64,000 bases of DNA from an uncultured Clostridia bacterium (GCA_949286725.1 CASECZ010000002.1:186001-250000), one strand, 5' to 3'. Counted from the first letter of the stretch, positions 1-64,000 are shown. The notes: a model not told the origin generated them from the sequence alone. Made by a program: numbers and translations.

Positions 1-459
1 GAAGCCATAGGTTACGACACCGAAATGAAACGCGCGCTCTACAAGGCGCTCAAAGCGTCGGGTATGAGTATGCAGAACTACGGCACCGTGTTTATGACCA
101 TTGCCGACTGCGACAAGGAAGCCTTCCTGCCCATAGCGCGCAGGTTCTACGAGCTCGGCTTCAACATCGAGGCGACGAAGGGCACCGCGGACTTCCTGCA
201 CGCGCACGGAATAAAGGCGCGCAGCAAAGAGAAAATCAGCGAAGGCAGCGAGGAAATCCTCGACAGCATTCGCAAAGGGCACGTGACGTACGTCATCAAC
301 ACGCGCGACCTCAACGAGGAGAGCACCAAACGCGACGGCTACGAAATCCGCCGCGCCGCCGTGGAAAACAACGTCACGCTGTTCACTTCGCAGGATACGG
401 TCGAAGCCTTGCTCGACGTCCTCGAAGACATGACCTTCAAGGTCTCCACCATCTGCTGA
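1..459 (+). CDS. carB: Carbamoyl-phosphate synthase large subunit, C-terminal fragment (5' end outside window)
   Basis: The frame is open from the first base, so the gene begins upstream of the window; only the last 152 codons are present. They match the end of the CarB synthetase core followed by the MGS-like allosteric domain, with the typical segments ASGM, GFNIEATKGTADFL and YVINTRD. This domain binds effectors such as UMP in the enzyme that makes carbamoyl phosphate for pyrimidine and arginine synthesis. The TGA stop overlaps the ATG of pyrK by one base, so it is the promoter-proximal visible member of the pyr operon. No regulatory site is visible because the operon start lies outside. 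Confidence 0.95.
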   Translation, partial: EAIGYDTEMKRALYKALKASGMSMQNYGTVFMTIADCDKEAFLPIARRFYELGFNIEATKGTADFLHAHGIKARSKEKISEGSEEILDSIRKGHVTYVINTRDLNEESTKRDGYEIRRAAVENNVTLFTSQDTVEALLDVLEDMTFKVSTIC

Positions 460-1181
460 TGAAAAGAGAGACACTCACGCTGACGGGCAACCGCCCCTTG
501 AATTCCTCCGTGTTCGAACTCACGTTCACGGGCGCAAGCCCGATGAGCGCGGGGCAGTTCGTCGAACTGACGACGGAGGGATTTTTCCTGCGCCGTCCGA
601 TAAGCGTCGCCGACTGGGAGGACGGGAAACTGACCCTGCTCGTGCGCATAGCGGGCGAGGGCACGAAGAAAATGTCCGAACTTCGCGCGGGCGACAAGGT
701 GGACGCGCTGACCTGTCTCGGCAACGGGTTCGACCTCTCGGCGCAAAAACCCCTGCTCATAGGCGGGGGCATAGGCTGTGCGCCTCTTTACAAACTGGCA
801 AAGGATTTCGCCGCAAAAGGCATTCGCCCCGAAATCGTGCTCGGCTTCCGCAACGCAGACGAAACGTACTACGTCGGGGAGTTCTCCGCGCTCGGCAACG
901 TGACGGTGGCAACCGACGACGGAAGTGCGGGTGTCAAGGGCAACGCGGTTGCCGCGGCGCTCGGCGCGGGTAAGGACTTCGACCTTTATTATGCCTGCGG
1001 TCCCGCCGTGATGTTGCACGCGCTTTGCGCCGCGGACGCGCGCGGGCAAGTCAGTCTGGAAGCGCGTATGGGTTGCGGCTTCGGTGCGTGTATGGGGTGC
1101 AGCATAAAGACGACGGGCGGGTTCAGACGCGTATGCAAGGAAGGGCCCGTGTTCCGCGCTTCGGAGGTGATATGGGAATGA
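459..1181 (+). CDS. pyrK: Dihydroorotate dehydrogenase electron-transfer subunit
   Basis: 240 residues, the usual PyrK length. The FAD motif RRPISV lies at residues 45-50, a nucleotide-binding loop GGGIGCAPL at 102-110, and four cysteines at 206, 211, 214 and 226 (C-x4-C-x2-C-x11-C) form the [2Fe-2S] site. PyrK carries electrons from the FMN of PyrD through FAD and the iron-sulfur cluster to NAD+, which defines a class 1B dihydroorotate dehydrogenase. It starts on the A of the carB stop codon and its own stop overlaps the pyrD start as ATGA, so translation is probably coupled. Family assignment is secure. Confidence 0.95.
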   Translation: MKRETLTLTGNRPLNSSVFELTFTGASPMSAGQFVELTTEGFFLRRPISVADWEDGKLTLLVRIAGEGTKKMSELRAGDKVDALTCLGNGFDLSAQKPLLIGGGIGCAPLYKLAKDFAAKGIRPEIVLGFRNADETYYVGEFSALGNVTVATDDGSAGVKGNAVAAALGAGKDFDLYYACGPAVMLHALCAADARGQVSLEARMGCGFGACMGCSIKTTGGFRRVCKEGPVFRASEVIWE

Positions 1182-2101
1182 AAAATTCTTCGGTCGCGCT
1201 CGGCGTCGACTTCCTCGGTTACGCGATGAAAAACCCCGTCGTGCCCGCCAGCGGAACTTTCGGGTTCGGCTACGAGTTCGCGGAATTTTACGATATCAAC
1301 ATACTCGGTTCCATATGCCTGAAAGGCACAACGGCACAGGAGCGCTACGGCAATCCTCTGCCGAGAATTGCCGAATGCACGGCGGGGCTCATCAACGCAA
1401 TAGGTCTGCAAAACCCCGGTGTGGACGCGGTCGTCTGTCGCGAGATACCCACGCTCGACAAAGTGTACGACGGCAAAGTCATTGCCAACGTGGGCGGCCA
1501 CAGCGTGGAAGAGTATGTGACGACTGCGGCGAAGTTCAACGACTGCGACAAGGTATTTGCGGTTGAACTCAACATCAGTTGTCCCAACGTAAAGGGCGGC
1601 GGCATGGCGTTCGGAACGGACGCAAAAATCGCGCAATCGCTTGTTTACGAAGTCAAAAAAGCGGTAAAAAAGCCGCTTATTGTCAAATTGAGCCCGAATG
1701 TGACGAGCATTTCCGATATGGCGAAAGCGGTTGCGGACGGCGGCGCGGACGGCATCAGCCTTATAAATACGCTGGTCGGGATGCGCATTGACATAAGGAC
1801 GCGCAAGCCCGTCATTTCCGTGCGCACTGGCGGGTTCAGCGGTCCTGCCGTGTTTCCCGTCGCGGTCAGAATGGTCAACGAAGTCGCGCGCGCGGTGAAA
1901 TTGCCCGTAATGGGAATAGGCGGTGTGACGACTGCACGCGACGTGGTCGAGATGATGATGGCGGGCGCAACCTGTGTGCAGGTGGGTGCTGCAAATCTTG
2001 TAAATCCCTACGCCTGCAAAGAAATAATCGAAGGACTGCCCGCGCTGCTGGACGAAATCGGCGTAAGCGCGATATCCGACATAATCGGCGCGGCGGTGTA
2101 A
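1178..2101 (+). CDS. pyrD: Dihydroorotate dehydrogenase, catalytic subunit (class 1B)
   Basis: 307 residues from ATG 1178. The frame is open further upstream, but GGAGGT at 1163-1168 lies 9 bases before this ATG, which also makes the standard ATGA overlap with the pyrK stop; ATG 1172 is possible but has only 3 bases of spacing. The TIM barrel carries ELNISCPN with the class 1B active-site cysteine at residue 135, and the FMN phosphate-binding segments near PVMGIGGV and GATCVQVG. It oxidises dihydroorotate to orotate, passing electrons to PyrK. Cytoplasmic. Confidence 0.95.
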   Translation: MKNSSVALGVDFLGYAMKNPVVPASGTFGFGYEFAEFYDINILGSICLKGTTAQERYGNPLPRIAECTAGLINAIGLQNPGVDAVVCREIPTLDKVYDGKVIANVGGHSVEEYVTTAAKFNDCDKVFAVELNISCPNVKGGGMAFGTDAKIAQSLVYEVKKAVKKPLIVKLSPNVTSISDMAKAVADGGADGISLINTLVGMRIDIRTRKPVISVRTGGFSGPAVFPVAVRMVNEVARAVKLPVMGIGGVTTARDVVEMMMAGATCVQVGAANLVNPYACKEIIEGLPALLDEIGVSAISDIIGAAV

Positions 2102-2110
2102 GGAGAGTTT

Positions 2111-2821
2111 ATGGCAAAAGACGTAATCGTGGCGCTGGATTTCAGCAAAGCCGAAGAGGTGTTTTCCTTCCTCGACGCGTTCGCTGGCGAAAAGCGCAAG
2201 CCCTATGTCAAAATAGGAATGGAACTGTTTTACTCGCAGGGCGCGGATATGGTGCGCGAGATAAAAAGGCGCGGACATTCCGTGTTCCTCGACCTCAAAC
2301 TACACGACATTCCCAACACCGTGAAAAAGTCTATGGCGGTGCTTTCCTCTCTCGACGTGGATATGTGCAATCTTCACGCGGGCGGCGGCATCGCGATGAT
2401 GAAAGCCGCAATAGAGGGTTTGACGCGCCCCGACGGCAGCAGGCCGTTGCTCATTGCCGTGACGCAACTCACTTCCACCAGTCAGGAGGTTATGACGGAG
2501 GAACTCTGGATTGACCGTCCCATAGACCAAACGGTTATGCACTACGCTTCCAACGCGGCGAAAGCGGGGTTGGACGGCGTGGTATGTTCTCCGTTGGAGG
2601 CAGGCAAGGTGCACGCCGTGTGCGGCGACGGTTTTCTTACGGTGACGCCCGGTATACGTTTTGCCGACGGCGAGCGTGGCGACCAGGTGCGTGTCACGAC
2701 GCCCGCGCAGGCGAGGGAACTCGGTTCGGATTACATAGTGGTCGGCAGACCCGTGACTGCGGCACAGGACCCCGTTGCGGCGTACCGCAGATGTTTGAAA
2801 GATTTTTTGGGCGAGGAATGA
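2111..2821 (+). CDS. pyrF: Orotidine 5'-phosphate decarboxylase
   Basis: 236 residues, typical of the bacterial short PyrF group. The catalytic signature [10 protein letters not shown] gives D61, K63 and D66 (the D-x-K-x2-D motif), and VALDF at 7-11 is the first beta strand of the barrel. It decarboxylates OMP to UMP, the last step of de novo UMP synthesis. An AGGAG site sits 6-9 bases before the ATG. It follows pyrD by 9 bases and precedes pyrE by one base. Confidence 0.96.
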
Positions 2822-2822
2822 T

Positions 2823-3464
2823 ATGCAGGACGTAAAAAGAGAAGTTGCAAAAGGATTGCTCTCGATAGGCGCGGTGTTTCTGCGTCCCGAACAGCCCTTT
2901 GTTTGGGCAAGCGGCATAAAAAGCCCCATTTACTGCGACAACAGACTTACGCTGACCGCACCCGCGGTACGTAATGTCGTGGAGCAGGGGCTTGCCGAAA
3001 TCGTGAAAACGGAGTTTCCCGACTGCGAGGTGCTGATGGGCACGGCGACGGCGGGTATCGCGCACGCGGCAATCGTCGGGCACCTGCTCGGAATGCCCAT
3101 GGGATACGTCCGTTCGGGCGCGAAAGACCACGGCAGAGCCAACCGAATAGAAGGCAAGCTGGAAAAAGGGCAGAAAGTCGTCGTTGTCGAGGATTTGATT
3201 TCCACCGCAAAAAGTTCGCTCGAAGTCGTCGAAGCACTGCGCGAGGAAGGCGCGGACGTACTCGGTATGGTCAGCATATTCACGTACGGCATGCAGGCGG
3301 GCAAGGACAAACTTGCGGCGGCGGGCGTAAAAAGCGCCAGTCTTTGCAACCTTGACGAACTGCTCGAAGTCGCCGTCGAAACGGGATACATAAAGCGCGA
3401 GGACTGCGCAAAACTCATCGCCTTCCGCAACAATCCCTCAGACGAAAGCTGGATGGCGAAGTAA
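2823..3464 (+). CDS. pyrE: Orotate phosphoribosyltransferase
   Basis: 213 residues. The PRPP-binding motif [14 protein letters not shown] occupies 119-132; the usual TGGS/TGKS ending reads TAKSS here. The flexible catalytic loop [11 protein letters not shown] is at 101-111. It joins orotate to PRPP to make OMP, the PyrF substrate. One base separates it from pyrF, and pyrB follows 11 bases after its stop. Confidence 0.95.
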
Positions 3465-3475
3465 AGGACGAAAGT

Positions 3476-4579
3476 ATGAAGAAAATCAGACACTTGATTG
3501 ACATATCCGATTTCACTACGGAAGAAATCGACGGCATAATCGCGGTTGCCGAGGACATAATGGCGAACAGGCAGAAGTACGCCCACGCCTGCGAAGGCAA
3601 GAAAATCGCTACGCTGTTCTTTGAGCCCTCGACGCGTACGAGGCTGAGTTTCGAGGCGGCAATGCTGGAACTCGGCGGAAGCACGCTCGGTTTTGCGTCG
3701 GCGTCCAACAGTTCCACCACCAAAGGCGAGAGCGTCATGGACACCATACGCACGGTGGGCGCGTACGCGGACATAATCGCAATGCGTCATCCCCTCGAAG
3801 GCGCGGCGCTTGCCGCGTCGCAGAGGAGCATAGTTCCCGTCGTCAACGCGGGCGACGGCGGACATTGCCACCCCACGCAGACGCTTGCCGACCTGCTCAC
3901 AATAAAGAACCGCCACGGCAGGCTCGACCACCTCACGATAGGAATATGCGGCGACCTGAAATACGGCAGAACGGTGCACTCGCTCATCAACGCGCTGACG
4001 CGTTACGAGGGCAACAAATTCGTCATGATTTCCCCGCCCGAACTCACAATTCCCAACTACGTACGCTACGAGATTATGCAACCCCGCAACGCGGTGTGGA
4101 CGGAATGCGCCACAATAGAGGACTGCATTGCCGACCTCGACGTGCTGTACATGACGCGCATACAGAAGGAGAGGTTTGCCGACCTTGACGAATACGAGCG
4201 GCTCAAAGACTGTTTTGTGCTCAACGCCGAAAAGATGAAGGCGGCAAAACCCGATATGAGCGTTCTGCACCCCCTGCCCAGGGTCAAGGAAATCAACGTG
4301 GACGTGGACGACGACCCGCGCGCGTGCTATTTCAAACAGGTGGAGTACGGCAAGTTCATGCGCATGGCGTTGATACTGAAACTGCTCGGCGACGCCGAAA
4401 GAGGATATTGCCCCGAGACGGTGTCGCGTCCGCTCGTGGACAAGGGCATGGTGTGCTGCAATCCCAAGTGCGTGACCGCCGTGGAAAGCGACCTCAAACA
4501 GATGTTCTCTCTGCGCGACAAGGAACACGACGTGTACAGGTGCGAATACTGCGAGACCCGTTTCGGTCACAAGAAATAA
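3476..4579 (+). CDS. pyrB: Aspartate carbamoyltransferase catalytic chain with fused PyrI-type zinc domain
   Basis: 367 residues, about 55 longer than an ordinary PyrB. Residues 1 to about 310 are the catalytic chain: STRTR at 52-56 binds carbamoyl phosphate, SNSSTTKGES at 77-86 is the 80s loop, and HPLPR lies near 270. The tail has C327, C332, C356 and C359 in a C-x4-C...C-x2-C arrangement, ending RCEYCETRF. This resembles the zinc domain of the PyrI regulatory chain, which contacts the catalytic trimer. The PyrI nucleotide-binding allosteric domain is absent. The enzyme makes carbamoyl aspartate. Last gene of the operon, followed by a terminator. Confidence 0.93.
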   Translation: MKKIRHLIDISDFTTEEIDGIIAVAEDIMANRQKYAHACEGKKIATLFFEPSTRTRLSFEAAMLELGGSTLGFASASNSSTTKGESVMDTIRTVGAYADIIAMRHPLEGAALAASQRSIVPVVNAGDGGHCHPTQTLADLLTIKNRHGRLDHLTIGICGDLKYGRTVHSLINALTRYEGNKFVMISPPELTIPNYVRYEIMQPRNAVWTECATIEDCIADLDVLYMTRIQKERFADLDEYERLKDCFVLNAEKMKAAKPDMSVLHPLPRVKEINVDVDDDPRACYFKQVEYGKFMRMALILKLLGDAERGYCPETVSRPLVDKGMVCCNPKCVTAVESDLKQMFSLRDKEHDVYRCEYCETRFGHKK

Positions 4580-4629
4580 CCGCACAGACGGAGCGCAGAA
4601 ACCGAAATCATCGTCAAAATAAAACGATA

Positions 4630-4656
4630 AACCCGCTCAAAGAGCGGGTTTATTTA
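4630..4656. terminator. Rho-independent terminator between pyrB and FGGY kinase gene
   Basis: Perfect 8-bp stem AACCCGCT / AGCGGGTT with a 5-base loop, followed by a T-rich run on the plus strand. It lies between convergent genes and probably ends both transcripts. Confidence 0.8.
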
Positions 4657-4726
4657 TTCATTTGGCTTGTTTAGCCGTCGTTTGCGCGCATTGCGCGGTT
4701 TCGGTTGCGTTGCGTCGCGTGGTGCG

Positions 4727-6298
4727 TCATTTGCCCTGTTTGGGGACGGGATAACGGCGGTTGTAGGCGCGTATGTTGCGGAAAGTCTTTCTGTTTTTTC
4801 TGTATATGCGCTCGTACACCGTGTGATACAGCAACATATATTGCTCGTGGTTTTTCATATCGGGCTCGTAGGTCTTGCCCTCGTGCACCATATTGTCCAC
4901 GGCTTCCTGCGGGGAAGCAAAACGCCCCATTCCCATATAGCAGAGCATTGCGCAGCCCAGCGCACTGTTTTCGTAAGTCTGTGTTTTGCGTACGGGCACG
5001 CCCAGTACGTCGGCGAGTATCTGGCATATTCTGTCGGACAGCGACCCGCCGCCCGATACCATAACGGACGAGATGTCGTAGCCCGCGCGCTTCTCGATGC
5101 TGGTCAGTCCTTCGTACAGACCGAAGCATATTCCTTCTATGATTGCGCGGTAGATGTGCGCGCGTGTGTGGACGTCCGAAAATCCCACGATGGAACCCTT
5201 TGCCCAGCCCTGTTTGATTTTGGGTGACCAGTAGGGTTGCAGGACAAGCCCTTCGCAGCCTAACGGAGTGGCGTCCAGCAGTTCGTCGAACAGTTCCTCG
5301 GGGGCGCAGCCGAGTTCCGCCGCGCGTTTGACTTCCTTTTCGCCGAACTGTTCCTTAAACCAGGTTATCATCCAACATCCGCGGAAGATTTCCACTTCGG
5401 GGTTGTAAGTGCCTTTGATGACGGCGGGATAGGGCGGCATAAACGCTTCGGGTTCGACGTATTTTTTTGTCGTAATCTGAATTGTGGCGGTCGTTCCCAG
5501 GCTGATGGACGCTTTGTCGCCGCCCAGCGTGCCGGTGCCGAAGGTTTCGCACCCTTTGTCCGAGCCGCAGGCTATGACGGGCAGTCCCTCTTTGAGCCCC
5601 GTTTCGACGGCGGCTTCGGCGGTTATGTGTCCTATGACGGAAGTGGAATCGACGATGTCGATCATCTTGTCCGCGCCCGCGTCAGTCAGATAAGTGTTGA
5701 GGCTTTTGCCGGTTTGCCAGCGCTGATTCTTGTAGTCGAAAGGCACGTGTCCTATCTGTGACGCCACGCTGTCGAGCAGTTTGCCCGTGAGTTTGAGATT
5801 GATATAGCCCGAAAGGGGAATGATTTTGTAAGTGTTGTTCCAGACGTCGGGTTCGTTTTCGTGCACCCAGTTCATCTTGGTGACCTTGCGAATGCCGCAG
5901 TAAGGCTCGTACATTTTGACGAGATGGAGCAGGGTTTTGACGGGAGACGGAATGGCCTCTTCGACGCGCGAACACTCGCGCTCGTCCAGCCACACGAGGA
6001 AGGGACGGAGCACTTTGCCGTTCTTGTCGACGAAGGTTATCGTGTCGCGTATGGTGGTGACGCCGACGGCGTAAATGCGTTCGAAACCGAGGGGATAGGT
6101 TTCTTTGACGGTCTTGACCGCTTTGACGAGACTGTTCCAATAGACTTCGGGGTTTTGTTCTGCCCAGCCGCTGTTCAAGGAAAAGTAGGGGTTGAAAGGT
6201 ACTTTGGCTTTGCAAATTTCCGTACCGCGGTCGTTGTATATAATCGCGCGGACGCTCTGTGTGCCGAAATCGATGGATAGCACGTAATCTTTACTCAT
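4727..6298 (-). CDS. FGGY-family carbohydrate kinase
   Basis: 523 residues starting MSKDYVLSIDFGTQSVRA; this ATG is chosen because GGGAG lies 5 bases upstream, while an upstream in-frame ATG overlaps the operator. DFGTQS near residue 10 is the first phosphate loop of the actin-like ATPase fold, and VSGGGSLSD with QILADVLGVPV near 430 is the FGGY C-terminal signature. The family phosphorylates sugars such as xylulose, ribulose, fuculose or glycerol; the substrate cannot be read here. The gene stands alone with its own promoter and operator, suggesting a dedicated regulator elsewhere. Confidence 0.85.
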   Translation of the reverse strand: MSKDYVLSIDFGTQSVRAIIYNDRGTEICKAKVPFNPYFSLNSGWAEQNPEVYWNSLVKAVKTVKETYPLGFERIYAVGVTTIRDTITFVDKNGKVLRPFLVWLDERECSRVEEAIPSPVKTLLHLVKMYEPYCGIRKVTKMNWVHENEPDVWNNTYKIIPLSGYINLKLTGKLLDSVASQIGHVPFDYKNQRWQTGKSLNTYLTDAGADKMIDIVDSTSVIGHITAEAAVETGLKEGLPVIACGSDKGCETFGTGTLGGDKASISLGTTATIQITTKKYVEPEAFMPPYPAVIKGTYNPEVEIFRGCWMITWFKEQFGEKEVKRAAELGCAPEELFDELLDATPLGCEGLVLQPYWSPKIKQGWAKGSIVGFSDVHTRAHIYRAIIEGICFGLYEGLTSIEKRAGYDISSVMVSGGGSLSDRICQILADVLGVPVRKTQTYENSALGCAMLCYMGMGRFASPQEAVDNMVHEGKTYEPDMKNHEQYMLLYHTVYERIYRKNRKTFRNIRAYNRRYPVPKQGK

Positions 6299-6314
6299 AT
6301 TTTTCTCCCGCATC

Positions 6315-6333
6315 ATACCGTTGGTAACGGTAT
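6315..6333 (-). promoter_or_regulatory. Palindromic operator of the FGGY kinase gene
   Basis: Perfect 8-bp inverted repeat ATACCGTT-N3-AACGGTAT just downstream of the -10 box, where a bound repressor would block initiation. The form suits a LacI- or GntR-type regulator; none is encoded nearby. Confidence 0.7.
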
Positions 6334-6337
6334 ATTT

Positions 6338-6366
6338 ATCATATCATCGCGAAAAAACGGTGTCAA
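6338..6366 (-). promoter_or_regulatory. SigA-type promoter of the FGGY kinase gene
   Basis: Minus-strand TTGACA (6361-6366), 17-base spacer, TATGAT (6338-6343). The start point would fall inside or next to the palindrome. Confidence 0.75.
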
Positions 6367-6512
6367 TAGCGACAAAACGACACCTGTGCGGCTAAAAACA
6401 TATTTGAACCAATTTGGACGGTGCATCGACACGGTGCGACAAAGCGGAGAGAGGGGGAGGTGCGCCCGTCGCCCGCGACGCGGGAGAAAATTCGCGCCGA
6501 GGTCGCGGGCGG

Positions 6513-6548
6513 GACAACAAAAAAGCGGCGCAGGGTGTGCGCCGCTTT
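6513..6548 (-). terminator. Terminator of lipoprotein gene 6596-7576
   Basis: Perfect 11-bp stem (6522-6532 with 6538-6548), 5-base loop, then a T-rich run on the minus strand. Confidence 0.85.
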
Positions 6549-6595
6549 ATCAGAAGAAGAAAGGGAGAGCGTAAAACTTCTTCCGAATTTACCTG

Positions 6596-7576
6596 TTATT
6601 CGGCATTGTTGCCGTGCTGGTAGCGGTTGTGAAATTCCTTCCACGCGTCGATGAATTCGTCGGAGTCGAAACCGGTGCTCACGCCGTAACGGTGTCTGTA
6701 ATGACCCTGTTCGTCACGGTAGTAGCGGACTTCCACGTCGACGTTGACACCGTTCATGGACACGTTGACGTTGAGGTAGTACTCACCGTTTTCGATGTCG
6801 CGGCACTTGGTGTAGCGGACGGTGGGATTGATGAAGTCGGCGAGGTTGGACTCGACAACCAGGGTTTCGCTGCCGTCGGCGTTGGTCTCGAAGGAGAGGT
6901 TGAAGTCATACTCGGGGATGTACTGGGACACGGGTCTGAAACCGTAGTGGTACTGTTTGGAGTATTTGCCGTCTTTCAAGACCTTCTGTTCCTCGAAGCA
7001 GATGCAGTTGCCCGCGCCGTCTTTGAGTTCGAATCCGAATTGACGGCCGTCCTCGACGGAGACGGAGGAGTCGGTGGTAAACGCACCGGACAGGTCGTAA
7101 GTGCGGTCGTCGATTTGCAGTACGCCTTCGATTGCGAAGTCGATTTCCTTGCCGTTGGCGTCGACGGTCTTGTCGGCAATCACATTGTAGTAGAGCACGT
7201 ACACGTGTTCCTCGCCGCCTGCGGTAACGGTGGTGACGGTCAGTTTGAATTCGTAACCGTCTTTGTCGGATTCGCCGGCCTCGACCTTGACGCTTGCGCG
7301 GTCGACGAACTGTTCGAACATGTCGAGTTGACCCTCCACTTTGTCGATTATGCCGTCTTCATCCGTGGCTGTGCTGTCTGCCGCGGTGGAAGCCGTGTCC
7401 GCAGAACCGCCCGCACCGAGCATGGTTGCGGCGGACGCCACCGAGTAGCCCACGGTGTAGAGGTCTTCACCGACGGCGACCGCGGTGGTCTCGTCGGACG
7501 GATTGCACGCAACGAGTGCGAACGCTCCGACGCAGAGAACCAGAGCAAGTACGGATGCAACAATTATCTTTTTCAT
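6596..7576 (-). CDS. Secreted lipoprotein, ECF-regulon member A
   Basis: 326 residues from the ATG preceded by AGGAGG. The signal peptide MKKIIVASVLALVLCVGAFA ends in a lipobox LVAC with the lipidated cysteine at 24, so it should be anchored on the outer face of the membrane. I recognise no catalytic domain. The rest is beta-rich with repeated patterns around FVDRASV and HVYVLYYN. It is a paralogue of the next gene (7777-8802): same signal peptide pattern, GYSVASAATML against GFSVASSAVML, and matching DRASV and YxLYYN blocks. It has its own terminator and the shared ECF promoter. Confidence 0.8.
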   Translation of the reverse strand: MKKIIVASVLALVLCVGAFALVACNPSDETTAVAVGEDLYTVGYSVASAATMLGAGGSADTASTAADSTATDEDGIIDKVEGQLDMFEQFVDRASVKVEAGESDKDGYEFKLTVTTVTAGGEEHVYVLYYNVIADKTVDANGKEIDFAIEGVLQIDDRTYDLSGAFTTDSSVSVEDGRQFGFELKDGAGNCICFEEQKVLKDGKYSKQYHYGFRPVSQYIPEYDFNLSFETNADGSETLVVESNLADFINPTVRYTKCRDIENGEYYLNVNVSMNGVNVDVEVRYYRDEQGHYRHRYGVSTGFDSDEFIDAWKEFHNRYQHGNNAE

Positions 7577-7608
7577 AGCCAAAACCTCCTTGGTTTCTTC
7601 CCTTATAT

Positions 7609-7634
7609 AACAATCCGTCGCCGCGTTTTGCCAA
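7609..7634 (-). promoter_or_regulatory. ECF-type promoter, copy A
   Basis: Minus strand TTGGCAAAA (7626-7634), 10 bases, GATTGTT (7609-7615), then TAT one base later. Same elements and exact spacing as at 8837-8862 and 10893-10918. It lies 32 bases upstream of the lipoprotein A start. Confidence 0.8.
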
Positions 7635-7710
7635 CCGAGGCGCAAAAAAAATGCGCGCGTCCTTCCGAGGCGCGCGCGATGCGGCCGTTTGACAGGGGAA
7701 TTCGCCGCGG

Positions 7711-7748
7711 GGAAAAGAAGAAAGACGCCCTTGCGGGCGTCCTTCTTC
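7711..7748 (-). terminator. Terminator of lipoprotein gene 7777-8802
   Basis: 14-bp stem with one mismatch (7717-7730 with 7735-7748), loop TTGC, T-rich on the minus strand. Confidence 0.8.
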
Positions 7749-7776
7749 CGTTGGTGAAAAGGAATGAGTTTTACGC

Positions 7777-8802
7777 TTAAACAGCAGGAGTTGCGAAGAT
7801 GGCTTCGTACAGCGCGTTCCAGCTCTCTTCTCCGAAGAACGTGAAGCGGTATTCGCCGCCCGCGACGCTCACGGCTTTGAGTTTGGCAAAGGTGGTGCCT
7901 TTGCGCAGGGTGATGGAGATGAAGTCTCCGTTGCCGTCGGTCTCGCGTTCGTAGGCGACCATGGTGTTCGCCCAGTTGCCGTTGCCGCCGCCCTCGATGA
8001 ACGTGACGTCCAGCTCCTCTTTGCCGTTCTCGTTTTCGAATTCGATTTCGAAGCTGTTCACGAGCCTGTTGTTTTCATAGTAGGAATACTTGTATTCCTC
8101 TTCGTATTCGCCGTCCTCGACTTCGAAGGACTGTTCGAACACGATTTTGGAGTTGTTGACTCTGTCGAAGGCGGTCATTTCGAACTCGTTTTCGCTTTCG
8201 TTGCCTTCGACCTCGTTCTCCATTTCGCCTCTCACATCGTACTCGGCGTCGTTGTAGACGAGCACGCCGTCGATGCGGAACTCTTCTTCGGTTTCGATAT
8301 CCCAGTCGTCCTCGTCGTCCCATTTGTCGTTATCGTCATCGATTACGGGAGTCGCGTTGTAGTAAAGAATGTAGACACTTTCGTTGCCTCTCATGTCCGT
8401 GGTGGTCACGGTGAGCATATGGTCGTATTCGGGTCTGTCCGAAGCGGATTCGACGCTGTTGACCGACGCACGGTCGATGAAACTTTCGATAACGCTGAGC
8501 TGTTTGGTGAACTCGTTCTCGAACGCCTGTTCCACCTGGGTGTCGAGGGTGGCTTCGGTGTCGGCGTTGCCGTCGGCGGCGGACGAAGAAGCGGACGACT
8601 GCGCGAAGGTGTCGAGCATCACGGCGGAGCTTGCCACGGAAAAGCCGATGGTGGACTTGTTGTCGAACGTGGCGGCATTGCCGCCTCCGCCGCCACCGCT
8701 GCCGCCGTCTCCCGCGGTGCCGTCGGGATTGCATGCGACGAGCGCAACCGCACCTGCACAGAGCGCGAGTACGAGCACGATAGCGATTATAACTTTTTTC
8801 AT
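7777..8802 (-). CDS. Secreted lipoprotein, ECF-regulon member B
   Basis: 341 residues. The signal peptide MKKVIIAIVLVLALCAGAVA leads to the lipobox LVAC (cysteine 24), followed by a glycine-rich linker (about 28-42) that would hold the folded part off the membrane. The body is very acidic (runs of D/E around 170-240) and lacks a recognised domain. It parallels lipoprotein A in signal peptide, GFSVASSAVML, FIDRASV and VYILYYN. GGAGG lies upstream of the ATG. Both lipoproteins carry the promoter of the neighbouring sigma operon, so a role in an envelope response is inferred. Confidence 0.8.
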   Translation of the reverse strand: MKKVIIAIVLVLALCAGAVALVACNPDGTAGDGGSGGGGGGNAATFDNKSTIGFSVASSAVMLDTFAQSSASSSAADGNADTEATLDTQVEQAFENEFTKQLSVIESFIDRASVNSVESASDRPEYDHMLTVTTTDMRGNESVYILYYNATPVIDDDNDKWDDEDDWDIETEEEFRIDGVLVYNDAEYDVRGEMENEVEGNESENEFEMTAFDRVNNSKIVFEQSFEVEDGEYEEEYKYSYYENNRLVNSFEIEFENENGKEELDVTFIEGGGNGNWANTMVAYERETDGNGDFISITLRKGTTFAKLKAVSVAGGEYRFTFFGEESWNALYEAIFATPAV

Positions 8803-8836
8803 AACGGTATCCTCCGATTTTGTTCTTTGTCAATAA

Positions 8837-8862
8837 AACAATCAAAACCGACATTTTGCCAA
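8837..8862 (-). promoter_or_regulatory. ECF-type promoter, copy B
   Basis: Minus strand TTGGCAAAA (8854-8862), 10 bases, GATTGTT (8837-8843), then TTAT. Identical spacing to the other two copies. Confidence 0.8.
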
Positions 8863-8989
8863 AAAATGTTTAATAGATTAATTTTTTTGTTTTTTCGGCA
8901 GAAATAAGTTTTCTTTTCGTTAATAATACGCGCGCAAGCGACGATGGTTACACTTGCGTTTCGTTTTTTCGTGTCGCAAGGTGTGTCGC

Positions 8990-9034
8990 AAGATAAAAGT
9001 AAAGTGCGCTTTGCTCACGCAAAACGCACTTTAC
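8990..9034 (-). terminator. Terminator of the sigma/anti-sigma operon
   Basis: 10-bp stem GTAAAGTGCG / CGCACTTTAC (8999-9008 with 9025-9034) with a 16-base loop, followed by TTTTAT on the minus strand. Confidence 0.65.
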
Positions 9035-9082
9035 CATAAGAGAAAGAGGGTATAAAGTAGGATATATGTCACTAGTCTGTGG

Positions 9083-10348
9083 TCAGTCGTACAACTCTTC
9101 GAGGAAATCCTTTTTCCAGTCGTTCATTTTTTCGGAGAGTTCGTTGAAGAATTTGTCGGCTTCTTCTTCGTAAATTTCCACGATTTCGTCCAGCATGTCT
9201 CCGAAATGGTCGCACAGCTCGTCGATGTCGTCCCACCATTCTTTCGCCATATCGAGCAGCACGGACAGGTCGAGGAAGGGCAGGTAAGAATAATCGTAGG
9301 TCAGTATCTTGCCTATGGTGTCGATGTCCTGCGCGCTCAGCCTTCCGTCGCGGGCTTCGAGGAATTCGATTACGCGTTCCATACTCTCGATGAAATGTTT
9401 GCATTCTTCACGCATAGCTTGCAGTTTGTTGACCGTGCCGCCTATTACGGAGTTGTTGTTGTAAGACTCTTCGAGCGCGCTTTCCGTGGCGGTGATTTTG
9501 TCTGCGTCGTAGCCTGCAATAAGTTTGCACAGGTCGGCAACCGAAAGTTGCACGCACTTACCGTAACTCATACCCGAACGCTCGCTTGCCAGCGTTGCCA
9601 TTATGCTTTTGCCGGGGGAAACGTTGTTTTTGTTCTGTCCGTATCTGTGCTGATAGCGGTTCTGTTGCGCAGACGAATTGATGGAATTCTGACAGCTTCC
9701 GTTGTGCAGGCAGTCACCCGTGCAGTTCGGGTTGGTGCAGTTCTCGCTGTGTACGCCCGTACCCCATCCGTTACGCCCGAACATATTGCCGAGCGAGGTC
9801 AGTATGGAGCTGATGACAGACGCTTCCTTCGAACCGTTGGTGTTGGCGGCTATCACTTCCATAGAACCTGCGTCCGTGGTGTCCAGAAAACCGAGCGCGG
9901 CGCATTCCGCAACGATTTCGTCCACGACCTGCGTCAGCGGTTTTCCGACGAGATTCATTCCGTAGAGCACGACCACTGCGTCCGTGTTCAGTGCCGTGAC
10001 TTCGGTGACGACGTCGTTTTCGTCCGCTTCTATGCCGAATGCGGGATTGATTTTTATGCTGACGTACGTGCCCGATACGGGTACGGGGCTTTGAGCCAGC
10101 ATAAAGTAGCACACAAGTCCGACCGCAAGACACGCAATCAACAGACAGGCAACGAGGACGGTCGCTTTTTTGCGCATACCGACGCGAGAGGAGACGTTAT
10201 TGCCCGCGCTTTCGGCGACGACAACGGGTTCGGCGACTTCCGCAAACACGCGGTCGCCGTAAAGCTCGTTGCGAATGCTTTCTTTGACCTTGGAGTCGGG
10301 CAACATACGCTCGGCGGCTTTTTTAATTCTCCTTTCGATATTTTTCAT
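9083..10348 (-). CDS. RsgI-like membrane anti-sigma factor
   Basis: 421 residues from the second in-frame ATG (GTGAGG just upstream), overlapping the sigma gene by 26 bases. A charged cytoplasmic N-terminus of about 60 residues is followed by one membrane segment (about 61-83, LVACLLIACLAVGLVCYFML). Next comes a segment YVSIKINPAFGI with a following region that resembles the RsgI middle domain. The external part has a cysteine cluster (CTNPNCTGDCLHNGSC) and a long helical C-terminus. The overlap with the sigma gene and the single membrane pass fit a sensor that holds the sigma factor at the membrane. The signal is unknown; RsgI homologues sense polysaccharides or stress. Confidence 0.75.
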   Translation of the reverse strand: MKNIERRIKKAAERMLPDSKVKESIRNELYGDRVFAEVAEPVVVAESAGNNVSSRVGMRKKATVLVACLLIACLAVGLVCYFMLAQSPVPVSGTYVSIKINPAFGIEADENDVVTEVTALNTDAVVVLYGMNLVGKPLTQVVDEIVAECAALGFLDTTDAGSMEVIAANTNGSKEASVISSILTSLGNMFGRNGWGTGVHSENCTNPNCTGDCLHNGSCQNSINSSAQQNRYQHRYGQNKNNVSPGKSIMATLASERSGMSYGKCVQLSVADLCKLIAGYDADKITATESALEESYNNNSVIGGTVNKLQAMREECKHFIESMERVIEFLEARDGRLSAQDIDTIGKILTYDYSYLPFLDLSVLLDMAKEWWDDIDELCDHFGDMLDEIVEIYEEEADKFFNELSEKMNDWKKDFLEELYD

Positions 10349-10874
10349 TTTCCTCACCATTCAAAATCCGTTTCAGTTTATCCAGCGCCGACGAGTAACG
10401 GTACGATACCGTCGATATCGGCATATCCAGCATTTTCGAGACTTCCCGTCGTCGGTAGCCCGCCACCGCGCACATGACGACAATCTGGAATTCGTCGGGG
10501 GAGAGCACTCGCTCCGCAGTTTCGATGAGCCCTATCGTCTCATCGTCGGGCATCGACGTCGAACCGAACGCGTCGCCCTCCGCCTGAAAGTCCGTCACAC
10601 GCTCCCGTTTGCCGCGGTTGTAACTGTTCAGGGCTTGCCGCTTGGCTATCGTCGTCAGCCACGCCAGCAGGTTGTTGCTCGCATACGTATCAAGGTGCTT
10701 GAGCGCGGTGATGTACGTGTCGTGCACGATGTCCTCGGCGGTCTCCTTGTTGCGGACGATATTGTGTACGACGAAGAATACCACCTTGTAGGTGTTGTCG
10801 TATATGTAATCGAACGCACTCGCGTCGCCCGCCTGCAACCGCTCCACCGCTTTTTCAAGCGACTCCTTAATCAT
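10323..10874 (-). CDS. ECF-type RNA polymerase sigma factor
   Basis: 183 residues. Region 2 spans about 20-80 (FDYIYDNTYKVVFFVVHNIV, ETAEDIVHDTYITAL) and region 4 about 120-172 (LSPDEFQIVVM, RRREVSKMLDMPISTVSYRY, a helix-turn-helix for the -35 element). There is no region 3, as in ECF factors. It is the first gene of an operon with the anti-sigma factor and is preceded by the same promoter as the two lipoprotein genes, so autoregulation is likely. An AGGAG site precedes the ATG. Confidence 0.9.
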   Translation of the reverse strand: MIKESLEKAVERLQAGDASAFDYIYDNTYKVVFFVVHNIVRNKETAEDIVHDTYITALKHLDTYASNNLLAWLTTIAKRQALNSYNRGKRERVTDFQAEGDAFGSTSMPDDETIGLIETAERVLSPDEFQIVVMCAVAGYRRREVSKMLDMPISTVSYRYSSALDKLKRILNGEENEKYRKEN

Positions 10875-10892
10875 AAGCTCTCCTGACTATAC

Positions 10893-10918
10893 AACAATCG
10901 AATCCGCTTTTTTGCCAA
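10893..10918 (-). promoter_or_regulatory. ECF-type promoter, copy C (autoregulatory)
   Basis: Minus strand TTGGCAAAA (10910-10918), 10 bases, GATTGTT (10893-10899), then GTATAG. It lies 18 bases before the sigma factor start. Confidence 0.8.
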
Positions 10919-10995
10919 CAAAAAAACGTAAAATTCCTATAAATAATATAAAAATTCGCATTTGATGTCAATCAAACCCCCTCCTCGATATCCGC

Positions 10996-11024
10996 TTGAC
11001 AAAAATCCCGCCCGCGCCTACAAT
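10996..11024 (+). promoter_or_regulatory. SigA-type promoter of tRNA-Arg
   Basis: TTGACA (10996-11001), 17 bases, TACAAT (11019-11024), about 80 bases before the mature tRNA 5' end. Confidence 0.8.
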
Positions 11025-11106
11025 AAAACGGCACGGAAAAGCGGCAGACCGCACCCGTCCGTCGCCCGCGAAACCGCAGTCGATGCGCCCTTTTCCCGAC
11101 ACATAC

Positions 11107-11183
11107 GTTTCCGTAGCTCAGTAGGATAGAGCGTCCGCCTCCTAAGCGGAAGGCCGTGGGTTCGACTCCCGCCGGGAACGCCA
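11107..11183 (+). tRNA. tRNA-Arg (anticodon CCT)
   Basis: Full cloverleaf: acceptor GTTTCCG / CGGGAAC with one G-U pair, D-arm AGCTCAGTAGGATAGAGC, anticodon stem TCCGC / GCGGA enclosing the loop CTCCTAA (anticodon CCT, reads AGG), T-loop GGTTCGACTCC, discriminator G and encoded CCA at 11181-11183. Its 3' 21 bases and the terminator behind it recur at 11332-11424. Confidence 0.95.
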
Positions 11184-11255
11184 GCAAAACCCACTCGTCA
11201 TCGAGTGGGTTTTTCATAACTCCGCGGCGGTCGTCTTTCCCTGAGGCTGACGCGA
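11163..11255 (+). repeat. Direct repeat copy 1: tRNA-Arg 3' end plus terminator
   Basis: 93 bases, identical to 11332-11424 except for one T/G change after the terminator stem. It includes the last 21 bases of the tRNA, the terminator and about 40 bases beyond. Confidence 0.9.
11187..11213 (+). terminator. Terminator of tRNA-Arg
   Basis: 11-bp stem AAACCCACTCG / CGAGTGGGTTT with a 4-base loop and a T5 run. A second copy lies at 11356-11381 in the duplication. Confidence 0.85.
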
Positions 11256-11331
11256 CGGCGGCAAGCGTGGCAGAGCGCGCGCAACAAATTGCCGCCTTTA
11301 CGCTATTCCGTCCTCGCTTTGCTCGTCCTTA

Positions 11332-11424
11332 CGACTCCCGCCGGGAACGCCAGCAAAACCCACTCGTCATCGAGTGGGTTTTGCATAACTCCGCGGCGGT
11401 CGTCTTTCCCTGAGGCTGACGCGA
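11332..11424 (+). repeat. Direct repeat copy 2: orphan tRNA-Arg 3' end plus terminator
   Basis: Second copy of the 93-bp unit, starting 169 bases after the first, without the 5' part of the tRNA. It fits a tandem duplication or a leftover attachment site; the 76 bases between copies hold no gene. From 11425 to the nrdG end at 11649 I see no gene or RNA. Confidence 0.9.
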
Positions 11425-11648
11425 TTGGCGCAATTTTTTGCGAATGTGCTTGCGACGGCCATTGTGTTATTGCCGATATTGAAATGCAATAAATTCGATT
11501 TTATAATAAAACAAATCCGCTCGCGCAGATTTGTTAACACACAGCGTGTATTGCCGAAATAATCGGAGGTTTGAAAAATCTTATTTGAACTAACGGTGTA
11601 ATCGAAAAGGCGTTGGCGGCAAGCGGGAAGTCTGGCAGGGCGGGGAGG

Positions 11649-12338
11649 TCAGAAGCCGCGGAGGGAGACGGAGATGACTTTTTTCGCGGCGATTTCTTTG
11701 AAGCGTTGCGCCGTTTCGTAGTCGGGGGCGTGGAAGCCGTGCTCGAAGCAGGTGTCCGCGTCCTTGTATTTTTGTATGAAATAGCGTTTTGCGCCCGTTA
11801 TCGTTTCGGCGATGTCGGCGATGTCGTCCTCGGTGTGGAATTCGCGTATCACGGTGGTGCGGAATTCGTAGTCGGGGGCTTCGCGCATTATGAGATTTAT
11901 GCTGTCGTGCACGGCGTTCCAGTTTACATCGACGCCTGCCGTAAGGGAATATTTGGCGCGGCTGTTCTTGACGTCCATAGCGACGTAGTCCAGCAAGTTT
12001 TCCTTGAAGAGGTCTTTCAACACTTCGGGGCGCAGACCGTTGGTGTCCAGTTTTACCGCGCGCCCCGTGGCTTTGACTTTACGGATGAAATCGGCAAGGT
12101 CCTTTTGCAGGGTGGGTTCCCCGCCCGACACCACGACGGCGTCGATGAGCGACTTGCGCTTGTTCAGAAAATCGAAGATTTCGCTTTCCTCGACGAGGTA
12201 GTCCTTGTCGTTGCACAGCACCAGTTCGGCGTTGTGGCAGAAAGGGCAGCGCATGTTGCAACCCGCGGTAAAAACCACGGTCGCTATCTTTTCGTTGTAG
12301 TCCACAAGGGACACGTTTTCCGTTCCGCAGATGAACAT
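11649..12338 (-). CDS. nrdG: Anaerobic ribonucleoside-triphosphate reductase activating enzyme (radical SAM)
   Basis: 229 residues from MFICGTENVS; GAGAGG lies 7 bases before this ATG, favouring it over an upstream in-frame one. C27, C31 and C34 (C-x3-C-x2-C, CNMRCPFC) bind the [4Fe-4S] cluster that splits S-adenosylmethionine. VVSGGEPTLQ is the GGE-type SAM-binding loop. The enzyme installs the glycyl radical on NrdD. It lies downstream of trxB and nrdD on the same strand. Its length fits the longer, pyruvate-formate-lyase-activase-like NrdG subgroup. Confidence 0.88.
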   Translation of the reverse strand: MFICGTENVSLVDYNEKIATVVFTAGCNMRCPFCHNAELVLCNDKDYLVEESEIFDFLNKRKSLIDAVVVSGGEPTLQKDLADFIRKVKATGRAVKLDTNGLRPEVLKDLFKENLLDYVAMDVKNSRAKYSLTAGVDVNWNAVHDSINLIMREAPDYEFRTTVIREFHTEDDIADIAETITGAKRYFIQKYKDADTCFEHGFHAPDYETAQRFKEIAAKKVISVSLRGF

Positions 12339-12390
12339 AGCTTTGCCTCTCGGTTTCGGTTTCCCGCACAACGCGGGGTTTTGCGGTGCA

Positions 12391-12417
12391 AAAACCGAGG
12401 ATAAACCTCGGCTTTTG
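12391..12417. terminator. Hairpin between trxB and nrdG
   Basis: Stem CCGAGG / CCTCGG (12395-12411) flanked by A/T runs on both sides. It could cause partial termination of trxB transcripts before nrdG. Confidence 0.5.
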
Positions 12418-12447
12418 TGAGTTACGGTTTACGGTTTTGCCACGGGG

Positions 12448-13365
12448 TCAGCCTATCGCGTCGACGTACTGGCAGGCGGCAAGCGCGGCGACGGAACCGT
12501 CCGCAGACGCCGTGACCAGTTGACGCACGGCTTTGGTGCGGCAGTCGCCCGCCACGAATATGCCGGGGCAGGACGTAAGGCAGTTTTCACCCGCCACGAT
12601 GTAGCCGTTGCGGTCCAGTTCGACTACGTCGCGGAAGGCTTCGTTGTCGGCGACCTGTCCTATGCAGATGAACGCCGCTTTGCAGTCGAGGTGGAACGTT
12701 TCGCCGCTTACCGTGTGCTCGAAGTCCAGTCCCGTGACCTCGTCCTCTCCGCAGAAGGCTTTGAGGTTGATATTGTGGTATATCTTCACGTTTTCTTTCT
12801 GCTTTTCGAGTACTCTGTCCACGAGGGCTTTGTCGGCAAAGAATTTGTCGAACAGGGTGCAAACGTGCACGGTTTTGCAGTAACCCGCAAGCAGCAGTAC
12901 GTATTGCAGGGCGGTGTTGGCGTCGCCTATGACGGCGACGTCCTCGTCCTTGTAGAACGCGCCGTCGCAAAGGGCACAGTAACTGACGCCGTTGCCCACG
13001 AGTTCCTGTTCGCGCGGGACGCCGATTTCGCGGTGTTTTACGCCCGACGCTATGATGACGGAAAGGCATTCGTGCTCGCCGTAGTCGGTTACGACCTTGA
13101 AGCCGAGCGCGGTTTTTTCAATGCGTTCCGCCTTTTCGAGTTCGACCTGCGCGCCCCACTCGACAATCTGCTCGTACAGTTTGTCCATAAGTTCGCTGCC
13201 TGCCGCCTGCTGGACGGTGGGGAAGTTCTCGACGCGCGGCGAAAACGCGATTTGCCCGCCGAAATTTTCTGATTCGAGCACGAGCACGCTTTTGCCGTAG
13301 CGGAGACAGTTGAGGGCTGCGGTCATACCCGCGGGGCCTGCGCCTATAATTACGATATCAACCAT
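12448..13365 (-). CDS. TrxB-like flavoprotein disulfide reductase without NADPH motifs
   Basis: 305 residues. GAGPAG (8-13) binds FAD, and C130-A-L-C133 is the redox pair in the place of the TrxB CxxC. The NADPH-binding loop, normally GGGxxA, reads GDANTA (147-152), and the HRRxxxR segment that binds the NADPH 2'-phosphate reads TLFDKFF (170-176). Loss of both is characteristic of ferredoxin-dependent flavin thioredoxin reductases described in clostridia. I therefore expect reduced ferredoxin, not NADPH, as donor. It sits between nrdD and nrdG, and could reduce the redoxin tail of NrdD or a thioredoxin. Start ATG follows GGGAG. Confidence 0.85.
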   Translation of the reverse strand: MVDIVIIGAGPAGMTAALNCLRYGKSVLVLESENFGGQIAFSPRVENFPTVQQAAGSELMDKLYEQIVEWGAQVELEKAERIEKTALGFKVVTDYGEHECLSVIIASGVKHREIGVPREQELVGNGVSYCALCDGAFYKDEDVAVIGDANTALQYVLLLAGYCKTVHVCTLFDKFFADKALVDRVLEKQKENVKIYHNINLKAFCGEDEVTGLDFEHTVSGETFHLDCKAAFICIGQVADNEAFRDVVELDRNGYIVAGENCLTSCPGIFVAGDCRTKAVRQLVTASADGSVAALAACQYVDAIG

Positions 13366-13380
13366 ATTTTCTCCCGAAAA

Positions 13381-13410
13381 ACGGGGTATGCGTCGGCATA
13401 CCCCGTTTCA
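13381..13410 (-). terminator. Terminator of nrdD
   Basis: 10-bp perfect stem ACGGGGTATG / CATACCCCGT, loop of 6, followed by TTTTC on the minus strand. It lies between nrdD and trxB, so trxB and nrdG need read-through or their own promoter. Confidence 0.8.
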
Positions 13411-13424
13411 AAAGTTCCGTTAAG

Positions 13425-15821
13425 TTACGCCTTTGCGGCTGCCGTTGTCTCGATGAACTTCTTGATTTTGCTCGCGTTGTCGTACACGTCGTAGCCGTTG
13501 CCGTTGGGGACGAGCAGCGTGGGTGCTTTCTTGACGCCGTAGCCGACGGTTACGTCCTTGTCGTCCTCTGCGTCAACCACGGTGTAGGCGATACCCGCCT
13601 TGTCGAGCATGGCTTTTGCCATCTTGCAGTTGGGGCAGGTTTTGGTGGTGAAAATCACGAAGCCGTCTATGCCTTTCGCTGCGTGCGCGGGTTTGACTTC
13701 GAACGCGTCCTTGTCGCACACGGGTTTCTTTTTGAGTTTGGAGTTTGCGATGTCGTACGTCTTTCTCTCTCTGAACTCTTCCAGTTTGCCGTCGTTCCAG
13801 TTCTGGACGGGACGGTAGTAACCGGTTATACGGCTGTACACTTCGGCTTTCTTGCCGCAGATGGGGCAGGTATACTGCTCGCCTTCGAGATAGCCGTGGT
13901 CCGCACAGATGGAGTAAGTCGGCGACAGCGTGTAGTAAGGCAGTTTGTAGTTTTCGGCAATCTTCTTGACGAGGTTTGCCGCCGCCTGCCAGCTTTCAAG
14001 TTTCTGACCGAGGAAGGCGTGGAAGACGGTGCCCGAAGTGTAGAGGGTTTGCAGTTCGTCCTGAATGTCGAGGGCATCGAAGATGTCGGACGTGTAGTCG
14101 ACGGGCAGGTGAGAGCTGTTGGTGTAGTAGGGCGTTGCGTTTTCGCCTTTGCCCATGGACGCCGTGATGATGTTGGGGTACTTCTCTTTGTCGTGCTTGG
14201 CGAGTCTGTAAGAAGTGGACTCCGCGGGCGTGGCTTCGAGGTTGTAAAGGTCACCGTACTCTTCCTGATAATCGGACAGTTTGTTGCGCATGAAGTTGAG
14301 CGTCTTCTTGGTGAATTCCTGCGCTTCCTTGTGCGTGAGATCCTTGCCAATCCATCTGGCGTTGAGGCAGGCTTCGTTCATACCGACAAGACCGATGGTG
14401 GAGAAGTGGTTGCTGAACGTGCCCAGATAACGCTTTGTGTAGGGGTAGAGCCCTTCTTCCATCAGTTTGGTGATGACGTTGCGCTTGATTTTCAGGCTGC
14501 GCGCCGAGATGTTCATAAGGCGTTCCAGATTCTGGAAGAATTCGCCTTCCGTCCTCGCCTCGTAAGCGATTCTGGGCATATTGATGGTCACGACGCCGAC
14601 GGAACCCGTGGATTCGCCGCTGCCGAAGAAGCCGCCCGCTTTCTTGCGGAGTTCTCTGAGGTCGAGGCGCAGACGGCAGCACATACTTCTGACGTCGCTG
14701 GGTTCCATATCGCTGTTGATGTAGTTGCTGAAATAGGGCGTGCCGTACTTCGCCGTCATCTCGAACAGCAGACGGTTGTTTTCCGTCTCGGACCAGTCGA
14801 AGTCGGAAGTGATGGAGTAGGTCGGAATGGGATACTGGAAGCCTCTGCCGTTGGCGTCGCCTTCTATCATTATCTCGATAAACGCCTTGTTGACCATCGC
14901 CATTTCCTTGACGCAGTCCTTGTACTTGAAGTTCATTTCCTTGCCGCCTACGATTGCGGGGAGTTCGGCAAGGTCGTTGGGGACGACCCAGTCCAGCGTG
15001 ATGTTGGTGAACGGCGCCTGCGTGCCCCAGCGGGAAGGAGTGTTCACGCCGTAGATGAAGGATTGCAGGCACTGCTTGACCTCTTTGTAAGAGAGGTTGT
15101 CAACCTTGACGAAAGGCGCAAGGTAGGTGTCGAAAGAGGAGAACGCCTGCGCGCCTGCCCATTCGTTCTGCATAATGCCGAGGAAGTTGACCATCTGGTT
15201 GCACAGCGTGGAAAGGTGCGATGCGGGGGAGGAGGTGATTTTGCCGGGGATACCGCCGAGACCTTCCACTATGAGTTGTTTGAGCGACCAGCCCGCGCAG
15301 TAACCGGTGAGCATGCTGAGGTCGTGAATGTGGATTTCCGCGTTGCGGTGCGCGTTGCCGATTTCCTCGTCGTAGATTTCGGACAGCCAGTAGTTGGCGG
15401 TGATTGCGCCGGAGTTGCTCAGAATAAGACCGCCGACGGAGTAGGTGACAGTGGAGTTTTCCTTGACGCGCCAGTCGTTTATTTTGAGGTAGTTGTTGAC
15501 GGTGTTCTTGTAGTCGAGCATCGTGGAACCGACGTTCCTCAATTTCTCGTGCTGTTTTCTGTACAGGATGTACGCCTTGGAAACTTCGACGTAACTCGCC
15601 TGAATGAGCACGACTTCGACGGAGTCCTGAATGTCCTCGACGGTGATTGTGTCGCCCTGAAGCTTGCTGTTGAAGTCCGCAGTGACGCGCAACGCCAACA
15701 TATCGATTATGTCGTCGTTGTAGTTCTTACCGACCGCGGCAAAAGCCTTTTCGATGGCAACCTTGATTTTGTTGAGATTGAACGGCACTATGCTGCCGTC
15801 TCTTTTTTTCACATTGAGCAT
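13425..15821 (-). CDS. nrdD: Class III ribonucleoside-triphosphate reductase with C-terminal glutaredoxin-like domain
   Basis: 798 residues. An ATP-cone at about 1-95 (MLNVKKRDGSIVPFNLNKIK) is the allosteric site. The 10-stranded catalytic barrel follows. Near 640-665 a zinc site (CADH...CPICG) precedes SRITGYYRP, the glycyl-radical loop (R-x-x-G-Y). After about residue 715 a redoxin domain of about 80 residues is fused: GFVIFTTKTCPNCKMAKAML with a CPNC pair and a cis-proline segment KKAPTLLV. NrdD makes dNTPs anaerobically. Formate is the reductant in E. coli, while other subgroups use thioredoxin or glutaredoxin; the fused redoxin indicates the latter. A consensus promoter and NrdR box lie upstream. 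Confidence 0.95.
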   Translation of the reverse strand: MLNVKKRDGSIVPFNLNKIKVAIEKAFAAVGKNYNDDIIDMLALRVTADFNSKLQGDTITVEDIQDSVEVVLIQASYVEVSKAYILYRKQHEKLRNVGSTMLDYKNTVNNYLKINDWRVKENSTVTYSVGGLILSNSGAITANYWLSEIYDEEIGNAHRNAEIHIHDLSMLTGYCAGWSLKQLIVEGLGGIPGKITSSPASHLSTLCNQMVNFLGIMQNEWAGAQAFSSFDTYLAPFVKVDNLSYKEVKQCLQSFIYGVNTPSRWGTQAPFTNITLDWVVPNDLAELPAIVGGKEMNFKYKDCVKEMAMVNKAFIEIMIEGDANGRGFQYPIPTYSITSDFDWSETENNRLLFEMTAKYGTPYFSNYINSDMEPSDVRSMCCRLRLDLRELRKKAGGFFGSGESTGSVGVVTINMPRIAYEARTEGEFFQNLERLMNISARSLKIKRNVITKLMEEGLYPYTKRYLGTFSNHFSTIGLVGMNEACLNARWIGKDLTHKEAQEFTKKTLNFMRNKLSDYQEEYGDLYNLEATPAESTSYRLAKHDKEKYPNIITASMGKGENATPYYTNSSHLPVDYTSDIFDALDIQDELQTLYTSGTVFHAFLGQKLESWQAAANLVKKIAENYKLPYYTLSPTYSICADHGYLEGEQYTCPICGKKAEVYSRITGYYRPVQNWNDGKLEEFRERKTYDIANSKLKKKPVCDKDAFEVKPAHAAKGIDGFVIFTTKTCPNCKMAKAMLDKAGIAYTVVDAEDDKDVTVGYGVKKAPTLLVPNGNGYDVYDNASKIKKFIETTAAAKA

Positions 15822-15855
15822 TGTGAAAACCTCCCCTTGGATAATTTGCCTTTAC

Positions 15856-15884
15856 ATTATATAGGCGGTCTGTATGTCTGTCAA
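15856..15884 (-). promoter_or_regulatory. SigA-type promoter of nrdD
   Basis: Minus strand TTGACA (15879-15884), exactly 17 bases, TATAAT (15856-15861): a full consensus match. Confidence 0.88.
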
Positions 15885-15922
15885 GGCAAAAACGGAATAT
15901 TTTGATTATTATTTTTTGTCCG

Positions 15923-15940
15923 ACCACCATATATTGTGGT
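15923..15940 (-). promoter_or_regulatory. NrdR box upstream of nrdD
   Basis: The 18-base near-palindrome ACCACCATATATTGTGGT fits the NrdR box pattern (ACAC-A/T-ATATAT-A/T-GTGT). It lies about 40 bases upstream of the -35. NrdR represses nrd genes when dATP is high. A second box, often present, is not obvious. Confidence 0.75.
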
Positions 15941-16164
15941 TATGTCGAAAAGTGCCGTTTTATGCGATTTTGCGCGAAACACCTGTTTACACCCTCGAAA
16001 ACGGCGTTGAAACGCACTCTCCCGCAGGTATGTGCGTGCGATGCGTGCGTCGTGTGCGTGGGCGTGCGAACATAATAATAAATCCTTTTCGTCCGCCGCG
16101 CTTTCCGTTTGCGAAACGTGTTCGGTTTTCGGACGTCGCCTGCAAGGGTAAAACTTGTCCGAAA
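15941..16164. other. Intergenic stretch without recognised feature
   Basis: Between the NrdR box and the galE terminator (15822-16219 has no gene). Short ORFs on either strand lack Shine-Dalgarno sites and resemble nothing I know. Confidence 0.6.
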
Positions 16165-16190
16165 GAAAAACCCCGCGCTCGGCGGGGTGT
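16165..16190 (-). terminator. Terminator of galE
   Basis: Stem CCCCGC / GCGGGG with 5-base loop, followed by TTTTTC on the minus strand. Confidence 0.75.
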
Positions 16191-16219
16191 GACTTCGGGG
16201 TCGCGTTATGCGGGGCGTG

Positions 16220-17233
16220 TCAGTCGGTGTATCCGTCGGGATTGTTCTTTTGCCAACGCCAGCTGTCGCGGCACATATCGTCCAGCCCGTATTTGCATTC
16301 GAACCCCATTTCCGCCTTGGCAAGCGATGGGTCGGCGTAACACTCGGCGACGTCGCCGCTGCGGCGCGGTGCGATGACGTACGGGATTTTCTTTCCCGTC
16401 GCCTTTTCGAACGCGCGCACGATTTCCAGCACGCTGTAACCTTTGCCCGTGCCGAGGTTGTAGGTCAGAAGCCCGTGCGAGGTTTCAAGCTTTTTCACGG
16501 CGAGGGAGTGCGCGTGCGCAAGGTCGACGACGTGTATGTAATCTCTCACGCCCGTGCCGTCGCGGGTGGGGTAGTCGTTGCCGAACACGCTGAGCTTTTC
16601 CAGTTTGCCGACGGCAACCTGCGTGATGTATGGCACCAGATTGTTGGGAATGCCGTTGGGGTCTTCGCCTATTCTGCCGCTCTTGTGCGCGCCTATCGGG
16701 TTGAAATAGCGAAGCAAAGCGACGTTCATCGTGGCGTCGGCGGCGCATACGTCGCGCAGTATGTCCTCAATCATAAGTTTGGTTCTGCCGTACGGGTTTG
16801 TCACCGAAAGGGGGAAGTTCTCTTTTATCGGCACGGTTTCGGGCTGTCCGTACACAGTTGCGGAGGACGAGAATACGAAATTCTTTACGCCGTTTTCCTT
16901 CATCACCTGCAACACGTTCAGGGTGTTTATCAGGTTGTTGCGGAAATAGTCGAGCGGCTTTTGCACGGACTCGCCCACGGCTTTCAGCCCCGCGAAATGT
17001 ATGACGGCGGTGAATTTTTCTTTCGCGAAAACTTCGCGCACCTTTTCTATGTCGCAAAGGTCGTAAGGATAAAAGGGTATGTCCCTGCCGCAAAGTTCGC
17101 GCACGCGTTTCACCGCTTCGGGTTTGCTGTTGCAAAGATTGTCGACGATGACGGGGTCGTAGCCGTTTTCCACCAGGTCGACGACGGTATGAGAGCCGAT
17201 ATATCCCGCTCCGCCCGTTACGAGAATACTCAT
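16220..17233 (-). CDS. galE: UDP-glucose 4-epimerase
   Basis: 337 residues from [20 protein letters not shown]; this ATG follows CGGAGG, while the frame is open well into the upstream gene. GGAGYIGSH is the NAD+-binding Rossmann motif, [10 protein letters not shown] carries the YxxxK catalytic pair, and SSSATVYG the catalytic serine/threonine region. It interconverts UDP-glucose and UDP-galactose (possibly the N-acetyl forms). It is 16 bases downstream of a NahK-like kinase gene, a pairing seen in pathways that use galactose released from host glycans. Confidence 0.94.
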
Positions 17234-17249
17234 ATATGCCTCCGAATTC

Positions 17250-18374
17250 TTATTTTCGTTTTTCGCGCTTTTCCCGCGCCGCTTTCGCCGCTTGCGCCAC
17301 GTCGCGCTCCATTTGCGGCAACAGTTTTTCCATTTCTTCCACCATTCTGAACTGCGTGCGCGCCCGTACAAGGTTGTGTTCGGGGTAGGCGGTCTTGAAG
17401 TAGACGTCGCCGTCGAGATAGTCGGTGAGGAATCTCATCCCGCATTCGAAAGTCATAAGCACGGCGGATTTTGCCATAAGCGCGAGTTCTTTTTCCGTCA
17501 CGCCGTCGCCCAGTCCGTCGAGAAAACCTTGCGCATAGGCACGGAACAGATTTTCGTCGAAATGCACTTTGTCAAGGTCGGGCTCGTCCTCTTTCGCCGT
17601 GGAACAGCCCGCGCGCACTCCGTCGCCGAAATCGTAGAGCATACTTCCTGCCATAACTGTGTCGAGGTCGATTACGCACACGGCTTTTTTGGTGTCGACG
17701 TCAATCAGTACGTTGTTGAGTTTGGTGTCGTTGTGGGTGACGCGCACGGGAATTTCCCCCGCGGCAAGGGCATTTGTCACGAGCGGACACATTTTTTTTC
17801 TGTCGGTGACGAAACGGACTTCGTCGGGCACGCCGACCAACCGTCCGGCCCTGTCCGCTTTCACCGCCGCTTCGAAAGTGTTGTATCTGTTCGCCGTATC
17901 GTGAAACCGCGGTATGACCTCGAAAAGAGAAGTCGCGTCGAAACCCGCAAGTCCGTTCACGAATTCGCCGAACGCACGCCCCGCGTCCTTGTACATTTCC
18001 GCATCGTCGGCGACAAGGTACGCGTCCGTGTTTTCGATAAACTGCGTCGCGCGCCATACGTCCCCGTCGGGGGATTCGTAATAGCGGCTTCCGTCTTTCA
18101 GCGGGATTAGATTCAGGCACTCCCTTTCGGGGTCGCCCCCTCTTTGCAGGACGGAGCGGCGCAGAAATTCCGTGACGGCAATCATATTGCGCATAAGTCC
18201 GCGCCTGTCGGGGAAAACGTACGGGTTGAGCTTTTGCAGGATATAGCGCACCGCAGTGCCGTCGCCGCGGCGGCAACTTGCGGCGTAAGTATCGTTGATG
18301 TGTCCGTTGCCGTACGGGGACACGTCGAAACAAACTCCCTCGAAGGCAAACAAAGCGGCAATATCCGACAACAT
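17250..18374 (-). CDS. NahK-like sugar 1-kinase (APH fold)
   Basis: 374 residues from ATG 18374, spaced 8 bases from GGAG; ATG 18380 two codons upstream is an alternative. GNGHINDTY near the N-terminus is the phosphate-binding region typical of N-acetylhexosamine 1-kinases. [14 protein letters not shown] (catalytic loop) and [21 protein letters not shown] (metal-binding loop) complete the aminoglycoside-phosphotransferase fold. In Bifidobacterium, NahK phosphorylates GlcNAc/GalNAc in the lacto-N-biose pathway together with a GalE. No lacto-N-biose phosphorylase is visible here, so the exact substrate is inferred. Confidence 0.8.
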
Positions 18375-18508
18375 TTTCATTTCTCCCTCGGGCGTATCGT
18401 ACACCCGATACAATTTTAATATCTGCCACGGCAAAAGTAAAGGGAAAGACGGACGGAACGTTTTTTGCGGATAAGCCGCGAATATCTCAAAAACGGCAAA
18501 TAACCGTA

Positions 18509-18538
18509 TTGACAATGCGTATGCGTGCGCGTTATAAT
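18509..18538 (+). promoter_or_regulatory. Promoter of the 12-gene glycoside operon
   Basis: TTGACA (18509-18514), 18 bases, TATAAT (18533-18538). No other strong promoter is seen before the terminator at 32547. Confidence 0.82.
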
Positions 18539-18558
18539 TAGTTAAAAGTTTTAATTAA
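18538..18558 (+). promoter_or_regulatory. Candidate operator for the ROK regulator
   Basis: 21-base inverted repeat TTAGTTAAAA-G-TTTTAATTAA with one mismatch between arms, starting on the last base of the -10 box. AT-rich arms beginning TTAGTT resemble operators of XylR/NagC-type ROK repressors; such a repressor is the third gene of the operon. Confidence 0.65.
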
Positions 18559-18587
18559 CCCTCGGAAGTTCCGCGGGCGGAGGTAAA

Positions 18588-19091
18588 ATGAAAGTTGCAA
18601 TCGGGTCCGACAAATCGGGCTTTACATTGAAAGAAGCAATCAAAGCGTATCTCTGTTCCGACGAGGCAAAAGCGGCGGGAGTGCAGTTCGATCCCGCGCG
18701 CGACGACCTCGGCACGACGGATGTTGCCGACGTGCATCCGTACTACCGCGTAGCGGGCGACGTCGCCCCTAAAGTGCTTGCGGGTGAGTACGACCGCGCA
18801 ATCCTCATATGCGGTACGGGCGCGGGTATGAACGTCGTGTCCAACAAGTTCAAAGGTCTGAGCGCGGTAGTGTGTGAAGGCGTGTACTCTGCGCGTATGG
18901 CGCGCGTCATCAACGGCGCGCAGGTGTTGTGTATGGGCGGTTGGATTATCGCGCCCGAACTCGGCATCGAAATGGCAAAAGCTTTCCTCGGTGCCGAAAC
19001 GTACGTCGGCATAGAGGAATGGCGCAAGGATTGGTTGTCCGCCGCGGCAGCCAAAGTCAAAGAAATCGAAGACGAAAACTTCTCCGATTAA
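18588..19091 (+). CDS. RpiB/LacAB-family sugar isomerase
   Basis: 167 residues, about 20 longer than RpiB. GSDKSGFTLKEAI at 6-18 replaces the usual SDHGGxxLK, so the substrate-contacting histidine is lysine. ICGTGAGMNVVSNKF carries the catalytic cysteine and anion-binding glycines. The family interconverts aldose and ketose phosphates (ribose 5-P, galactose 6-P, allose 6-P). With a changed N-terminal motif the substrate may be unusual. First gene of the operon, 14 bases before the Fe-ADH gene. Confidence 0.82.
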   Translation: MKVAIGSDKSGFTLKEAIKAYLCSDEAKAAGVQFDPARDDLGTTDVADVHPYYRVAGDVAPKVLAGEYDRAILICGTGAGMNVVSNKFKGLSAVVCEGVYSARMARVINGAQVLCMGGWIIAPELGIEMAKAFLGAETYVGIEEWRKDWLSAAAAKVKEIEDENFSD

Positions 19092-19104
19092 ATACGAGGC
19101 AGAT

Positions 19105-20208
19105 ATGAAATTCGGTTATTCGCAACCCGTCGAAATAAGGTTCGGAGCGGGCACGAGGACGGAGGTCGCCGAGGTTATGCGCAAGCACGGCTTCAAACGC
19201 GGCATTCTCGTTGCCGACGCCTCCTTGGTCGCAAACGGAAGAGCGGATGAGGTTGCAAAGGCGGCGGGACTTGCCGCCGTGTTCGACGGCTTCGGCGCAA
19301 ATCCCGACATAACCGCTGCGGACAAGGCCGCCGCACTCGTGAAGGACTGCGGCGCGGACTGCGTCGTGGCGTTGGGCGGCGGCAGCGCAATGGACCTTGC
19401 CAAGTTCACCGCGCTCGTCGCAAAAAGCGGGAAGTGCGCGGAGGAACTCTTTTACGGGCAACTTACCGCCGAGGGCTTGCCCGTCATCGCTTTGCCCGCC
19501 ACGGCGGGAACGGGGAGCGAGGTCACGGGCGTTTCGGTAATGAGCGATGCGGCGCGCGGTGCCAAAAAGCCGCTCGTGTCGCAGGCGTTTTTCGCAAAGG
19601 CGGCAATCGTCGACCCGGAACTTACGTTGAGCGTTCCTCCCTTCGTCACGGCGACGAGCGGACTCGACGCGATATCCCACGCGCTGGAAGCGTACTGGTG
19701 CAGGGCGCACAACCCGATAAGCGACGCCCTTGCCGAAAAGGCGTTGAAACTGATGTTCGGCAGTCTGGAAAGGGCGTACCGCGACGGCGGCGACGTCGCC
19801 GCGCGCACGGATATGAGCCTCGGCGCGCTGGTTGCGGGGCTGGCGTTTGCGCCCACGCGCACCGCCGCGGTGCACGCGTGCAGCTATCCGCTGTCCGAAA
19901 TTTACCATATGCCGCACGGCGAGGCGTGCGCGTTCACGCTCGACATGTTCGTGAGAATGAACGCCGCGCTCGACCCCGAGAGAACGGAGGCACTTGCCCG
20001 CGCGCTCGGTTTTGCCGACTGCGACGCTATGGCGGACGAAATCGCGCGGCTCAAAAGGGCAACGGGAATGCGCCACACCCTGAAAGAAATCGGGTGCGAC
20101 GACGTCGAGGGGCTTGCCGCGGCTTGCGCGGCGCACCCGCTCATGCAAAATAACAAAAAGGCGTTTTCGGCAGAGGAACTCGCCGTCGCTTTCGGAGGAT
20201 TGAAATGA
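19105..20208 (+). CDS. Iron-containing alcohol dehydrogenase
   Basis: 367 residues. GGGSAMDLAK near 94 binds the dinucleotide phosphates. The metal ligands fit an Asp near 190 (TSGLDAISHALEAYWC) and histidines in ISHALEA and HACSYPLSEIYHMPHGEA. Family III dehydrogenases reduce or oxidise alcohols, glycerol, lactaldehyde or sulfolactaldehyde-type aldehydes. Here it probably disposes of an aldehyde fragment of the imported sugar. It overlaps the regulator gene by 4 bases. Confidence 0.88.
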   Translation: MKFGYSQPVEIRFGAGTRTEVAEVMRKHGFKRGILVADASLVANGRADEVAKAAGLAAVFDGFGANPDITAADKAAALVKDCGADCVVALGGGSAMDLAKFTALVAKSGKCAEELFYGQLTAEGLPVIALPATAGTGSEVTGVSVMSDAARGAKKPLVSQAFFAKAAIVDPELTLSVPPFVTATSGLDAISHALEAYWCRAHNPISDALAEKALKLMFGSLERAYRDGGDVAARTDMSLGALVAGLAFAPTRTAAVHACSYPLSEIYHMPHGEACAFTLDMFVRMNAALDPERTEALARALGFADCDAMADEIARLKRATGMRHTLKEIGCDDVEGLAAACAAHPLMQNNKKAFSAEELAVAFGGLK

Positions 20209-21332
20209 CTTCTTCGGGAACCCGCAGTCTGAAAGGTCTTCGCCGCGGAAACAAGGAAGCAGTGCTATTTCTGCTCATGCGCGGCGGCGAAATGTCGCGT
20301 GTCAGAATAGCCTCGTCCACGGGACTGACGACGGCGTCCGTCACGCAACTGGTAAAGGACCTGATTGCCGAAGGGCTGGTGGCGGAGAGCGGAGAACTCC
20401 CGCGCGAAGTGGCGGGCAGACGCGAAACCCTGTTGAAATTCGAGGCGGGGTCCGTCGCCGCGATAGGCGTCAACGTGGAGAGCGACCGCACGCACCTTTC
20501 CGCCTGCACATGGAACGAAGTTCTGCGCGAGGAAATCTATCCCACGGCGGAACTCTTCGCCGACGGCACGGGCAAACTCAAAGAGAGAATAAACGAACTC
20601 GCGAAGCTGTGCGAGGGCAGAATATTCGCGGGGGCAGGCATTGCAATCGTGGGTCTCACCGACGACGAGGAGGGGGAGTCCGTCAGCAGTTACGGAGTTC
20701 TTCCCGACGGATACGCGCTCGCCAACGACATCGCCGCGGGCACGGGAATGCACGTCGAAATGACCAACAACGTGCGGGCGCAGGCCCGCGCCCTGATGAC
20801 GGGCAAAGAGGACAGTTTCATGCTCGTCAAACACGGACCCGGCGTCGGGTGTGCGGTTATCGCCGACTGCGCGGTGGTCGCGGGAGCGGCAAACCGAGCG
20901 GGCGAAATCGGGCATACCGTCGCCAAGGAAGGGGGCGAACCGTGCCGTTGCGGCAAACGCGGTTGCCTGGAAGCGTATGTGTCGGAAAGGCGCATAAGAA
21001 CACTTTATCTTGCAAAAACGGGCAATGAAATATCGATTTCGGAGATATATGACAAATACGGCGAGGACGCCGCGGCGACGGAAATCCTGGACGGATGTCT
21101 TGACTTGCTCGCCGTGTCCATAGGCAACGCCGCCATGTTGCTCAACCCCGTGCGGGTGCTTGCGACGGGCGGAATCTTCTCCCGAGAGAAACTCTTCGAC
21201 GCTTTCCGTGCGGCGGTGGTCAAGGCGGGCTTCGGCGGCTCGTTCGCTCTGTCGCGTATAGGCGACGACAAAAAACTAAAAGCGTTTTCGGGTGCGCGGC
21301 ACGTCATTCTGCGCCGCGTATTCGGATTGTAA
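20205..21332 (+). CDS. ROK-family transcriptional regulator
   Basis: 375 residues. An N-terminal winged helix-turn-helix (about 15-70, RVRIASSTGLTTASVTQLVK) precedes an ROK sugar-sensing domain with the zinc motif CRCGKRGCLEAY near 247-258 and a GHTV-type segment. It lacks a clear intact kinase phosphate loop, as in repressors of the NagC/XylR/Mlc class. It starts by ATGA overlap with the Fe-ADH gene. Likely it binds the palindrome at 18538-18558 and is released by an intermediate of the pathway. Confidence 0.9.
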   Translation: MTSSGTRSLKGLRRGNKEAVLFLLMRGGEMSRVRIASSTGLTTASVTQLVKDLIAEGLVAESGELPREVAGRRETLLKFEAGSVAAIGVNVESDRTHLSACTWNEVLREEIYPTAELFADGTGKLKERINELAKLCEGRIFAGAGIAIVGLTDDEEGESVSSYGVLPDGYALANDIAAGTGMHVEMTNNVRAQARALMTGKEDSFMLVKHGPGVGCAVIADCAVVAGAANRAGEIGHTVAKEGGEPCRCGKRGCLEAYVSERRIRTLYLAKTGNEISISEIYDKYGEDAAATEILDGCLDLLAVSIGNAAMLLNPVRVLATGGIFSREKLFDAFRAAVVKAGFGGSFALSRIGDDKKLKAFSGARHVILRRVFGL

Positions 21333-21342
21333 GGAACGTGTT

Positions 21343-22659
21343 ATGGCTAAAAGAAAAATCAGATTGGGCATAGTTTGCCTGACGCGCAACACTTTCGACT
21401 TCAAAGCGGCGGAAGAAATCTACCGCGGCATAGTCAAAAAACTGGAAGCAAGAGAAGACATATCTCTTGCGGCGTTTGCCGACCCCGTAATGGAAATCCC
21501 GCAGGCAATCGAGGCGGGCGAGTTTCTGCGCAGGGAGGGCGCGGAAGCGGTCGCCGTCGTGTCGGGGACTTTCCACCTCGGCGGATTGGTGCTGGAAATC
21601 AAAAAACGCTGTGACAAACCTCTTCTGCTGTGGGGGTTGCCCGAACTGCCGTACAATGGCGGCAAAATCAGGCTCAATTCCGTGTGCGGCGTAAATCTCA
21701 ACGCGTCCAACCTGTTCAAAAGCGGATACAGAGATTTTGCGTACAAGGTATCTTCCGACATAGACGAGGACTGGCTCGATGCAGTACGTATGATTTCCGC
21801 GCTCCGCGAGGGACGCATAGGCGTGCTCGGTTCCCGCGCGCACGGGTTCTACAACGTCGGTGTGGACGAGCTCGCGCTTTACCGCAAATACGGTTGTTCG
21901 GTGGAGTTCTGCGAGTTGTCGGAGGCGTACTCCTTTGACGCGGACGAAAAGAGCGTTGCCGAATACCGCGAACGCACTGACCGACTTTTCGACGGCAGCG
22001 GCGTGACGGAGGTGCAGAAGGACAAGGTTGCCGTGCTTTGCGCACGTCTCAAAGCCTTTATGCAGGCGCGCGGATTTTCCGCGCTTGCCGTGCGTTGCTG
22101 GCCCGAGTTCGCGGCGGGGTTCGGCATTGCGCCCTGTGCGTCGATGTCCCTGTTGCAGGACGATGGTTTCGTACTTGCCTGCGAGGGCGACGTGGACTGC
22201 GCGCTCACCATGCTTTGTCACAAAGCCGCAGGTGCCGACGTGCCTTTCATGGCGGACATATCGCAGGTGGACGACGCGGCGGGGACCGCTCTCATGTGGC
22301 ATTGCGGCGTGGCTCCGCGTTCTCTGTGCGCCGCCGACTGCACGGCGACACTCGACACCTATTTCGCGGGCGGCAGAGGAGTGACGGCGGGTTTCGTCAT
22401 GAAGTGCGGCAGGGTGGAAATCGCAAGACTGGACAGCGTGAACGGCAAATACAGACTGTACACCGAAACGGGCACGGCGGTGCCCATGGAAAAACAGCTC
22501 ACGGGTACGTATGCCAAGGTTAAATTTGACCGTCCCGCCAAGGAAGTGCTGGACAGAGTGATATACGGCGGCATCGCCCACCACGTGTCCATGGTTTACG
22601 GCGACTACGGCAAGGCGTTCGAGACCTTTGCCAGACTGACCGACACGGAGATACTATGA
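21343..22659 (+). CDS. L-fucose/L-arabinose isomerase-like protein
   Basis: 438 residues from ATG 21343 (AAGGA 8 bases upstream). The fold signature includes VVSGTFHLGG and LLLWGLPE in the N-terminal domain, GRIGVLGSRAHGFY in the middle and AVRCWPEF near 250, as in fucose isomerase-related proteins. The C-terminus (about 340-430) looks like the fucose isomerase C-terminal domain. Family members isomerise aldoses and ketoses with Mn2+, but many remain uncharacterised. It overlaps the DUF4867-like gene by 4 bases. Confidence 0.78.
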   Translation: MAKRKIRLGIVCLTRNTFDFKAAEEIYRGIVKKLEAREDISLAAFADPVMEIPQAIEAGEFLRREGAEAVAVVSGTFHLGGLVLEIKKRCDKPLLLWGLPELPYNGGKIRLNSVCGVNLNASNLFKSGYRDFAYKVSSDIDEDWLDAVRMISALREGRIGVLGSRAHGFYNVGVDELALYRKYGCSVEFCELSEAYSFDADEKSVAEYRERTDRLFDGSGVTEVQKDKVAVLCARLKAFMQARGFSALAVRCWPEFAAGFGIAPCASMSLLQDDGFVLACEGDVDCALTMLCHKAAGADVPFMADISQVDDAAGTALMWHCGVAPRSLCAADCTATLDTYFAGGRGVTAGFVMKCGRVEIARLDSVNGKYRLYTETGTAVPMEKQLTGTYAKVKFDRPAKEVLDRVIYGGIAHHVSMVYGDYGKAFETFARLTDTEIL

Positions 22660-23294
22660 AACCGCATTTCGACTGCGACATAAAGGTGCTGACGACGGAG
22701 GACGAAAGCCCTCTGTTCGGGCGCGTGGACGTCGACACGACGGAGATACTGCGTCTTGCCGAGGGTCTGGAATACGCCGCCGAAGGCAACACGTACGTCG
22801 CGTCCGACCCCGTGCTCGAAGAGATCGCCGCGGTAAGGGAAATAGAAAGGAAGGTTTTTGCCGAACTGCCCGTGCAGGCGGGTTGGTGTTTCGGCAAGAA
22901 CAGAAAGATGAACGGCATGGAGTGGCACAAGTCCTCCGAAACGGTCGTCGCCTGCACCGACTGCGCGCTGATACTCGGTGACGTAAAGGACGTAATCGAC
23001 GACGTCTACGACTCTTCCCGCGCGGTGGCGCTGTATCTGAAAAGGGGAGAGGCGGCGGAACTGTTCTCGGGGACTTTGCACCTCGCGCCGTTGCCCGTCG
23101 GGGAGCGGTTTGCCGCGGCGATAATCCTGCCCGCGGGCACGAACTCTCCTTTGAAGGGAGGCATAGACGGCACCTTGCGCGCCGTCAACAAATGGTTGTT
23201 GGTTCATCCCGAGAACGAAGCGGGATTGCGTGCGGGAGGAAAAGCGGGCGTGACAGGCACAAATATCACGCTGACGGGATATGACGACGAATAA
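22656..23294 (+). CDS. DUF4867-like protein
   Basis: 212 residues, no signal peptide. PVQAGWCFGKNRKMNGMEWH, then CTDCALILGDV, and a C-terminal segment with HPENE resemble DUF4867 proteins found next to sugar-isomerase genes in Firmicutes; the fold looks cupin-like (beta-rich with GTLHLAPLPVG). Function unknown; an aldose epimerase or isomerase accessory role is possible. Genes on both sides overlap it (4 and 14 bases), so it is a core part of the pathway. Confidence 0.62.
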   Translation: MKPHFDCDIKVLTTEDESPLFGRVDVDTTEILRLAEGLEYAAEGNTYVASDPVLEEIAAVREIERKVFAELPVQAGWCFGKNRKMNGMEWHKSSETVVACTDCALILGDVKDVIDDVYDSSRAVALYLKRGEAAELFSGTLHLAPLPVGERFAAAIILPAGTNSPLKGGIDGTLRAVNKWLLVHPENEAGLRAGGKAGVTGTNITLTGYDDE

Positions 23295-24273
23295 AAACGC
23301 GGTTGCCGACGTGCTGTGCATATCGGGTATGATTGTCGCGTGGACGGCGTACTACCTTGCGTCGGACTGGGCGGTCGGATTCACGGGGTCGGCTTTTGCG
23401 GCGGGAATGCTCCTGCGCGCGGCGGCACTGGTATTCCTCACCGTGTATCTCATCGTTCGAGGCAAGTTCGCCCTGATATTCAAACAGGGCAAAACCGCGC
23501 TGGTGCTGCTCGTCATAGGCGTACTGGGTTATATGCTGGACACGTTCGCGAACCTCGGGTTTGCCTACGGGTCGGTGGGCACGGGCACCGTGCTGCTCAA
23601 AACCGACATACTTATGGCAAACGTCGCCACGGCGGTGTTCCTCAGAGAAAGGCTTTACGCCTCGGACTGGATTGCCACGCTCGTAATGCTCGGCGGCGTT
23701 ATAATGGTGCTGGACATAGACTTCGCCTCGGCGACGTTCAACTGGTACGACCTGTTCTTCATCGCAAGCGCGGCGTCGGTTACGGCAAACGCATTTGTCA
23801 TAAAGGGAGCGCAGGACAAGCTCGGCGCCGACTCCGACGTTATCGGTTACTACAACAACTTCGTGGTGTTGGTGCTGTTCACCGTCAGTTCGCTGATAGC
23901 GGGTGACTTCGGCAGGTTTGCGTCGCTGGACTTCGAGGTGTGGCACGTTTTCGCCATACTGGGCGGCGGTCTTGCGCAGACGCTCATCTACGTGTTTTAC
24001 TATCGCAATCTGCGCCGTCACCCCGTGTGGGTCGTCAAACTGTATATGCTGTTCGTCCCCGTGCTGACCTGCATAGCGGGCGTACTGCTTTTCGACGAGA
24101 GCTTCGGCGCGATGAAAGCGGTGGGTATGGTGCTTGTGCTCGGCGGGGCGGCGGCAATCGCTCTCCGCGGCAAAATCAACGGCGGCAAAATCGTCCGCAA
24201 GGACTGGGCGGAGTACGTCTACCGACGCGAGGAAAGAGAAGGAGAAGATTATGAGACTGGTTCGGCAAGGTGA
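23281..24273 (+). CDS. EamA/DMT-superfamily permease
   Basis: 330 residues with about ten hydrophobic segments spread over residues 7-295 in two repeated halves, the EamA pattern. There is a charged cytoplasmic tail. Family members export or import small metabolites. Because the operon also has a GPH symporter for uptake, this one may export an end product; that is inference. It overlaps its neighbours by 14 and 23 bases. Confidence 0.82.
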   Translation: MTTNKNAVADVLCISGMIVAWTAYYLASDWAVGFTGSAFAAGMLLRAAALVFLTVYLIVRGKFALIFKQGKTALVLLVIGVLGYMLDTFANLGFAYGSVGTGTVLLKTDILMANVATAVFLRERLYASDWIATLVMLGGVIMVLDIDFASATFNWYDLFFIASAASVTANAFVIKGAQDKLGADSDVIGYYNNFVVLVLFTVSSLIAGDFGRFASLDFEVWHVFAILGGGLAQTLIYVFYYRNLRRHPVWVVKLYMLFVPVLTCIAGVLLFDESFGAMKAVGMVLVLGGAAAIALRGKINGGKIVRKDWAEYVYRREEREGEDYETGSAR

Positions 24274-26224
24274 TACGGCGGCACTCTTTTTCGGGGGAAG
24301 AAAAGTGTTCGAACACACACCGCAAAATCCTTTCGCGACCGCTTTGGCGGGGAAGATTTCCTATCGGAGCTCCCACGGCAATTTCAAGGTTGCGGAAAAG
24401 ACGGGCAAACGAACGCCGCTTATGCTGGAAGCCGCGGACGGCAACGTGCTGACCTTTTCGGCGGACGGCAAGAGTCTGCGCGTCACCGTCACCGAAAAGT
24501 GCGACGGCGTGGAACTCGGGCTCGACCCGAACTGCGCTTTCGTCACGGAACTGCGCTTTGCGGCAATACCCGACGAGGGCATGTTCGGCGGCGGGGAGCA
24601 GTACCGTCAACTCAACATGAAAGGGGAGAAAATCGTCAACTTCGTTTCGGAGCACATCGTCGTGCCGCCCATCGTCAGAAAGACGATTTTCAAGTTTTTG
24701 CCTTACAAGGAAAAACCCCATTCCTATATCGAAACATACAGCCCGATGAGCACGTACACGAGCAGCGAGAAATACGCGTTGCGTTTCGACGTGTCGTCGT
24801 ACGGCGTCGCGGATTTCACGCGCGGGGACGTGTCCGTTTTCCGTTTCAAGGACTGCCCGAGGAGCGTGTATTTCACGGCGGGCAAGGACTTTCATTCCGT
24901 CGCGCGGGCGCTCAACGCACACACACCGTGCAGAGCGTATCTTCCCGACTGGTGCAACGAAGGAATGATTGTCGCGGTGCAGGGAGGAATGGAGCGAGTG
25001 ACGGAAAAGGCACTTTATATGCAGAAAAAGGGCGTTAAAGTGTCGGGTGTGTGGTGTCAGGATTGGAGCGGCAGAAAAGTGACCGCCGTCGGCAAGCAGG
25101 TGTACTGGAACTGGGAAGCCGACCGCACGCTGTATCCCGACATCGAAAAGGGCATTGCAAGGCTCAACGACGCGGGCATAAGATTTCTCGCCTACATCAA
25201 CCCTTATCTCGTCAGGGGCGGCAGACTGTACGAGGAATGCGCCGCGAACAAAATGCTCATTCTCAACGCGGAAGGGGAGGTGTATCACGTCAAGTCGACG
25301 ACGTTCGACGCGGGCATGCTCGACCTCACCAATCCCGCCGCGGTGGAGTTCGTGAAGGAAAGACTGATAAAGAAAAACATGCTCGACCTGGGCATAGACG
25401 GATACATGGCGGACTTCGGCGAGTATCTGCCCGTCGACTGCGTGTTGCATGACGGCGACCCTGCGGAAATGCACAACGAGTGGCCCGCCCTGTGGGCGAA
25501 AATCAACCGCGAAGCGGTGGAGTCGCACCCTCGCGCAAAAGAGATATTCTTCTTCACGCGGTCGGGGTACAACGGTGCACAGAGCCACACGACGATTATG
25601 TGGAACGGCGACCAGCACGTGGACTTCACCAAGGACTACGGCATGCCGTGCGTCATGCCCGCGTCCTTCAATCTCGGATTTTCGGGCATGGCGGCGGTGC
25701 ACAGCGACGTGGGCGGTTTCATAAGTTTCGCGTCGCTTGCGCGCAGCAAGGAGTTGCTTGTGCGGTGGACGGAGATGAACGCGTTTTCTCCGCTCATGCG
25801 CTCGCACGAAACGATACGTCCCGATGTCAACGTGCAGCCTTACGACGACGAGGTCATCGGGTACACGGCGTCGCTCGCGCGCGTGCACGCCGCGCTCAAA
25901 CCTTATATCGCGCATTGCATGGACGAGGCGTGCGAGGGCATACCCGTCATGCGTCCCGACTTTTACGAGAGCGGGGACTTCGGCGAACACAAAGAGGACT
26001 ACGCCTATCTTCTCGGTGCCGACGTGTTCGTGGCTCCCGTGACGGAAAAGGGCGCGCTCGCGCGCACGGTGACTTTGCCCGCGGGCAGGTGGATAAAGTT
26101 CTTCGACGGCACCGAACACGAGGGAGGCGGCACGGCGACGTTCGACGCACCGCTCGGCAAGCCCGTCGCGTTTTACAGAAAGGGCAGTTCCTTTGCGGAA
26201 CTGTTTGCCTCGGTCGCGCTGTGA
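24251..26224 (+). CDS. GH31 glycosidase of the YihQ (sulfoquinovosidase-like) group
   Basis: 657 residues from ATG 24251 (AAGGAG upstream). It matches E. coli YihQ closely in pattern: GVWCQDWSG, LAYINPY, MADFGEY with the nucleophile D388, and WNGDQHVDF with acid/base D454. In YihQ the sulfonate pocket is built from Gln262, Gln288, Arg301, Trp304 and Tyr508 (numbering from memory). The equivalents here are Q244, Q270, Q283, W286 and F490, so the arginine and tyrosine are replaced. No signal peptide, so it acts in the cytoplasm on an imported glycoside. The scaffold is certain; the exact substrate is open. Confidence 0.9.
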   Translation: MRLVRQGDTAALFFGGRKVFEHTPQNPFATALAGKISYRSSHGNFKVAEKTGKRTPLMLEAADGNVLTFSADGKSLRVTVTEKCDGVELGLDPNCAFVTELRFAAIPDEGMFGGGEQYRQLNMKGEKIVNFVSEHIVVPPIVRKTIFKFLPYKEKPHSYIETYSPMSTYTSSEKYALRFDVSSYGVADFTRGDVSVFRFKDCPRSVYFTAGKDFHSVARALNAHTPCRAYLPDWCNEGMIVAVQGGMERVTEKALYMQKKGVKVSGVWCQDWSGRKVTAVGKQVYWNWEADRTLYPDIEKGIARLNDAGIRFLAYINPYLVRGGRLYEECAANKMLILNAEGEVYHVKSTTFDAGMLDLTNPAAVEFVKERLIKKNMLDLGIDGYMADFGEYLPVDCVLHDGDPAEMHNEWPALWAKINREAVESHPRAKEIFFFTRSGYNGAQSHTTIMWNGDQHVDFTKDYGMPCVMPASFNLGFSGMAAVHSDVGGFISFASLARSKELLVRWTEMNAFSPLMRSHETIRPDVNVQPYDDEVIGYTASLARVHAALKPYIAHCMDEACEGIPVMRPDFYESGDFGEHKEDYAYLLGADVFVAPVTEKGALARTVTLPAGRWIKFFDGTEHEGGGTATFDAPLGKPVAFYRKGSSFAELFASVAL

Positions 26225-26276
26225 CGCGGTCGGGTATAGACGAAAATCTCCGTCAATGACGGTCAAGGGGGAAAAT

Positions 26277-27968
26277 ATGAGTCAACAAGTCGCAAATGAA
26301 GCCGCACTCGGCGACAACAACGAGAAGAGCTACATTGCCCGTTCGTCGGGGCTGAAACTGCCCGATTACATCGGATACGCGCTCGGCGACACCGCATGCT
26401 GTCTGGTGTTCGGACTGGTGACTTCGCTTTTGCAGAAGTTCTACACCGACATCATGGGGCTGGGTCCGCTGTTCATCATGCTCATGATGGTGGGCGCGCG
26501 CATATGGGACGCGATAAACGATCCGATAATGGGGCGCATCGCCGACACAATAAAGGTCAGCCGTTGGGGCAGATACCGCCCGTGGTTCCTGTATGCGTCC
26601 ATACCGCTCACGATAAGTTCCATACTGATGTTCGTCAAATGGCCGGGCATCGAGGAAGGCTCCGTGGGTATGGCGGTCTACGCCACCGTGACGTACGTTA
26701 TGTTCGGCATGAGCTACACCGCATTGCAGATTCCGTACGGGTCTCTCGCGACCGTCGTCACCACCGACGAGAAGGAACGCACCAAACTTTCCGTGTTCAG
26801 GTCGGTTGGCGCAGGCATCGGCAGCATGCCCGTCATCCTGATTGCGTCCTTCTGTTACGCGGACCGCATGGTGGACGGCGTGCCCGTGGTCGGCGAGGAC
26901 GGCAACGTCATTCAGGACATGCAGTACACACCCGTGCTCATCGGCGTCATCATTCTGGCACTGTTGTCTTTCGTCATGCTGATGCTTGCGTTCCGTTTCA
27001 ACAAGGAGAGGGTCAACACCGCTCCCGCGGTAAAACGCGCAAAAGGCGAAACGTGGCGCATAATCAAAACTTTGTTCAAAAACCGTGCGTTCATCTCGGT
27101 AAGCTGCGCGTCGATGTTGCTGCTTGCTTCGCAGATGTTCACGCAGAGCTATTATCTCTACCTCTTCGACGACTTTTTCGGCAAGAACTGGATGAACACC
27201 GTGTCCACGGTGTGCACCTACGCGCCCATGGCGATACTGATGTTCTTCACGCCCAAACTCGTGCGCAAGTTCGGCAAACGCGAGATATGCGCCGCGGGCA
27301 TCGCCTTGTCCGCCGTCGCCAACCTGCTGATGTTCGCGACAAAGAGTCTGATGCCTTCGGCGTGGTGGCTCTTCCTCGTGCTCTGCTTTTTCAGCGGATG
27401 CGGTCAGGCGTTCATCATTTTGCAGGTGTGGTCCATGGCAACCGACGCAATCGACGACGTCGAGGTCAAATCCAAGATGCGCGAGGACGGCACGTCCTAT
27501 TCCGTGTTCATGTTCTTCCGCAAACTGGGGCAGGTCATAGCTGCGGTCGCGGTCAACGGTGCGTTGCTTGCGATGAACTACAAGACCGAAGTTGGTTCCG
27601 TGCAGACCGCCGAAACGCTGAGCACGATGTACGATATGGCGACGCTGATCCCCGCCGTGCTGTTCGGCATCATGGCAATCATACTCTTCGTGTGGTGTCC
27701 GCTGTCCAAGAAACGCGTCGGCGAGTTGCAGGTGGAGAAAGAGGAAATCCTGCGTTTGCACTACGAGTCCGGTGAAATCGGCATTCAGGGTCAGCACATC
27801 ACGGGCGACATAGGCGTGAGCGACGTTGCCGAGTTCCCCGACGACATAGGCGTGACCATGAAAGTCGTGGACGCACCCGAAATCTCCGCCGAGGAAATCC
27901 CGACGGAGGAGACTTCCGAAGAGGAAGTGCCCGCAGGCGACGACAAAGACGATGAACAATCAAAGTGA
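26277..27968 (+). CDS. GPH-family sugar:cation symporter
   Basis: 563 residues with about 12 membrane segments between 30 and 480. DYIGYALGD near the N-terminus and GARIWDAINDPIMGRIADT are signatures of the glycoside-pentoside-hexuronide family (MelB, XynB/XylP, YihO). A long acidic cytoplasmic tail (about 485-563, rich in E and D) is unusual. RBS AAGGGGG precedes the ATG. The pairing of a GPH carrier with a YihQ-type GH31 repeats the arrangement in the E. coli sulfoquinovose operon. It overlaps the esterase gene by 17 bases. Confidence 0.92.
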   Translation: MSQQVANEAALGDNNEKSYIARSSGLKLPDYIGYALGDTACCLVFGLVTSLLQKFYTDIMGLGPLFIMLMMVGARIWDAINDPIMGRIADTIKVSRWGRYRPWFLYASIPLTISSILMFVKWPGIEEGSVGMAVYATVTYVMFGMSYTALQIPYGSLATVVTTDEKERTKLSVFRSVGAGIGSMPVILIASFCYADRMVDGVPVVGEDGNVIQDMQYTPVLIGVIILALLSFVMLMLAFRFNKERVNTAPAVKRAKGETWRIIKTLFKNRAFISVSCASMLLLASQMFTQSYYLYLFDDFFGKNWMNTVSTVCTYAPMAILMFFTPKLVRKFGKREICAAGIALSAVANLLMFATKSLMPSAWWLFLVLCFFSGCGQAFIILQVWSMATDAIDDVEVKSKMREDGTSYSVFMFFRKLGQVIAAVAVNGALLAMNYKTEVGSVQTAETLSTMYDMATLIPAVLFGIMAIILFVWCPLSKKRVGELQVEKEEILRLHYESGEIGIQGQHITGDIGVSDVAEFPDDIGVTMKVVDAPEISAEEIPTEETSEEEVPAGDDKDDEQSK

Positions 27969-29214
27969 CGCAAATTTCGTTTACGCTTCCCCTCCGTGCG
28001 GAGCGGTCAAGGGCAGAGCGGAAAGAGGAATGAAAGTGTTCCTCGGCATTCCGTATGCCCGTGCGGACAGGTTTTGTCTGCCCGAGCGCGCGCGGTGGGA
28101 GGGCACTTTCGACGCCACGCGGTTCGGCGAATGTTGCCCGCAGAAGAGAGCGTACGCCGACGAGAGCGTGTATTCGCCCTTCTATTACAGGGAGTTCAGG
28201 GAGGGCGTCGGGTTCAGGTACGGAGAAGACTGTCTTGTGCTCAACGTCTACGCCCCCGCCCGAGGCGAAAATCTGCCCGTCGTGCTTTTCGTGCACGGAG
28301 GGTCATTTTTCAAGGGCAGTGCGGACGAGCGTCCCTTCGACGGAGAGGAGTACTGCAAAAGGGGAGTTATCCTCGTCACGATGAATTACAGACTGGGCGC
28401 GTTCGGAATGCTGTCGGACGACAGCGTGCCTTTCAATCTTGCCTTGCACGACCAGTTCTCCGCGCTCGAATGGGTGCACGACAACATCGCCGCCTTCGGA
28501 GGCAACCCCGACAACGTGACGTTTGCGGGGCAGAGCGCGGGCGCGATATCCGTGCAGATACACGCCCTGCGCCGCGAGACGGCGAAGTACGCCGCGCGCG
28601 TCGTGATGATGAGCGGCGGCGGTTTTCTCGGAGGGCTGTTCGCCCCGCACGACCAGAAATACGCCGTGCGTTTTGCGAAAAAGGTTGTCGCGGCGGCGGG
28701 AGTAAAGGACTTCGACGGGCTGCGCAAACTCGACGCCGAGGACCTTTTCAAGGCGTGGCAACGCGCCTTCGACGGCAGTCTGACCGCGCAAATCGCGGTT
28801 TTGCCGTGTATGGACGGCGTGCTCGCGTCAAGAGAAAACTACGACCGTTTCGACGACGAACGACAGTTGCCCGCGCTGTTCGGAGTGACTGGCAAGGACA
28901 TTGCGCCCGCGATAATGCGGCGGGCGGTAAAAAAATATGCCGAGCGGTCGTCCGCCGACTGTTACGGCTACATTTTCGACCTGCCTCTTGCGGGCGGCGG
29001 CAAAAAGGGAGCGTGGCACAGTTGCGACCTGTGGTTCGCCTTCGGCACGCTTTCGCGCAGTTGGAGACCTTTTGCCGCCGAGGATTATGAGGCGTCGCGG
29101 AGACTTGCGGACGCGGTGTGTTCCTTTGCCTCCCGCGGCGTTCCCGCAAGCGACGGCAGGGCGTGGGTCAAACTGCCTGAGAAGTTCGAGGTGTTTTCCC
29201 CGCCTCGACGCTGA
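27952..29214 (+). CDS. Type-B carboxylesterase
   Basis: 420 residues, somewhat short for the family, without a signal peptide. VVLFVHGGSF forms the oxyanion hole, GQSAG carries the nucleophile Ser195, and GAWHSCDLWFAFG holds the catalytic histidine. It should hydrolyse esters in the cytoplasm, for example acyl or aryl groups on the imported glycoside. Overlap with the symporter gene argues for a matched role. Confidence 0.88.
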   Translation: MNNQSDANFVYASPPCGAVKGRAERGMKVFLGIPYARADRFCLPERARWEGTFDATRFGECCPQKRAYADESVYSPFYYREFREGVGFRYGEDCLVLNVYAPARGENLPVVLFVHGGSFFKGSADERPFDGEEYCKRGVILVTMNYRLGAFGMLSDDSVPFNLALHDQFSALEWVHDNIAAFGGNPDNVTFAGQSAGAISVQIHALRRETAKYAARVVMMSGGGFLGGLFAPHDQKYAVRFAKKVVAAAGVKDFDGLRKLDAEDLFKAWQRAFDGSLTAQIAVLPCMDGVLASRENYDRFDDERQLPALFGVTGKDIAPAIMRRAVKKYAERSSADCYGYIFDLPLAGGGKKGAWHSCDLWFAFGTLSRSWRPFAAEDYEASRRLADAVCSFASRGVPASDGRAWVKLPEKFEVFSPPRR

Positions 29215-29277
29215 CTTCGCAACCGAGCGCGACAAGGCGCTTCCGCGGAAGAACCGCGACATACGGAGGAACCCGAC

Positions 29278-30456
29278 GTGATAAAATTCGCCGTTGTGGG
29301 AGTGGGACGAATGGGCACGGTGCACGCGCTGAACCTTTACTTCGGAAGGGTGCGCGGCGCAAGCCTTTACGCGGTGTGCGACACCGACCCGACAGCCCTG
29401 GAAAAAGCGCGCAGGAGATTTCCGCGCGCAAAAGCTTTTGCGGACACCGAGAGCATGCTCGCCGACGGAGGCGTACAGGCGGTGGTGGTCGCGACGCCGC
29501 ATTATTCTCACGCAGACATTGCGGTGGCGTGCCTTGAAAAGGGAGTGCACGTGCTTGTGGAAAAACCGCTCGCCGTCACCGAATTGCAGGCACAAAGAAT
29601 CGTCGACGCGTCCGAACGCAGCAGGAACGCCGTCGCCGCCGTTATGCTGAACCAGCGCACAAACCCTCTTTACCGACGCGCGCGCGAACTCGTGCGGTCG
29701 GGAGAACTGGGCGAAATACAGCGGGCACAGTTCGTCATCACGGACTGGTACCGCTCGCAGGCGTACTACAATCAGGGCGGCTGGCGGGCAAGCCTGTGCG
29801 GAGAGGGCGGCGGCACGCTGATAAACCAGTGCGTGCACCAGCTGGACGTGCTGCAATGGATATTGGGAATGCCGCGCGCGGTCGAAGCGAAGATGTACAC
29901 AAAAGGTCGGGACATAACGACGGAGAACGACGTGACGGCGGACTTCGATTACGGTGACGGGGTGCACTGCGTTTTCGTTGCCAGCACGCACGAACTGCAC
30001 GGCTCCAACAGGCTGGAAATCGCGGGAACGCGGGGCAGAATTGTCGTGGACGGGCTGAGAATGAAGGTGTTGAAATTCCGCAAGGACGAGCGCACCGTAA
30101 ACGCCGAAACCGTGAAGGGATACGGCAAAGTCGGTTGCAGGACGTACCGTTACGACCACCGTGCGGGGTTTGCGCTCGGCTTCCTGCGAGGCGGACAACA
30201 GCGCAACATACTTGTCAATTTCGCGGCGGCGATAGCGGGCAGGGCGGAGCTGATATCCCCTCTTGCGGACGGGCTTTGCTCCGTGAGAATGATAAACGCG
30301 ACCTACGCGAGCGGCTGGACGGGCGAGCGCGTGGACATACCCGTTCCGCCGACGGAATACGAGCGCATGCTCGAAGAAAAAAGGCAACAGGAAAGAGCGG
30401 CGAAAGCGGCGGTTTGCCGCCCCGCCGAAACTGATAAAAGGGAGGACAAACAATGA
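29278..30456 (+). CDS. Gfo/Idh/MocA-family oxidoreductase (first copy)
   Basis: 392 residues starting at GTG (CGGAGG 9 bases before). VVGVGRMGTVHA is the Rossmann motif and VEKPLAV carries the catalytic lysine. VMLNQRTNPLYRRA, TDWYRSQAYYNQGGWR and GGGTLINQCVHQLD are shared almost word for word with the second copy at 31366. Such enzymes oxidise a sugar hydroxyl with NAD(P)+, often at C3 of a glycoside. A basic, charged C-terminal tail follows the domain. Confidence 0.9.
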   Translation: MIKFAVVGVGRMGTVHALNLYFGRVRGASLYAVCDTDPTALEKARRRFPRAKAFADTESMLADGGVQAVVVATPHYSHADIAVACLEKGVHVLVEKPLAVTELQAQRIVDASERSRNAVAAVMLNQRTNPLYRRARELVRSGELGEIQRAQFVITDWYRSQAYYNQGGWRASLCGEGGGTLINQCVHQLDVLQWILGMPRAVEAKMYTKGRDITTENDVTADFDYGDGVHCVFVASTHELHGSNRLEIAGTRGRIVVDGLRMKVLKFRKDERTVNAETVKGYGKVGCRTYRYDHRAGFALGFLRGGQQRNILVNFAAAIAGRAELISPLADGLCSVRMINATYASGWTGERVDIPVPPTEYERMLEEKRQQERAAKAAVCRPAETDKREDKQ

Positions 30457-31373
30457 AAATAAGCGGTTTCACCGACGAGGTGTCGTCGAAGCTTGATGTC
30501 CAAATCGGGGTTTTACACGAACTGAACAGACACTTTATGTGCCCGCGCGGTATAAACGGCAAGAACATTTCCGAGTACACCGCGGAGGAGTTCGCAAGAG
30601 ACGTCAAACCCGTTCTCGACAGAGAGGGCATAAAGATAAGCAGCATCGGGTCGCCCATCGGCAAGGTGGCAATCGACGACGAGGACGGTTATGCAAGACA
30701 ACTTGCGCAACTCAAAGAACTGGTCAAAATCGCGCAGATGACGGGGTGCGGCTACATAAGGATTTTCTCCTTTTTCGTCAAGCCCGACTGCGATTATTCC
30801 GCCATGTTGCCCGTGGTCGTGGGCAAGCTCCGCGGCTTTCTCGACGTCGTGCGCGGCAGCGGTGTCAAACTGTTGCACGAGAATGAGAAGCACATCTTCG
30901 CCGACGTGCCCGAGCGCGTCGCCGCGGTTTACGAGGAGATAAACGACCCCGACTTCGTGTTGTGCTACGACGCTAGCAACTTCATTCAATGCGGGTGCGA
31001 CCCGTGGCAGGCGTATCTCGCACAGCGCGACCGCACGGTATACTACCATATGAAGGATTGCACGGACGGCGTGGAAGTTCCCCTCGGCACGGGTCAGGGA
31101 CACATACGCGAAATCCTCTTCGACCTCACGGCGAGGGGATACGACGGTTTCCTCACCCTCGAACCGCACACTTTCAAATACGCGCTGATGAAGATACCCG
31201 TTTATCTGTTGCCGCCCGCGGGCAAACTGAAAACCCTGCGTCGCGTGTACAGGCAGATAGACAAGGAGATGGGCGTGTCGGCGTTCAAGAGCGTCAGCAG
31301 AAAAGACGTCTATCTCAAACAACACGAAAACATTGTGAAAATCCTCGAAGAGGCGGGAGCGAAATATGAATAA
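30453..31373 (+). CDS. Sugar phosphate isomerase/epimerase-like TIM barrel protein
   Basis: 306 residues of the xylose-isomerase-like TIM barrel (AP_endonuc_2) family. Likely metal ligands are the Glu of LHENEKH, the Asp of CYDASNF, the His of YYHMKD and the Glu of LTLEPH. The family includes epimerases, hydroxypyruvate isomerases, dehydratases and the enzymes that act after a Gfo/Idh oxidation in 3-keto-glycoside cleavage. It sits between two Gfo/Idh genes with overlaps of 4 and 8 bases, which supports a joint oxidation-elimination or epimerisation route. Confidence 0.88.
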   Translation: MKISGFTDEVSSKLDVQIGVLHELNRHFMCPRGINGKNISEYTAEEFARDVKPVLDREGIKISSIGSPIGKVAIDDEDGYARQLAQLKELVKIAQMTGCGYIRIFSFFVKPDCDYSAMLPVVVGKLRGFLDVVRGSGVKLLHENEKHIFADVPERVAAVYEEINDPDFVLCYDASNFIQCGCDPWQAYLAQRDRTVYYHMKDCTDGVEVPLGTGQGHIREILFDLTARGYDGFLTLEPHTFKYALMKIPVYLLPPAGKLKTLRRVYRQIDKEMGVSAFKSVSRKDVYLKQHENIVKILEEAGAKYE

Positions 31374-32520
31374 AGTCAGATACGGCATTGTAGGCATAGG
31401 CAAACAGGGCACGGTGTACACCAAGATGTTCACCAAACTCGGCGGGTTGCTCAAAGGAGCGGAACTCACCGCCGTGTGCGATATCTCGGAGGAGCGCCGC
31501 AAGTACGCGCGCGAAAACCTCAAAGGCGTCGAGGTGTTCGACGACTACCGCAAGATGTTTGCGTCGGGGCTCATTGATGCGGTGATGATAGAGACCCCGC
31601 ACTATTTCCACCCCGAAATCGCAAAGGCGGCTTTCGAGGCGGGGCTCAACGTGCTCTGCGACAAGCCCGCGGGCGTGTACACCTTGCAGGTGCGCGATAT
31701 GATACGCGCGGCGGACGAGCACCCCGATCTGCTTTTCGGAATGATGTTCAACCAGCGCACCAATCCGCTTTACGTCCGCGCAAAGGAGATTGTGTCGAGC
31801 AAACAGTTCGGCGAACTCAAACGCATAGTTTGGATAATCACCAACTGGTACCGTCCCAAGGCGTATTACGACCAGGGCGGCTGGCGCGGCACCTGGTGGG
31901 GCGAAGGTGGCGGAGTGCTGCTCAACCAGTGTCCTCACCAGCTCGACCTGTTTACGTGGATTGCGGGGCTTCCCGTGTCCGTCATAGCGACGGCGTCCAC
32001 GCGCGGCCGCGACATCGCGGTCGAGAACGACGTCACGGCGCAATGCAAGTTCGCAAACGGAGCCACGGGTGTGTTCATCACCTCGACGCACGACGCGCCG
32101 GGCACCAACCGTCTCGAAATCACGGGCGACGGCGGCAAAATCGTCATCGAAGGCGGCAAACTGACCTATTACGCCAACGCCGTGCCCGAACCCGAGTTCA
32201 GCCGCACCAACAAGGTGTTTATGGGCAAACCCGCCGTCAAGAAGACAACTTACCGCGGCATAGGACAGTATCTCGGATTTATGAAACATCCGCCTCAGCA
32301 CCTCGGCATAATCCGCAATTACACGGACTACCTGCTCGGCAAGACGGACAAGTTCATCGCGCCCGGCAGAGAGGGCATAACGGGGCTCACGTTCTCCAAC
32401 GCCATTCACCTTGCGGCGTGGACGGGCAAAGAGGTTTCCATACCTCTGGACGAAAACCTGTTCCTTTCCGAACTGGAAAAACGCAAAGAGGAAGAAAAAG
32501 CCGCGGGCAAGAAAGGCTGA
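31366..32520 (+). CDS. Gfo/Idh/MocA-family oxidoreductase (second copy)
   Basis: 384 residues. GIVGIGKQGTVY is the Rossmann motif; the catalytic-lysine motif reads CDKPAGV. MMFNQRTNPLYVRA, TNWYRPKAYYDQGGWR and GGGVLLNQCPHQLD mirror the first copy, so the two arose by duplication and may work on the substrate and the product of the same route. Last gene of the operon, followed by a strong terminator. Confidence 0.9.
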   Translation: MNKVRYGIVGIGKQGTVYTKMFTKLGGLLKGAELTAVCDISEERRKYARENLKGVEVFDDYRKMFASGLIDAVMIETPHYFHPEIAKAAFEAGLNVLCDKPAGVYTLQVRDMIRAADEHPDLLFGMMFNQRTNPLYVRAKEIVSSKQFGELKRIVWIITNWYRPKAYYDQGGWRGTWWGEGGGVLLNQCPHQLDLFTWIAGLPVSVIATASTRGRDIAVENDVTAQCKFANGATGVFITSTHDAPGTNRLEITGDGGKIVIEGGKLTYYANAVPEPEFSRTNKVFMGKPAVKKTTYRGIGQYLGFMKHPPQHLGIIRNYTDYLLGKTDKFIAPGREGITGLTFSNAIHLAAWTGKEVSIPLDENLFLSELEKRKEEEKAAGKKG

Positions 32521-32546
32521 CGGAGTTTCGGAGTGCACGATACGAA

Positions 32547-32579
32547 AAAACGCGCGACAGCGACAGGGTCGCGCGTTTT
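32547..32579. terminator. Terminator of the glycoside operon
   Basis: 12-bp perfect stem AAAACGCGCGAC / GTCGCGCGTTTT with a 9-base loop; T-runs on both strands, so it can serve the convergent fragment at 32606 too. Confidence 0.9.
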
Positions 32580-32605
32580 CGTTTGTCGGTGGGTATGTGT
32601 GCAAA

Positions 32606-33046
32606 CTATTTGTTCTTGTCCTTATCCGTGCGTATGCCGTCGCCGCCTATTATTGCCGCAACGGTTTCGTCGTCGGCGTCATACCCGAAGAACGTCAGAT
32701 AAAAATCCTTGATTTTTTCCTCTATCGTGTAGTCGAACGCTTCGGGATAGAGCACTTTTGCCAGCCAGTATATTGCAAGCGGGGTTTCTATGCTGTTGGG
32801 GTGTCCGTAGCGCGTCACGCCAACGGGTATCTGATAGACCCTGTCGTTGATGACGGCGTTTACGCCCACGAACCGACTGTCCGACCGAATGGTGTCGTCA
32901 ACGCCCGCTTCGTTGCAGACGATGACTTCGGGGTCCCAGGCGAGTATCTGTTCCAGCGAGGCGCTGGTCTTGTCGCCGACGACGGTCAGACTGCTTGTGA
33001 CGGACACGTTGTTCGCGCCCGCCGCCGCCGTCCATTCCGCGTCCAT
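32606..33046 (-). pseudogene. Truncated ABC-transporter iron/cobalamin-type substrate-binding protein
   Basis: Only about 146 residues remain, matching the C-terminal lobe of FepB/BtuF-type binding proteins: SLEQILAWDPEVIVCNEAG, NDRVYQIPVG, TPLAIYWLAKVLYPEAF. The N-terminal lobe, signal peptide and lipobox are missing. The ATG has no Shine-Dalgarno site, and the frame upstream (RFPRPTGFA) soon runs into AT-rich promoter-like DNA (TTGACA with TAGAAT 17 bases away). A deletion seems to have joined an old promoter to the 3' half of the gene. No permease or ATPase gene is adjacent. Confidence 0.75.
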
Positions 33047-33132
33047 AGCAAAGCCCGTAGGTCGCGGAAATCGGATTTTTATATTATTCTATAATATAAG
33101 GTGCGTTTTGTCAATGTCGTCCTTTGCGGGCG

Positions 33133-33612
33133 TCATTTCAAGTGCTCCTCGGCAAAGGCTTTGAGTTCCTTTGCGGACGCTTTTGCGGAAAACCTCTTGC
33201 CTTCCTTCAATGCGGCACCTTTGCAGGACGGCGCGAGCTCTTGCACGGTTCTGCCCATTCCGCTGCTGCCCGAGGTCGCAAACGGCACCACCGTTTTGCC
33301 GTTCAGGTCGCATTTTTCGAGGAAGGTGTTGACGATTGTCGGCGCGACGTACCACCATATCGGAAAACCGACGAAAACGACGTCGTATCGGGACGTGTCG
33401 GGCACTTCGCCCGCAATCGGGGGCCTGAACGATTTGTCTTTCATCTCCACGCTGCTGCGGCTGCGTGGGTTTGTCCAGTCGAGGTCGGCGTCCGTGTAGG
33501 GCGTTTCGGGTCGGATTTCGTACGTGTCCGCGCCGATTGCTTCGGCAAGTCTGCTTGCGAGTGCGGCAGTCACGCCGCTTGCGGAAAAGTATGCAACGAG
33601 AGATTTTTTCAT
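33133..33612 (-). CDS. Flavodoxin
   Basis: 159 residues from MKKSLVAYFSASGVTA; AAGGAG lies upstream of this ATG, while the longer frame has none. SASGVT is the FMN phosphate loop (usually S/T-x-T-G-x-T), and VFVGFPIWWYVAPTIV flanks the isoalloxazine ring, as in flavodoxins with a double tryptophan. It is a small soluble electron carrier or quinone/nitro-reductase-like protein. Its gene is divergent from the TIGR04076 gene. Confidence 0.9.
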   Translation of the reverse strand: MKKSLVAYFSASGVTAALASRLAEAIGADTYEIRPETPYTDADLDWTNPRSRSSVEMKDKSFRPPIAGEVPDTSRYDVVFVGFPIWWYVAPTIVNTFLEKCDLNGKTVVPFATSGSSGMGRTVQELAPSCKGAALKEGKRFSAKASAKELKAFAEEHLK

Positions 33613-33756
33613 AATATGCTCCTTTTCGGGAAACCGCTCCGATAAACGGAATATAACCCCATCGGACGCATTTGTCAATACCCACACGCGCAGGCAACGC
33701 TTGTGCGCGGGCGGGAAACGTGATACAATTTGAAAATCGGAAAGGAAGGTAAGACT

Positions 33757-34059
33757 ATGAAAAATTGCAAAATCACCGTTATGAAAAAAGTCAGCCACGA
33801 GGATTTGTCCGCTCGCTACGAAAACCCTCTCGAACACGCCTGCGATATGGAAGTGGGACAGACGTTTGTAAGCGTCGCTTGCACCAAGCCCGACGGACTG
33901 TGCGACAGCGCGTGGGTGACGCTTTATCCTTTCGTTTTCGCGCTGGCAAACGGCGCGGAAAACCTGTACGACTGCTGGATGAAAAAGCCCTCTTCGGCAA
34001 TGGTGTCCTGCAACGACGGTTTCCGCCCGGTAAGTTTTCTTGTCGAGGCGACGGACTGA
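33757..34059 (+). CDS. TIGR04076-family small protein
   Basis: 100 residues, starting MKNCKITVMKKV behind AAGGAAGG. The pattern with four cysteines, WVTLYPFVFALANGAE and CNDGFRPVSF fits the TIGR04076 family of unknown function common in anaerobes. A metal-binding or redox role is possible from the cysteines. Monocistronic, with a terminator at 34163-34187. Confidence 0.8.
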   Translation: MKNCKITVMKKVSHEDLSARYENPLEHACDMEVGQTFVSVACTKPDGLCDSAWVTLYPFVFALANGAENLYDCWMKKPSSAMVSCNDGFRPVSFLVEATD

Positions 34060-34162
34060 CCGCCGAAAGACGGCAATGACGTACAAGGCGCGGCAATCGG
34101 ATTAAGAAAGTTGGTCCGAAAGCCTGCGAAAGTAAAAGTGCAATAAGGCATAAAGGCAAAAC

Positions 34163-34187
34163 AAAACGGGGCAATGCGCCCCGTTTT
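34163..34187. terminator. Bidirectional terminator
   Basis: 10-bp stem AAAACGGGGC / GCCCCGTTTT with 5-base loop, between convergent genes. Confidence 0.8.
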
Positions 34188-34216
34188 CGATTTCTTTCCG
34201 TTCGCTCTGTTGCGGG

Positions 34217-35230
34217 TTATTTCAACTTGCCTTCCACGAAGTCGGCAAACACGCAATACAGTTTCGCGATTTCGTCCCCGCGCGCAAGCAGGGCGTCGCA
34301 GGTCAGGTATTCGCCCGCCGTGTAGTCGAAGGCGAAAAAGTCCTGCGAGTCGGCGTTGAAGCCGAATGACACGCCTTTCAGGGCGTCGCTGTCGAAGTTT
34401 TTGCAGAAGCAGGTTATCTGCGTCAGACGTTTGCCCACGACGGGGTTCTGTTCGTAGACGGCCTCGGTGAGCACGTTCGCGCTCTTGATGAAACGGCGCA
34501 CGCGTTTTGTCTTGACGACGAGGTGCGGAATGTCGGCGTGTTTCTTGAACGCCGAGGACAAAGCCGACGCCGCGTTGCCGAAGTTAGCGGCTCTGTTGCG
34601 CGCCGCGCTGTCCGTGCCGAGGAAGTCGGCGGCTGCCGCGGAGCAGTCCACGTCGGCGGAGGTCAAGAATTTGTACATCTTGCCGAACAGCACGTATTTT
34701 CTGTTTTCGTCGCCCATTGCCGCAGAAGGAAGAGGCAGAGGGCAGAGACGGAACCTGATTTTCTTGTCGTCCTTGCCGCGCGCTTTGTTTTTGGCGTACA
34801 GATATTCCGACGCGGTGTCGGCGGCACGCTGTCCGAACGCGAATATCAGAAGTTCGTCCTTGAAATCCTGCGAAAGGGCTTCGGCGATTTTGTAAAGCGA
34901 GTTGTCGAGCGCCGCGACGGAGAGTTCACCACCTGCCGCAAGCGACATGACGAAGGCGTTCGACAGGCGGAAGAGCATAATCGCCGTGCGGGCCGCTTCG
35001 CCGTAGGCGTTGCGCGTAAAGGCTTCCGTAAAGGGAAGGGGCGTTTCGCCGCAGTCGAGTTTGCCCGCCGCGCCGTCGTCGAACACGAACAGCACGGGGT
35101 TGTCCGCCCAGGGTTCGCAGAGCGTGTCCGCGTCGACAAAATCGAGGGAGTGTCTGCCAAGCATACAGCAGTCTGCGTTGAGTTTGTTGACTCTTTTTTT
35201 GATGCGTTTCAAGGTCGAAATGTCGTTCAT
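34217..35230 (-). CDS. Hypothetical protein in operon with ferredoxin
   Basis: 337 residues, not recognised. No signal peptide or membrane segment. It contains mixed alpha/beta sequence with several basic stretches (LKRIKKRVNKL at the N-terminus, VVKTKRVRRFIK near 245) and scattered cysteines without a CxxC motif. A strong AAGGAGG site precedes the ATG. It begins 26 bases after the end of the four-cluster ferredoxin gene, so the two are probably co-transcribed. Confidence 0.75.
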   Translation of the reverse strand: MNDISTLKRIKKRVNKLNADCCMLGRHSLDFVDADTLCEPWADNPVLFVFDDGAAGKLDCGETPLPFTEAFTRNAYGEAARTAIMLFRLSNAFVMSLAAGGELSVAALDNSLYKIAEALSQDFKDELLIFAFGQRAADTASEYLYAKNKARGKDDKKIRFRLCPLPLPSAAMGDENRKYVLFGKMYKFLTSADVDCSAAAADFLGTDSAARNRAANFGNAASALSSAFKKHADIPHLVVKTKRVRRFIKSANVLTEAVYEQNPVVGKRLTQITCFCKNFDSDALKGVSFGFNADSQDFFAFDYTAGEYLTCDALLARGDEIAKLYCVFADFVEGKLK

Positions 35231-35255
35231 AATTCCTCCTTAATCCCGCGGGAAG

Positions 35256-35633
35256 TCAGTATTCGACGACGATGGCGTCCTTTCGGCATTTGGTTGCGCA
35301 GATACCGCACCTGATGCAAAGGTCCTGACGGATTTCGAAAGGCTCCTTGACGACGCCGTCTATCGCATCTGCGGGACAGTTGCGTTTGCACAGCGTACAA
35401 CCTATGCACTTTTCGCGGTCGATGTAGACACGCTTGATCTGTTTGTGACCCTCTGCGGGGCGAATGCACTGAACGAGACAGGACTCCGCGCATTGACCGC
35501 AACCCGCGCAGGCGTCCGTAATGAAATAATAATCGCGGTCGTTTTCGCGCCTTTCCTCGATTGCGCCGACGGCACATACGAATTTGCAGTACCCGCAACC
35601 GACGCAGGCGTCTTTGTCGATGATATAAGCCAT
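35256..35633 (-). CDS. Ferredoxin-type protein with four [4Fe-4S] motifs
   Basis: 125 residues from MAYIIDKDACVGCGYC (GGGGG upstream; the longer frame lacks a site). Four complete C-x2-C-x2-C-x3-C motifs occur: CVGCGYCKFVC, CAGCGQCAESC, CIGCTLCKRNC and CIRCGICATKC. They make two tandem 8Fe-ferredoxin units. It is likely a soluble electron wire or a subunit of an oxidoreductase encoded elsewhere. It is followed by the hypothetical gene at 34217. Confidence 0.9.
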   Translation of the reverse strand: MAYIIDKDACVGCGYCKFVCAVGAIEERRENDRDYYFITDACAGCGQCAESCLVQCIRPAEGHKQIKRVYIDREKCIGCTLCKRNCPADAIDGVVKEPFEIRQDLCIRCGICATKCRKDAIVVEY

Positions 35634-35744
35634 ATTTTCCCCCTTGCGCAACACCCGTCGGGATCGCGCCACACTTATACAATACCACAATCGGCGAAAA
35701 TTTCAAGAGCTGGTTTGCCGCGCCGCCCGCGGACAGAGCGAAAA

Positions 35745-35780
35745 ACGCGCAAAAAAAAGCGGTCGCAGCAGCGTCCGCTT
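35745..35780 (-). terminator. Terminator of the XRE regulator gene
   Basis: Stem AAGCGG-A-CGC / GCG-A-CCGCTT (minus strand) with an internal A-A mismatch, followed by eight T. Confidence 0.78.
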
Positions 35781-35799
35781 GTGTGGCACGTAAAGAAAA

Positions 35800-36453
35800 T
35801 CAACCGCATTCGGAGGACTGTCGCGCGGCGTCGCGTTTGTGTTTTATCGAAGTCACGGTAAGCGTGATTGCGACGGCGTAGTAGAGCGGAATGAACAGGA
35901 AACACAGCCACGCGCCGTAGTTGTCGGGAATAAGCAGAATGCAGACTTCAAACACCAAAACGCAGATTATCGGCACGTTTATGAAGTATAAAATCCACGT
36001 TTTGCCGAAAACGCCGTAGTAGCGCAGTCCGAATATCAGAGGAGCGAGAATGGGCAGGGCAAACCATATCACCCATATGTGTTCCACCTGTGACACCAGC
36101 GACGAGAACACGACGCCTATTGCCAGACACAGCGCGGCGCAGACGAAGAAGGCGAACAGACACATCGACCGTGCGAGTTTTTTGCGTTGTGCCATTTGCA
36201 GGGCGCGGCTGTCGGCGAGTTCGTTGACGCGGATTTCTCCCGCAGGCTCGACGGGTCGGCGCAACAGGTCGTCCGTCGAAACGTTGTACAGCTCGGCAAG
36301 CGCGACCACCGTGTCGAGGTCGGGGCGGCTTTCTCCGCGTTCCCATTTTGAGACCGCCTGCCGCGTGACGAAAAGACGCTCGGCAAGTTGTTCCTGCGTC
36401 AGCCCCGCGGCTTTGCGCAGTTCCACCAGATTTTGCGAAACGGGAAGGTCCAT
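35800..36453 (-). CDS. XRE-family regulator with membrane domain
   Basis: 217 residues from MDLPVSQNLVELRKAAG; GAGAGGAG precedes this ATG. An N-terminal helix-turn-helix (about 6-62: TQEQLAERLFVTRQAVSKWERGE) is followed by a linker and four hydrophobic segments between about 95 and 205. Regulators of this layout tie DNA binding to the membrane. The target is unknown; the divergent esterase gene at 36619 is a candidate. It has a SigA-type promoter upstream. Confidence 0.85.
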   Translation of the reverse strand: MDLPVSQNLVELRKAAGLTQEQLAERLFVTRQAVSKWERGESRPDLDTVVALAELYNVSTDDLLRRPVEPAGEIRVNELADSRALQMAQRKKLARSMCLFAFFVCAALCLAIGVVFSSLVSQVEHIWVIWFALPILAPLIFGLRYYGVFGKTWILYFINVPIICVLVFEVCILLIPDNYGAWLCFLFIPLYYAVAITLTVTSIKHKRDAARQSSECG

Positions 36454-36470
36454 ATTTTCTCCTCTCAACG

Positions 36471-36498
36471 ATTATACCATTTTTGCGCGCGGTTTCAA
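36471..36498 (-). promoter_or_regulatory. Promoter of the XRE regulator gene
   Basis: Minus strand TTGAAA (36493-36498), 16 bases, TATAAT (36471-36476). Confidence 0.7.
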
Positions 36499-36618
36499 TC
36501 GACATACGCAAAAAAAACAGTCCGCTTTGCGCAACCGTCGGTTGCAATGCGCCCTTGCAACCGCGCGTGGCTTGTCGTCACCTTTTTGCGGGCGGTATCA
36601 TTGCCGCGGAGGCAAGAT

Positions 36619-37770
36619 ATGGACAAAAAGAAATTTGCAACGAAATTCGCGGTATCGTTTGCGGTCGTGGCAGTCAGCGTAGCGGCATATCTGGCGTTCG
36701 GATTTTTCTTCGATGTATTCGCCGAGGCAACGCCGTTGCTTCTCATTCCCGTCATAGTCATACCCGTAATCGCCTGTGACAAAGTGCGCGTCACGTTGCG
36801 CGCCGCCGTCGCCGCAAGCACGGTTCTGGTCGTGCTTTCCGTTGCGGCGTTCTGTGCCGTGGGCGTGCTCGCGCAGCCCGTCAAAGGCGAAGAGATATGT
36901 TGCGGCACGACGGAGAAGTTCACCTATTCGCGGCAGTTCATGCGCGACAACTACGACATCGACCAGCGCGTGGTAATCGAGGTATGGTTGCCCGAAGGTT
37001 ACGATGCGCAAAAAAGTTATCCCGTCATATACGTGCTGGACGGCGACAGTCTGTTCGAGGCTACGGCGGGCAGCGCGTCCCAGGCCTGCGCTCGCGGCGA
37101 CGGCGACGCGATTGTGGTGGGCATAGGCTACGGATATCTCAATCCGTCCTTTGCGCGCGGGGGTATCGTCTGGCAGGACACCGAACATTTGCGCGGACGG
37201 TGGCGCGATTTCTGTTTTGCCGACGATACGCAGGCAGGATACATGCCGGGTACGACCTTCGGCGGCGACACCAAACGCGGGGCGGAATACACTTCCTTCA
37301 TAACGGATACGCTCGTGCCCGACATCCGCGCAAAGTATTCCGTCGACCCGCTTTCGAGCACGATATTCGGGCACTCGCTGGGCGGCGGACTGGCGGCGTA
37401 CTTTATGACGCAGTACGACCCCGCGCTGGGCGAGAACAACGCCTTTACGGATTTTGTCATCGTCGACAACGGGTATCTCGACTATTACAACCGAAAACTC
37501 GCCGACTTCGAAACCGCGATGACTGCCGCGGGCGGCGCGACGTATTCGCCCGTTACCGTGTACAGAATATGGGGAGGCGCCGTAAACCCCGAGGGAGATG
37601 CGGAACAGGTCGATACGGCGCGGAAACTTGTCGAGTTCGGCTACGACGGACTGACGAGTATTTACTGGCAACCCGACGGGGCAAACCACGGCGACACACA
37701 GACGATAGGCATAGACTGCGCCGTCAAAGTGACGCTCGACCTTCCCGTGCAAACGACTTCCGTGGACTGA
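36619..37770 (+). CDS. Membrane-anchored esterase (EstD/Fes-type alpha/beta hydrolase)
   Basis: 383 residues from ATG 36619 (CGGAGG). Three hydrophobic segments in the first 90 residues anchor the protein. The catalytic part has YPVIYVLDGDSLF, VVGIGYG and FGHSLGGGLAAYF with the nucleophilic serine, and ANHGDT with the probable histidine near the end, as in the putative-esterase family (PF00756). Substrates of the family include siderophores, acylated sugars and formylglutathione. It probably faces outward. Divergent from the XRE regulator. Confidence 0.82.
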   Translation: MDKKKFATKFAVSFAVVAVSVAAYLAFGFFFDVFAEATPLLLIPVIVIPVIACDKVRVTLRAAVAASTVLVVLSVAAFCAVGVLAQPVKGEEICCGTTEKFTYSRQFMRDNYDIDQRVVIEVWLPEGYDAQKSYPVIYVLDGDSLFEATAGSASQACARGDGDAIVVGIGYGYLNPSFARGGIVWQDTEHLRGRWRDFCFADDTQAGYMPGTTFGGDTKRGAEYTSFITDTLVPDIRAKYSVDPLSSTIFGHSLGGGLAAYFMTQYDPALGENNAFTDFVIVDNGYLDYYNRKLADFETAMTAAGGATYSPVTVYRIWGGAVNPEGDAEQVDTARKLVEFGYDGLTSIYWQPDGANHGDTQTIGIDCAVKVTLDLPVQTTSVD

Positions 37771-37795
37771 CCGAGAATTGTTTTCCCCGGTCAGG

Positions 37796-37824
37796 AAAAA
37801 CCCGCACCCGGTGTGCGGGTTTTT
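37796..37824. terminator. Terminator after esterase gene
   Basis: Perfect 12-bp stem AAAAACCCGCAC / GTGCGGGTTTTT with 5-base loop; usable from both sides. Confidence 0.9.
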
Positions 37825-37861
37825 CGTGCGCGAGGAGGCGAACGCGCACATAAAACCATCG

Positions 37862-38191
37862 TCAGTAAAAGGGGTAGTAACACGAATAGCCGCGACAGCC
37901 GCACCCTCTGCCGTCGAACGCGGTGACGACGAACCCGCACCCGCAGGAGTTGCCGCAACGCGGACAACCGCACCCGCACCGCGGAGCGCACAGGCGGCAA
38001 AGGCAAAGCGCGGACAAAAGCGCGGCGCACGGATTGCACGCGCACCCGCAACAGCCGCATATCCCGCAGTCGGGACGGACGTACTTCGTTATGCGCGGTT
38101 CGGACACTTCTGTCACCGCAGGGTTGCTTCGGGCGAGCGGGGTCGACCCGCCCGCCTCGTAGATTTCGGAAACATTCGTCAGGGTTTTCAT
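37862..38191 (-). CDS. Small cysteine-rich protein (19 Cys) in DUF11 operon
   Basis: 109 residues. The first 38 are ordinary; then 19 cysteines follow in about 60 residues, mostly as CxC, CC and CxxC (CGICGCCGCAC, CGCGCPRC, CGCGF), ending in an aromatic YSCYYPFY. No signal peptide. The ATG lies one base after the stop of the DUF11 gene, with no own Shine-Dalgarno site, so it depends on coupled translation. Cysteine-rich, signal-less proteins occur in spore coats, where they are cross-linked; that role is inferred from the operon promoter. Confidence 0.68.
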   Translation of the reverse strand: MKTLTNVSEIYEAGGSTPLARSNPAVTEVSEPRITKYVRPDCGICGCCGCACNPCAALLSALCLCRLCAPRCGCGCPRCGNSCGCGFVVTAFDGRGCGCRGYSCYYPFY

Positions 38192-38192
38192 A

Positions 38193-38966
38193 TCAGTTTA
38201 CGGTCACGGAGAACACGACGGTGGTGCTTTCGCCTTCGCCGAGGTCTTTGAGAGGGAAGCCGACCTGAGGGTCGTAGCCCGCCTTGGATATGCCGTCGAT
38301 TCTTACGCTGTCGGGTATAAACGCGGTGCCCGAAGGCGGCGCGTCCTTGAACACGAGGTTGCTTTGCGCAAGCGAACCCGTGTTGGTGACGACGGAAGTG
38401 TAGGTCAGTTCGTCGCCTTTGTTCGCGTAGTTTTTGTCAACGCTTTTTACCACGCTCATATTGTCCTTGACGACGGGTATGGTTATGAGGTTGGTACGCG
38501 CGGCGAAGTCCGCTTTACCGCGCGCGGGGTCCATAACCGAGTACGTCATCGCGGCGTCGTTGAGGATGTTTTTTTCGGGCGTGATTGCTCCCGCTTCGAT
38601 GATATAGGTTATCGTCGCGATTTCGGAGGGATTGAGGTCGGGTATCGGAATGCCCGCTTTCATATCGTACACAGGTTGAGAAACGCCGTTTACGGTGACT
38701 GTTCCGTCGATATATTTTCCCCCTTCGGTCATAAAGTCTTTCAGCAGAATTTCTGAAAGGAGTATGGCGGAATTGTTTGTCAGTACGATGGTCTGCGTCG
38801 CGCGCTCGCCCTCTCGCATAAAAGCCTTGTCCGAGGCTTTGGTGCGAAGCACGGCGTCGAAGAGGTTTTCCGTCTGCACTTCGTTGCTAACGCTTTCCGC
38901 AGGCACTTTGGTCTGGTCGGGCAGCGTATAATCGTAATTTACGGTTGCTGTATTTGTGATAATCAT
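38193..38966 (-). CDS. DUF11-repeat protein without signal peptide (short)
   Basis: 257 residues, beta-rich. It has two DUF11-type units: one around LRTKASDKAFMREGERATQT, and a second around MSVVKSVDKNYANKGDELTY followed by FKDAPPSGTAFIPDSVRIDG and VVFSVTVN. These units are Ig-like and usually form stalks on surface proteins. There is no signal peptide, membrane segment or sorting motif. It starts 10 bases after the longer DUF11 gene and is coupled to the cysteine-rich gene. Confidence 0.78.
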   Translation of the reverse strand: MIITNTATVNYDYTLPDQTKVPAESVSNEVQTENLFDAVLRTKASDKAFMREGERATQTIVLTNNSAILLSEILLKDFMTEGGKYIDGTVTVNGVSQPVYDMKAGIPIPDLNPSEIATITYIIEAGAITPEKNILNDAAMTYSVMDPARGKADFAARTNLITIPVVKDNMSVVKSVDKNYANKGDELTYTSVVTNTGSLAQSNLVFKDAPPSGTAFIPDSVRIDGISKAGYDPQVGFPLKDLGEGESTTVVFSVTVN

Positions 38967-38976
38967 ATTTTTCTCC

Positions 38977-40683
38977 TTAATTTTGATTTATTGTCACACG
39001 GAAAGTCAGCGTTCGTACGCTGCCTACCGCCAACGTGCCGAGGTTCACTCCGTCGGCGGGGTTCACGCCCGCATACGGCACACCGTCGACAGTCAGCGAG
39101 TTTTCGACAAACGAAGTACCGCTCGGCGCGCCGTCCGTAAAAACGACGTCCTCGGCGGCAAGGTTGCCCGTGTTTGCCACGGTGAACGAATAGGTCAGTT
39201 CGTCGCCGCTTTCGGCGTAGTTCTTGTCGACGGATTTCGACACGAAAACCTTGTTGTACACGATGTAGACGGGCACGTCGTTGGACTTTGCCGAAGCGGA
39301 CACCGTGATGCCGACAAAAGGCGAGAACTCGTAGTTCGCCGTCGCGCTGTTTACCGTGGGGTTCACCGAAGGCAGGGAACTTGCAACGGCGGTGTAAGTC
39401 ACGGTTGCCGTTGCCCCTGCCGCAACGGAGGCAATCGAAACAGGAAATCCGCCTGCATACTGAACTCCGTTCACCTTTATCGACCCTGCTTTCAATGCCG
39501 TTCCCGCCGCCATGGGGTCGGACACCGATACGTTCACGGCGTCGGTGGTGCCCGTGTTGCGAACGGTCAGGGTGTAACCTATCTCGTTGCCGTACGCCAC
39601 GAAAGAACGGTCGGCGGATTTTGCCAGTTGCAGGTTTGCGCCCTTGCTGTCAATCTGAATGGCGAGCGCGTTTGTCACGTACAGGTCGCCCGACGTCGTA
39701 AGCCGTATAAGGGCGGATGTCTGACCCGTCTGCAACAATGGCGTGAGGTCGACGGCGGTTATGTCCCACCCCTGCCTGCACGCCGAGGTGTTTTGTCCCG
39801 TTGCCGCCACGGCGTTGCGGGTGCCGAACGTGCCGCTCGTGTCGAGCAAACCCGACGAGTTGTTGATTTGCGATGCGAAGAAATTGTTTACGGGATTGTT
39901 GGGACCCGACAACGAAGAGAGATTTGCCGCGGTCTTGCCGAACTGCATTTTGTCGCCGTCGATGACGGCGTCGCCCTCTTGCGCCGACACGAAGATTTTT
40001 CCGCTGACGGGCAGGGTTTCGGGGGTCAGAAATCCCGATACGGTGATGTCGGTACTGCCTGCGGCGAGAGATACCGCCGTGCCGCCGCACCACAGGGTCA
40101 GACTTCTCAAAGGTGCGGCGGAGTCCTCGTAGACGACGGCAAGCGTCCAGCCTGCGTGGTTGGTGTCCGACGAGAGTGAAGAAGGGTTGGCAATCAGCGC
40201 GGGAACTTTCTTTACGGAATACACGCCGTTTCCCGCCGCGCGCACGGCGGCGGTCACGTCCTTTGAGCGCACGTAAAATCCGAGCGTCGACGTGCCCGCG
40301 GGCAAAAGCAGATTGTTGCGCGTGGCGGCATCGCCCGACAAGTTGAAAGACGATATCGGCGTGCCGAACACGATTTCGTTGTCCGTTGAAGAAGAGATGT
40401 CGACCGAACCGTATTTGTACAGCCCGCCCCAGATCAGTTCGGCGTACAGGACGTATGCTCCCGCGGGTAAGGAGAGCGTGGCAGCCGACCCGTTCAGCCT
40501 GTAATCGAGGGTTGTACCCTTGGGATAACCCGTCACCTGCAAGGAGGTGTCGAGGGAAGAGAAAACGGCAATCGAGCCGAGGTAGCCTCCTCCGCTTGCG
40601 GTTGCGGGCGCGAGCCCGAGTGTGTTGCCCGTAAAGACGGTGCCGCCCTGTCGGACGGTGGAAAATCGTTTGATAATCGCCAT
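38977..40683 (-). CDS. DUF11-repeat protein without signal peptide (long)
   Basis: 568 residues. The N-terminus MAIIKRFSTVRQGGTVFTGN is not a signal peptide; I know this opening from a group of clostridial and Paenibacillus DUF11 proteins. A jelly-roll-like region (about 1-340, LYAELIWGGLY, GWDITAVDLTPLL) is followed by two DUF11 units (about 350-455 and 465-568) with SKSVDKNYAESGDELTYSF. A SigK-like -10 lies upstream and an AGG site before the ATG. I infer a spore-surface or mother-cell product; a non-classically released adhesin is the alternative. Confidence 0.8.
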   Translation of the reverse strand: MAIIKRFSTVRQGGTVFTGNTLGLAPATASGGGYLGSIAVFSSLDTSLQVTGYPKGTTLDYRLNGSAATLSLPAGAYVLYAELIWGGLYKYGSVDISSSTDNEIVFGTPISSFNLSGDAATRNNLLLPAGTSTLGFYVRSKDVTAAVRAAGNGVYSVKKVPALIANPSSLSSDTNHAGWTLAVVYEDSAAPLRSLTLWCGGTAVSLAAGSTDITVSGFLTPETLPVSGKIFVSAQEGDAVIDGDKMQFGKTAANLSSLSGPNNPVNNFFASQINNSSGLLDTSGTFGTRNAVAATGQNTSACRQGWDITAVDLTPLLQTGQTSALIRLTTSGDLYVTNALAIQIDSKGANLQLAKSADRSFVAYGNEIGYTLTVRNTGTTDAVNVSVSDPMAAGTALKAGSIKVNGVQYAGGFPVSIASVAAGATATVTYTAVASSLPSVNPTVNSATANYEFSPFVGITVSASAKSNDVPVYIVYNKVFVSKSVDKNYAESGDELTYSFTVANTGNLAAEDVVFTDGAPSGTSFVENSLTVDGVPYAGVNPADGVNLGTLAVGSVRTLTFRVTINQN

Positions 40684-40722
40684 ATTGTCCTGCCTGAATT
40701 TATGTACGCGGCGACTTCACTA

Positions 40723-40731
40723 TACAGTATG
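40723..40731 (-). promoter_or_regulatory. Candidate SigK-type -10 of the DUF11 operon
   Basis: Minus strand CATACTGTA matches the SigK -10 pattern CATANNNTA, with an AC dinucleotide about 18 bases upstream as the short -35. It lies about 40 bases before the ATG. One element only, so moderate support. Confidence 0.5.
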
Positions 40732-40793
40732 ACGCGTGGTGCGGGCGAGGTGCAAGAAAAAACGGATTGCGCAAAAACCGCACAATTAAAAAC

Positions 40794-40821
40794 AAAATCC
40801 GCACGATTAAGTGCGGATTTT
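40794..40821 (-). terminator. Terminator of spo0A
   Basis: 11-bp stem AAAATCCGCAC / GTGCGGATTTT with 6-base loop, then TGTTTTTAA on the minus strand. Confidence 0.85.
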
Positions 40822-40893
40822 GTCTGACACCGTGTTCCGTGATTTGTGTTTGCGGCGTCGGGGGAGGGTTTATGGTGTTGGGGTTTCCCTCGT

Positions 40894-41652
40894 TTATGCT
40901 CCTTCCAACAGCATCTTGTCCGCGACGAGCGCGATGAATTCGCCGTTGGTCGGTTTTTCGTTGGCGGAGTAGATTTTCATCCCGAAAATCTGGTTGATGT
41001 TTTCGATTTTGCCTCTGTTCCACGCCACCTCTATCGCGTGCCTTATCGCGCGTTCCACCTTGGAGGCGGTGGTGTTGAAAGTCTGCGCGATGGACGGGTA
41101 GAGTTTCTTGGTTATGGAGTTGATTATCTCGGGGTCGTCCACCGTTATCTTTATGGCTTCGCGCAGGAACTGATATCCTTTGATGTGCGCGGGTATGCCC
41201 ACCGAAATGAAGAGGTTTGCGATTTTCTCGTCCAGCGAGCGGTTCCGCCTTTGCGGCTGAGAAGTCACGGCGCGCGCGGCAGGCGCGCTTTCCTCGCCCG
41301 AAAATTCGTCCAGCGTTTTGAGCAACACGTCGAAGTTGAAGGGTTTTGCGAGGAAATATCTTGCGCCGTAGCGCAATGCCTTTTGCACAAAGCCGTCGGT
41401 GTTCAGTTGCGACATCATAATCACCGTGGGTCTTTGCGTTTTGATTGCGCCGAGCACGCCGAAGCCGTCCAGTTCCGGCATCACTATATCCAGCAAAAGG
41501 AAGTCGGGGTTGTATCGTTCCACGAGCGAGAGCGCCTGCACGCCGTTTTCGGCGGTGCCTACGACTTCGTAGTTGCCTTTGCTTCCGAAAAACTCTTTGA
41601 GACTGAGCACCAGTCCCGCGTTGTCATCGGCGATAACGATGGATTTTTTCAT
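40894..41652 (-). CDS. spo0A: Sporulation master response regulator Spo0A
   Basis: 252 residues from MKKSIVIADDNAG (GGAGG 5 bases upstream). The receiver domain (1-120) has the acidic pair DD at 9-10, the phosphorylation site in LLLDIVMPELDG and the lysine of FLAKPFNFD. The C-terminal effector (about 145-252) carries the Spo0A helix-turn-helix SIAQTFNTTASKVERAIRHAIEVAW. Phosphorylated Spo0A binds 0A boxes and starts sporulation. Monocistronic here. Confidence 0.97.
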   Translation of the reverse strand: MKKSIVIADDNAGLVLSLKEFFGSKGNYEVVGTAENGVQALSLVERYNPDFLLLDIVMPELDGFGVLGAIKTQRPTVIMMSQLNTDGFVQKALRYGARYFLAKPFNFDVLLKTLDEFSGEESAPAARAVTSQPQRRNRSLDEKIANLFISVGIPAHIKGYQFLREAIKITVDDPEIINSITKKLYPSIAQTFNTTASKVERAIRHAIEVAWNRGKIENINQIFGMKIYSANEKPTNGEFIALVADKMLLEGA

Positions 41653-42098
41653 TTTTTCCTCCAAAATGTGGTAAATTTATTGTAGCATAGTCAAAATTCG
41701 TACATTAAAGCGGAAACGCTCGTATTTTCCTGCTTTTTGTCGAGTTTTCGGAGTTCGTGTCTTATGATAAGGCTGATTTGCGGACAACCTTTCCGCGCGT
41801 AGAATATAGCAAATTTCACCAATATTTTTCAACAATTATTTTCACCAATTTTCAATTCGGTATATTTAGTTTTTTCATACGGGGCGGCACACCAAATGTT
41901 GGGCGGGTACATATGGCGCGCAAAAGTCGGGGGCGGACTTTTTTCGGTAAAGACGGGTGCAGAAGCCACGCGAATTATGCGCAAAGTTTCGACATAATCC
42001 GCACGAGGTGACGACTGCACGCATGGGCGCGGAGAGCGGATTTGTCCGAATGGGGCGTATATAAATTATTTTTCTTTTCAAAATGTAGACGAAAACAG
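41653..42098. other. Long intergenic region between spo0A and the zinc-ribbon gene
   Basis: No supported gene. It holds two near-matches to the 0A box (TTTTTGTCGAG at about 41735-41745 and TTTCGACA at 41987-41994) and a terminator-like hairpin at 41922-41944 (7-bp stem, T6) with no gene in front of it. An 84-codon ORF at 41757 lacks a ribosome-binding site. Confidence 0.6.
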
Positions 42099-42127
42099 TT
42101 TACATCTCTGCATCTTATAAATATAAT
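42099..42127 (+). promoter_or_regulatory. SigA-type promoter of the zinc-ribbon gene
   Basis: TTTACA (42099-42104), 17 bases, TATAAT (42122-42127). Confidence 0.8.
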
Positions 42128-42156
42128 ATATGAAAAATTCTGTCAGCGAGGAAAGT

Positions 42157-42642
42157 ATGGCAAAATACAAAAAGTGCCCGCGTTGCGAACTGAACTGGAT
42201 ACCCGTAGACGAAGAACTTTGCGAGGTCTGCAAAGCAGAACTCGGCAAAGCGAGCTCCATCAGTCTGATTGAAGAAGACGACGACATCAACTACGAAGAA
42301 GAGAGAATTTGTCCTATCTGCAAGGTGAATTATCTTTCCGACGACGAGGACATCTGTCCCGCGTGCAAGCTCGACCAGGCAAACAAAAAAGTCGACAAAA
42401 CCGAAGAGGACGACGAAGAAGGTTGGAAGGAGTTCGTCGAGGACGATGCGGACGACGCGGCGCTCGACGAGGACGACGAAATTTCGCTGTCTATGTTGCA
42501 GGAAGAGGAAGAAGAGGGTCTCGACGACGAGGAAGAAGAACCCATCGACGACGTCGACGACTTCGACGAGTCGATCACTGATTTCGACGAGTCCGACTTC
42601 GACGAGGACGAAGAAGAGGAAAGCGACGAGGACGACGTATGA
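42157..42642 (+). CDS. Acidic double zinc-ribbon protein
   Basis: 161 residues from MAKYKKCPRCELNW (GAGG 6-9 bases upstream); an earlier in-frame ATG at 42130 lies too near the -10. Four C-x2-C pairs (CPRC, CEVC, CPIC, CPAC) in the first 85 residues form two zinc ribbons. The remainder is extremely acidic, with long D/E runs and DFDESxxDFDESDFDED repeats. No known function; nucleic-acid-mimic or protein-binding roles are guesses. Own promoter and terminator. Confidence 0.82.
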   Translation: MAKYKKCPRCELNWIPVDEELCEVCKAELGKASSISLIEEDDDINYEEERICPICKVNYLSDDEDICPACKLDQANKKVDKTEEDDEEGWKEFVEDDADDAALDEDDEISLSMLQEEEEEGLDDEEEEPIDDVDDFDESITDFDESDFDEDEEEESDEDDV

Positions 42643-42645
42643 CGC

Positions 42646-42673
42646 AAAGCAACGGCAAGTCCGTTGCTTTTTT
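42646..42673 (+). terminator. Terminator after zinc-ribbon gene
   Basis: 10-bp stem AAAGCAACGG / CCGTTGCTTT with 5-base loop and T6, only about 50 bases before proS. Confidence 0.9.
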
Positions 42674-42720
42674 CATCGTTTGGTGGTAGTATGTTCCTAC
42701 CGCGAATATATGGAGTGCAT

Positions 42721-44157
42721 ATGCAAAAGGATAATCAGTTTGTAAAAGAAATCGCCGATATGAAGACGGACTTCCCCCAGTGGTACACGGACGTCATTCT
42801 GAAAACCGAACTCGTGGACTACGGTCCCGTCAAAGGCACGATGGTAATCCGTCCCTACGGATACGAAATCTGGGAGCACATTCAGGAAGAACTCAACCGC
42901 CGTTTCAAGGCGACCGGTCACAAGAATGCGTACTTCCCGATGTTCATTCCGCTCAGTTACCTCATGAAGGAGGCGGAGCACGTCGAAGGTTTCGCGCCCG
43001 AAGTCGCGCTCGTCACCCACGTCGGCAACACCGAACTGGAAGAAAAACTCGTCGTGCGTCCCACGTCCGAAACCATAATCTGCGATATGTACGCGAAATG
43101 GGTGCAGAGTTACCGCGACCTGCCCATGCTCATCAACCAGTGGGCAAACGTCGTGCGTTGGGAAAAAACCACCCGTCCTTTCCTGCGCACGAGCGAATTT
43201 CTCTGGCAGGAAGGGCACACGCTCCATACCACCGAAGAGGAAGCCCGCGGAGAGGCTCTCAAAATGCTGGAAGTCTACCGCGAGTTTATGCAGAATGTCC
43301 TTGCCATGGACGTACTGACGGGCATAAAGACGGACAAGGAGAAGTTTGCTGGTGCCGTGGAAACCTATTCCATGGAGGCGATGATGCTGGACGGCAAATC
43401 CTTGCAGTCGGGCACCACGCATTATCTCGGCAAGAACTTTGCCTCGGCATTCGAAATCAAATATCTCGACCGCGACGGTCAGCTCAAAAATCCTTATCAG
43501 ACGAGCTGGGGCGTCTCGACGCGTCTCATCGGCGCGCTCATAATGGCGCACGGCGACCAACGCGGGCTCAAATTGCCGCCCAGGGTCGCACCCGTTCAGG
43601 TTGTCATAATCCCCATTGCCTCTCACAAGGAAGGCGTGGTGGAAAAATCGTACGAAGTGGCGGACACCCTCAAAAAGGCGGGTCTGCGCGTGGAAGTGGA
43701 CAACCGCGACCAGTCCGCAGGCTGGAAGTTCAACGAATGGGAGATGAAAGGCGCGCCCTTGCGTCTTGAAATCGGTCCTCGCGACATCGAAAACGGCGTT
43801 GCGATGTACTCCCGCCGCGATACACACGAGAAGGGCAGCATTCCGCTCGGCGACGTCGCCACCGCCGTACCCGCATTGCTCGACGAAATCCACGAGAATA
43901 TGTACGAGCAATCCAAGAAATTCCTGCACGGCAACGTCGACGTCTGCAAGAATATGGACGAGTTCAGGACGGCGCTCGACAACCAGCACTTCGTCAAGAC
44001 TATGTGGTGCGGTTGCCGCGAGTGCGAGGACGCAATCAAAGCCGAAACGGCGGCGAGCGCGCGCGTTATGCCATTTGACCAGACGCCCGTCGGCGACAAG
44101 TGCGTATACTGCGGCAAACCCGCGACGAAAGTCGTATACTTTGCAAAGAGTTACTGA
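42721..44157 (+). CDS. proS: Prolyl-tRNA synthetase (archaeal/eukaryotic-type)
   Basis: 478 residues from MQKDNQFVKEIADMKTDFPQ (ATGGAG just upstream). It lacks the large insertion editing domain of E. coli-type ProRS and has the short ProS3 layout: class II core with VVRPTSET (motif 2 area), RWEKTTRPFLRTSEFLWQEGHT and GDQRGLKLPP, an anticodon-binding domain near 285-390, and a C-terminal zinc-binding region with WCGCREC and CVYCGK. It charges tRNA-Pro. A terminator separates it from the upstream gene; no T-box is present. Confidence 0.96.
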   Translation: MQKDNQFVKEIADMKTDFPQWYTDVILKTELVDYGPVKGTMVIRPYGYEIWEHIQEELNRRFKATGHKNAYFPMFIPLSYLMKEAEHVEGFAPEVALVTHVGNTELEEKLVVRPTSETIICDMYAKWVQSYRDLPMLINQWANVVRWEKTTRPFLRTSEFLWQEGHTLHTTEEEARGEALKMLEVYREFMQNVLAMDVLTGIKTDKEKFAGAVETYSMEAMMLDGKSLQSGTTHYLGKNFASAFEIKYLDRDGQLKNPYQTSWGVSTRLIGALIMAHGDQRGLKLPPRVAPVQVVIIPIASHKEGVVEKSYEVADTLKKAGLRVEVDNRDQSAGWKFNEWEMKGAPLRLEIGPRDIENGVAMYSRRDTHEKGSIPLGDVATAVPALLDEIHENMYEQSKKFLHGNVDVCKNMDEFRTALDNQHFVKTMWCGCRECEDAIKAETAASARVMPFDQTPVGDKCVYCGKPATKVVYFAKSY

Positions 44158-44191
44158 TAATCCGGTTGCCGGCAAACCGAACGACAAAAGC

Positions 44192-44217
44192 AAACGCCCC
44201 GATATCGGGGCGTTTTT
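44192..44217. terminator. Bidirectional terminator proS / metallohydrolase gene
   Basis: Stem AAACGCCCC / GGGGCGTTT with T5 on the plus strand; lies between convergent genes. Confidence 0.85.
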
Positions 44218-44247
44218 GTTTGTATTTTTTGTTTCAACCGCGGGACG

Positions 44248-45444
44248 TCAGTCGCCCGTGCCGTACAGTCCTTGTTGATTGACTTCCTGCGACACTTCCT
44301 TTTCCACGACGAAGGAGATGTTTTCGTTGACGGTGAGCACGATATTGCCGTTGTTGTCCGTGCGGTATATGGTCATATCGCGGTCGATGAACCTGTCGAG
44401 AGTGGCTTGTCTCGGATGATTGTGAGAATTTCCTTCACCGCAGGAAATAATTGCATATTCGCAGGTTATGCAGTCGAGGAATTCGTCCGTAGAGGAAGTC
44501 TGGCTGCCGTGATGACCCACTTTCAGCACGTCGCAGTCCAGTTTGCCGCCCACACGGTCGACGAAGGTCGGCTCGTTGATTTCGTTGCTGTCGCCCGTCA
44601 GCACGATTTTGAAGTCGTTGTATTCCAGCACGCCGATGGGCGAAATGGCGTTTTTCTTTTCCGCGCTGCCGAGATTGTTTTCGTCGTAATATTCCTGCGT
44701 CGGGCAGTAGAAGGTCAGACGATAGGTTGCGTTGGTGTCGGGATTATCGGGGTTTTGTACACCATCATCGGTGATTACAATAGAATTCGAATTTTGGTCG
44801 ATATCCACATTGAGATATATATTGCAGTCGGGTTCGGATAATGCTGCAATGAAGAACTCCGCATAAACATTGGATGATAAAGTGTCTGGGTCGTCAAACA
44901 TATTCACTTTATCTTTATCCAAAGCATCAATTTGATCTTGGTATTTATTCGATGAAGCGGTACCGCTTGGAACGGATTTGACGTCGGGCATAAAAATGTT
45001 GTCTATGTCGTAAGTTTCTATTACCTCATCAATATATTCAACGTGATCTCTGTCACCGTGTGTAACCATTAAGTAGTCGAGTTGCCCGTCAGTAACAAAA
45101 GTGGAAAGATACGTCAGAGTTTCGTCTAAGTCACCGCCTTTGGTCGTACCGCAGTCGATGAGCATATCCTTGCCGTCGGGGAAGAGAATGAGTATGCAGT
45201 CGCCCTGTCCGACGTCTATGAAGTGGATTTGCAGGTCGCCTTCGCCGCGTTGAAGGGGATTGCTTCCCGTGCCGGTACCTGTCGTGCCGGAGCCTTCGCC
45301 TTTGAAGAACGAGGCTATCGCGTCGAAAGTCGAGGGCGCGGCAAAGTACAGCACGACGAGCGCGATTGCAATGATGAGCAGTATCGCGATTATTGCGATG
45401 ATCAGATTTTTGTTTGCTTTTTTGGAACGAGATGATTTAGCCAT
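44248..45444 (-). CDS. Membrane-anchored ComEC-like metallo-beta-lactamase-fold hydrolase
   Basis: 398 residues. A basic N-terminus and one membrane segment (about 14-36) precede a Gly/Thr linker and an MBL domain. IHFIDVGQGDCILI, MLIDCGTTKGG and VTHGDRDHVEYID form the metal site (T-H-x-D-x-D-H); VLTGDSN and LKVGHHGSQTSST are also typical of the ComEC C-terminal domain and its stand-alone secreted relatives. Probably a phosphodiesterase or nuclease outside the cell. No Shine-Dalgarno site precedes the ATG; the promoter predicts a leaderless mRNA. The middle third is more AT-rich than the rest. Confidence 0.88.
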   Translation of the reverse strand: MAKSSRSKKANKNLIIAIIAILLIIAIALVVLYFAAPSTFDAIASFFKGEGSGTTGTGTGSNPLQRGEGDLQIHFIDVGQGDCILILFPDGKDMLIDCGTTKGGDLDETLTYLSTFVTDGQLDYLMVTHGDRDHVEYIDEVIETYDIDNIFMPDVKSVPSGTASSNKYQDQIDALDKDKVNMFDDPDTLSSNVYAEFFIAALSEPDCNIYLNVDIDQNSNSIVITDDGVQNPDNPDTNATYRLTFYCPTQEYYDENNLGSAEKKNAISPIGVLEYNDFKIVLTGDSNEINEPTFVDRVGGKLDCDVLKVGHHGSQTSSTDEFLDCITCEYAIISCGEGNSHNHPRQATLDRFIDRDMTIYRTDNNGNIVLTVNENISFVVEKEVSQEVNQQGLYGTGD

Positions 45445-45450
45445 ACGGGC

Positions 45451-45479
45451 ATTATATCGCGTAGCGGCAAAGGTTGCAA
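45451..45479 (-). promoter_or_regulatory. Promoter of the metallohydrolase gene (leaderless)
   Basis: Minus strand TTGCAA (45474-45479), 17 bases, TATAAT (45451-45456). Six bases separate the -10 from the ATG, so the start point should be the A of the start codon. Confidence 0.75.
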
Positions 45480-45591
45480 CCTGACAAAAAGCGCGCCGTC
45501 GTCGGATATCGGCATATGTGTCAGGGCGTTTTCCGTCTTGTAACAGGGGATTTGCGCCCGAAAAGGTACCGAAAAAATTTTTTGCAAGAAA

Positions 45592-45617
45592 AACGCGCGC
45601 CCTTTCGGACGCGCGTT
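45592..45617 (-). terminator. Terminator of the rpsF-ssb-rpsR operon
   Basis: 8-bp stem AACGCGCG / CGCGCGTT with a 10-base loop and T-rich tail on the minus strand. Confidence 0.7.
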
Positions 45618-45630
45618 CGGATTTTAATTG

Positions 45631-45879
45631 TCAGTCGGCTTTGTAGGGCAGAAGAGCCATAACTCTTGCGCGCTTGATTGCCGTTGCCAAAGGACGCTGA
45701 TGCTTTGCGCACACACCGCTCATTCTGCGGGGAAGGATCTTGCCCTTCTCGGTGATGAAGCGGCGCAGTTTCGCCGTGTCCTTATAGTCGATGTCGTCGA
45801 TGTGCTCGACGCAGAAAATGCAAACTTTCTTTTTGGGCGCTCTCTTCGGGGGGCGCGGTGCTTTTACTTCTTCGTTCAT
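45631..45879 (-). CDS. rpsR: Ribosomal protein S18
   Basis: 82 residues with CxxC near the N-terminus (KVCIFC) and the conserved [19 protein letters not shown] and [13 protein letters not shown]. Third gene of the rpsF-ssb-rpsR operon, the usual order. AAGGAG precedes the ATG. Confidence 0.97.
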
Positions 45880-45896
45880 TTTTTACTCCTTGTTAA

Positions 45897-46280
45897 TCAG
45901 AAAGGCAGATCCTCGTCGATGGGCGTAAGATCGTCGAAATCCACGCCGTCGTCTCTGCCGTCGTCGTTCTTGGTGGAGAGGAATTGGACCTCGTCGGCGG
46001 CGATTTCCGTCACATAGCGACGGTTGCCGTCCTGTGCGTCGTAACTTCTGGTCTGGATGGAACCGCTGACCGCCGCTTTGCTGCCCTTTTTGAGATAACG
46101 GGCGCAGTTGTCGGCCTGGGCTCTCCACACTACGACGGGCAGGAAGTCGGTCTCGCGCTTGCCGTCCTTGGAGTAGGAGCGGGACACGGCGAGAGTAAAT
46201 CTGCAGAATTTAACGCCGCTGCCGGTGGTGGACAGTTCGGGGTCTCTGGTCAAATTACCGATCAAAAATACCTTATTCAT
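45897..46280 (-). CDS. ssb: Single-stranded DNA-binding protein
   Basis: 127 residues: an OB fold beginning MNKVFLIGNLTRDPEL, RFTLAVSRSY, and a short linker ending in the acidic tip DEDLPF, which recruits replication and repair partners. The linker is short compared with E. coli SSB. Between rpsF and rpsR, 17 bases from each. Confidence 0.97.
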   Translation of the reverse strand: MNKVFLIGNLTRDPELSTTGSGVKFCRFTLAVSRSYSKDGKRETDFLPVVVWRAQADNCARYLKKGSKAAVSGSIQTRSYDAQDGNRRYVTEIAADEVQFLSTKNDDGRDDGVDFDDLTPIDEDLPF

Positions 46281-46297
46281 AATTCACTCCTCATCAA

Positions 46298-46576
46298 TCA
46301 CTTTTTGATAATCATCTTTCTCACGACGTTGTCGTCGATGCCCATTTGTCTGTCGATTTCCGCTTGCGCCGCAGCGTCGCAGGCGACGTTCATCAGAACG
46401 TAGTAGCCTTCGGACTGCTTGTTGATCTCATAGGCGAACTTCTTCATACCCCATTTGTCGAGGGTTTCGAGAGTGCCGAGTTGCTGAGCCAGCGCTTCGT
46501 ACTTTTCGACGACCTTCTGTTTCTGGTCATCGTCGATGTCGCAACGAATAATGTAGAGTATCTCGTACTTATTCAT
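46298..46576 (-). CDS. rpsF: Ribosomal protein S6
   Basis: 92 residues, starting MNKYEILYIIRCDIDDDQ, with KWGMKKFAYEINKQSEGYY. First gene of the operon; AAGGAGG lies before the ATG. Upstream in the leader is a GC stem (CCCC-GCAA-GGGG, 46603-46614) close to the place where S6:S18 autoregulatory leaders are found; I cannot confirm that motif. Confidence 0.97.
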   Translation of the reverse strand: MNKYEILYIIRCDIDDDQKQKVVEKYEALAQQLGTLETLDKWGMKKFAYEINKQSEGYYVLMNVACDAAAQAEIDRQMGIDDNVVRKMIIKK

Positions 46577-46879
46577 AGCTACCTCCTTGTGGTCATTTGC
46601 CCCTTGCGGGGAAGGATTGAAACTTCTTTTGAAATTTCGCTTGATTATAATAATATATAAAGAAATTAAAGTAAAGTATTTTTTCGAAATAATGTTAAAA
46701 GAATTTGACTATGCGCGCCCTCGCGCGGGCGCACGGACGAGCGCGCGACGCGCAAGACGTGTCTGACCGTTTGCGTCCGCGCGCGTGACGCGCGGTCAGT
46801 ATCGGTGTGCGCCGTTTTTCTCCTTTTCTTTTCGCGCCCGCCGTTTGCCGCGCTCCGTTGGAAGCAATGCTTTCGGCGC
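46577..46879. other. Intergenic region upstream of rpsF
   Basis: 46577-46680 holds the rpsF leader and an AT-rich promoter area with a TATAAT on the minus strand. 46690-46800 is unusually rich in alternating GCGC and in short inverted repeats (for example around 46770-46797), with no ORF or RNA that I recognise. Confidence 0.5.
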
Positions 46880-46906
46880 AAAAAAAATCCGCCCCGAGGG
46901 CGGAAA
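46880..46906 (-). terminator. Terminator of the mrnC-rlmB-sigH operon
   Basis: 7-bp stem TCCGCCC / GGGCGGA with 3-base loop, followed by eight T on the minus strand. Confidence 0.85.
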
Positions 46907-46928
46907 GAGCACACAAGGCGAAGTCGCC

Positions 46929-47543
46929 TCAGTCCTTGTTGATGCTGTGCATCACCTTTTCGATTTTCTTCTTTGCGGCGTAGACCGTGTTGTCGACCTT
47001 CTTTGCGGACACGCCGATTTTTGCGGATATATCCTTGTAGGGAAGTCCCGCAAGATACAGACGGAATATCGAGAAGTCGGGCTCGCCGAGCAGGTTTTGC
47101 AAAGAGGCGTAGAAACTCTCCTCCGCTTCCTTTCTTATGAACTGCGCCTCGGGAGTGGGCTCGGGAGAGGGAATGTCCGCAATGGGCACGTCGCCCGCGA
47201 GCGCGCCCGCGTCGTCGATACTCACGGTCTTGCCTGCGGGGGCGTTCTTTGCCGCGCCCGATTTGCGCGCCGCGTCGAATATGCCGTTGCGCATGCACAC
47301 GGAAGCGTACGTGCGAAACCCCGCGCCCTTGTCGGGGGAGTAGGAGCGCACCGCGCCGAACAGAGCGATTACGGCAATCTGAAACAGGTCGTCGCGCTCG
47401 ACGCCCGCGGCATAGTAAGAGCGCGAGAATTTCTCGGCGAAATTCCAGTAGCGTTTGACGAGTTCCGCTTCCGCGGCTTTGTCTCCGTCCTGTGCGGCGA
47501 GGGCAAGAGCCTCGTCGGTCATACCGTTGAAACCGTTGCTCAT
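46929..47543 (-). CDS. sigH: RNA polymerase sigma factor SigH (Spo0H)
   Basis: 204 residues. Region 2 (about 25-95: YYAAGVERDDLFQIAVIALFG, FRTYASVCMRNGI) and a C-terminal region 4 (about 150-198: LPYKDISAKIGVSAKKVDNT) are those of the SigH family. Location after mrnC and rlmB is the conserved Firmicutes setting of sigH. SigH directs early stationary-phase and sporulation genes. It starts by ATGA overlap with rlmB; an internal ATG (residue 8) is possible. The yacP gene that often sits between rlmB and sigH is absent. Confidence 0.88.
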   Translation of the reverse strand: MSNGFNGMTDEALALAAQDGDKAAEAELVKRYWNFAEKFSRSYYAAGVERDDLFQIAVIALFGAVRSYSPDKGAGFRTYASVCMRNGIFDAARKSGAAKNAPAGKTVSIDDAGALAGDVPIADIPSPEPTPEAQFIRKEAEESFYASLQNLLGEPDFSIFRLYLAGLPYKDISAKIGVSAKKVDNTVYAAKKKIEKVMHSINKD

Positions 47544-48265
47544 TCGTGCCTCTGTCTTGCCGCCTCATACAGCACGACGCCCGCGGCGACGGACGCGTTG
47601 AGGCTGTTGATTCTGCCGTATTCGGGGATTGTCACCGTACCGTCGCAAAGCTCCTTGGTGAGGCGTTTTATACCCGACCCTTCGCTGCCGATGACAAGCG
47701 CGACGTCGCTGCGCATATCAACGCATTTAGGGGGTTGACCGTCGAAATCGCACGCATAAACCCATACGTTTTGCGATTTCAACTCGCGTATTGTGTCGTT
47801 GATGTTGGTCACTTTCGCCACGGCGAGATGTTCGGTCGCGCCGCTTGCGACCTTGACGACCGTGTCGTTCACGCTGACGCTTCTGTGGCGCGGAATGACC
47901 ACGCCGTGCGCACCGAAACACTCCGCACTGCGGATAATCGCGCCGAGATTGTGCGGGTCGGTTATGCCGTCGAGCAGGAGTATCAGCAACCCTTCTCCGC
48001 GCTCTTTGGCAAGGGCGCGCATGTCGTCGACCGTGCTGTATTCGAAGTCGGTTATCTGTGCCGCGACGCCCTGGTGGTTGCCGCCCTCGGCGAGCTGTTC
48101 CATTGCGCGGCGGTCTATGTACGACACGGGGACTTTGTTGTCCTTGGCAAGCGAGAACACCGTCGAAAGCTGCATATCCTGCTCGCCTTTGACGAGGTAG
48201 AGTTTTTCGACGGTTTTGCCTGCGCGGAAGACTTCGCGCACGGGGTTGCGTCCGTAGATGATCAT
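47540..48265 (-). CDS. rlmB: 23S rRNA 2'-O-ribose methyltransferase RlmB (SpoU/TrmH family)
   Basis: 241 residues. The N-terminal substrate domain begins MIIYGRNPVREVF. The SPOUT knot is marked by LDGITDPHNLGAIIRSAECFG, LVIGSEGSGI and SLNASVAAGVVLYE, the three TrmH-family motifs. Expected to methylate G2251-equivalent in 23S rRNA. Overlaps both mrnC (4 bases) and sigH (4 bases). Confidence 0.94.
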   Translation of the reverse strand: MIIYGRNPVREVFRAGKTVEKLYLVKGEQDMQLSTVFSLAKDNKVPVSYIDRRAMEQLAEGGNHQGVAAQITDFEYSTVDDMRALAKERGEGLLILLLDGITDPHNLGAIIRSAECFGAHGVVIPRHRSVSVNDTVVKVASGATEHLAVAKVTNINDTIRELKSQNVWVYACDFDGQPPKCVDMRSDVALVIGSEGSGIKRLTKELCDGTVTIPEYGRINSLNASVAAGVVLYEAARQRHE

Positions 48266-48687
48266 TGTTCACCTCCCACGGTCATGTCGAGGAAAAGTTT
48301 GAGTCTGTCGTTCTGTCCTGTAAGATAGAGATATCCGAGCACGGCTTCCAGCCCGCTGGCTTTGCGGTATTCGCCGCGTTCGGCGTGTTTCGCCGAGGTC
48401 TGGATATGGCAGTTGCGCGCCCGACGGAACACGTCGGCTTCCGTCTCGTTGAGCAGAGGATGAATGCGCTCGCTCGCCGCCGCCTGCGCCACCGCGGAAA
48501 CGTGTTTGGTCACTTCGCGGTGCAGCACTCCCGTTTTGGTGTCGCTGCCTATCGTCACGAACGAACGCGTGTACAGCGACTGAACCGCGTCCCCCACGAA
48601 CGCCAGCGACATGGGGTGCAGAGACAGGGCCTCTTTTTCGCTTATCGGGTTGAGTATGGCAAAATCGGCGCGAGTGTTGTTATCCAT
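48262..48687 (-). CDS. mrnC: Mini-ribonuclease III
   Basis: 141 residues starting MDNNTRADFAILNPI. It has the RNase III catalytic domain without the dsRNA-binding domain: LAFVGDAVQSLYTRSF (signature with the catalytic Asp) and SGLEAVLGYLYLTG (second acidic site). It matures 23S rRNA ends. The frame continues upstream, but the promoter and homology put the start here. No Shine-Dalgarno site precedes this ATG; the promoter predicts that the mRNA begins at the AUG. Overlaps rlmB by 4 bases. Confidence 0.92.
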   Translation of the reverse strand: MDNNTRADFAILNPISEKEALSLHPMSLAFVGDAVQSLYTRSFVTIGSDTKTGVLHREVTKHVSAVAQAAASERIHPLLNETEADVFRRARNCHIQTSAKHAERGEYRKASGLEAVLGYLYLTGQNDRLKLFLDMTVGGEQ

Positions 48688-48693
48688 ACCGCA

Positions 48694-48722
48694 ATGATAC
48701 CACACCTTGCCTATGTTGACAA
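48694..48722 (-). promoter_or_regulatory. Promoter of mrnC-rlmB-sigH (leaderless)
   Basis: Minus strand TTGTCA (48717-48722), 17 bases, TATCAT (48694-48699), then six bases to the ATG. The 20 bases from before the -10 to the start codon recur exactly at 56137-56156 in the cobalamin riboswitch promoter. Confidence 0.8.
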
Positions 48723-48743
48723 GATTTCGCGGCGTGTGATAAA
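48716..48743 (+). promoter_or_regulatory. Promoter of the transglutaminase lipoprotein gene
   Basis: TTGACA (48716-48721), 16 bases, GATAAA (48738-48743) with an upstream TGT that makes an extended -10. Its -35 overlaps the -35 of the divergent mrnC promoter by five bases. Confidence 0.65.
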
Positions 48744-48769
48744 TTAAAATCGGAGAGCAAGGAGTACTT

Positions 48770-51118
48770 ATGAAACACGCGCGCACACGCATATCGCGAT
48801 CTTTTTTCGCAACTCTGGCAGTTGCCGTCTTTCTCGTTGTTCTCGTTGCATGCACTCTCACTGCCTGCAACCTGTTTGCCTCCTCCCAGAAGGTCACTTC
48901 GGCACACCTCGTTTTCTCGGGCAACGTCGACTATTCCGCATCGGAAGAACTTTACGAGGTTCCGGTCGGCGAGGATCTGATCTTTGACGTGCAACTCAAT
49001 TCGGGCGCGTCTCCCGACGCGGAAATAATGTGGTACAGCGCGCAGGGAAATTCGGTGGAATACATAGGCGGCGGCAAAGGCATAAGACAGTTCGTGCATT
49101 CCTTCGACGAAGTGGACGGCAAGGTCTACCGCATATACGCCATTGCGGGAGGCGTGAGAAGCGAGGAGATAAGTTTTCGCGCCGTGTACGCGCGGCTTAG
49201 CCGTGCGGACATAACAAGCCCGTCGCACCATATAGTGGACGGCGTCATGCGTCAGCCCGTGAATTCGGCGACGGACGTCACTCTCGTCGGGCGATTTAAC
49301 GACAATATGCACCCCGACGCCGAGGTGCTGACGACCTGGTACGTGCTCAACGGCGACGTATACGAACAGATAGCGTCGTCCGCCGTCGATGGTACGCTTG
49401 TGTATTCGCACGAAGGCGGCGTGGGCGAAGTTCACATCAGAATGATGGCGACCTGCAACGGCGTCACGCTTTTCGACGACGTGGTGTTGTCTTACGTCGA
49501 GGAATACGCCGCGGTGCGCACCGTCGACGTGGAACTGCGCAGTTCCGGCACATTCGGTTCCGACGGACAGTATATTTCCTTCAACGACAACGGGTCGACG
49601 ACAGACGTGACGGTGGCGGCCACTGTGCAGCCCGATGACACGGACCTCAATTCCTCCGTCACGTGGGAAGTCCGCAACGCGAACGGAACGTACAACCCTC
49701 CGACCAACGGGTGGGAACTGACGTTTACGCCCGCATACGGCGAGAATTTCGTCACCGCGACGATTGACGGCGTGGAGAGCAGGCATATTGTCGTTTTCCG
49801 CATATCTCAGTCCGATTATGCCGCCCACGAGAGCGTCATCGACGACGTGTTCCTGTGGCGCGGAGGCATTCATAACTTCTACGTCACGGACGAAGAGGAC
49901 CTCGAAGCCGTCGTCAATTACGTCGTATCTATGCACAAGACGGGCTCGGCAAGCAGAAAGGAATGGTATCTCGCCCGCTCGGAGTGGAAGGTTTCGAACG
50001 TTTTTGCGGAGGACACTTCGGCGGAGTTCAAGGAGTTGTTCCGCGACGTAATCGGAAGCGTGGACGAGTCGGGGTCGTTCAGTCTGAGTTACGGCACCGA
50101 CGGAGTGGAGGTCACCGCAGAAAGCGTGTTCGGCATTCCGACAGAGGCGTATCCCACGCAATACGACGTAGTTCAGCAGAAAAGTCTTACCACCTACAAC
50201 AAGGACGCGTCGTCCTCTGCAACGCTTTTCGACGGCGTGCAGTCGTCGCTCGCGGTTGCCACCGACAGCAATATGTTGTACAGACTGGTGGAGTGGGGTT
50301 ACAGACCCGAGTTCGTGGATACTCCGCAGTCGCAAGCGGCAAAAGCCATATACTTGCGCGCACGTGACGTCGCAAAGAGCATAGCCACCGACGATATGAC
50401 CGACGTGGAAAAGGTGCGTGCCGTGTACGAGTGGATAATAACCAACGTGGATTACGATTACGGTGCCGCGGCGCAGGACCTCAACGCACCCGAAACGCTG
50501 AAATACAACGCGTTCTATCTCGAAGGCGTGTTTCTGGACGGCAGGGCGGTGTGCGACGGCAAGGCAAAGGCGTTTTCGCTGTTGTGCGGATTGCTCGGCA
50601 TAAACTCGGTGAGGATAACGGGCACCGCGGAAAGCGGCGGTACCTCCGGCGGGCACGCCTGGAACAAGGTGCTCGTCGACACGCAGGGCAACGGGTACAA
50701 ACGGTGGTACGTCGTCGACACGACGTGGGGCGACGTGCGAATGGATACGGGCAGCATATCCATGGTCTACGAACTTATGAGTTATGACTATCTGCTGGTG
50801 TCCGACGCGGTGATTGCGGACACGCATACCGCGCGCTCCTCCTTCGACCCGCCCGCAACAGACGTATACAACGTGTACGCCGATACGTTCGTGGACGAAG
50901 GCGAAACGAGTTTGTACATAACTTCCGACGCAGACCTGCAAGCGCTCGTCGCCTATCTGGACGACAACCTCGAAATGTGGGTCAGCATCAAGGTGTCGTC
51001 GTCGTACGCGTCGAGCGAAACCGCGTTGCGCTCCAAGCTCGTCAGGATATGTATGCTCAAACAGTTCTCCCTGCAAGCCTCTCTCGAAAGCAACGACTAC
51101 TGGCTGCGCAGATACTGA
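48770..51118 (+). CDS. Lipoprotein with C-terminal transglutaminase-like domain
   Basis: 782 residues. The signal peptide (1-33) has two lipobox candidates, LVAC and LTAC. Residues about 40-370 look like repeated beta (Ig-like) units. A transglutaminase-like/peptidase domain follows (about 500-690): the catalytic Cys in GRAVCDGKAKAFSLLCGLLG, His in GTSGGHAWNKVL and Asp in YVVDTTWGDV. Such surface proteins may cross-link or cleave proteins or peptidoglycan peptides. AAGGAG precedes the ATG; the gene is divergent from mrnC. Confidence 0.88.
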   Translation: MKHARTRISRSFFATLAVAVFLVVLVACTLTACNLFASSQKVTSAHLVFSGNVDYSASEELYEVPVGEDLIFDVQLNSGASPDAEIMWYSAQGNSVEYIGGGKGIRQFVHSFDEVDGKVYRIYAIAGGVRSEEISFRAVYARLSRADITSPSHHIVDGVMRQPVNSATDVTLVGRFNDNMHPDAEVLTTWYVLNGDVYEQIASSAVDGTLVYSHEGGVGEVHIRMMATCNGVTLFDDVVLSYVEEYAAVRTVDVELRSSGTFGSDGQYISFNDNGSTTDVTVAATVQPDDTDLNSSVTWEVRNANGTYNPPTNGWELTFTPAYGENFVTATIDGVESRHIVVFRISQSDYAAHESVIDDVFLWRGGIHNFYVTDEEDLEAVVNYVVSMHKTGSASRKEWYLARSEWKVSNVFAEDTSAEFKELFRDVIGSVDESGSFSLSYGTDGVEVTAESVFGIPTEAYPTQYDVVQQKSLTTYNKDASSSATLFDGVQSSLAVATDSNMLYRLVEWGYRPEFVDTPQSQAAKAIYLRARDVAKSIATDDMTDVEKVRAVYEWIITNVDYDYGAAAQDLNAPETLKYNAFYLEGVFLDGRAVCDGKAKAFSLLCGLLGINSVRITGTAESGGTSGGHAWNKVLVDTQGNGYKRWYVVDTTWGDVRMDTGSISMVYELMSYDYLLVSDAVIADTHTARSSFDPPATDVYNVYADTFVDEGETSLYITSDADLQALVAYLDDNLEMWVSIKVSSSYASSETALRSKLVRICMLKQFSLQASLESNDYWLRRY

Positions 51119-51189
51119 CCGGCCCTCCGCCCGACGACCATACGGGGCGAAGCGCAACGGAGAAGTCAGCGCGGCTGCAAGACAACAAA

Positions 51190-51217
51190 AAAACGACGGC
51201 GGTTGCCGTCGTTTTCG
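51190..51217. terminator. Bidirectional terminator
   Basis: 11-bp stem AAAACGACGGC / GCCGTCGTTTT, loop GGTT, between convergent genes. Confidence 0.9.
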
Positions 51218-51228
51218 TTTCGTTTCCC

Positions 51229-51648
51229 TCACAGGAAACGACGAAGGGATTTGATGAATTTGTCGTAGGTTCTGACAAGTTCCTTTGCGATGTCGGGCAC
51301 TTCGTCCTTGCTCGCTTCCGTTTCGTTGACGCACTTCTGCATGCTTGTCACGCCCATCTGATAACCCTCGATGAGCATTTCGGCGATGTGCGACGGTTCG
51401 CGGTTTATCATCGCGGATATGGACGCGCCCGCCTTCATCATGGTTTTGGAGATGACGTTTCCTTCCGCTTCGGCGACTTCCTCGGCGGGGAGTCCCTCTT
51501 TGGCGCGGTTGTAGAAATCGCACATGACCTGTTTTTGTTCCTTCATGATTTCGGCGAGCTTGTCGTCGTCGACGTAGGGGAGTACGTTGTCGATTGCCTG
51601 TACGCCCGTCGAAGAGTTGCGTATGGTTTCTTTCAGTATCTTTTTCAT
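51229..51648 (-). CDS. Hypothetical helical protein, candidate forespore product
   Basis: 139 residues from MKKILKETIRNSSTG (GGAGG upstream). It is almost entirely helical, with KEQKQVMCDFYNRAKEGL, ISKTMMKAGASISAMINREP and HIAEMLIEGYQMGVTSMQK, recalling ferritin-like four-helix proteins common in Clostridia. No signal peptide or catalytic motif; function unknown. A SigG-like promoter (51664-51692) resembles that of sleB, and the neighbours are spore genes, so expression in the forespore is likely. Confidence 0.78.
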   Translation of the reverse strand: MKKILKETIRNSSTGVQAIDNVLPYVDDDKLAEIMKEQKQVMCDFYNRAKEGLPAEEVAEAEGNVISKTMMKAGASISAMINREPSHIAEMLIEGYQMGVTSMQKCVNETEASKDEVPDIAKELVRTYDKFIKSLRRFL

Positions 51649-51663
51649 AACAGCCTCCGAAAA

Positions 51664-51692
51664 GAGTTTGTGCGCGTCCGCCTGTTTTATAC
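51664..51692 (-). promoter_or_regulatory. Candidate forespore (SigG-type) promoter of gene 51229-51648
   Basis: Minus strand GTATA (51688-51692), 17 bases, CAAACTC (51664-51670). Nearly the same as the sleB promoter. Confidence 0.55.
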
Positions 51693-51715
51693 GTCGGTCG
51701 CGCGGCGCATTTGTT

Positions 51716-52276
51716 TCAGCCGAACAATTCGGCAAGTTTTTCCGCCACCCACGATTTGTACGTTATTTTTTCTCCGTTCCCGTCGGGCACGAAACAGAGG
51801 GGCGGAAACGCCACGCACCACCAGTTGTCGCCCGTGCCTTCGCCGAGCAGTATCATCAGCGCGTCGTATTCGCCTTCGGGAAACACGTATCCGTCGTACG
51901 TGCGTTCCGGGAAATGCTCGTATGACAGCGAAACGCGGACATTATAGTCATATCCGTTGCGATAAAGTGTGTTTTGTGCGATTTGACGCAGATTTTCTTC
52001 TTCGCCTTCCAGCACTTTCAACGCGTCCGTCTTGTCGGCGCATCCTTCCAGTCTGCCCGTGAGATACGCCGTGATTTCGTCGCGCACGGCAAGTTTGACA
52101 GCCTGGTCGTCGGCGTCGTTGCTGTTGGCTCGTATATGTATTCTTACCACTTGTTCGCTTATGGAATTGCTTTCGGGCAGGAATATTCCCGAAAGGTCGT
52201 CGCACGCCGTGAGCGCGAGTATCGCCGCGCCCGCCAGCAAAAATAATATCGAAATGAAAACCGTCTTTTTGTTCAT
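51716..52276 (-). CDS. spoIIR: Stage II sporulation protein R
   Basis: 186 residues from MNKKTVFISILFLL (GAGGCGG upstream); the longer frame is not supported. VVRIHIRANSNDADDQAVKLAVRD is the SpoIIR signature, and GEYDALMILLGEGTGDNWWCVAFPPLCF closes the domain. SpoIIR is made in the forespore and triggers SpoIIGA to process pro-SigE in the mother cell. The signal sequence ends LALTAC, so here it may be a lipoprotein. A SigF-type promoter lies at 52292-52320. Confidence 0.95.
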   Translation of the reverse strand: MNKKTVFISILFLLAGAAILALTACDDLSGIFLPESNSISEQVVRIHIRANSNDADDQAVKLAVRDEITAYLTGRLEGCADKTDALKVLEGEEENLRQIAQNTLYRNGYDYNVRVSLSYEHFPERTYDGYVFPEGEYDALMILLGEGTGDNWWCVAFPPLCFVPDGNGEKITYKSWVAEKLAELFG

Positions 52277-52291
52277 AACCGCCTCGCGTGA

Positions 52292-52320
52292 ATTGTTGCC
52301 CGTTCGCGCGGCGTTTATAC
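52292..52320 (-). promoter_or_regulatory. SigF-type promoter of spoIIR
   Basis: Minus strand GTATA (52316-52320), 15 bases, GGCAACAAT (52292-52300), matching GYATA-N15-GGNNANANT. spoIIR is a known SigF gene in Bacillus. The rest of the divergent gap to the sleB promoter (52321-52555) shows nothing else. Confidence 0.72.
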
Positions 52321-52555
52321 GCGCGCTCGCAGGTTTTGCCGAGGACCAACCGAACCTGCCGCGGCGGCACGGGCGCGGGAAACCGCAAAAGACAATGTGA
52401 GCAAAATGCCGAAACACACCGAAAAGAGCGGACGTAGCGGGCGCGAATGATATCGGAAGGAGCGACGGCGCGGGTGCGGACGGGTAGGGAAAGAAGCAAA
52501 GACACGGCGTGACGGGGCAATCGGAGGGTGTCGGTCGGGCGTTGCGTTCGTGCGG

Positions 52556-52584
52556 GTATAAAAGCGCGACGGGGTTGCAAACTA
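52556..52584 (+). promoter_or_regulatory. SigG-type promoter of sleB-ypeB
   Basis: GTATA (52556-52560), 17 bases, CAAACTA (52578-52584), one base off CATNNTA. sleB-ypeB is SigG-dependent in Bacillus. Confidence 0.6.
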
Positions 52585-52601
52585 GCGCCGAGAGGTGATT
52601 T

Positions 52602-53537
52602 ATGCGTAATGCTTTGATTTTCAGAACGGTTGTTCTCGCGGTCGTCGCGGTGTTCGTCCTCTGTCTGTGCGCGACTTTGTTCGCGGGGACGGAGTTCGCA
52701 TCGTCGGCACAGGCGGAAGTGCTCAAACAGGGCAGCACGGGGGCAACCGTAAAGACCATTCAGCAAAAGCTCAAAAACTGGGGGTATTACGACGGTTCGG
52801 TGGACGGCATATTCGGGTCGGGCACCAGGAGCGCGGTCGTGTATTTTCAGCGCACCAACGGATTGAGCGCGGACGGCATCGTCGGCTCGGCAACAGCGGC
52901 GGCAATGGGCGTGTCGCTCGGCACTTCGTCGGGGTCGTCCTCCACTTCTTCGGGCGTGCTCAAACAGGGCAGCTCGGGCGAGGCGGTCAAAACGCTGCAA
53001 CAAAAGCTCAAGAACTGGGGGTATTACAGCGGTTCGGTGGACGGCGTGTTCGGGTCGGGCACCAAGAGTGCGGTCATGTACTTCCAGCGCAATAACGGGC
53101 TGACTGCAGACGGAGTGGTCGGCACCAAAACCGCGGCGGCGCTCGGTATGACGATCGGCGGGTCGTCCGTGTCGGGCTCTTCGTCGACTTCTTCCGATCT
53201 TGCGTTGTTGTCGCGCGTGGTGTACGGCGAGGCTCGCGGCGAGTCCTATACGGGGCAGGTTGCCGTGGCTGCCGTCGTGCTGAACCGCGTCAAGAGTTCC
53301 AGTTTTCCCAACACCATTGCGGGCGTCGTATATCAGGCGGGAGCCTTCGACTGCGTTGCCGACGGACAGATAAATCTTACCCCCGACAGCACCGCGGTGA
53401 AAGCGGCGCAGGACGCGCTCAACGGGTGGGATCCCACTTACGGGTGTTTGTTCTATTACAACCCCAAGACGGCGACTTCCGCCTGGATGTTGTCGCGCCC
53501 CGTCAAACTCGTTATAGGAGACCACAATTTTTGCTAG
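52602..53537 (+). CDS. sleB: Spore cortex-lytic enzyme SleB
   Basis: 311 residues. A signal peptide (1-38, cleavage near SAQA) is followed by two peptidoglycan-binding repeats (about 40-105 and 119-184; each with IQQKLKNWGYY or LQQKLKNWGYY and a YFQR segment) and a Hydrolase_2 domain (about 200-311). In that domain, ARVVYGEARGE-type sequence (RVVYGEARGESYTGQVAVA) carries the catalytic Glu, with GAFDCVADGQI. It is a lytic transglycosylase that opens cortex muramic-lactam chains at germination. Most SleB proteins have one binding repeat; two are unusual. RBS GAGAGGTG. Confidence 0.95.
   Translation: MRNALIFRTVVLAVVAVFVLCLCATLFAGTEFASSAQAEVLKQGSTGATVKTIQQKLKNWGYYDGSVDGIFGSGTRSAVVYFQRTNGLSADGIVGSATAAAMGVSLGTSSGSSSTSSGVLKQGSSGEAVKTLQQKLKNWGYYSGSVDGVFGSGTKSAVMYFQRNNGLTADGVVGTKTAAALGMTIGGSSVSGSSSTSSDLALLSRVVYGEARGESYTGQVAVAAVVLNRVKSSSFPNTIAGVVYQAGAFDCVADGQINLTPDSTAVKAAQDALNGWDPTYGCLFYYNPKTATSAWMLSRPVKLVIGDHNFC
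52719..53150 (+). repeat. Two tandem near-identical peptidoglycan-binding repeats within sleB
   Basis: Units begin at 52719 and 52956, offset 237 bases (79 codons). Long stretches agree base for base (such as the segment encoding QQKLKNWGYY and the following GSVDG), so the duplication is recent or kept uniform by gene conversion. Confidence 0.8.
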
Positions 53538-53546
53538 GAGGCCGAT

Positions 53547-54980
53547 ATGGAAAGAAAAAACGATACAAGACAAAAAGAAAAGAGCAAAGTTACTCTGTCT
53601 GCCGTGACGGAGGAGCAACAGTCGCCCGCGGCGACGGCAAAACGCAACAAGAAAATGCGCACGGCGAGGAACGTCGTGACGGGCATAGTGGTGTCGCTTG
53701 CCGTAGGCGCGATTGCGGGACTGTCCGTGGCGCTGTATTACAGCGAGGACATCAACCGTATGCAGGCGAGTTATATGCGTGAAATGGAAGCGGTGTATTC
53801 CCGCAACTACTACGATTTGCTGGACAGTGCCAACAACCTCGAAACCGAACTCGGCAAACTCGACGCGGCGAGCACGGTAGAGGCGCAGAGGAGCATTCTG
53901 TACGACGTGTGGAGCGCGGCACAGACGGCAGGGTCGGGGCTCAGCGTATTCCGAGGCGGCGAGGACGGCGTCATGCGCGCGACCAAGTTCGTGGGACAGC
54001 TGGGCGACTATGCGCACTATCTTGCCAAACGCATGGAAAACGGCGAGCCGCTCAGCGCGGAGGAGCGCGGCATTCTGCGCAAAATGCGCGATATGGCGGG
54101 CATACTCAAACAGTCGCTCGGCGACACCCGACAGGGTATAGAGGAAGGCAAACTGTTTCTGGGAGACGGCGGAATGCTCGAAACTTTCACGTCCTCCTTC
54201 GACGCCTTTGCCGAACCCGATGTGGATTACCCGCAGATGATATACGACGGACCCTTTTCCGACGCGCTCGAACACCGCGAATGCAAAGCACTCGACGGGC
54301 TTGGGAAGATAACCGCCGAAGAGGGCGCGGAACTTGTCAAAGGGTATATCCCCGACGCGCACGACGTGGAGTTTTACGACAGGACGGAAGGCGACGTCGT
54401 CACGCTGAATTACAGACTTTCGACAGAGGGCGGCGACGGGTTCGTGCAGCTGTCCGAACAGGGCGGATTGCTCGTTGCGTTCAACCTCGACTACGGCAAA
54501 TCCGCCGTCGCAGGCGGATACCCCGAGCACTGCGCGGCGGCAATCGGGTTTGCTTCCGCGGCAGGTTACGAGGATATGACCGTGGTGTGGTGTTCGGGTG
54601 CGAACGGCATAGTGTTCGTCAATCTGGCACCCGTCGAGGACGGAACTGTGCTTTATCCCGACCTCGTCAAGGTCAAGGTGGACGAGGCGAGCGGCAACGT
54701 GATAGGACTGGACGCCACGCACTACGTGTTCAATCACACCGAGCGCGCCCTTCCGCGTCCCGTGCTGACCGCGGCGCAAGCCGCGCAACGCGTCATCCTG
54801 CCCACCGTGTCCGAACCGACGCTCGCGCTCATACCTCTCGACGAAACGCGGGAGGTGCTGACGTACGAGTTCGAGTGCGAGAGCGACGGGACGTATTTCG
54901 TCTATATCGACGCGATGACTGGCGAGGAGAGCAACATACTTTACGTCGTGGACAGCGAACAGGGTCAGGTGCTTATGTGA
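53547..54980 (+). CDS. ypeB: Germination protein YpeB
   Basis: 477 residues. A basic N-terminus and one membrane segment (about 45-68) anchor it; a helical region (about 70-220, DLLDSANNLETELGKLD) and PepSY-like C-terminal repeats follow (GYIPDAHDVEFYDRT, AIGFASAAGYEDM, YFVYIDAMTGEE). YpeB is needed to keep SleB in the spore and restrains it. It follows sleB by 9 bases, the standard pair. Confidence 0.95.
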   Translation: MERKNDTRQKEKSKVTLSAVTEEQQSPAATAKRNKKMRTARNVVTGIVVSLAVGAIAGLSVALYYSEDINRMQASYMREMEAVYSRNYYDLLDSANNLETELGKLDAASTVEAQRSILYDVWSAAQTAGSGLSVFRGGEDGVMRATKFVGQLGDYAHYLAKRMENGEPLSAEERGILRKMRDMAGILKQSLGDTRQGIEEGKLFLGDGGMLETFTSSFDAFAEPDVDYPQMIYDGPFSDALEHRECKALDGLGKITAEEGAELVKGYIPDAHDVEFYDRTEGDVVTLNYRLSTEGGDGFVQLSEQGGLLVAFNLDYGKSAVAGGYPEHCAAAIGFASAAGYEDMTVVWCSGANGIVFVNLAPVEDGTVLYPDLVKVKVDEASGNVIGLDATHYVFNHTERALPRPVLTAAQAAQRVILPTVSEPTLALIPLDETREVLTYEFECESDGTYFVYIDAMTGEESNILYVVDSEQGQVLM

Positions 54981-55160
54981 GCGCGCGCGACGCGTGCGCG
55001 GCGCGCGTCAATAATGATACCGAATAAAAGACGGAAAATCCGTCGTAACGGCAGTTGTCAAAAGACGGCGTCGCGGGCGGCACCGACGAAACCGACAAAA
55101 CAACAAATCGACGAAACAATGAAAGCGGTTGCCGTTCGGGCAACCGCGAAGAGTGAAAAA

Positions 55161-55185
55161 AAACGCCGCTCGGTGAGCGGCGTTT
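55161..55185 (-). terminator. Terminator of gene 55189-56007
   Basis: 10-bp stem AAACGCCGCT / AGCGGCGTTT, 5-base loop, then seven T on the minus strand. A second GC hairpin at 55125-55147 could end ypeB transcripts. Confidence 0.85.
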
Positions 55186-55188
55186 CGT

Positions 55189-56007
55189 TTATGCGACTTT
55201 CTTTTTCATGCTTTTGAGGAAGATGAGCGACGCTATCGAGTGCAACACGCCGATTACGACGGGCACGACGATGAGGTATGCGCCGTTTTCGATTATCGTG
55301 GACAGATAGTCCGTCAACTTTTCCGAGGTGGCGTCGCCCGTCAGAGCGGGAGCGCAGAGCATGCACACGGCGACGACCAACATTCCGAGACCGAGAATGA
55401 GGTTGGGAATGCGGAAGTACTTTTTGGCGAACATACACACAAGCGCCAGTGCTGCGGTGAGAATTGCGCCGAGGAAGAATATAACGGGCAGTACGGTGAT
55501 GAACCCCGTCGCGACGTCGGCTTCGAACATCGCCTGGTAAAGTTCGGGCTCCTGGGCAATCGATTTGAGCACGGACACGCCGTCAAAGTACGCGAACCCG
55601 CTCAGTATGCCGTTGTCGACCGTGCCTTGCGTATAGAGATATCCGAGTACTGCGCAGACGATGAACAGCGCGGAGAAAACAAAGACCGTGATGTTTCTGC
55701 TGAGGCCGGATTTCTTTGTTGCCGCGGCGGCTTTGCGAGCCTCCTTCTTTGCGGCCTTCTCGTCCTCCGCCGAAGGGGTGTAGGGCGCGGCGCTGTATAT
55801 GGGCTCCGAAGAAAATGCGTTGGGATTTGCCGGCGTGAAAGTCGGTTGTACGGAAGCGATGGCGTCACGGTTGGGCAGTTTGACGCCGATGGTAACTCCG
55901 CAGCTGGGGCACTTAATCCTGTGCTTGTAGCCGTCGGGCAGATTGGCTGCGTTGGCAGGAGGCTCGAAACATATTTCTGCTCTGCAACTTGGGCATCTGG
56001 TGTACAT
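55189..56007 (-). CDS. Zinc-ribbon membrane protein
   Basis: 272 residues. Two C-x2-C pairs (CPSC near 5-8, CPSC near 33-36) form an N-terminal zinc ribbon of the MJ0042 type. A disordered, Ala/Lys-rich linker follows, then four hydrophobic segments (about 105-125, 165-190, 196-216, 240-262). Function unknown; the ribbon faces the cytoplasm. AAGGAG precedes the ATG, and a strong promoter lies at 56040-56068. Confidence 0.82.
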   Translation of the reverse strand: MYTRCPSCRAEICFEPPANAANLPDGYKHRIKCPSCGVTIGVKLPNRDAIASVQPTFTPANPNAFSSEPIYSAAPYTPSAEDEKAAKKEARKAAAATKKSGLSRNITVFVFSALFIVCAVLGYLYTQGTVDNGILSGFAYFDGVSVLKSIAQEPELYQAMFEADVATGFITVLPVIFFLGAILTAALALVCMFAKKYFRIPNLILGLGMLVVAVCMLCAPALTGDATSEKLTDYLSTIIENGAYLIVVPVVIGVLHSIASLIFLKSMKKKVA

Positions 56008-56039
56008 AGTTCACTCCTTATACGATATTATACAATGCT

Positions 56040-56068
56040 ATTATAGTTTGATATGTAGCCAAAGTCAA
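56040..56068 (-). promoter_or_regulatory. SigA-type promoter of gene 55189-56007
   Basis: Minus strand TTGACT (56063-56068), 17 bases, TATAAT (56040-56045). Confidence 0.82.
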
Positions 56069-56120
56069 TTATTAGAAAAAATTTCTTGTTTTCTGCCGAG
56101 CGCGTACGCGTGCGGTTCGG

Positions 56121-56149
56121 TTGCCAAAGCGGCGCGCGTGTGGTATCAT
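56121..56149 (+). promoter_or_regulatory. Promoter of the cobalamin riboswitch
   Basis: TTGCCA (56121-56126), 17 bases, TATCAT (56144-56149). The predicted start, seven bases on, is A56156, the first base of the riboswitch P1 helix. 20 bases are shared exactly with the mrnC promoter. Confidence 0.8.
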
Positions 56150-56155
56150 TGCGGT

Positions 56156-56300
56156 ATCGGGTGCGGCGAAAGCCGATAATCGGGAAGTCGGGTGAAAATC
56201 CCGCACAGCCCCCGCTACTGTAAGGTGAAACGGAGCACGCCACCCGCAAGGGGAAGGCGCCGCGGCATTCTGCCGACCGAAGTCAGGAGACCGGCCCGAT
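56156..56300 (+). ncRNA. Cobalamin riboswitch
   Basis: Core motifs are present in order: GGGAAGTCGGGTGAAAATCC, then ACAGCCCCCGCTACTGTAA (B12-box region), GCCACCCGCAAGGGGAAGGC, and AAGTCAGGAGACCGGCC. ATCGGG (56156-56161) pairs with CCCGAT (56295-56300) as P1. It senses adenosyl- or methylcobalamin and switches off downstream genes. Confidence 0.95.
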
Positions 56301-56349
56301 GAACTACAAGCGGTTGTTTCGGTGGGAGACGACGGCGTGTTTTGCCGTG

Positions 56350-56376
56350 CCTCCCCGAAAAAACGGGAGGTTTTTT
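56350..56376 (+). terminator. Riboswitch expression platform: terminator that also masks the RBS
   Basis: CCTCCC (56350-56355) pairs with GGGAGG (56365-56370), followed by T6 and directly by the ATG at 56377. The 3' arm is the Shine-Dalgarno site of the lipoprotein gene, so the same hairpin could stop transcription or hide the site. Confidence 0.75.
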
Positions 56377-56898
56377 ATGAAACGTCAAACGAAAAAAGCA
56401 TTGGTTCTCTCCGTCGTCGCGGCACTTCTCGTGTGCGTCGTCGCACTTTCCCTCGTCGCCTGCAACGGCTCTTTGCAAGAGCGGATAAAGGACTTGCAGG
56501 ACAAGGTCACGGGACTGGAACAGACCAGCACGGAAAAGACGGTGAACATTCTCATCGGCGACAAACCGTACGAAATCACCACGCGTATGGGCAATCTCTT
56601 CGACGTGCTCGGCGAGATGAAATCGAAGGGTACGATTTCCGTTTTCGACTATACGGGCTCGGGACTGGACGCCTATATCACGGCGGTCGACACCCTCGTC
56701 GGAAGCGACGCCGACCGCACCTTCATCGCCATCTACCACGACATCGACAACTATTCGCTGAAAGGCACCGACTACCAGACGGGCGAAATCGCAACGACGG
56801 TCGCGAACGGCAAAACCTACTTCTTCTCCAACGTCGGTTGCGCCATTCTTCCGCTCGTGGACGGGGCAAGTTATTACTTGGCAGTTCAGACATATTGA
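56377..56898 (+). CDS. DUF4430-type (transcobalamin-like) lipoprotein
   Basis: 173 residues. A signal peptide with lipobox LVAC (Cys29) is followed by a short helix and a beta-rich domain, KTVNILIGDKPYEIT ... GNLFDVLGEMKSKG ... NGKTYFFSNVGCAIL, that fits DUF4430, the domain like the C-terminal part of transcobalamin and intrinsic factor. Being directly behind a cobalamin riboswitch supports capture of cobalamin or a corrinoid at the cell surface. It precedes an ECF-transporter S component. Confidence 0.85.
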   Translation: MKRQTKKALVLSVVAALLVCVVALSLVACNGSLQERIKDLQDKVTGLEQTSTEKTVNILIGDKPYEITTRMGNLFDVLGEMKSKGTISVFDYTGSGLDAYITAVDTLVGSDADRTFIAIYHDIDNYSLKGTDYQTGEIATTVANGKTYFFSNVGCAILPLVDGASYYLAVQTY

Positions 56899-56941
56899 CG
56901 TTTTAAGTGTCGGTTTTATAAGATAAACCGTCGATTTTGCA

Positions 56942-57589
56942 ATGAAAACAGCACACGGGAGCATTGACGGAAAGGGCGGAAGAGTGCGCCTCACCGCGGC
57001 ATACGTCGTAAAGGTCGCCGTTATGGCGGCAATGCTCACCGCGCTCAAATTTGCCTTGTCGGCAATCCCCAACGTCGAGGTGGTGACCCTGTTCGTGCTC
57101 GTGTACGCCACGGCTTTCGGGGCGGCGTACACCTTGCCCGCGGTACTCGTTTTCTGCGGGGTGGAAGTCGCGCTGTACGGTGTGGCGAGCTGGGTTGTGC
57201 TGTATTTCGTTTACTGGCCGTTGCTTGCCGTGCTCGCCTGTCTGTTTCTGCGCAGACGCAACCTCGTCGTCGCGGTCGCGCTCGCCGTCGTGATGTCCGT
57301 TTTCTTCGGCGTGCTTTCGGCGTGCGCCGATACGCTGATTGCCTCGGCGGGGCTTGCGGGGACGGACCTCGGAAGATACTGGGTTGCCTATTACGTGCGC
57401 GGATTGTATTTCGACGTCGTGCACACGGTGTCCAACTTCGCCGTCGTCGGCGTGTTGTATCTGCCTATGTGTTATGCGGCGGAGCGCATAGCGCGCAACA
57501 CTTCGCTCGCCGTCCGCCGCGAGGGCGAAGCGGTGTACGTGCGGGAAGAGAGGAAAAAGCCCGATTCGGTTGAGGACGACGGGGAGTAA
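56942..57589 (+). CDS. ECF transporter S component (probably cobalamin)
   Basis: 215 residues with about six hydrophobic segments between 18 and 190; VAVMAAMLTALKFALSAIPNVE is typical of CbrT-like S components. It would bind the vitamin and work with shared EcfT/EcfA units not in this window. The ATG at 56942 has no Shine-Dalgarno site; GTG 56984, in frame and behind GGAAAGG, is an alternative start that would remove 14 hydrophilic residues. Its cargo is inferred from the riboswitch and lipoprotein upstream. Confidence 0.82.
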   Translation: MKTAHGSIDGKGGRVRLTAAYVVKVAVMAAMLTALKFALSAIPNVEVVTLFVLVYATAFGAAYTLPAVLVFCGVEVALYGVASWVVLYFVYWPLLAVLACLFLRRRNLVVAVALAVVMSVFFGVLSACADTLIASAGLAGTDLGRYWVAYYVRGLYFDVVHTVSNFAVVGVLYLPMCYAAERIARNTSLAVRREGEAVYVREERKKPDSVEDDGE

Positions 57590-57742
57590 AGCCGCGCGGG
57601 TCGTGCAAGTGCGGTCGCGTATGACAAAAAGCGGGCGCGCAATTTGTCGGGGTTTGACGGAAAAGAGAAATCGAACGGAGGTTTTGTCGCAACCGTCCGC
57701 ACGCGGGCAATTTATGTTAATATGCACGCGGAGGGCAAAGGT

Positions 57743-58072
57743 ATGGCAAACACGAGACATCCCAAATGCGCCATAAGGGATATGGCGAACGAAGCCAAAC
57801 GCAGATTGCAATCCAACGCGTACAAGAACGGTGCCGCGGGCGCGCCGCAGGGTATAAGCCTTTCGCAAAGGCAGATTTACATACGGCTCAAAGAACTGCT
57901 CGACGCGGGCGAGGAAATCGTCAATCCCATACAGCAACTCGCCGACAAAGAGTTGATGAATGGACTTTCTCACGAAGAGCGGCAAAGGTACGTTTTTCAG
58001 CTTGCGGCGGACTATCTTGCCATGAAAAAGGCGTTGGACGGCAGACTGGCAAAGGAAAAGAGAACGAGTTAG
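57743..58072 (+). CDS. Hypothetical small protein
   Basis: 109 residues from MANTRHPKCAIRDMANEAKR (GGAGGG 8 bases upstream). It is basic and helical, with one cysteine, no signal peptide and no domain that I recognise (ISLSQRQIYIRLKELLDAGE could be a DNA- or RNA-binding helix pair). Its stop codon overlaps the stop of yabQ on the other strand. Confidence 0.75.
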   Translation: MANTRHPKCAIRDMANEAKRRLQSNAYKNGAAGAPQGISLSQRQIYIRLKELLDAGEEIVNPIQQLADKELMNGLSHEERQRYVFQLAADYLAMKKALDGRLAKEKRTS

Positions 58073-58467
58073 TCATTCCCCTTTTCGGGGGATTTTTTCT
58101 TTTTGCGGAGCAATCGGGCAAAGAGCGGCGCGGGAGCGTCGGCGGTATCGGGCGTATCGGACGAACGGGCGGCCGTGCGGCGACGTTTTATTGCTTCGAC
58201 GGCTTTTGCGGCGAGTTTTCTGCCCGCCGCCGCGCCTGCGAGAAAGCAGACGGCACCGTAAACCGTCGGTTGACCTTTTGCGCCGAACTGCACGGACAGC
58301 AGGAACAACGCCGCCGACAGAACGACGGCGAAGAAGTCCGCAAGCACTTTTTCAAAGCCTCGCGCGGACACGTCGAGCAACAGCAAAGGCAGCGCCGCGG
58401 CAAGTCCGAACGCGACCGCCGTGCAGGCGGCGAACAGTTGTTGCGACCAGTCCGCGCCCGTTGTCAT
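58069..58467 (-). CDS. yabQ: Spore cortex biosynthesis protein YabQ
   Basis: 132 residues starting by ATGA overlap with yabP. Three to four hydrophobic segments (about 6-105) are followed by a basic, Lys/Arg-rich tail. Short membrane proteins directly after yabP belong to YabQ, a mother-cell membrane protein needed for cortex formation. The sequence itself is weakly conserved, so the order of genes is the main support. Confidence 0.8.
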   Translation of the reverse strand: MTTGADWSQQLFAACTAVAFGLAAALPLLLLDVSARGFEKVLADFFAVVLSAALFLLSVQFGAKGQPTVYGAVCFLAGAAAGRKLAAKAVEAIKRRRTAARSSDTPDTADAPAPLFARLLRKKKKSPEKGND

Positions 58468-58751
58468 TTGAACAGTTTTTTGATGAGCGACGACGGCGCG
58501 ATTGCCGTGGAGTATCTCATCGAAGTCACGTAGCCCGACGCGTTGAGCCGCCCGCCTTCGAGGTCGAGCACTTTTACGGTGAGGTCGTGACCCGTGACAG
58601 TCAGCCTTTCGCCTTCGAGGTCGATTTCGATGAGTTTGTCCGTGAACGTGGGCACGGCTTTTACGCCCGTTACCGACAGCAACCTGTGTTCGGCAAGTTG
58701 CAGGGAATGGGGTTTTGACGTGGTGTTTTCGTTCTTTTCGTTGTTTGGCAT
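58464..58751 (-). CDS. yabP: Sporulation protein YabP
   Basis: 95 residues from MPNNEKNENTTSKPHSLQLA (AAGGAG upstream). HSLQLAEHRLLSVTGVKAV, ERLTVTGHDLTVKVLDLEGG and SMRYS match the YabP/YqfC family of mother-cell proteins linked to cortex assembly. Preceded by a SigE-like promoter, followed by overlapping yabQ. Confidence 0.9.
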   Translation of the reverse strand: MPNNEKNENTTSKPHSLQLAEHRLLSVTGVKAVPTFTDKLIEIDLEGERLTVTGHDLTVKVLDLEGGRLNASGYVTSMRYSTAIAPSSLIKKLFK

Positions 58752-58792
58752 ATTCTCTCCTTGCACGCGCGGCGAAGGCGCGCAACCGATAC

Positions 58793-58822
58793 ATTATATG
58801 CGCGCCGTCGCCGATAAAATCC
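58793..58822 (-). promoter_or_regulatory. Candidate SigE promoter of yabPQ
   Basis: Minus strand GGATTTT (58816-58822), 15 bases, CATATAAT (58793-58800), close to the SigE pattern KMATATT-N14/15-CATACANT. yabPQ belongs to the SigE regulon in Bacillus. Confidence 0.6.
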
Positions 58823-58860
58823 CCGTACGCACAAACAGTTCGGGGTGCGGGGTTATTTCA

Positions 58861-58889
58861 TTGACAATCTTTATAAAAAATAATAAAAT
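58861..58889 (+). promoter_or_regulatory. SigA-type promoter of the 58948-62835 operon
   Basis: TTGACA (58861-58866), 17 bases, TAAAAT (58884-58889). Confidence 0.8.
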
Positions 58890-58947
58890 GATTGAGCGTT
58901 ACGGGCGTCCTTGAAGGGAAGGGCGGGCGCGCGTAAAGGGAGGATAT

Positions 58948-60225
58948 ATGGCTCAAAAGCGGAAAAACGACGGCGGGCTCAAACGCTACCGCCTCGACGT
59001 TTCGGCGAAATTTTATCCCATAATTTCGACCAAAAAAGCACAGAGCATTTTCCGTATCTGTGCGGAAATGGACGAGCCCGTAGACCCCGTCGCGTTACAG
59101 CGGGCGGCAGAAGTCGCGTTGAACCGTTTCCCGACTTTCCGCGTTCGACTTAAAAAGGGGTACGCGTGGCATTATCTCGAAGAGAACCCCGAACCGTTCG
59201 ACGTTCTTCCGTCGTCGGGCGTCATCCTTGCGCCTTTCGACAAAAAACAGACGCGGGGGCATCTTTTCCGTCTCTGTTACGTCGGCAATATGATCGAAAT
59301 GGAAGTTTTCCACGCAGTGAGCGACGGGCTGGGTGCGCTCGAACTTATGAAAGCCGTGATACTCGCCTATGCCGTCGAAAAGGGCAGGAAACTCGGCGAC
59401 ACGTCCTGCGCGGTCGACCTAAACGCCGCGCCGACGGAAGAGGAGGCGGAGGACGCCTTCTACCGCTATTACCGCCCGATAAGGCTGAGCGACCTCGACC
59501 TCAAAGGGTTGATGGGCGAGCCGCCGCAACTGCTGGGAGGTACCCTGTGCGAGGACGGTTACAAGTCCGACATAAAGACGTTGCCCGCCGACAAACTCAA
59601 ATGCGTCGCCCGCAATCTGGGCGCGACGCTGACATCGTTGATGTGCGGGGCGATGGCGTATGCGGTCGAGCGCGTGACCAAAGGCAAGCGTCCCATTGTG
59701 ATGATGGTGCCCGTCAACCTGCGCAAAATGTTCCCGTCGGCGACGCTTCGCAACTTCGTCAACTTCGTAAGACTGGTTTTCCGTCCCGGAGAACTGCACA
59801 CGCTGGGCGAGTACGTAAGTGCGGCGACGGAGCAACTCAAAGCGAAAACCACCAAAGAGGAGATGGAAAAGTTCTTCGCCACCACGGTGCGTGCGGAAAA
59901 ATCCCTGCTGTTGAAGCTTGCTCCTCTGTGGTTCAAAACGGTCATGGCGCGCATATTCAGGGTGTTCCTCAAATCGCGTCAGACGGTCATATTCAGCAAT
60001 ATGGGTTACGTTGCCGTTCCCGAAGGGTGCGGCGTGCGCAGGCTGGTATTCAACCTCAACGTATCCAAGAACGCGACGGTCAACGTCGGCGCGCTCACCG
60101 TGGGCAATGCCACCACGGTGGCTTTCACCCGAGCCGTCAAGGAGCGCAATCTCGAACACGAATTTTACGCCGCACTGGCTCAGGCGGGCGTCACGCCCTC
60201 CGACGGGTGCGTGGCGGCGTTGTAA
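58948..60225 (+). CDS. Condensation-domain-like acyltransferase
   Basis: 425 residues. It has the two-lobed chloramphenicol-acetyltransferase/condensation fold: [14 protein letters not shown] carries the HxxxDG active site (near residue 116), and [14 protein letters not shown] and FSNMGYV lie in the second lobe. It is a stand-alone protein without carrier domains, as in the alcohol O-acetyltransferase group (PF07247). A lipid or small-molecule acyl transfer role is likely; the substrate is unknown. It precedes alaS by 22 bases. RBS GGGAGG. Confidence 0.83.
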
Positions 60226-60247
60226 TAGGCACAGCCAAAGAGGATTT

Positions 60248-62029
60248 ATGAAAAAACTCGATTCCACACAGTTAAGAAAAGCATACCTCGATTTCTTCAA
60301 AGCGCGCGGACACGCGGTCATTCCCACGGCGTCCCTCATCCCCGAAAACGACCCGACGGTGCTGTTCACCACAGCGGGGATGCATCCGCTCGTTCCCTAC
60401 CTGCTGGGCGAAAAGCACCCCGCGGGCAAGCGTCTGACCGACGTGCAGATATGCGTGCGCACGGGCGACATCGACGAAGTGGGCGACGCGTCGCACTGCA
60501 CCTTCTTCGAAATGCTGGGCAACTGGTCGCTCGGCGACTATTTCAAGAAGGAGTCAATAGGTTGGAGTTTCGAATTTCTGACCGACGTGCTGGAAATTCC
60601 CGTCGACAGACTGGCGGTCAGCGTGTTCGGCGGCGACGAGGATTGTCCCCGCGACGACGAGAGCGCGCAGATATGGAAGAGTCTCGGTCTGCCCGAAAAG
60701 AACATATTCTTCCTGCCCAAGAAGAACAACTGGTGGGGTCCCGCAGGCGTAACCGGTCCCTGCGGTCCCGACACCGAGATATTCCTCGACACGGGCAAAC
60801 CCGCCTGCGGAGAGGATTGCACTCCCGCCTGCGACTGCGGCAAGTACCTCGAAATCTGGAACAACGTGTTCATGCAGTATTTCAAGGACGCCGAGGGCAA
60901 ACTCAACCCGATGGAGCACAAGAACGTGGACACGGGTATGGGGCTCGAACGTACGCTGGTCACGCTGAACGGTTACGCCTCCGTCTACGAAACCGACCTT
61001 TTCGACTATGCCATAGCCGAACTCGAAAAGCTGTCGGGCAAGAAGCACGGCGAGAACGAAGCCGATACGGTGGCGATGAGGATAATCGCCGACCACACCC
61101 GCACGGCGACCTTCCTGCTCGGCGACGTCAAACCCGTTTCGCCTTCCAACGTCGACCAGGGTTACGTCCTGCGCAGACTTATCCGCCGCGCAATGCGCTA
61201 TTGCAGAACGCTGGGCGTGGAGTCCGACGCGCTGCTTGCCCTTGCCGACCTGTACGTCGGAAAGTACGGCGAAGTTTATCCCAATATAGCCGAAAACCGC
61301 GAAAGAATTCTGTCCGAACTGGAAACCGAGCGCGGCAAATTCGCCAAGACCATAGAACAGGGGCTCAAAGAATTCGACAAAATTCTCACGCATATTCCCG
61401 TGGGCACTTTCCCCGGGAAAACCGCGTTCAGACTTTACGACACCTTCGGGTTCCCCATCGAGATGACCGAGGAACTCGCCCGCGAGAAAGGGTACACCGT
61501 CGACCGCGCGGGCTACGAAAAGGCGTTTGCCGAACATCAGGAGAAGTCCAAGGCGGGCGCGGAGCAGAAGTTCAAGGGAGGTCTTGCCGATGGCGGCGAG
61601 GCGACCGCGAGGTTGCACAGCGCGACGCACCTTCTCAACTTCGCGCTCAAAAAGGTACTGAAAGACGACGGCATAATGCAACGCGGCAGCAACATCACTC
61701 CCGAAAGGTTGCGCTTCGACTTCAACTTTCCCCGTCCGCTGACGGAAGCGGAGATAGCCGAGGTCGAAAAGGTGGTCAACGAACAGATAGCGTCGGCGCG
61801 CCCCGTGACCTGCGAGGAGATGAGCGTGGACGAAGCGCGCGCACGCGGAGCGGTGGGCGTTTTTGCCGACCGTTACGGCGACGTCGTCAAGGTGTACACC
61901 ATAGGCGACTCGGTGGAAATCTGTGGCGGACCCCACGCGGCGAACACCGCGGAACTGGGCAAGTTCAGAATCGTCAAGGAACAGAGTTCCTCCGCGGGCG
62001 TCAGAAGAATAAAGGCGGTGCTCGAATGA
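60248..62029 (+). CDS. alaS: Alanyl-tRNA synthetase, short form without C-terminal domain
   Basis: 593 residues; usual AlaRS is about 870. Present are the class II core ([51 protein letters not shown]-type [10 protein letters not shown]), the tRNA-recognition helices ([15 protein letters not shown]) and the editing domain with zinc ligands HSATH (near 457) and CGGPH (near 559). The DHHA1/C-Ala domain and coiled coil are missing: the gene ends just after the editing domain at [10 protein letters not shown] and overlaps the PHP gene as ATGA. Short AlaRS forms are known in a few lineages. RBS AGGA. Confidence 0.94.
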
Positions 62030-62835
62030 TAAAAGTCGACTCGCACGTGCACACTCACCATTCCTCGGACGGGCACGACCCGATATCCGAAATCGTCGCC
62101 GAGGCGAAGAACAAGGGGCTTTATTACCTTGCCACCACGGACCACCTCGACCTCGAATTGAAGTTCGGCGGCAACAAAACGCCCATTCCGTGGAAGCATA
62201 TCGACCTCGACGCCTATTACGCCGAGTGGAAAGCCGAAGCCGACAAACTGGCGGCGGAGGGCAGTCCGTTGCACTTCCGTCTGGGAATAGAGGCGGGGTT
62301 CGGCGCGAACGTATGCGACAGGTATGTCGAGACGCTGGCGCGCTATCCCTTCGACGTGGTGATAAACTCCGTGCACTTCGTGGACGGGTGGGACGTGTAC
62401 TTCCCGCACGCCTTTTTCCTCAAAAGCAAGAAGCGCATTTACGGCGACTATCTCGACAACATAATCGCAAGCCTGGACGCGCCGTATCGGTACGATATCG
62501 TCGCGCACATAGGTTACGTCACGCGCAACGCGCCGTATATCAACAAGAAACTGGAATACGCCGATTATCCCGACAAGTTCGAGCGCATACTCAAAGGCAT
62601 AATCGACCGCGGAAAGACGTTGGAGGTCAACACGCACACGACACTGTTCCCCACCGAAGAAATCCTGCGCAAATACTACGAGTTCGGCGGCAGGAAGATA
62701 TCCTTCGGGTCGGACTCGCACCATGCGGAACTGTGCAAGGATTACGAGGCGACCTGCAAGATGCTGAAAGAGATAGGGTTCACGCATTTTTCCGTGTTCA
62801 ACGCGCATAAAGAGGAACTCGTGCCGATAGGCTGA
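62026..62835 (+). CDS. PHP-domain phosphatase (histidinol-phosphatase-like)
   Basis: 269 residues. The metal ligands of the PHP fold are seen in DSHVHTHHS (N-terminal), [29 protein letters not shown] and SDSHHAEL. The family includes histidinol phosphatase HisK and other phosphoesterases. The gene is not in a his operon but is coupled to alaS, so the true substrate is uncertain. Confidence 0.87.
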
Positions 62836-62871
62836 CAGGTCCGGAAAGAAAGGGAGAGGGAGAGCATATGA

Positions 62872-62897
62872 AAAACGCCGCGAATTTCGCGGCGTTT
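62872..62897. terminator. Bidirectional terminator
   Basis: 12-bp stem AAAACGCCGCGA / TCGCGGCGTTTT, between convergent genes. Confidence 0.9.
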
Positions 62898-62924
62898 TGC
62901 TTTGCGGTATGAGGCGACGGGCTC

Positions 62925-63569
62925 CTACTTCACCAGTTCGATGAGATGCAGAGCGCGTTTGAGCGCCAGTTTGCTGTTGACCTTGAACTGGAAGGGCACT
63001 TCGGCGTACACCTTTTTGTGACCCGTGTTGGTGTGGGGCATTTTGCCGTCGTTGAATTCGGGCGCGTCGGGGTCGAGGGGCAGATTGATGCGCAGCGAGG
63101 TGCCGATTATGGTGACCTTCGCCACGATGTCGCCGTTTCTGCGGTATGTATCGCACTGTTTACTTATGCGGCTCTTGATTTTGGGCGTGCCCTTGGGCGT
63201 TGTGGTGAGTGCCTCTTTGAGGGTCGCGTAACGGCTCTTCACGATGTCGTCGGCAAGCGCGTACTTCTCGGCGAAGGACAGGCTCTTTCTCGCCGCCTTC
63301 TTCTGCATAACCTTTTCGAGGTCGAAAGCTTTGCCGAGAGAAAGGGAGGAATCCTCTTCTTCCGCGGCTTCGGCGGCAAGTCTTTCCGCTTCGGCTTTTT
63401 CCTCTTCCTGCTTTTTGCTCATGCGCTCGACGGCGTTGGCGCAGGGCGTCTCTTCGCTCTTGTCGCAGAAAGCGCAGTAATCGTAACTGCCGCACATATC
63501 GAAATGGTTGGTTTCGGATTCCAGCCATTTTTCGACATCAATCTTTTTTTGGAGTTCGACATTCGACAT
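62925..63569 (-). CDS. Hypothetical protein with N-terminal cysteine cluster
   Basis: 214 residues from MSNVELQKKIDVEKWLESE. A cysteine cluster (CGSYDYCAFCDKSEETPC, four Cys at about 26-43) may bind a metal or an Fe-S cluster. A charged helical stretch (about 50-75, rich in E, A, K) resembles a coiled coil, and the C-terminal half is beta-rich (RISKQCDTYRRNGDIVAKVT, TSLRINLPLDPDAPEF). I do not recognise the family. The Shine-Dalgarno site is weak. Promoter at 63624-63652. Confidence 0.75.
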   Translation of the reverse strand: MSNVELQKKIDVEKWLESETNHFDMCGSYDYCAFCDKSEETPCANAVERMSKKQEEEKAEAERLAAEAAEEEDSSLSLGKAFDLEKVMQKKAARKSLSFAEKYALADDIVKSRYATLKEALTTTPKGTPKIKSRISKQCDTYRRNGDIVAKVTIIGTSLRINLPLDPDAPEFNDGKMPHTNTGHKKVYAEVPFQFKVNSKLALKRALHLIELVK

Positions 63570-63623
63570 AATATTTACCCACAAAACTGAATTTCCGATA
63601 TTCTATCCGTTCGGATTTACATA

Positions 63624-63652
63624 ATAATAAAACAATGAAATCGTCGTGTCAA
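63624..63652 (-). promoter_or_regulatory. Promoter of gene 62925-63569
   Basis: Minus strand TTGACA (63647-63652), 17 bases, TATTAT (63624-63629). Confidence 0.75.
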
Positions 63653-63706
63653 ACGATTGACCCCGATAAAACAAAAAATTTTCGATTTTGTTGAAAAGCG
63701 CGAAAA

Positions 63707-63735
63707 GCAAAAACTCCCGTTGGTCGGGAGCTTTT
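63707..63735 (-). terminator. Terminator on minus strand without an assigned gene
   Basis: Stem CTCCCG / CGGGAG (in GCTCCCG-ACCAA-CGGGAGT on the minus strand) followed by TTTTGCTTTT. No coding gene ends here. Confidence 0.75.
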
Positions 63736-63894
63736 GTATCCTCCGCGGGAGAGTTGAAATTAGCATAAGATAGGGAAGAGCAGAATGACTTGCGCGTGCG
63801 GAGGTTCGGACAAGCCCGGAGGGTGGAGTTTTATCCTCTGTTTCACAGTTTAGAGGGTGAGTATTACAGTATCATTAAAATAAAATTTTTCACG
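63736..63894 (-). other. Non-coding interval bounded by two minus-strand terminators
   Basis: About 160 bases without an ORF. On the minus strand CCTCCGC (63797-63803) can pair with GCGGAGG (63740-63746), and a CCTCT...AGAGG hairpin lies at 63835-63856. It may be a small RNA gene; no known RNA family could be assigned by eye. Confidence 0.35.
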
Positions 63895-63922
63895 AAAAAA
63901 CCGCACTTGCGTGCGGCGGTTG
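63895..63922 (-). terminator. Terminator of a minus-strand gene beyond the right edge
   Basis: Stem CCGCAC / GTGCGG (63901-63916), loop TTGC, then six T on the minus strand. The gene it ends is outside the window. Confidence 0.7.
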
Positions 63923-64000
63923 CTTTTCGGTTTCTTTTTGCGTGCCGTGGAAAGAGGCGGAAAGAAAAGCGGACGGCAAGGCTTGTTCCTTGTCAGTTCG

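Follow-up and report, generated by a model that had tools for sequence, protein, structure and literature searches.

Which substrate, or substrates, does the twelve-gene operon of this uncultured Clostridia bacterium serve? An earlier note took the locus for a pathway acting on one unknown glycoside and held that it matches no sulfoglycolytic route described so far. We have analysed the operon within the window, i.e. the whole stretch of 64,000 nucleotides, and compared it with clusters in related genomes. The operon combines known parts in a new way, in a gut-type Clostridia bacterium, and is best described as a two-module operon, in which a sulfo-transketolase-type module minus its transketolase is joined to a glucuronide 3-keto module.

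Organisation of the operon

ORF calling gave 12 ORFs between 18588 and 32520, all on the + strand, and profile searches show that the family calls made earlier for the 12 genes were right. The gaps between neighbouring genes are, in order, 13, -4, 10, -4, -14, -23, 31, -17, 63, -4 and -8 bases, which reproduces exactly the previous count of seven overlaps of 4-23 bases among eleven junctions. The single promoter and the terminator of the earlier description were likewise recovered. The promoter is the only 12/12 sigma-70 match within 18000-33200, a region with 12 promoter-like sites where 4.7 were expected. The palindrome GTTAAAAGTTTTAATTAAC, a candidate ROK operator, occurs once in the window; in relatives, a scan of the regions upstream of the operon did not find its pattern, and one match inside locus L014 is unrelated. 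The 12 genes probably form a single transcript.

18509..18538, +, sigma-70 type promoter TTGACA-18-TATAAT (12/12 match)
18541..18559, +, imperfect palindrome GTTAAAAGTTTTAATTAAC, candidate ROK operator (pattern scan)
18588..19091, +, g01, RpiB/LacAB-type isomerase, SqwI-like (4-deoxy-4-sulfoerythrose isomerase; PF02502 1.8e-33)
19105..20208, +, g02, iron-type alcohol dehydrogenase (Fe-ADH), SqwF-like aldehyde reductase (PF00465/PF25137)
20205..21332, +, g03, ROK-family repressor, winged HTH (PF00480 plus HTH)
21343..22659, +, g04, sulfoquinovose isomerase-like (SftI/SqvD), with fucose-isomerase C-terminal domain (NCBIfam NF048012)
22656..23294, +, g05, DUF4867 cupin, SftX-like (PF16161 7e-49)
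23281..24273, +, g06, EamA permease, candidate sulfonate exporter (PF00892)
24251..26224, +, g07, GH31 of the YihQ subfamily, QQQWF replacing QQRWY (PRK10426)
26256..27968, +, g08, GPH cation symporter, predicted for C6-acid glycosides (TIGR00792, 273 > 231 bits)
27952..29214, +, g09, carboxylesterase with GQSAG (PF00135 3.4e-79)
29278..30456, +, g10, Gfo/Idh A, glycoside 3-dehydrogenase type (PDB 8TDI 2e-74)
30453..31373, +, g11, xylose-isomerase-like TIM barrel, candidate 3-keto-glycoside lyase or hydratase (PF01261)
31366..32520, +, g12, Gfo/Idh B, glucuronide-3-dehydrogenase type (PDB 8TDI 2.3e-101)
32547..32579, +, intrinsic terminator AAAACGCGCGAC-N9-GTCGCGCGTTTT, perfect 12-bp stem and T run

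Genes 1-8 resemble the sulfo-transketolase pathway

The sulfo-transketolase route comprises the isomerase SqvD/SftI, the transketolase SqwGH, the isomerase SqwI, the metal-dependent alcohol dehydrogenase SqwF, an exporter and often DUF4867/SftX (PMC11659671, PMC12890257, PMC13219744, PMC11968277), and is known from Clostridium sp. MSTE9, Faecalicatena and rumen Clostridia (PMC11659671, PMC13219744, PMC12890257). Contrary to the view that no described route fits, five or six families of the operon are those of this route (putative SftI/SqvD-type isomerase, SqwI-type RpiB, SqwF-type alcohol dehydrogenase, exporter, GH31 and DUF4867), and every published component except SqwGH has a counterpart here. 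The operon differs from the known pathway in that SqwGH is present neither within it nor as an extra genomic copy, a GPH symporter replaces the ABC importer, the exporter is of the EamA family and the GH31 motif reads QQQWF. Genes 1-8 are therefore best described, on computed family membership, as a sulfo-transketolase-type module without its dedicated transketolase. These families also favour the import by GPH, isomerisation, aldehyde reduction and export that had been proposed for the locus.

Relatives of the isomerase were found at 40 genome loci. Split transketolase genes occur in the clusters L011, L013, L015, L018, L027-L029 and L034; we call transketolase-bearing those in which isomerase and RpiB have split transketolase halves as neighbours, their SqwGH identity being inferred from gene content. 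Transketolase-less RpiB/Fe-ADH clusters resembling that of the window occur at L005-L007, L041, L009, L010, L014 and L016, and in genomes of genus g3, while the remaining loci are of other types, many with a transaldolase. Gene orders in relatives were accepted only where homology agrees, the automated caller having given some wrong-strand ORFs in GC-rich loci.

The isomerase g04 matches the SftI model NF048012 at 1.9e-59 and 202 bits, under the model cut-off of 700, and the isomerases adjoining split transketolase and RpiB in L011, L013 and L015 at 57-60%. In the RpiB tree all cluster RpiBs, including g01, form one 100/100 clade apart from the housekeeping RpiB, of which the genome carries a separate copy; this places g01 with the SqwI type. 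The transketolase-less group encloses three transketolase-bearing clusters (100/97), so that the operon has lost its transketolase, or gained it, within this lineage. The isomerase tree agrees at lower support, with g04 nested with isomerases of transketolase-bearing clusters. The alcohol dehydrogenase g02, at 44-47% to those of the transketolase-bearing clusters L018, L034 and L027, is a predicted SqwF-type aldehyde reductase; it scores 234 bits with NCBIfam PsrA and 204 with the sulfoacetaldehyde reductase SarD, both under cut-off. Isomerase, RpiB and alcohol dehydrogenase all stay under the NCBIfam equivalog cut-offs. The cupin g05 is of the same family as SftX/SqvB (PDB 9GYY, 1.7e-35) and carries the same metal-ligand pattern ExHxxxE...H (E89, H91, E95, H142), with no difference noted, and g06 has a 40% homologue in the transketolase-bearing clusters L028 and L029.

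Comparison of transketolase-bearing with transketolase-less clusters revealed no signature of substrate change in the isomerase or RpiB, a single isomerase column (A294C) separating the two sets. Isomerase and RpiB keep nearly all their conserved basic residues in both kinds of clusters. None of the basic residues that are invariant in canonical isomerases is missing from every transketolase-less cluster, and g01 retains K11, K17, K89, R108 and R148. Isomerase H83 does not vary among transketolase-bearing clusters; only the window's genus replaces it, by G (as in g04) or I. In the Fe-ADH, three columns (119, 263 and 266) separate g02 from the transketolase-bearing clusters.

An ordinary transketolase may complete the route

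No SqwGH split transketolase lies in the operon. The genome encodes two split transketolase pairs, at 158-163 kb of contig C2, about 43 kb upstream and unlinked to the operon. In a survey of the genus, two matches to the transketolase N-domain were found in all ten genomes and the isomerase in five of them; of the two pairs in the window genome, the closer one groups with the copies of its genus. Since both split transketolases also occur in genus members without the operon, we rejected a dedicated SqwGH elsewhere in the genome: the genus-wide pairs and the grouping of the closer one argue for no dedicated copy. In five other transketolase-less genomes that we checked, a transketolase is also present and unlinked. 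Hence, the genus's ordinary split transketolase is a candidate to stand in for SqwGH. The sulfo-TAL pathway was rejected as well, because the genome has no match to the transaldolase family PF00923.

The GH31 enzyme and its substrate

The GH31 protein g07 scores 633 bits with the YihQ model PRK10426, above its cut-off of 553, and its best PDB matches are sulfoquinovosidases. YihQ/SftG enzymes (PDB 5AED, 5OHS, 6PNR) are its closest solved full-length relatives, and the catalytic Asp pair is kept (predicted nucleophile D388 and acid/base D454). Unlike them, it carries Gln (Q283) at the site of the sulfonate Arg and Phe (F490) at that of the Tyr. We take the sulfonate-recognition residues of sulfoquinovosidases to be QQRWY in YihQ and KERWY in the Agrobacterium enzyme, with positions and numbering checked on PDB alignments. 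With QQQWF, g07 thus departs from a defining feature of sulfoquinovosidases.

This replacement is not peculiar to the window. The sulfonate Arg is Gln in 29/29 members of one group of GH31s and Arg in 8/8 members of the other, and one change on the tree separates the two states. Where the residue is readable, transketolase-less RpiB clusters all have Gln and transketolase-bearing ones, including the L011 and L015 genomes, all have Arg; the sister clusters L011, L013 and L015 associate transketolase halves, RpiB and isomerase with a QQRWY GH31. Arg is also found in E. rectale SftG (6PNR) and in 8R56. The last motif position is still Tyr in the GH31s of L010 and L191, and the rumen transaldolase clusters have Gln-type enzymes with the Tyr kept (QQQWY).

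The loss of the sulfonate Arg means that the substrate may be a different C6-modified glucoside. The same logic of isomerase, transketolase, RpiB and reductase would then act, e.g., on neutral 6-deoxyglucose, giving acetaldehyde and ethanol, after recognition by the Gln-type GH31. The split of Gln and Arg between the two kinds of clusters speaks for this alternative, which we nevertheless regard as unlikely. The sugar-processing enzymes retain the basic residues of canonical clusters, and the enzymes downstream of GH31 give no sign of a changed substrate, except for the three Fe-ADH columns. Ethanol needs no exporter, and the GPH is common to a glucuronide module. Gln-type GH31s also adjoin genes for a transaldolase, a sulfolactaldehyde-reductase-like protein and a TauE-like exporter, and this company points to a sulfonate. 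For this last reason we keep, with moderate confidence, a sulfoquinovoside as the most likely substrate. One might extend the alternative to the whole QQQWF/QQQWY branch: it and its transketolase-less operons would then handle some natural glucoside modified at C6, distinct from sulfoquinovose, through a route running parallel to sulfoglycolysis; this too seems doubtful. Literature searches on the QQRWY motif, on 6-deoxyglucose transketolase pathways and on glucuronide-3-dehydrogenase gave no useful result.

Genes 9-12 form a separable, probable glucuronide module

Both Gfo/Idh proteins have as best match the P2B11 glucuronide-3-dehydrogenase (PDB 8TDI; 2e-74 for g10 and 2.3e-101 for g12), in line with the set of 3-keto oxidative partners that had been suspected here. 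Like the GlycDH/OGE/HYD operon of A. tumefaciens (PMC10628242), the trio g10-g12 associates two oxidoreductases with a xylose-isomerase-like TIM barrel, but with one such barrel instead of two, and it is embedded in a sulfosugar operon. The AlphaFold model of g11 (pLDDT 94.8) has Foldseek matches among epimerases, isomerases and the hydratase AtHYD (8RO4), so that the fold gives no single assignment as lyase or hydratase; its predicted metal-site set (E143, D173, H199, E237) is invariant.

In relatives, the computed neighbourhoods tie the trio to glucuronate catabolism. It adjoins UxaC, UxuA, mannonate oxidoreductase, Eda and KdgK in genomes of genera g3 and g4 and in G015, G017, G039 and G047, the last four lacking the isomerase module. 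G006, which also lacks that module, has KdgK-TIM-GfoB-GPH-esterase, where the esterase is a homologue of g09. The window's own genome carries on contig C3 a complete glucuronate operon, uxaC-uxuA-uxuB-eda-kdgK, with a GH2 beta-glucuronidase-like gene and a GPH. Given the match to 8TDI and these partnerships, genes 10-12 most likely cleave glucuronides.

Alternatively, all twelve genes might act on a single glycoside in a single pathway. The Gfo/TIM/Gfo set would then be a second sulfoquinovosidase, with GH188-like logic, for beta-linked or hindered sulfoquinovose glycosides, and the GH31 would serve alpha-linked ones. The common operon and promoter would suit this, as would the further genera in which one contig carries trio, GH31 and isomerase (g3, and g4 with a divergent isomerase), and NAD-dependent sulfoquinovosidases of the Gfo/Idh fold do exist (PMC10755693). 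One of them, the GH188 enzyme SqgA (PDB 8QC2), of a family whose sulfonate residues are Arg166 and Lys172, shares with our proteins the fold and the C3 oxidation, here predicted. Yet, they resemble SqgA only distantly and over partial coverage (1e-17 and 1e-11; 1.2e-17 for g10). With 8TDI far ahead of 8QC2, we rejected them as GH188 sulfoquinovosidases. Moreover, GH188 sulfoquinovosidases are reported in clusters without a GH31 sulfoquinovosidase (PMC10755693), and the trio occurs in uxaC-type operons of genomes without the isomerase module. We thus consider a single pathway for one glycoside quite improbable. The earlier idea of one unknown glycoside also becomes doubtful, since genes 10-12 form a separable glucuronide module.

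Two modules and a shared transporter family

The modules are joined in the window, G008 and G009 (g1), G019 and G023 (g3) and G032, G033 and G035 (g4), with differing internal order. The conserved synteny in Clostridia that had been put forward as a check is thus found in part: at least three genera of the family keep parts of the operon, while in G001, G012 and G020 the modules lie on different contigs. The latter would suit an accidental fusion of modules that answer unrelated substrates and have only the promoter in common, which is very unlikely given the recurrent joining in differing orders and a transporter family common to both. Indeed, g08 falls in one clade with GPHs of settings that hold only the first module (L010 and the G001 locus) or only the second (G005, G006 and the G012 locus). 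This suggests that a C6-acid glycoside is the common denominator, and it favours the earlier proposal of an anionic substrate. One might speculate that two headgroups of anionic plant glycolipids, sulfoquinovosyl glycerol and glucuronosyl glycerol, would be suitable substrates for the two modules.

Proposed mechanism

We favour, with a probability of about 0.58, a two-module operon for C6-acid glycosides, in which sulfo-transketolase logic relying on an ordinary transketolase is combined with glucuronide 3-keto cleavage. We infer every substrate, the sequence of the steps and the recruitment of the housekeeping transketolase. Both modules would be under one promoter and one ROK repressor. The GPH would take up sulfoquinovosyl glycerol or a similar glycoside, from which the GH31 would release the sugar, to be converted by the SftI-type isomerase into a 6-deoxy-6-sulfo-ketose, possibly with the aid of DUF4867 on sugar or ketose. 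The ordinary split transketolase, whose action on 6-sulfofructose is assumed, would transfer two C2 units to glyceraldehyde 3-phosphate, and between the two transfers the SqwI-type RpiB would turn the C4 aldose into its ketose. The remaining C2 aldehyde would be reduced by the Fe-ADH (sulfoacetaldehyde to isethionate), regenerating NAD+, and EamA would export the isethionate. The products of genes 9-12 would de-esterify glucuronides and cleave them by C3 oxidation, elimination or hydration, and reduction, the glucuronate passing to the uxaC-uxuA-uxuB-eda-kdgK operon of contig C3.

Several observations count against the two-module reading: the Gln and Phe of the GH31, the scores below cut-off, the Fe-ADH columns 119, 263 and 266, and an EamA protein instead of a TauE-type exporter.

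Significance

Sulfide production in gut and rumen draws on sulfoquinovose turnover, for which yihQ serves as marker gene (PMC13219744). The Gln-type GH31 branch, which has lost the sulfonate arginine and yet lies beside sulfosugar-type enzymes, bears on the reliability of this marker. If the branch serves a glucoside other than a sulfoquinovoside, many rumen yihQ genes would have been miscounted as sulfoquinovosidases. From the operon it also seems that a cell can break down sulfosugars with its ordinary transketolase. Bacteria would, moreover, place two kinds of C6-acid glycosides, sulfoquinovosides and glucuronides, in one regulon with one transporter.

Genomic context of the operon

Outside the 12-gene operon, its own genome carries the following features.

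G000:C2:158200-162900 (locus L003:8209-12877): two split transketolases, divergent and adjoining each other
Window 16220-18515, - strand: GalE, then an aminoglycoside-phosphotransferase-like kinase ORF
Locus L185 (G000:C3:139000-156000), 6224-16286: glucuronate operon

The adjacency of the two split transketolases recurs in several family members, and no member of the PF00923 transaldolase family was found in this genome, whose stated completeness is 97.8%. GalE and the kinase ORF, the latter without an NCBIfam match, lie directly upstream of the 12-gene operon on the opposite strand. The glucuronate operon encodes an AraC-type regulator, UxaC, UxuA, a mannonate oxidoreductase, Eda, KdgK, a GH2 beta-glucuronidase-like protein (560 bits, under the cut-off) and a GPH transporter.

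We also observed a parallel operon in the related genus g4 (loci L136, L137, L138, L148 and L150), with a transaldolase, a YihU-like reductase, DUF4867, a distant isomerase (about 30%) and a TauE-like exporter; in L136-L138 it shares one contig with the glucuronide module.

YihQ-like GH31s of rumen MAG contigs (L022, L023, L026, L031, L035, L040) carry QQQWY, and we found no characterised enzyme of this Gln type. Published rumen yihQ surveys (PMC13219744) may score QQQWY GH31 genes as sulfoquinovosidases.
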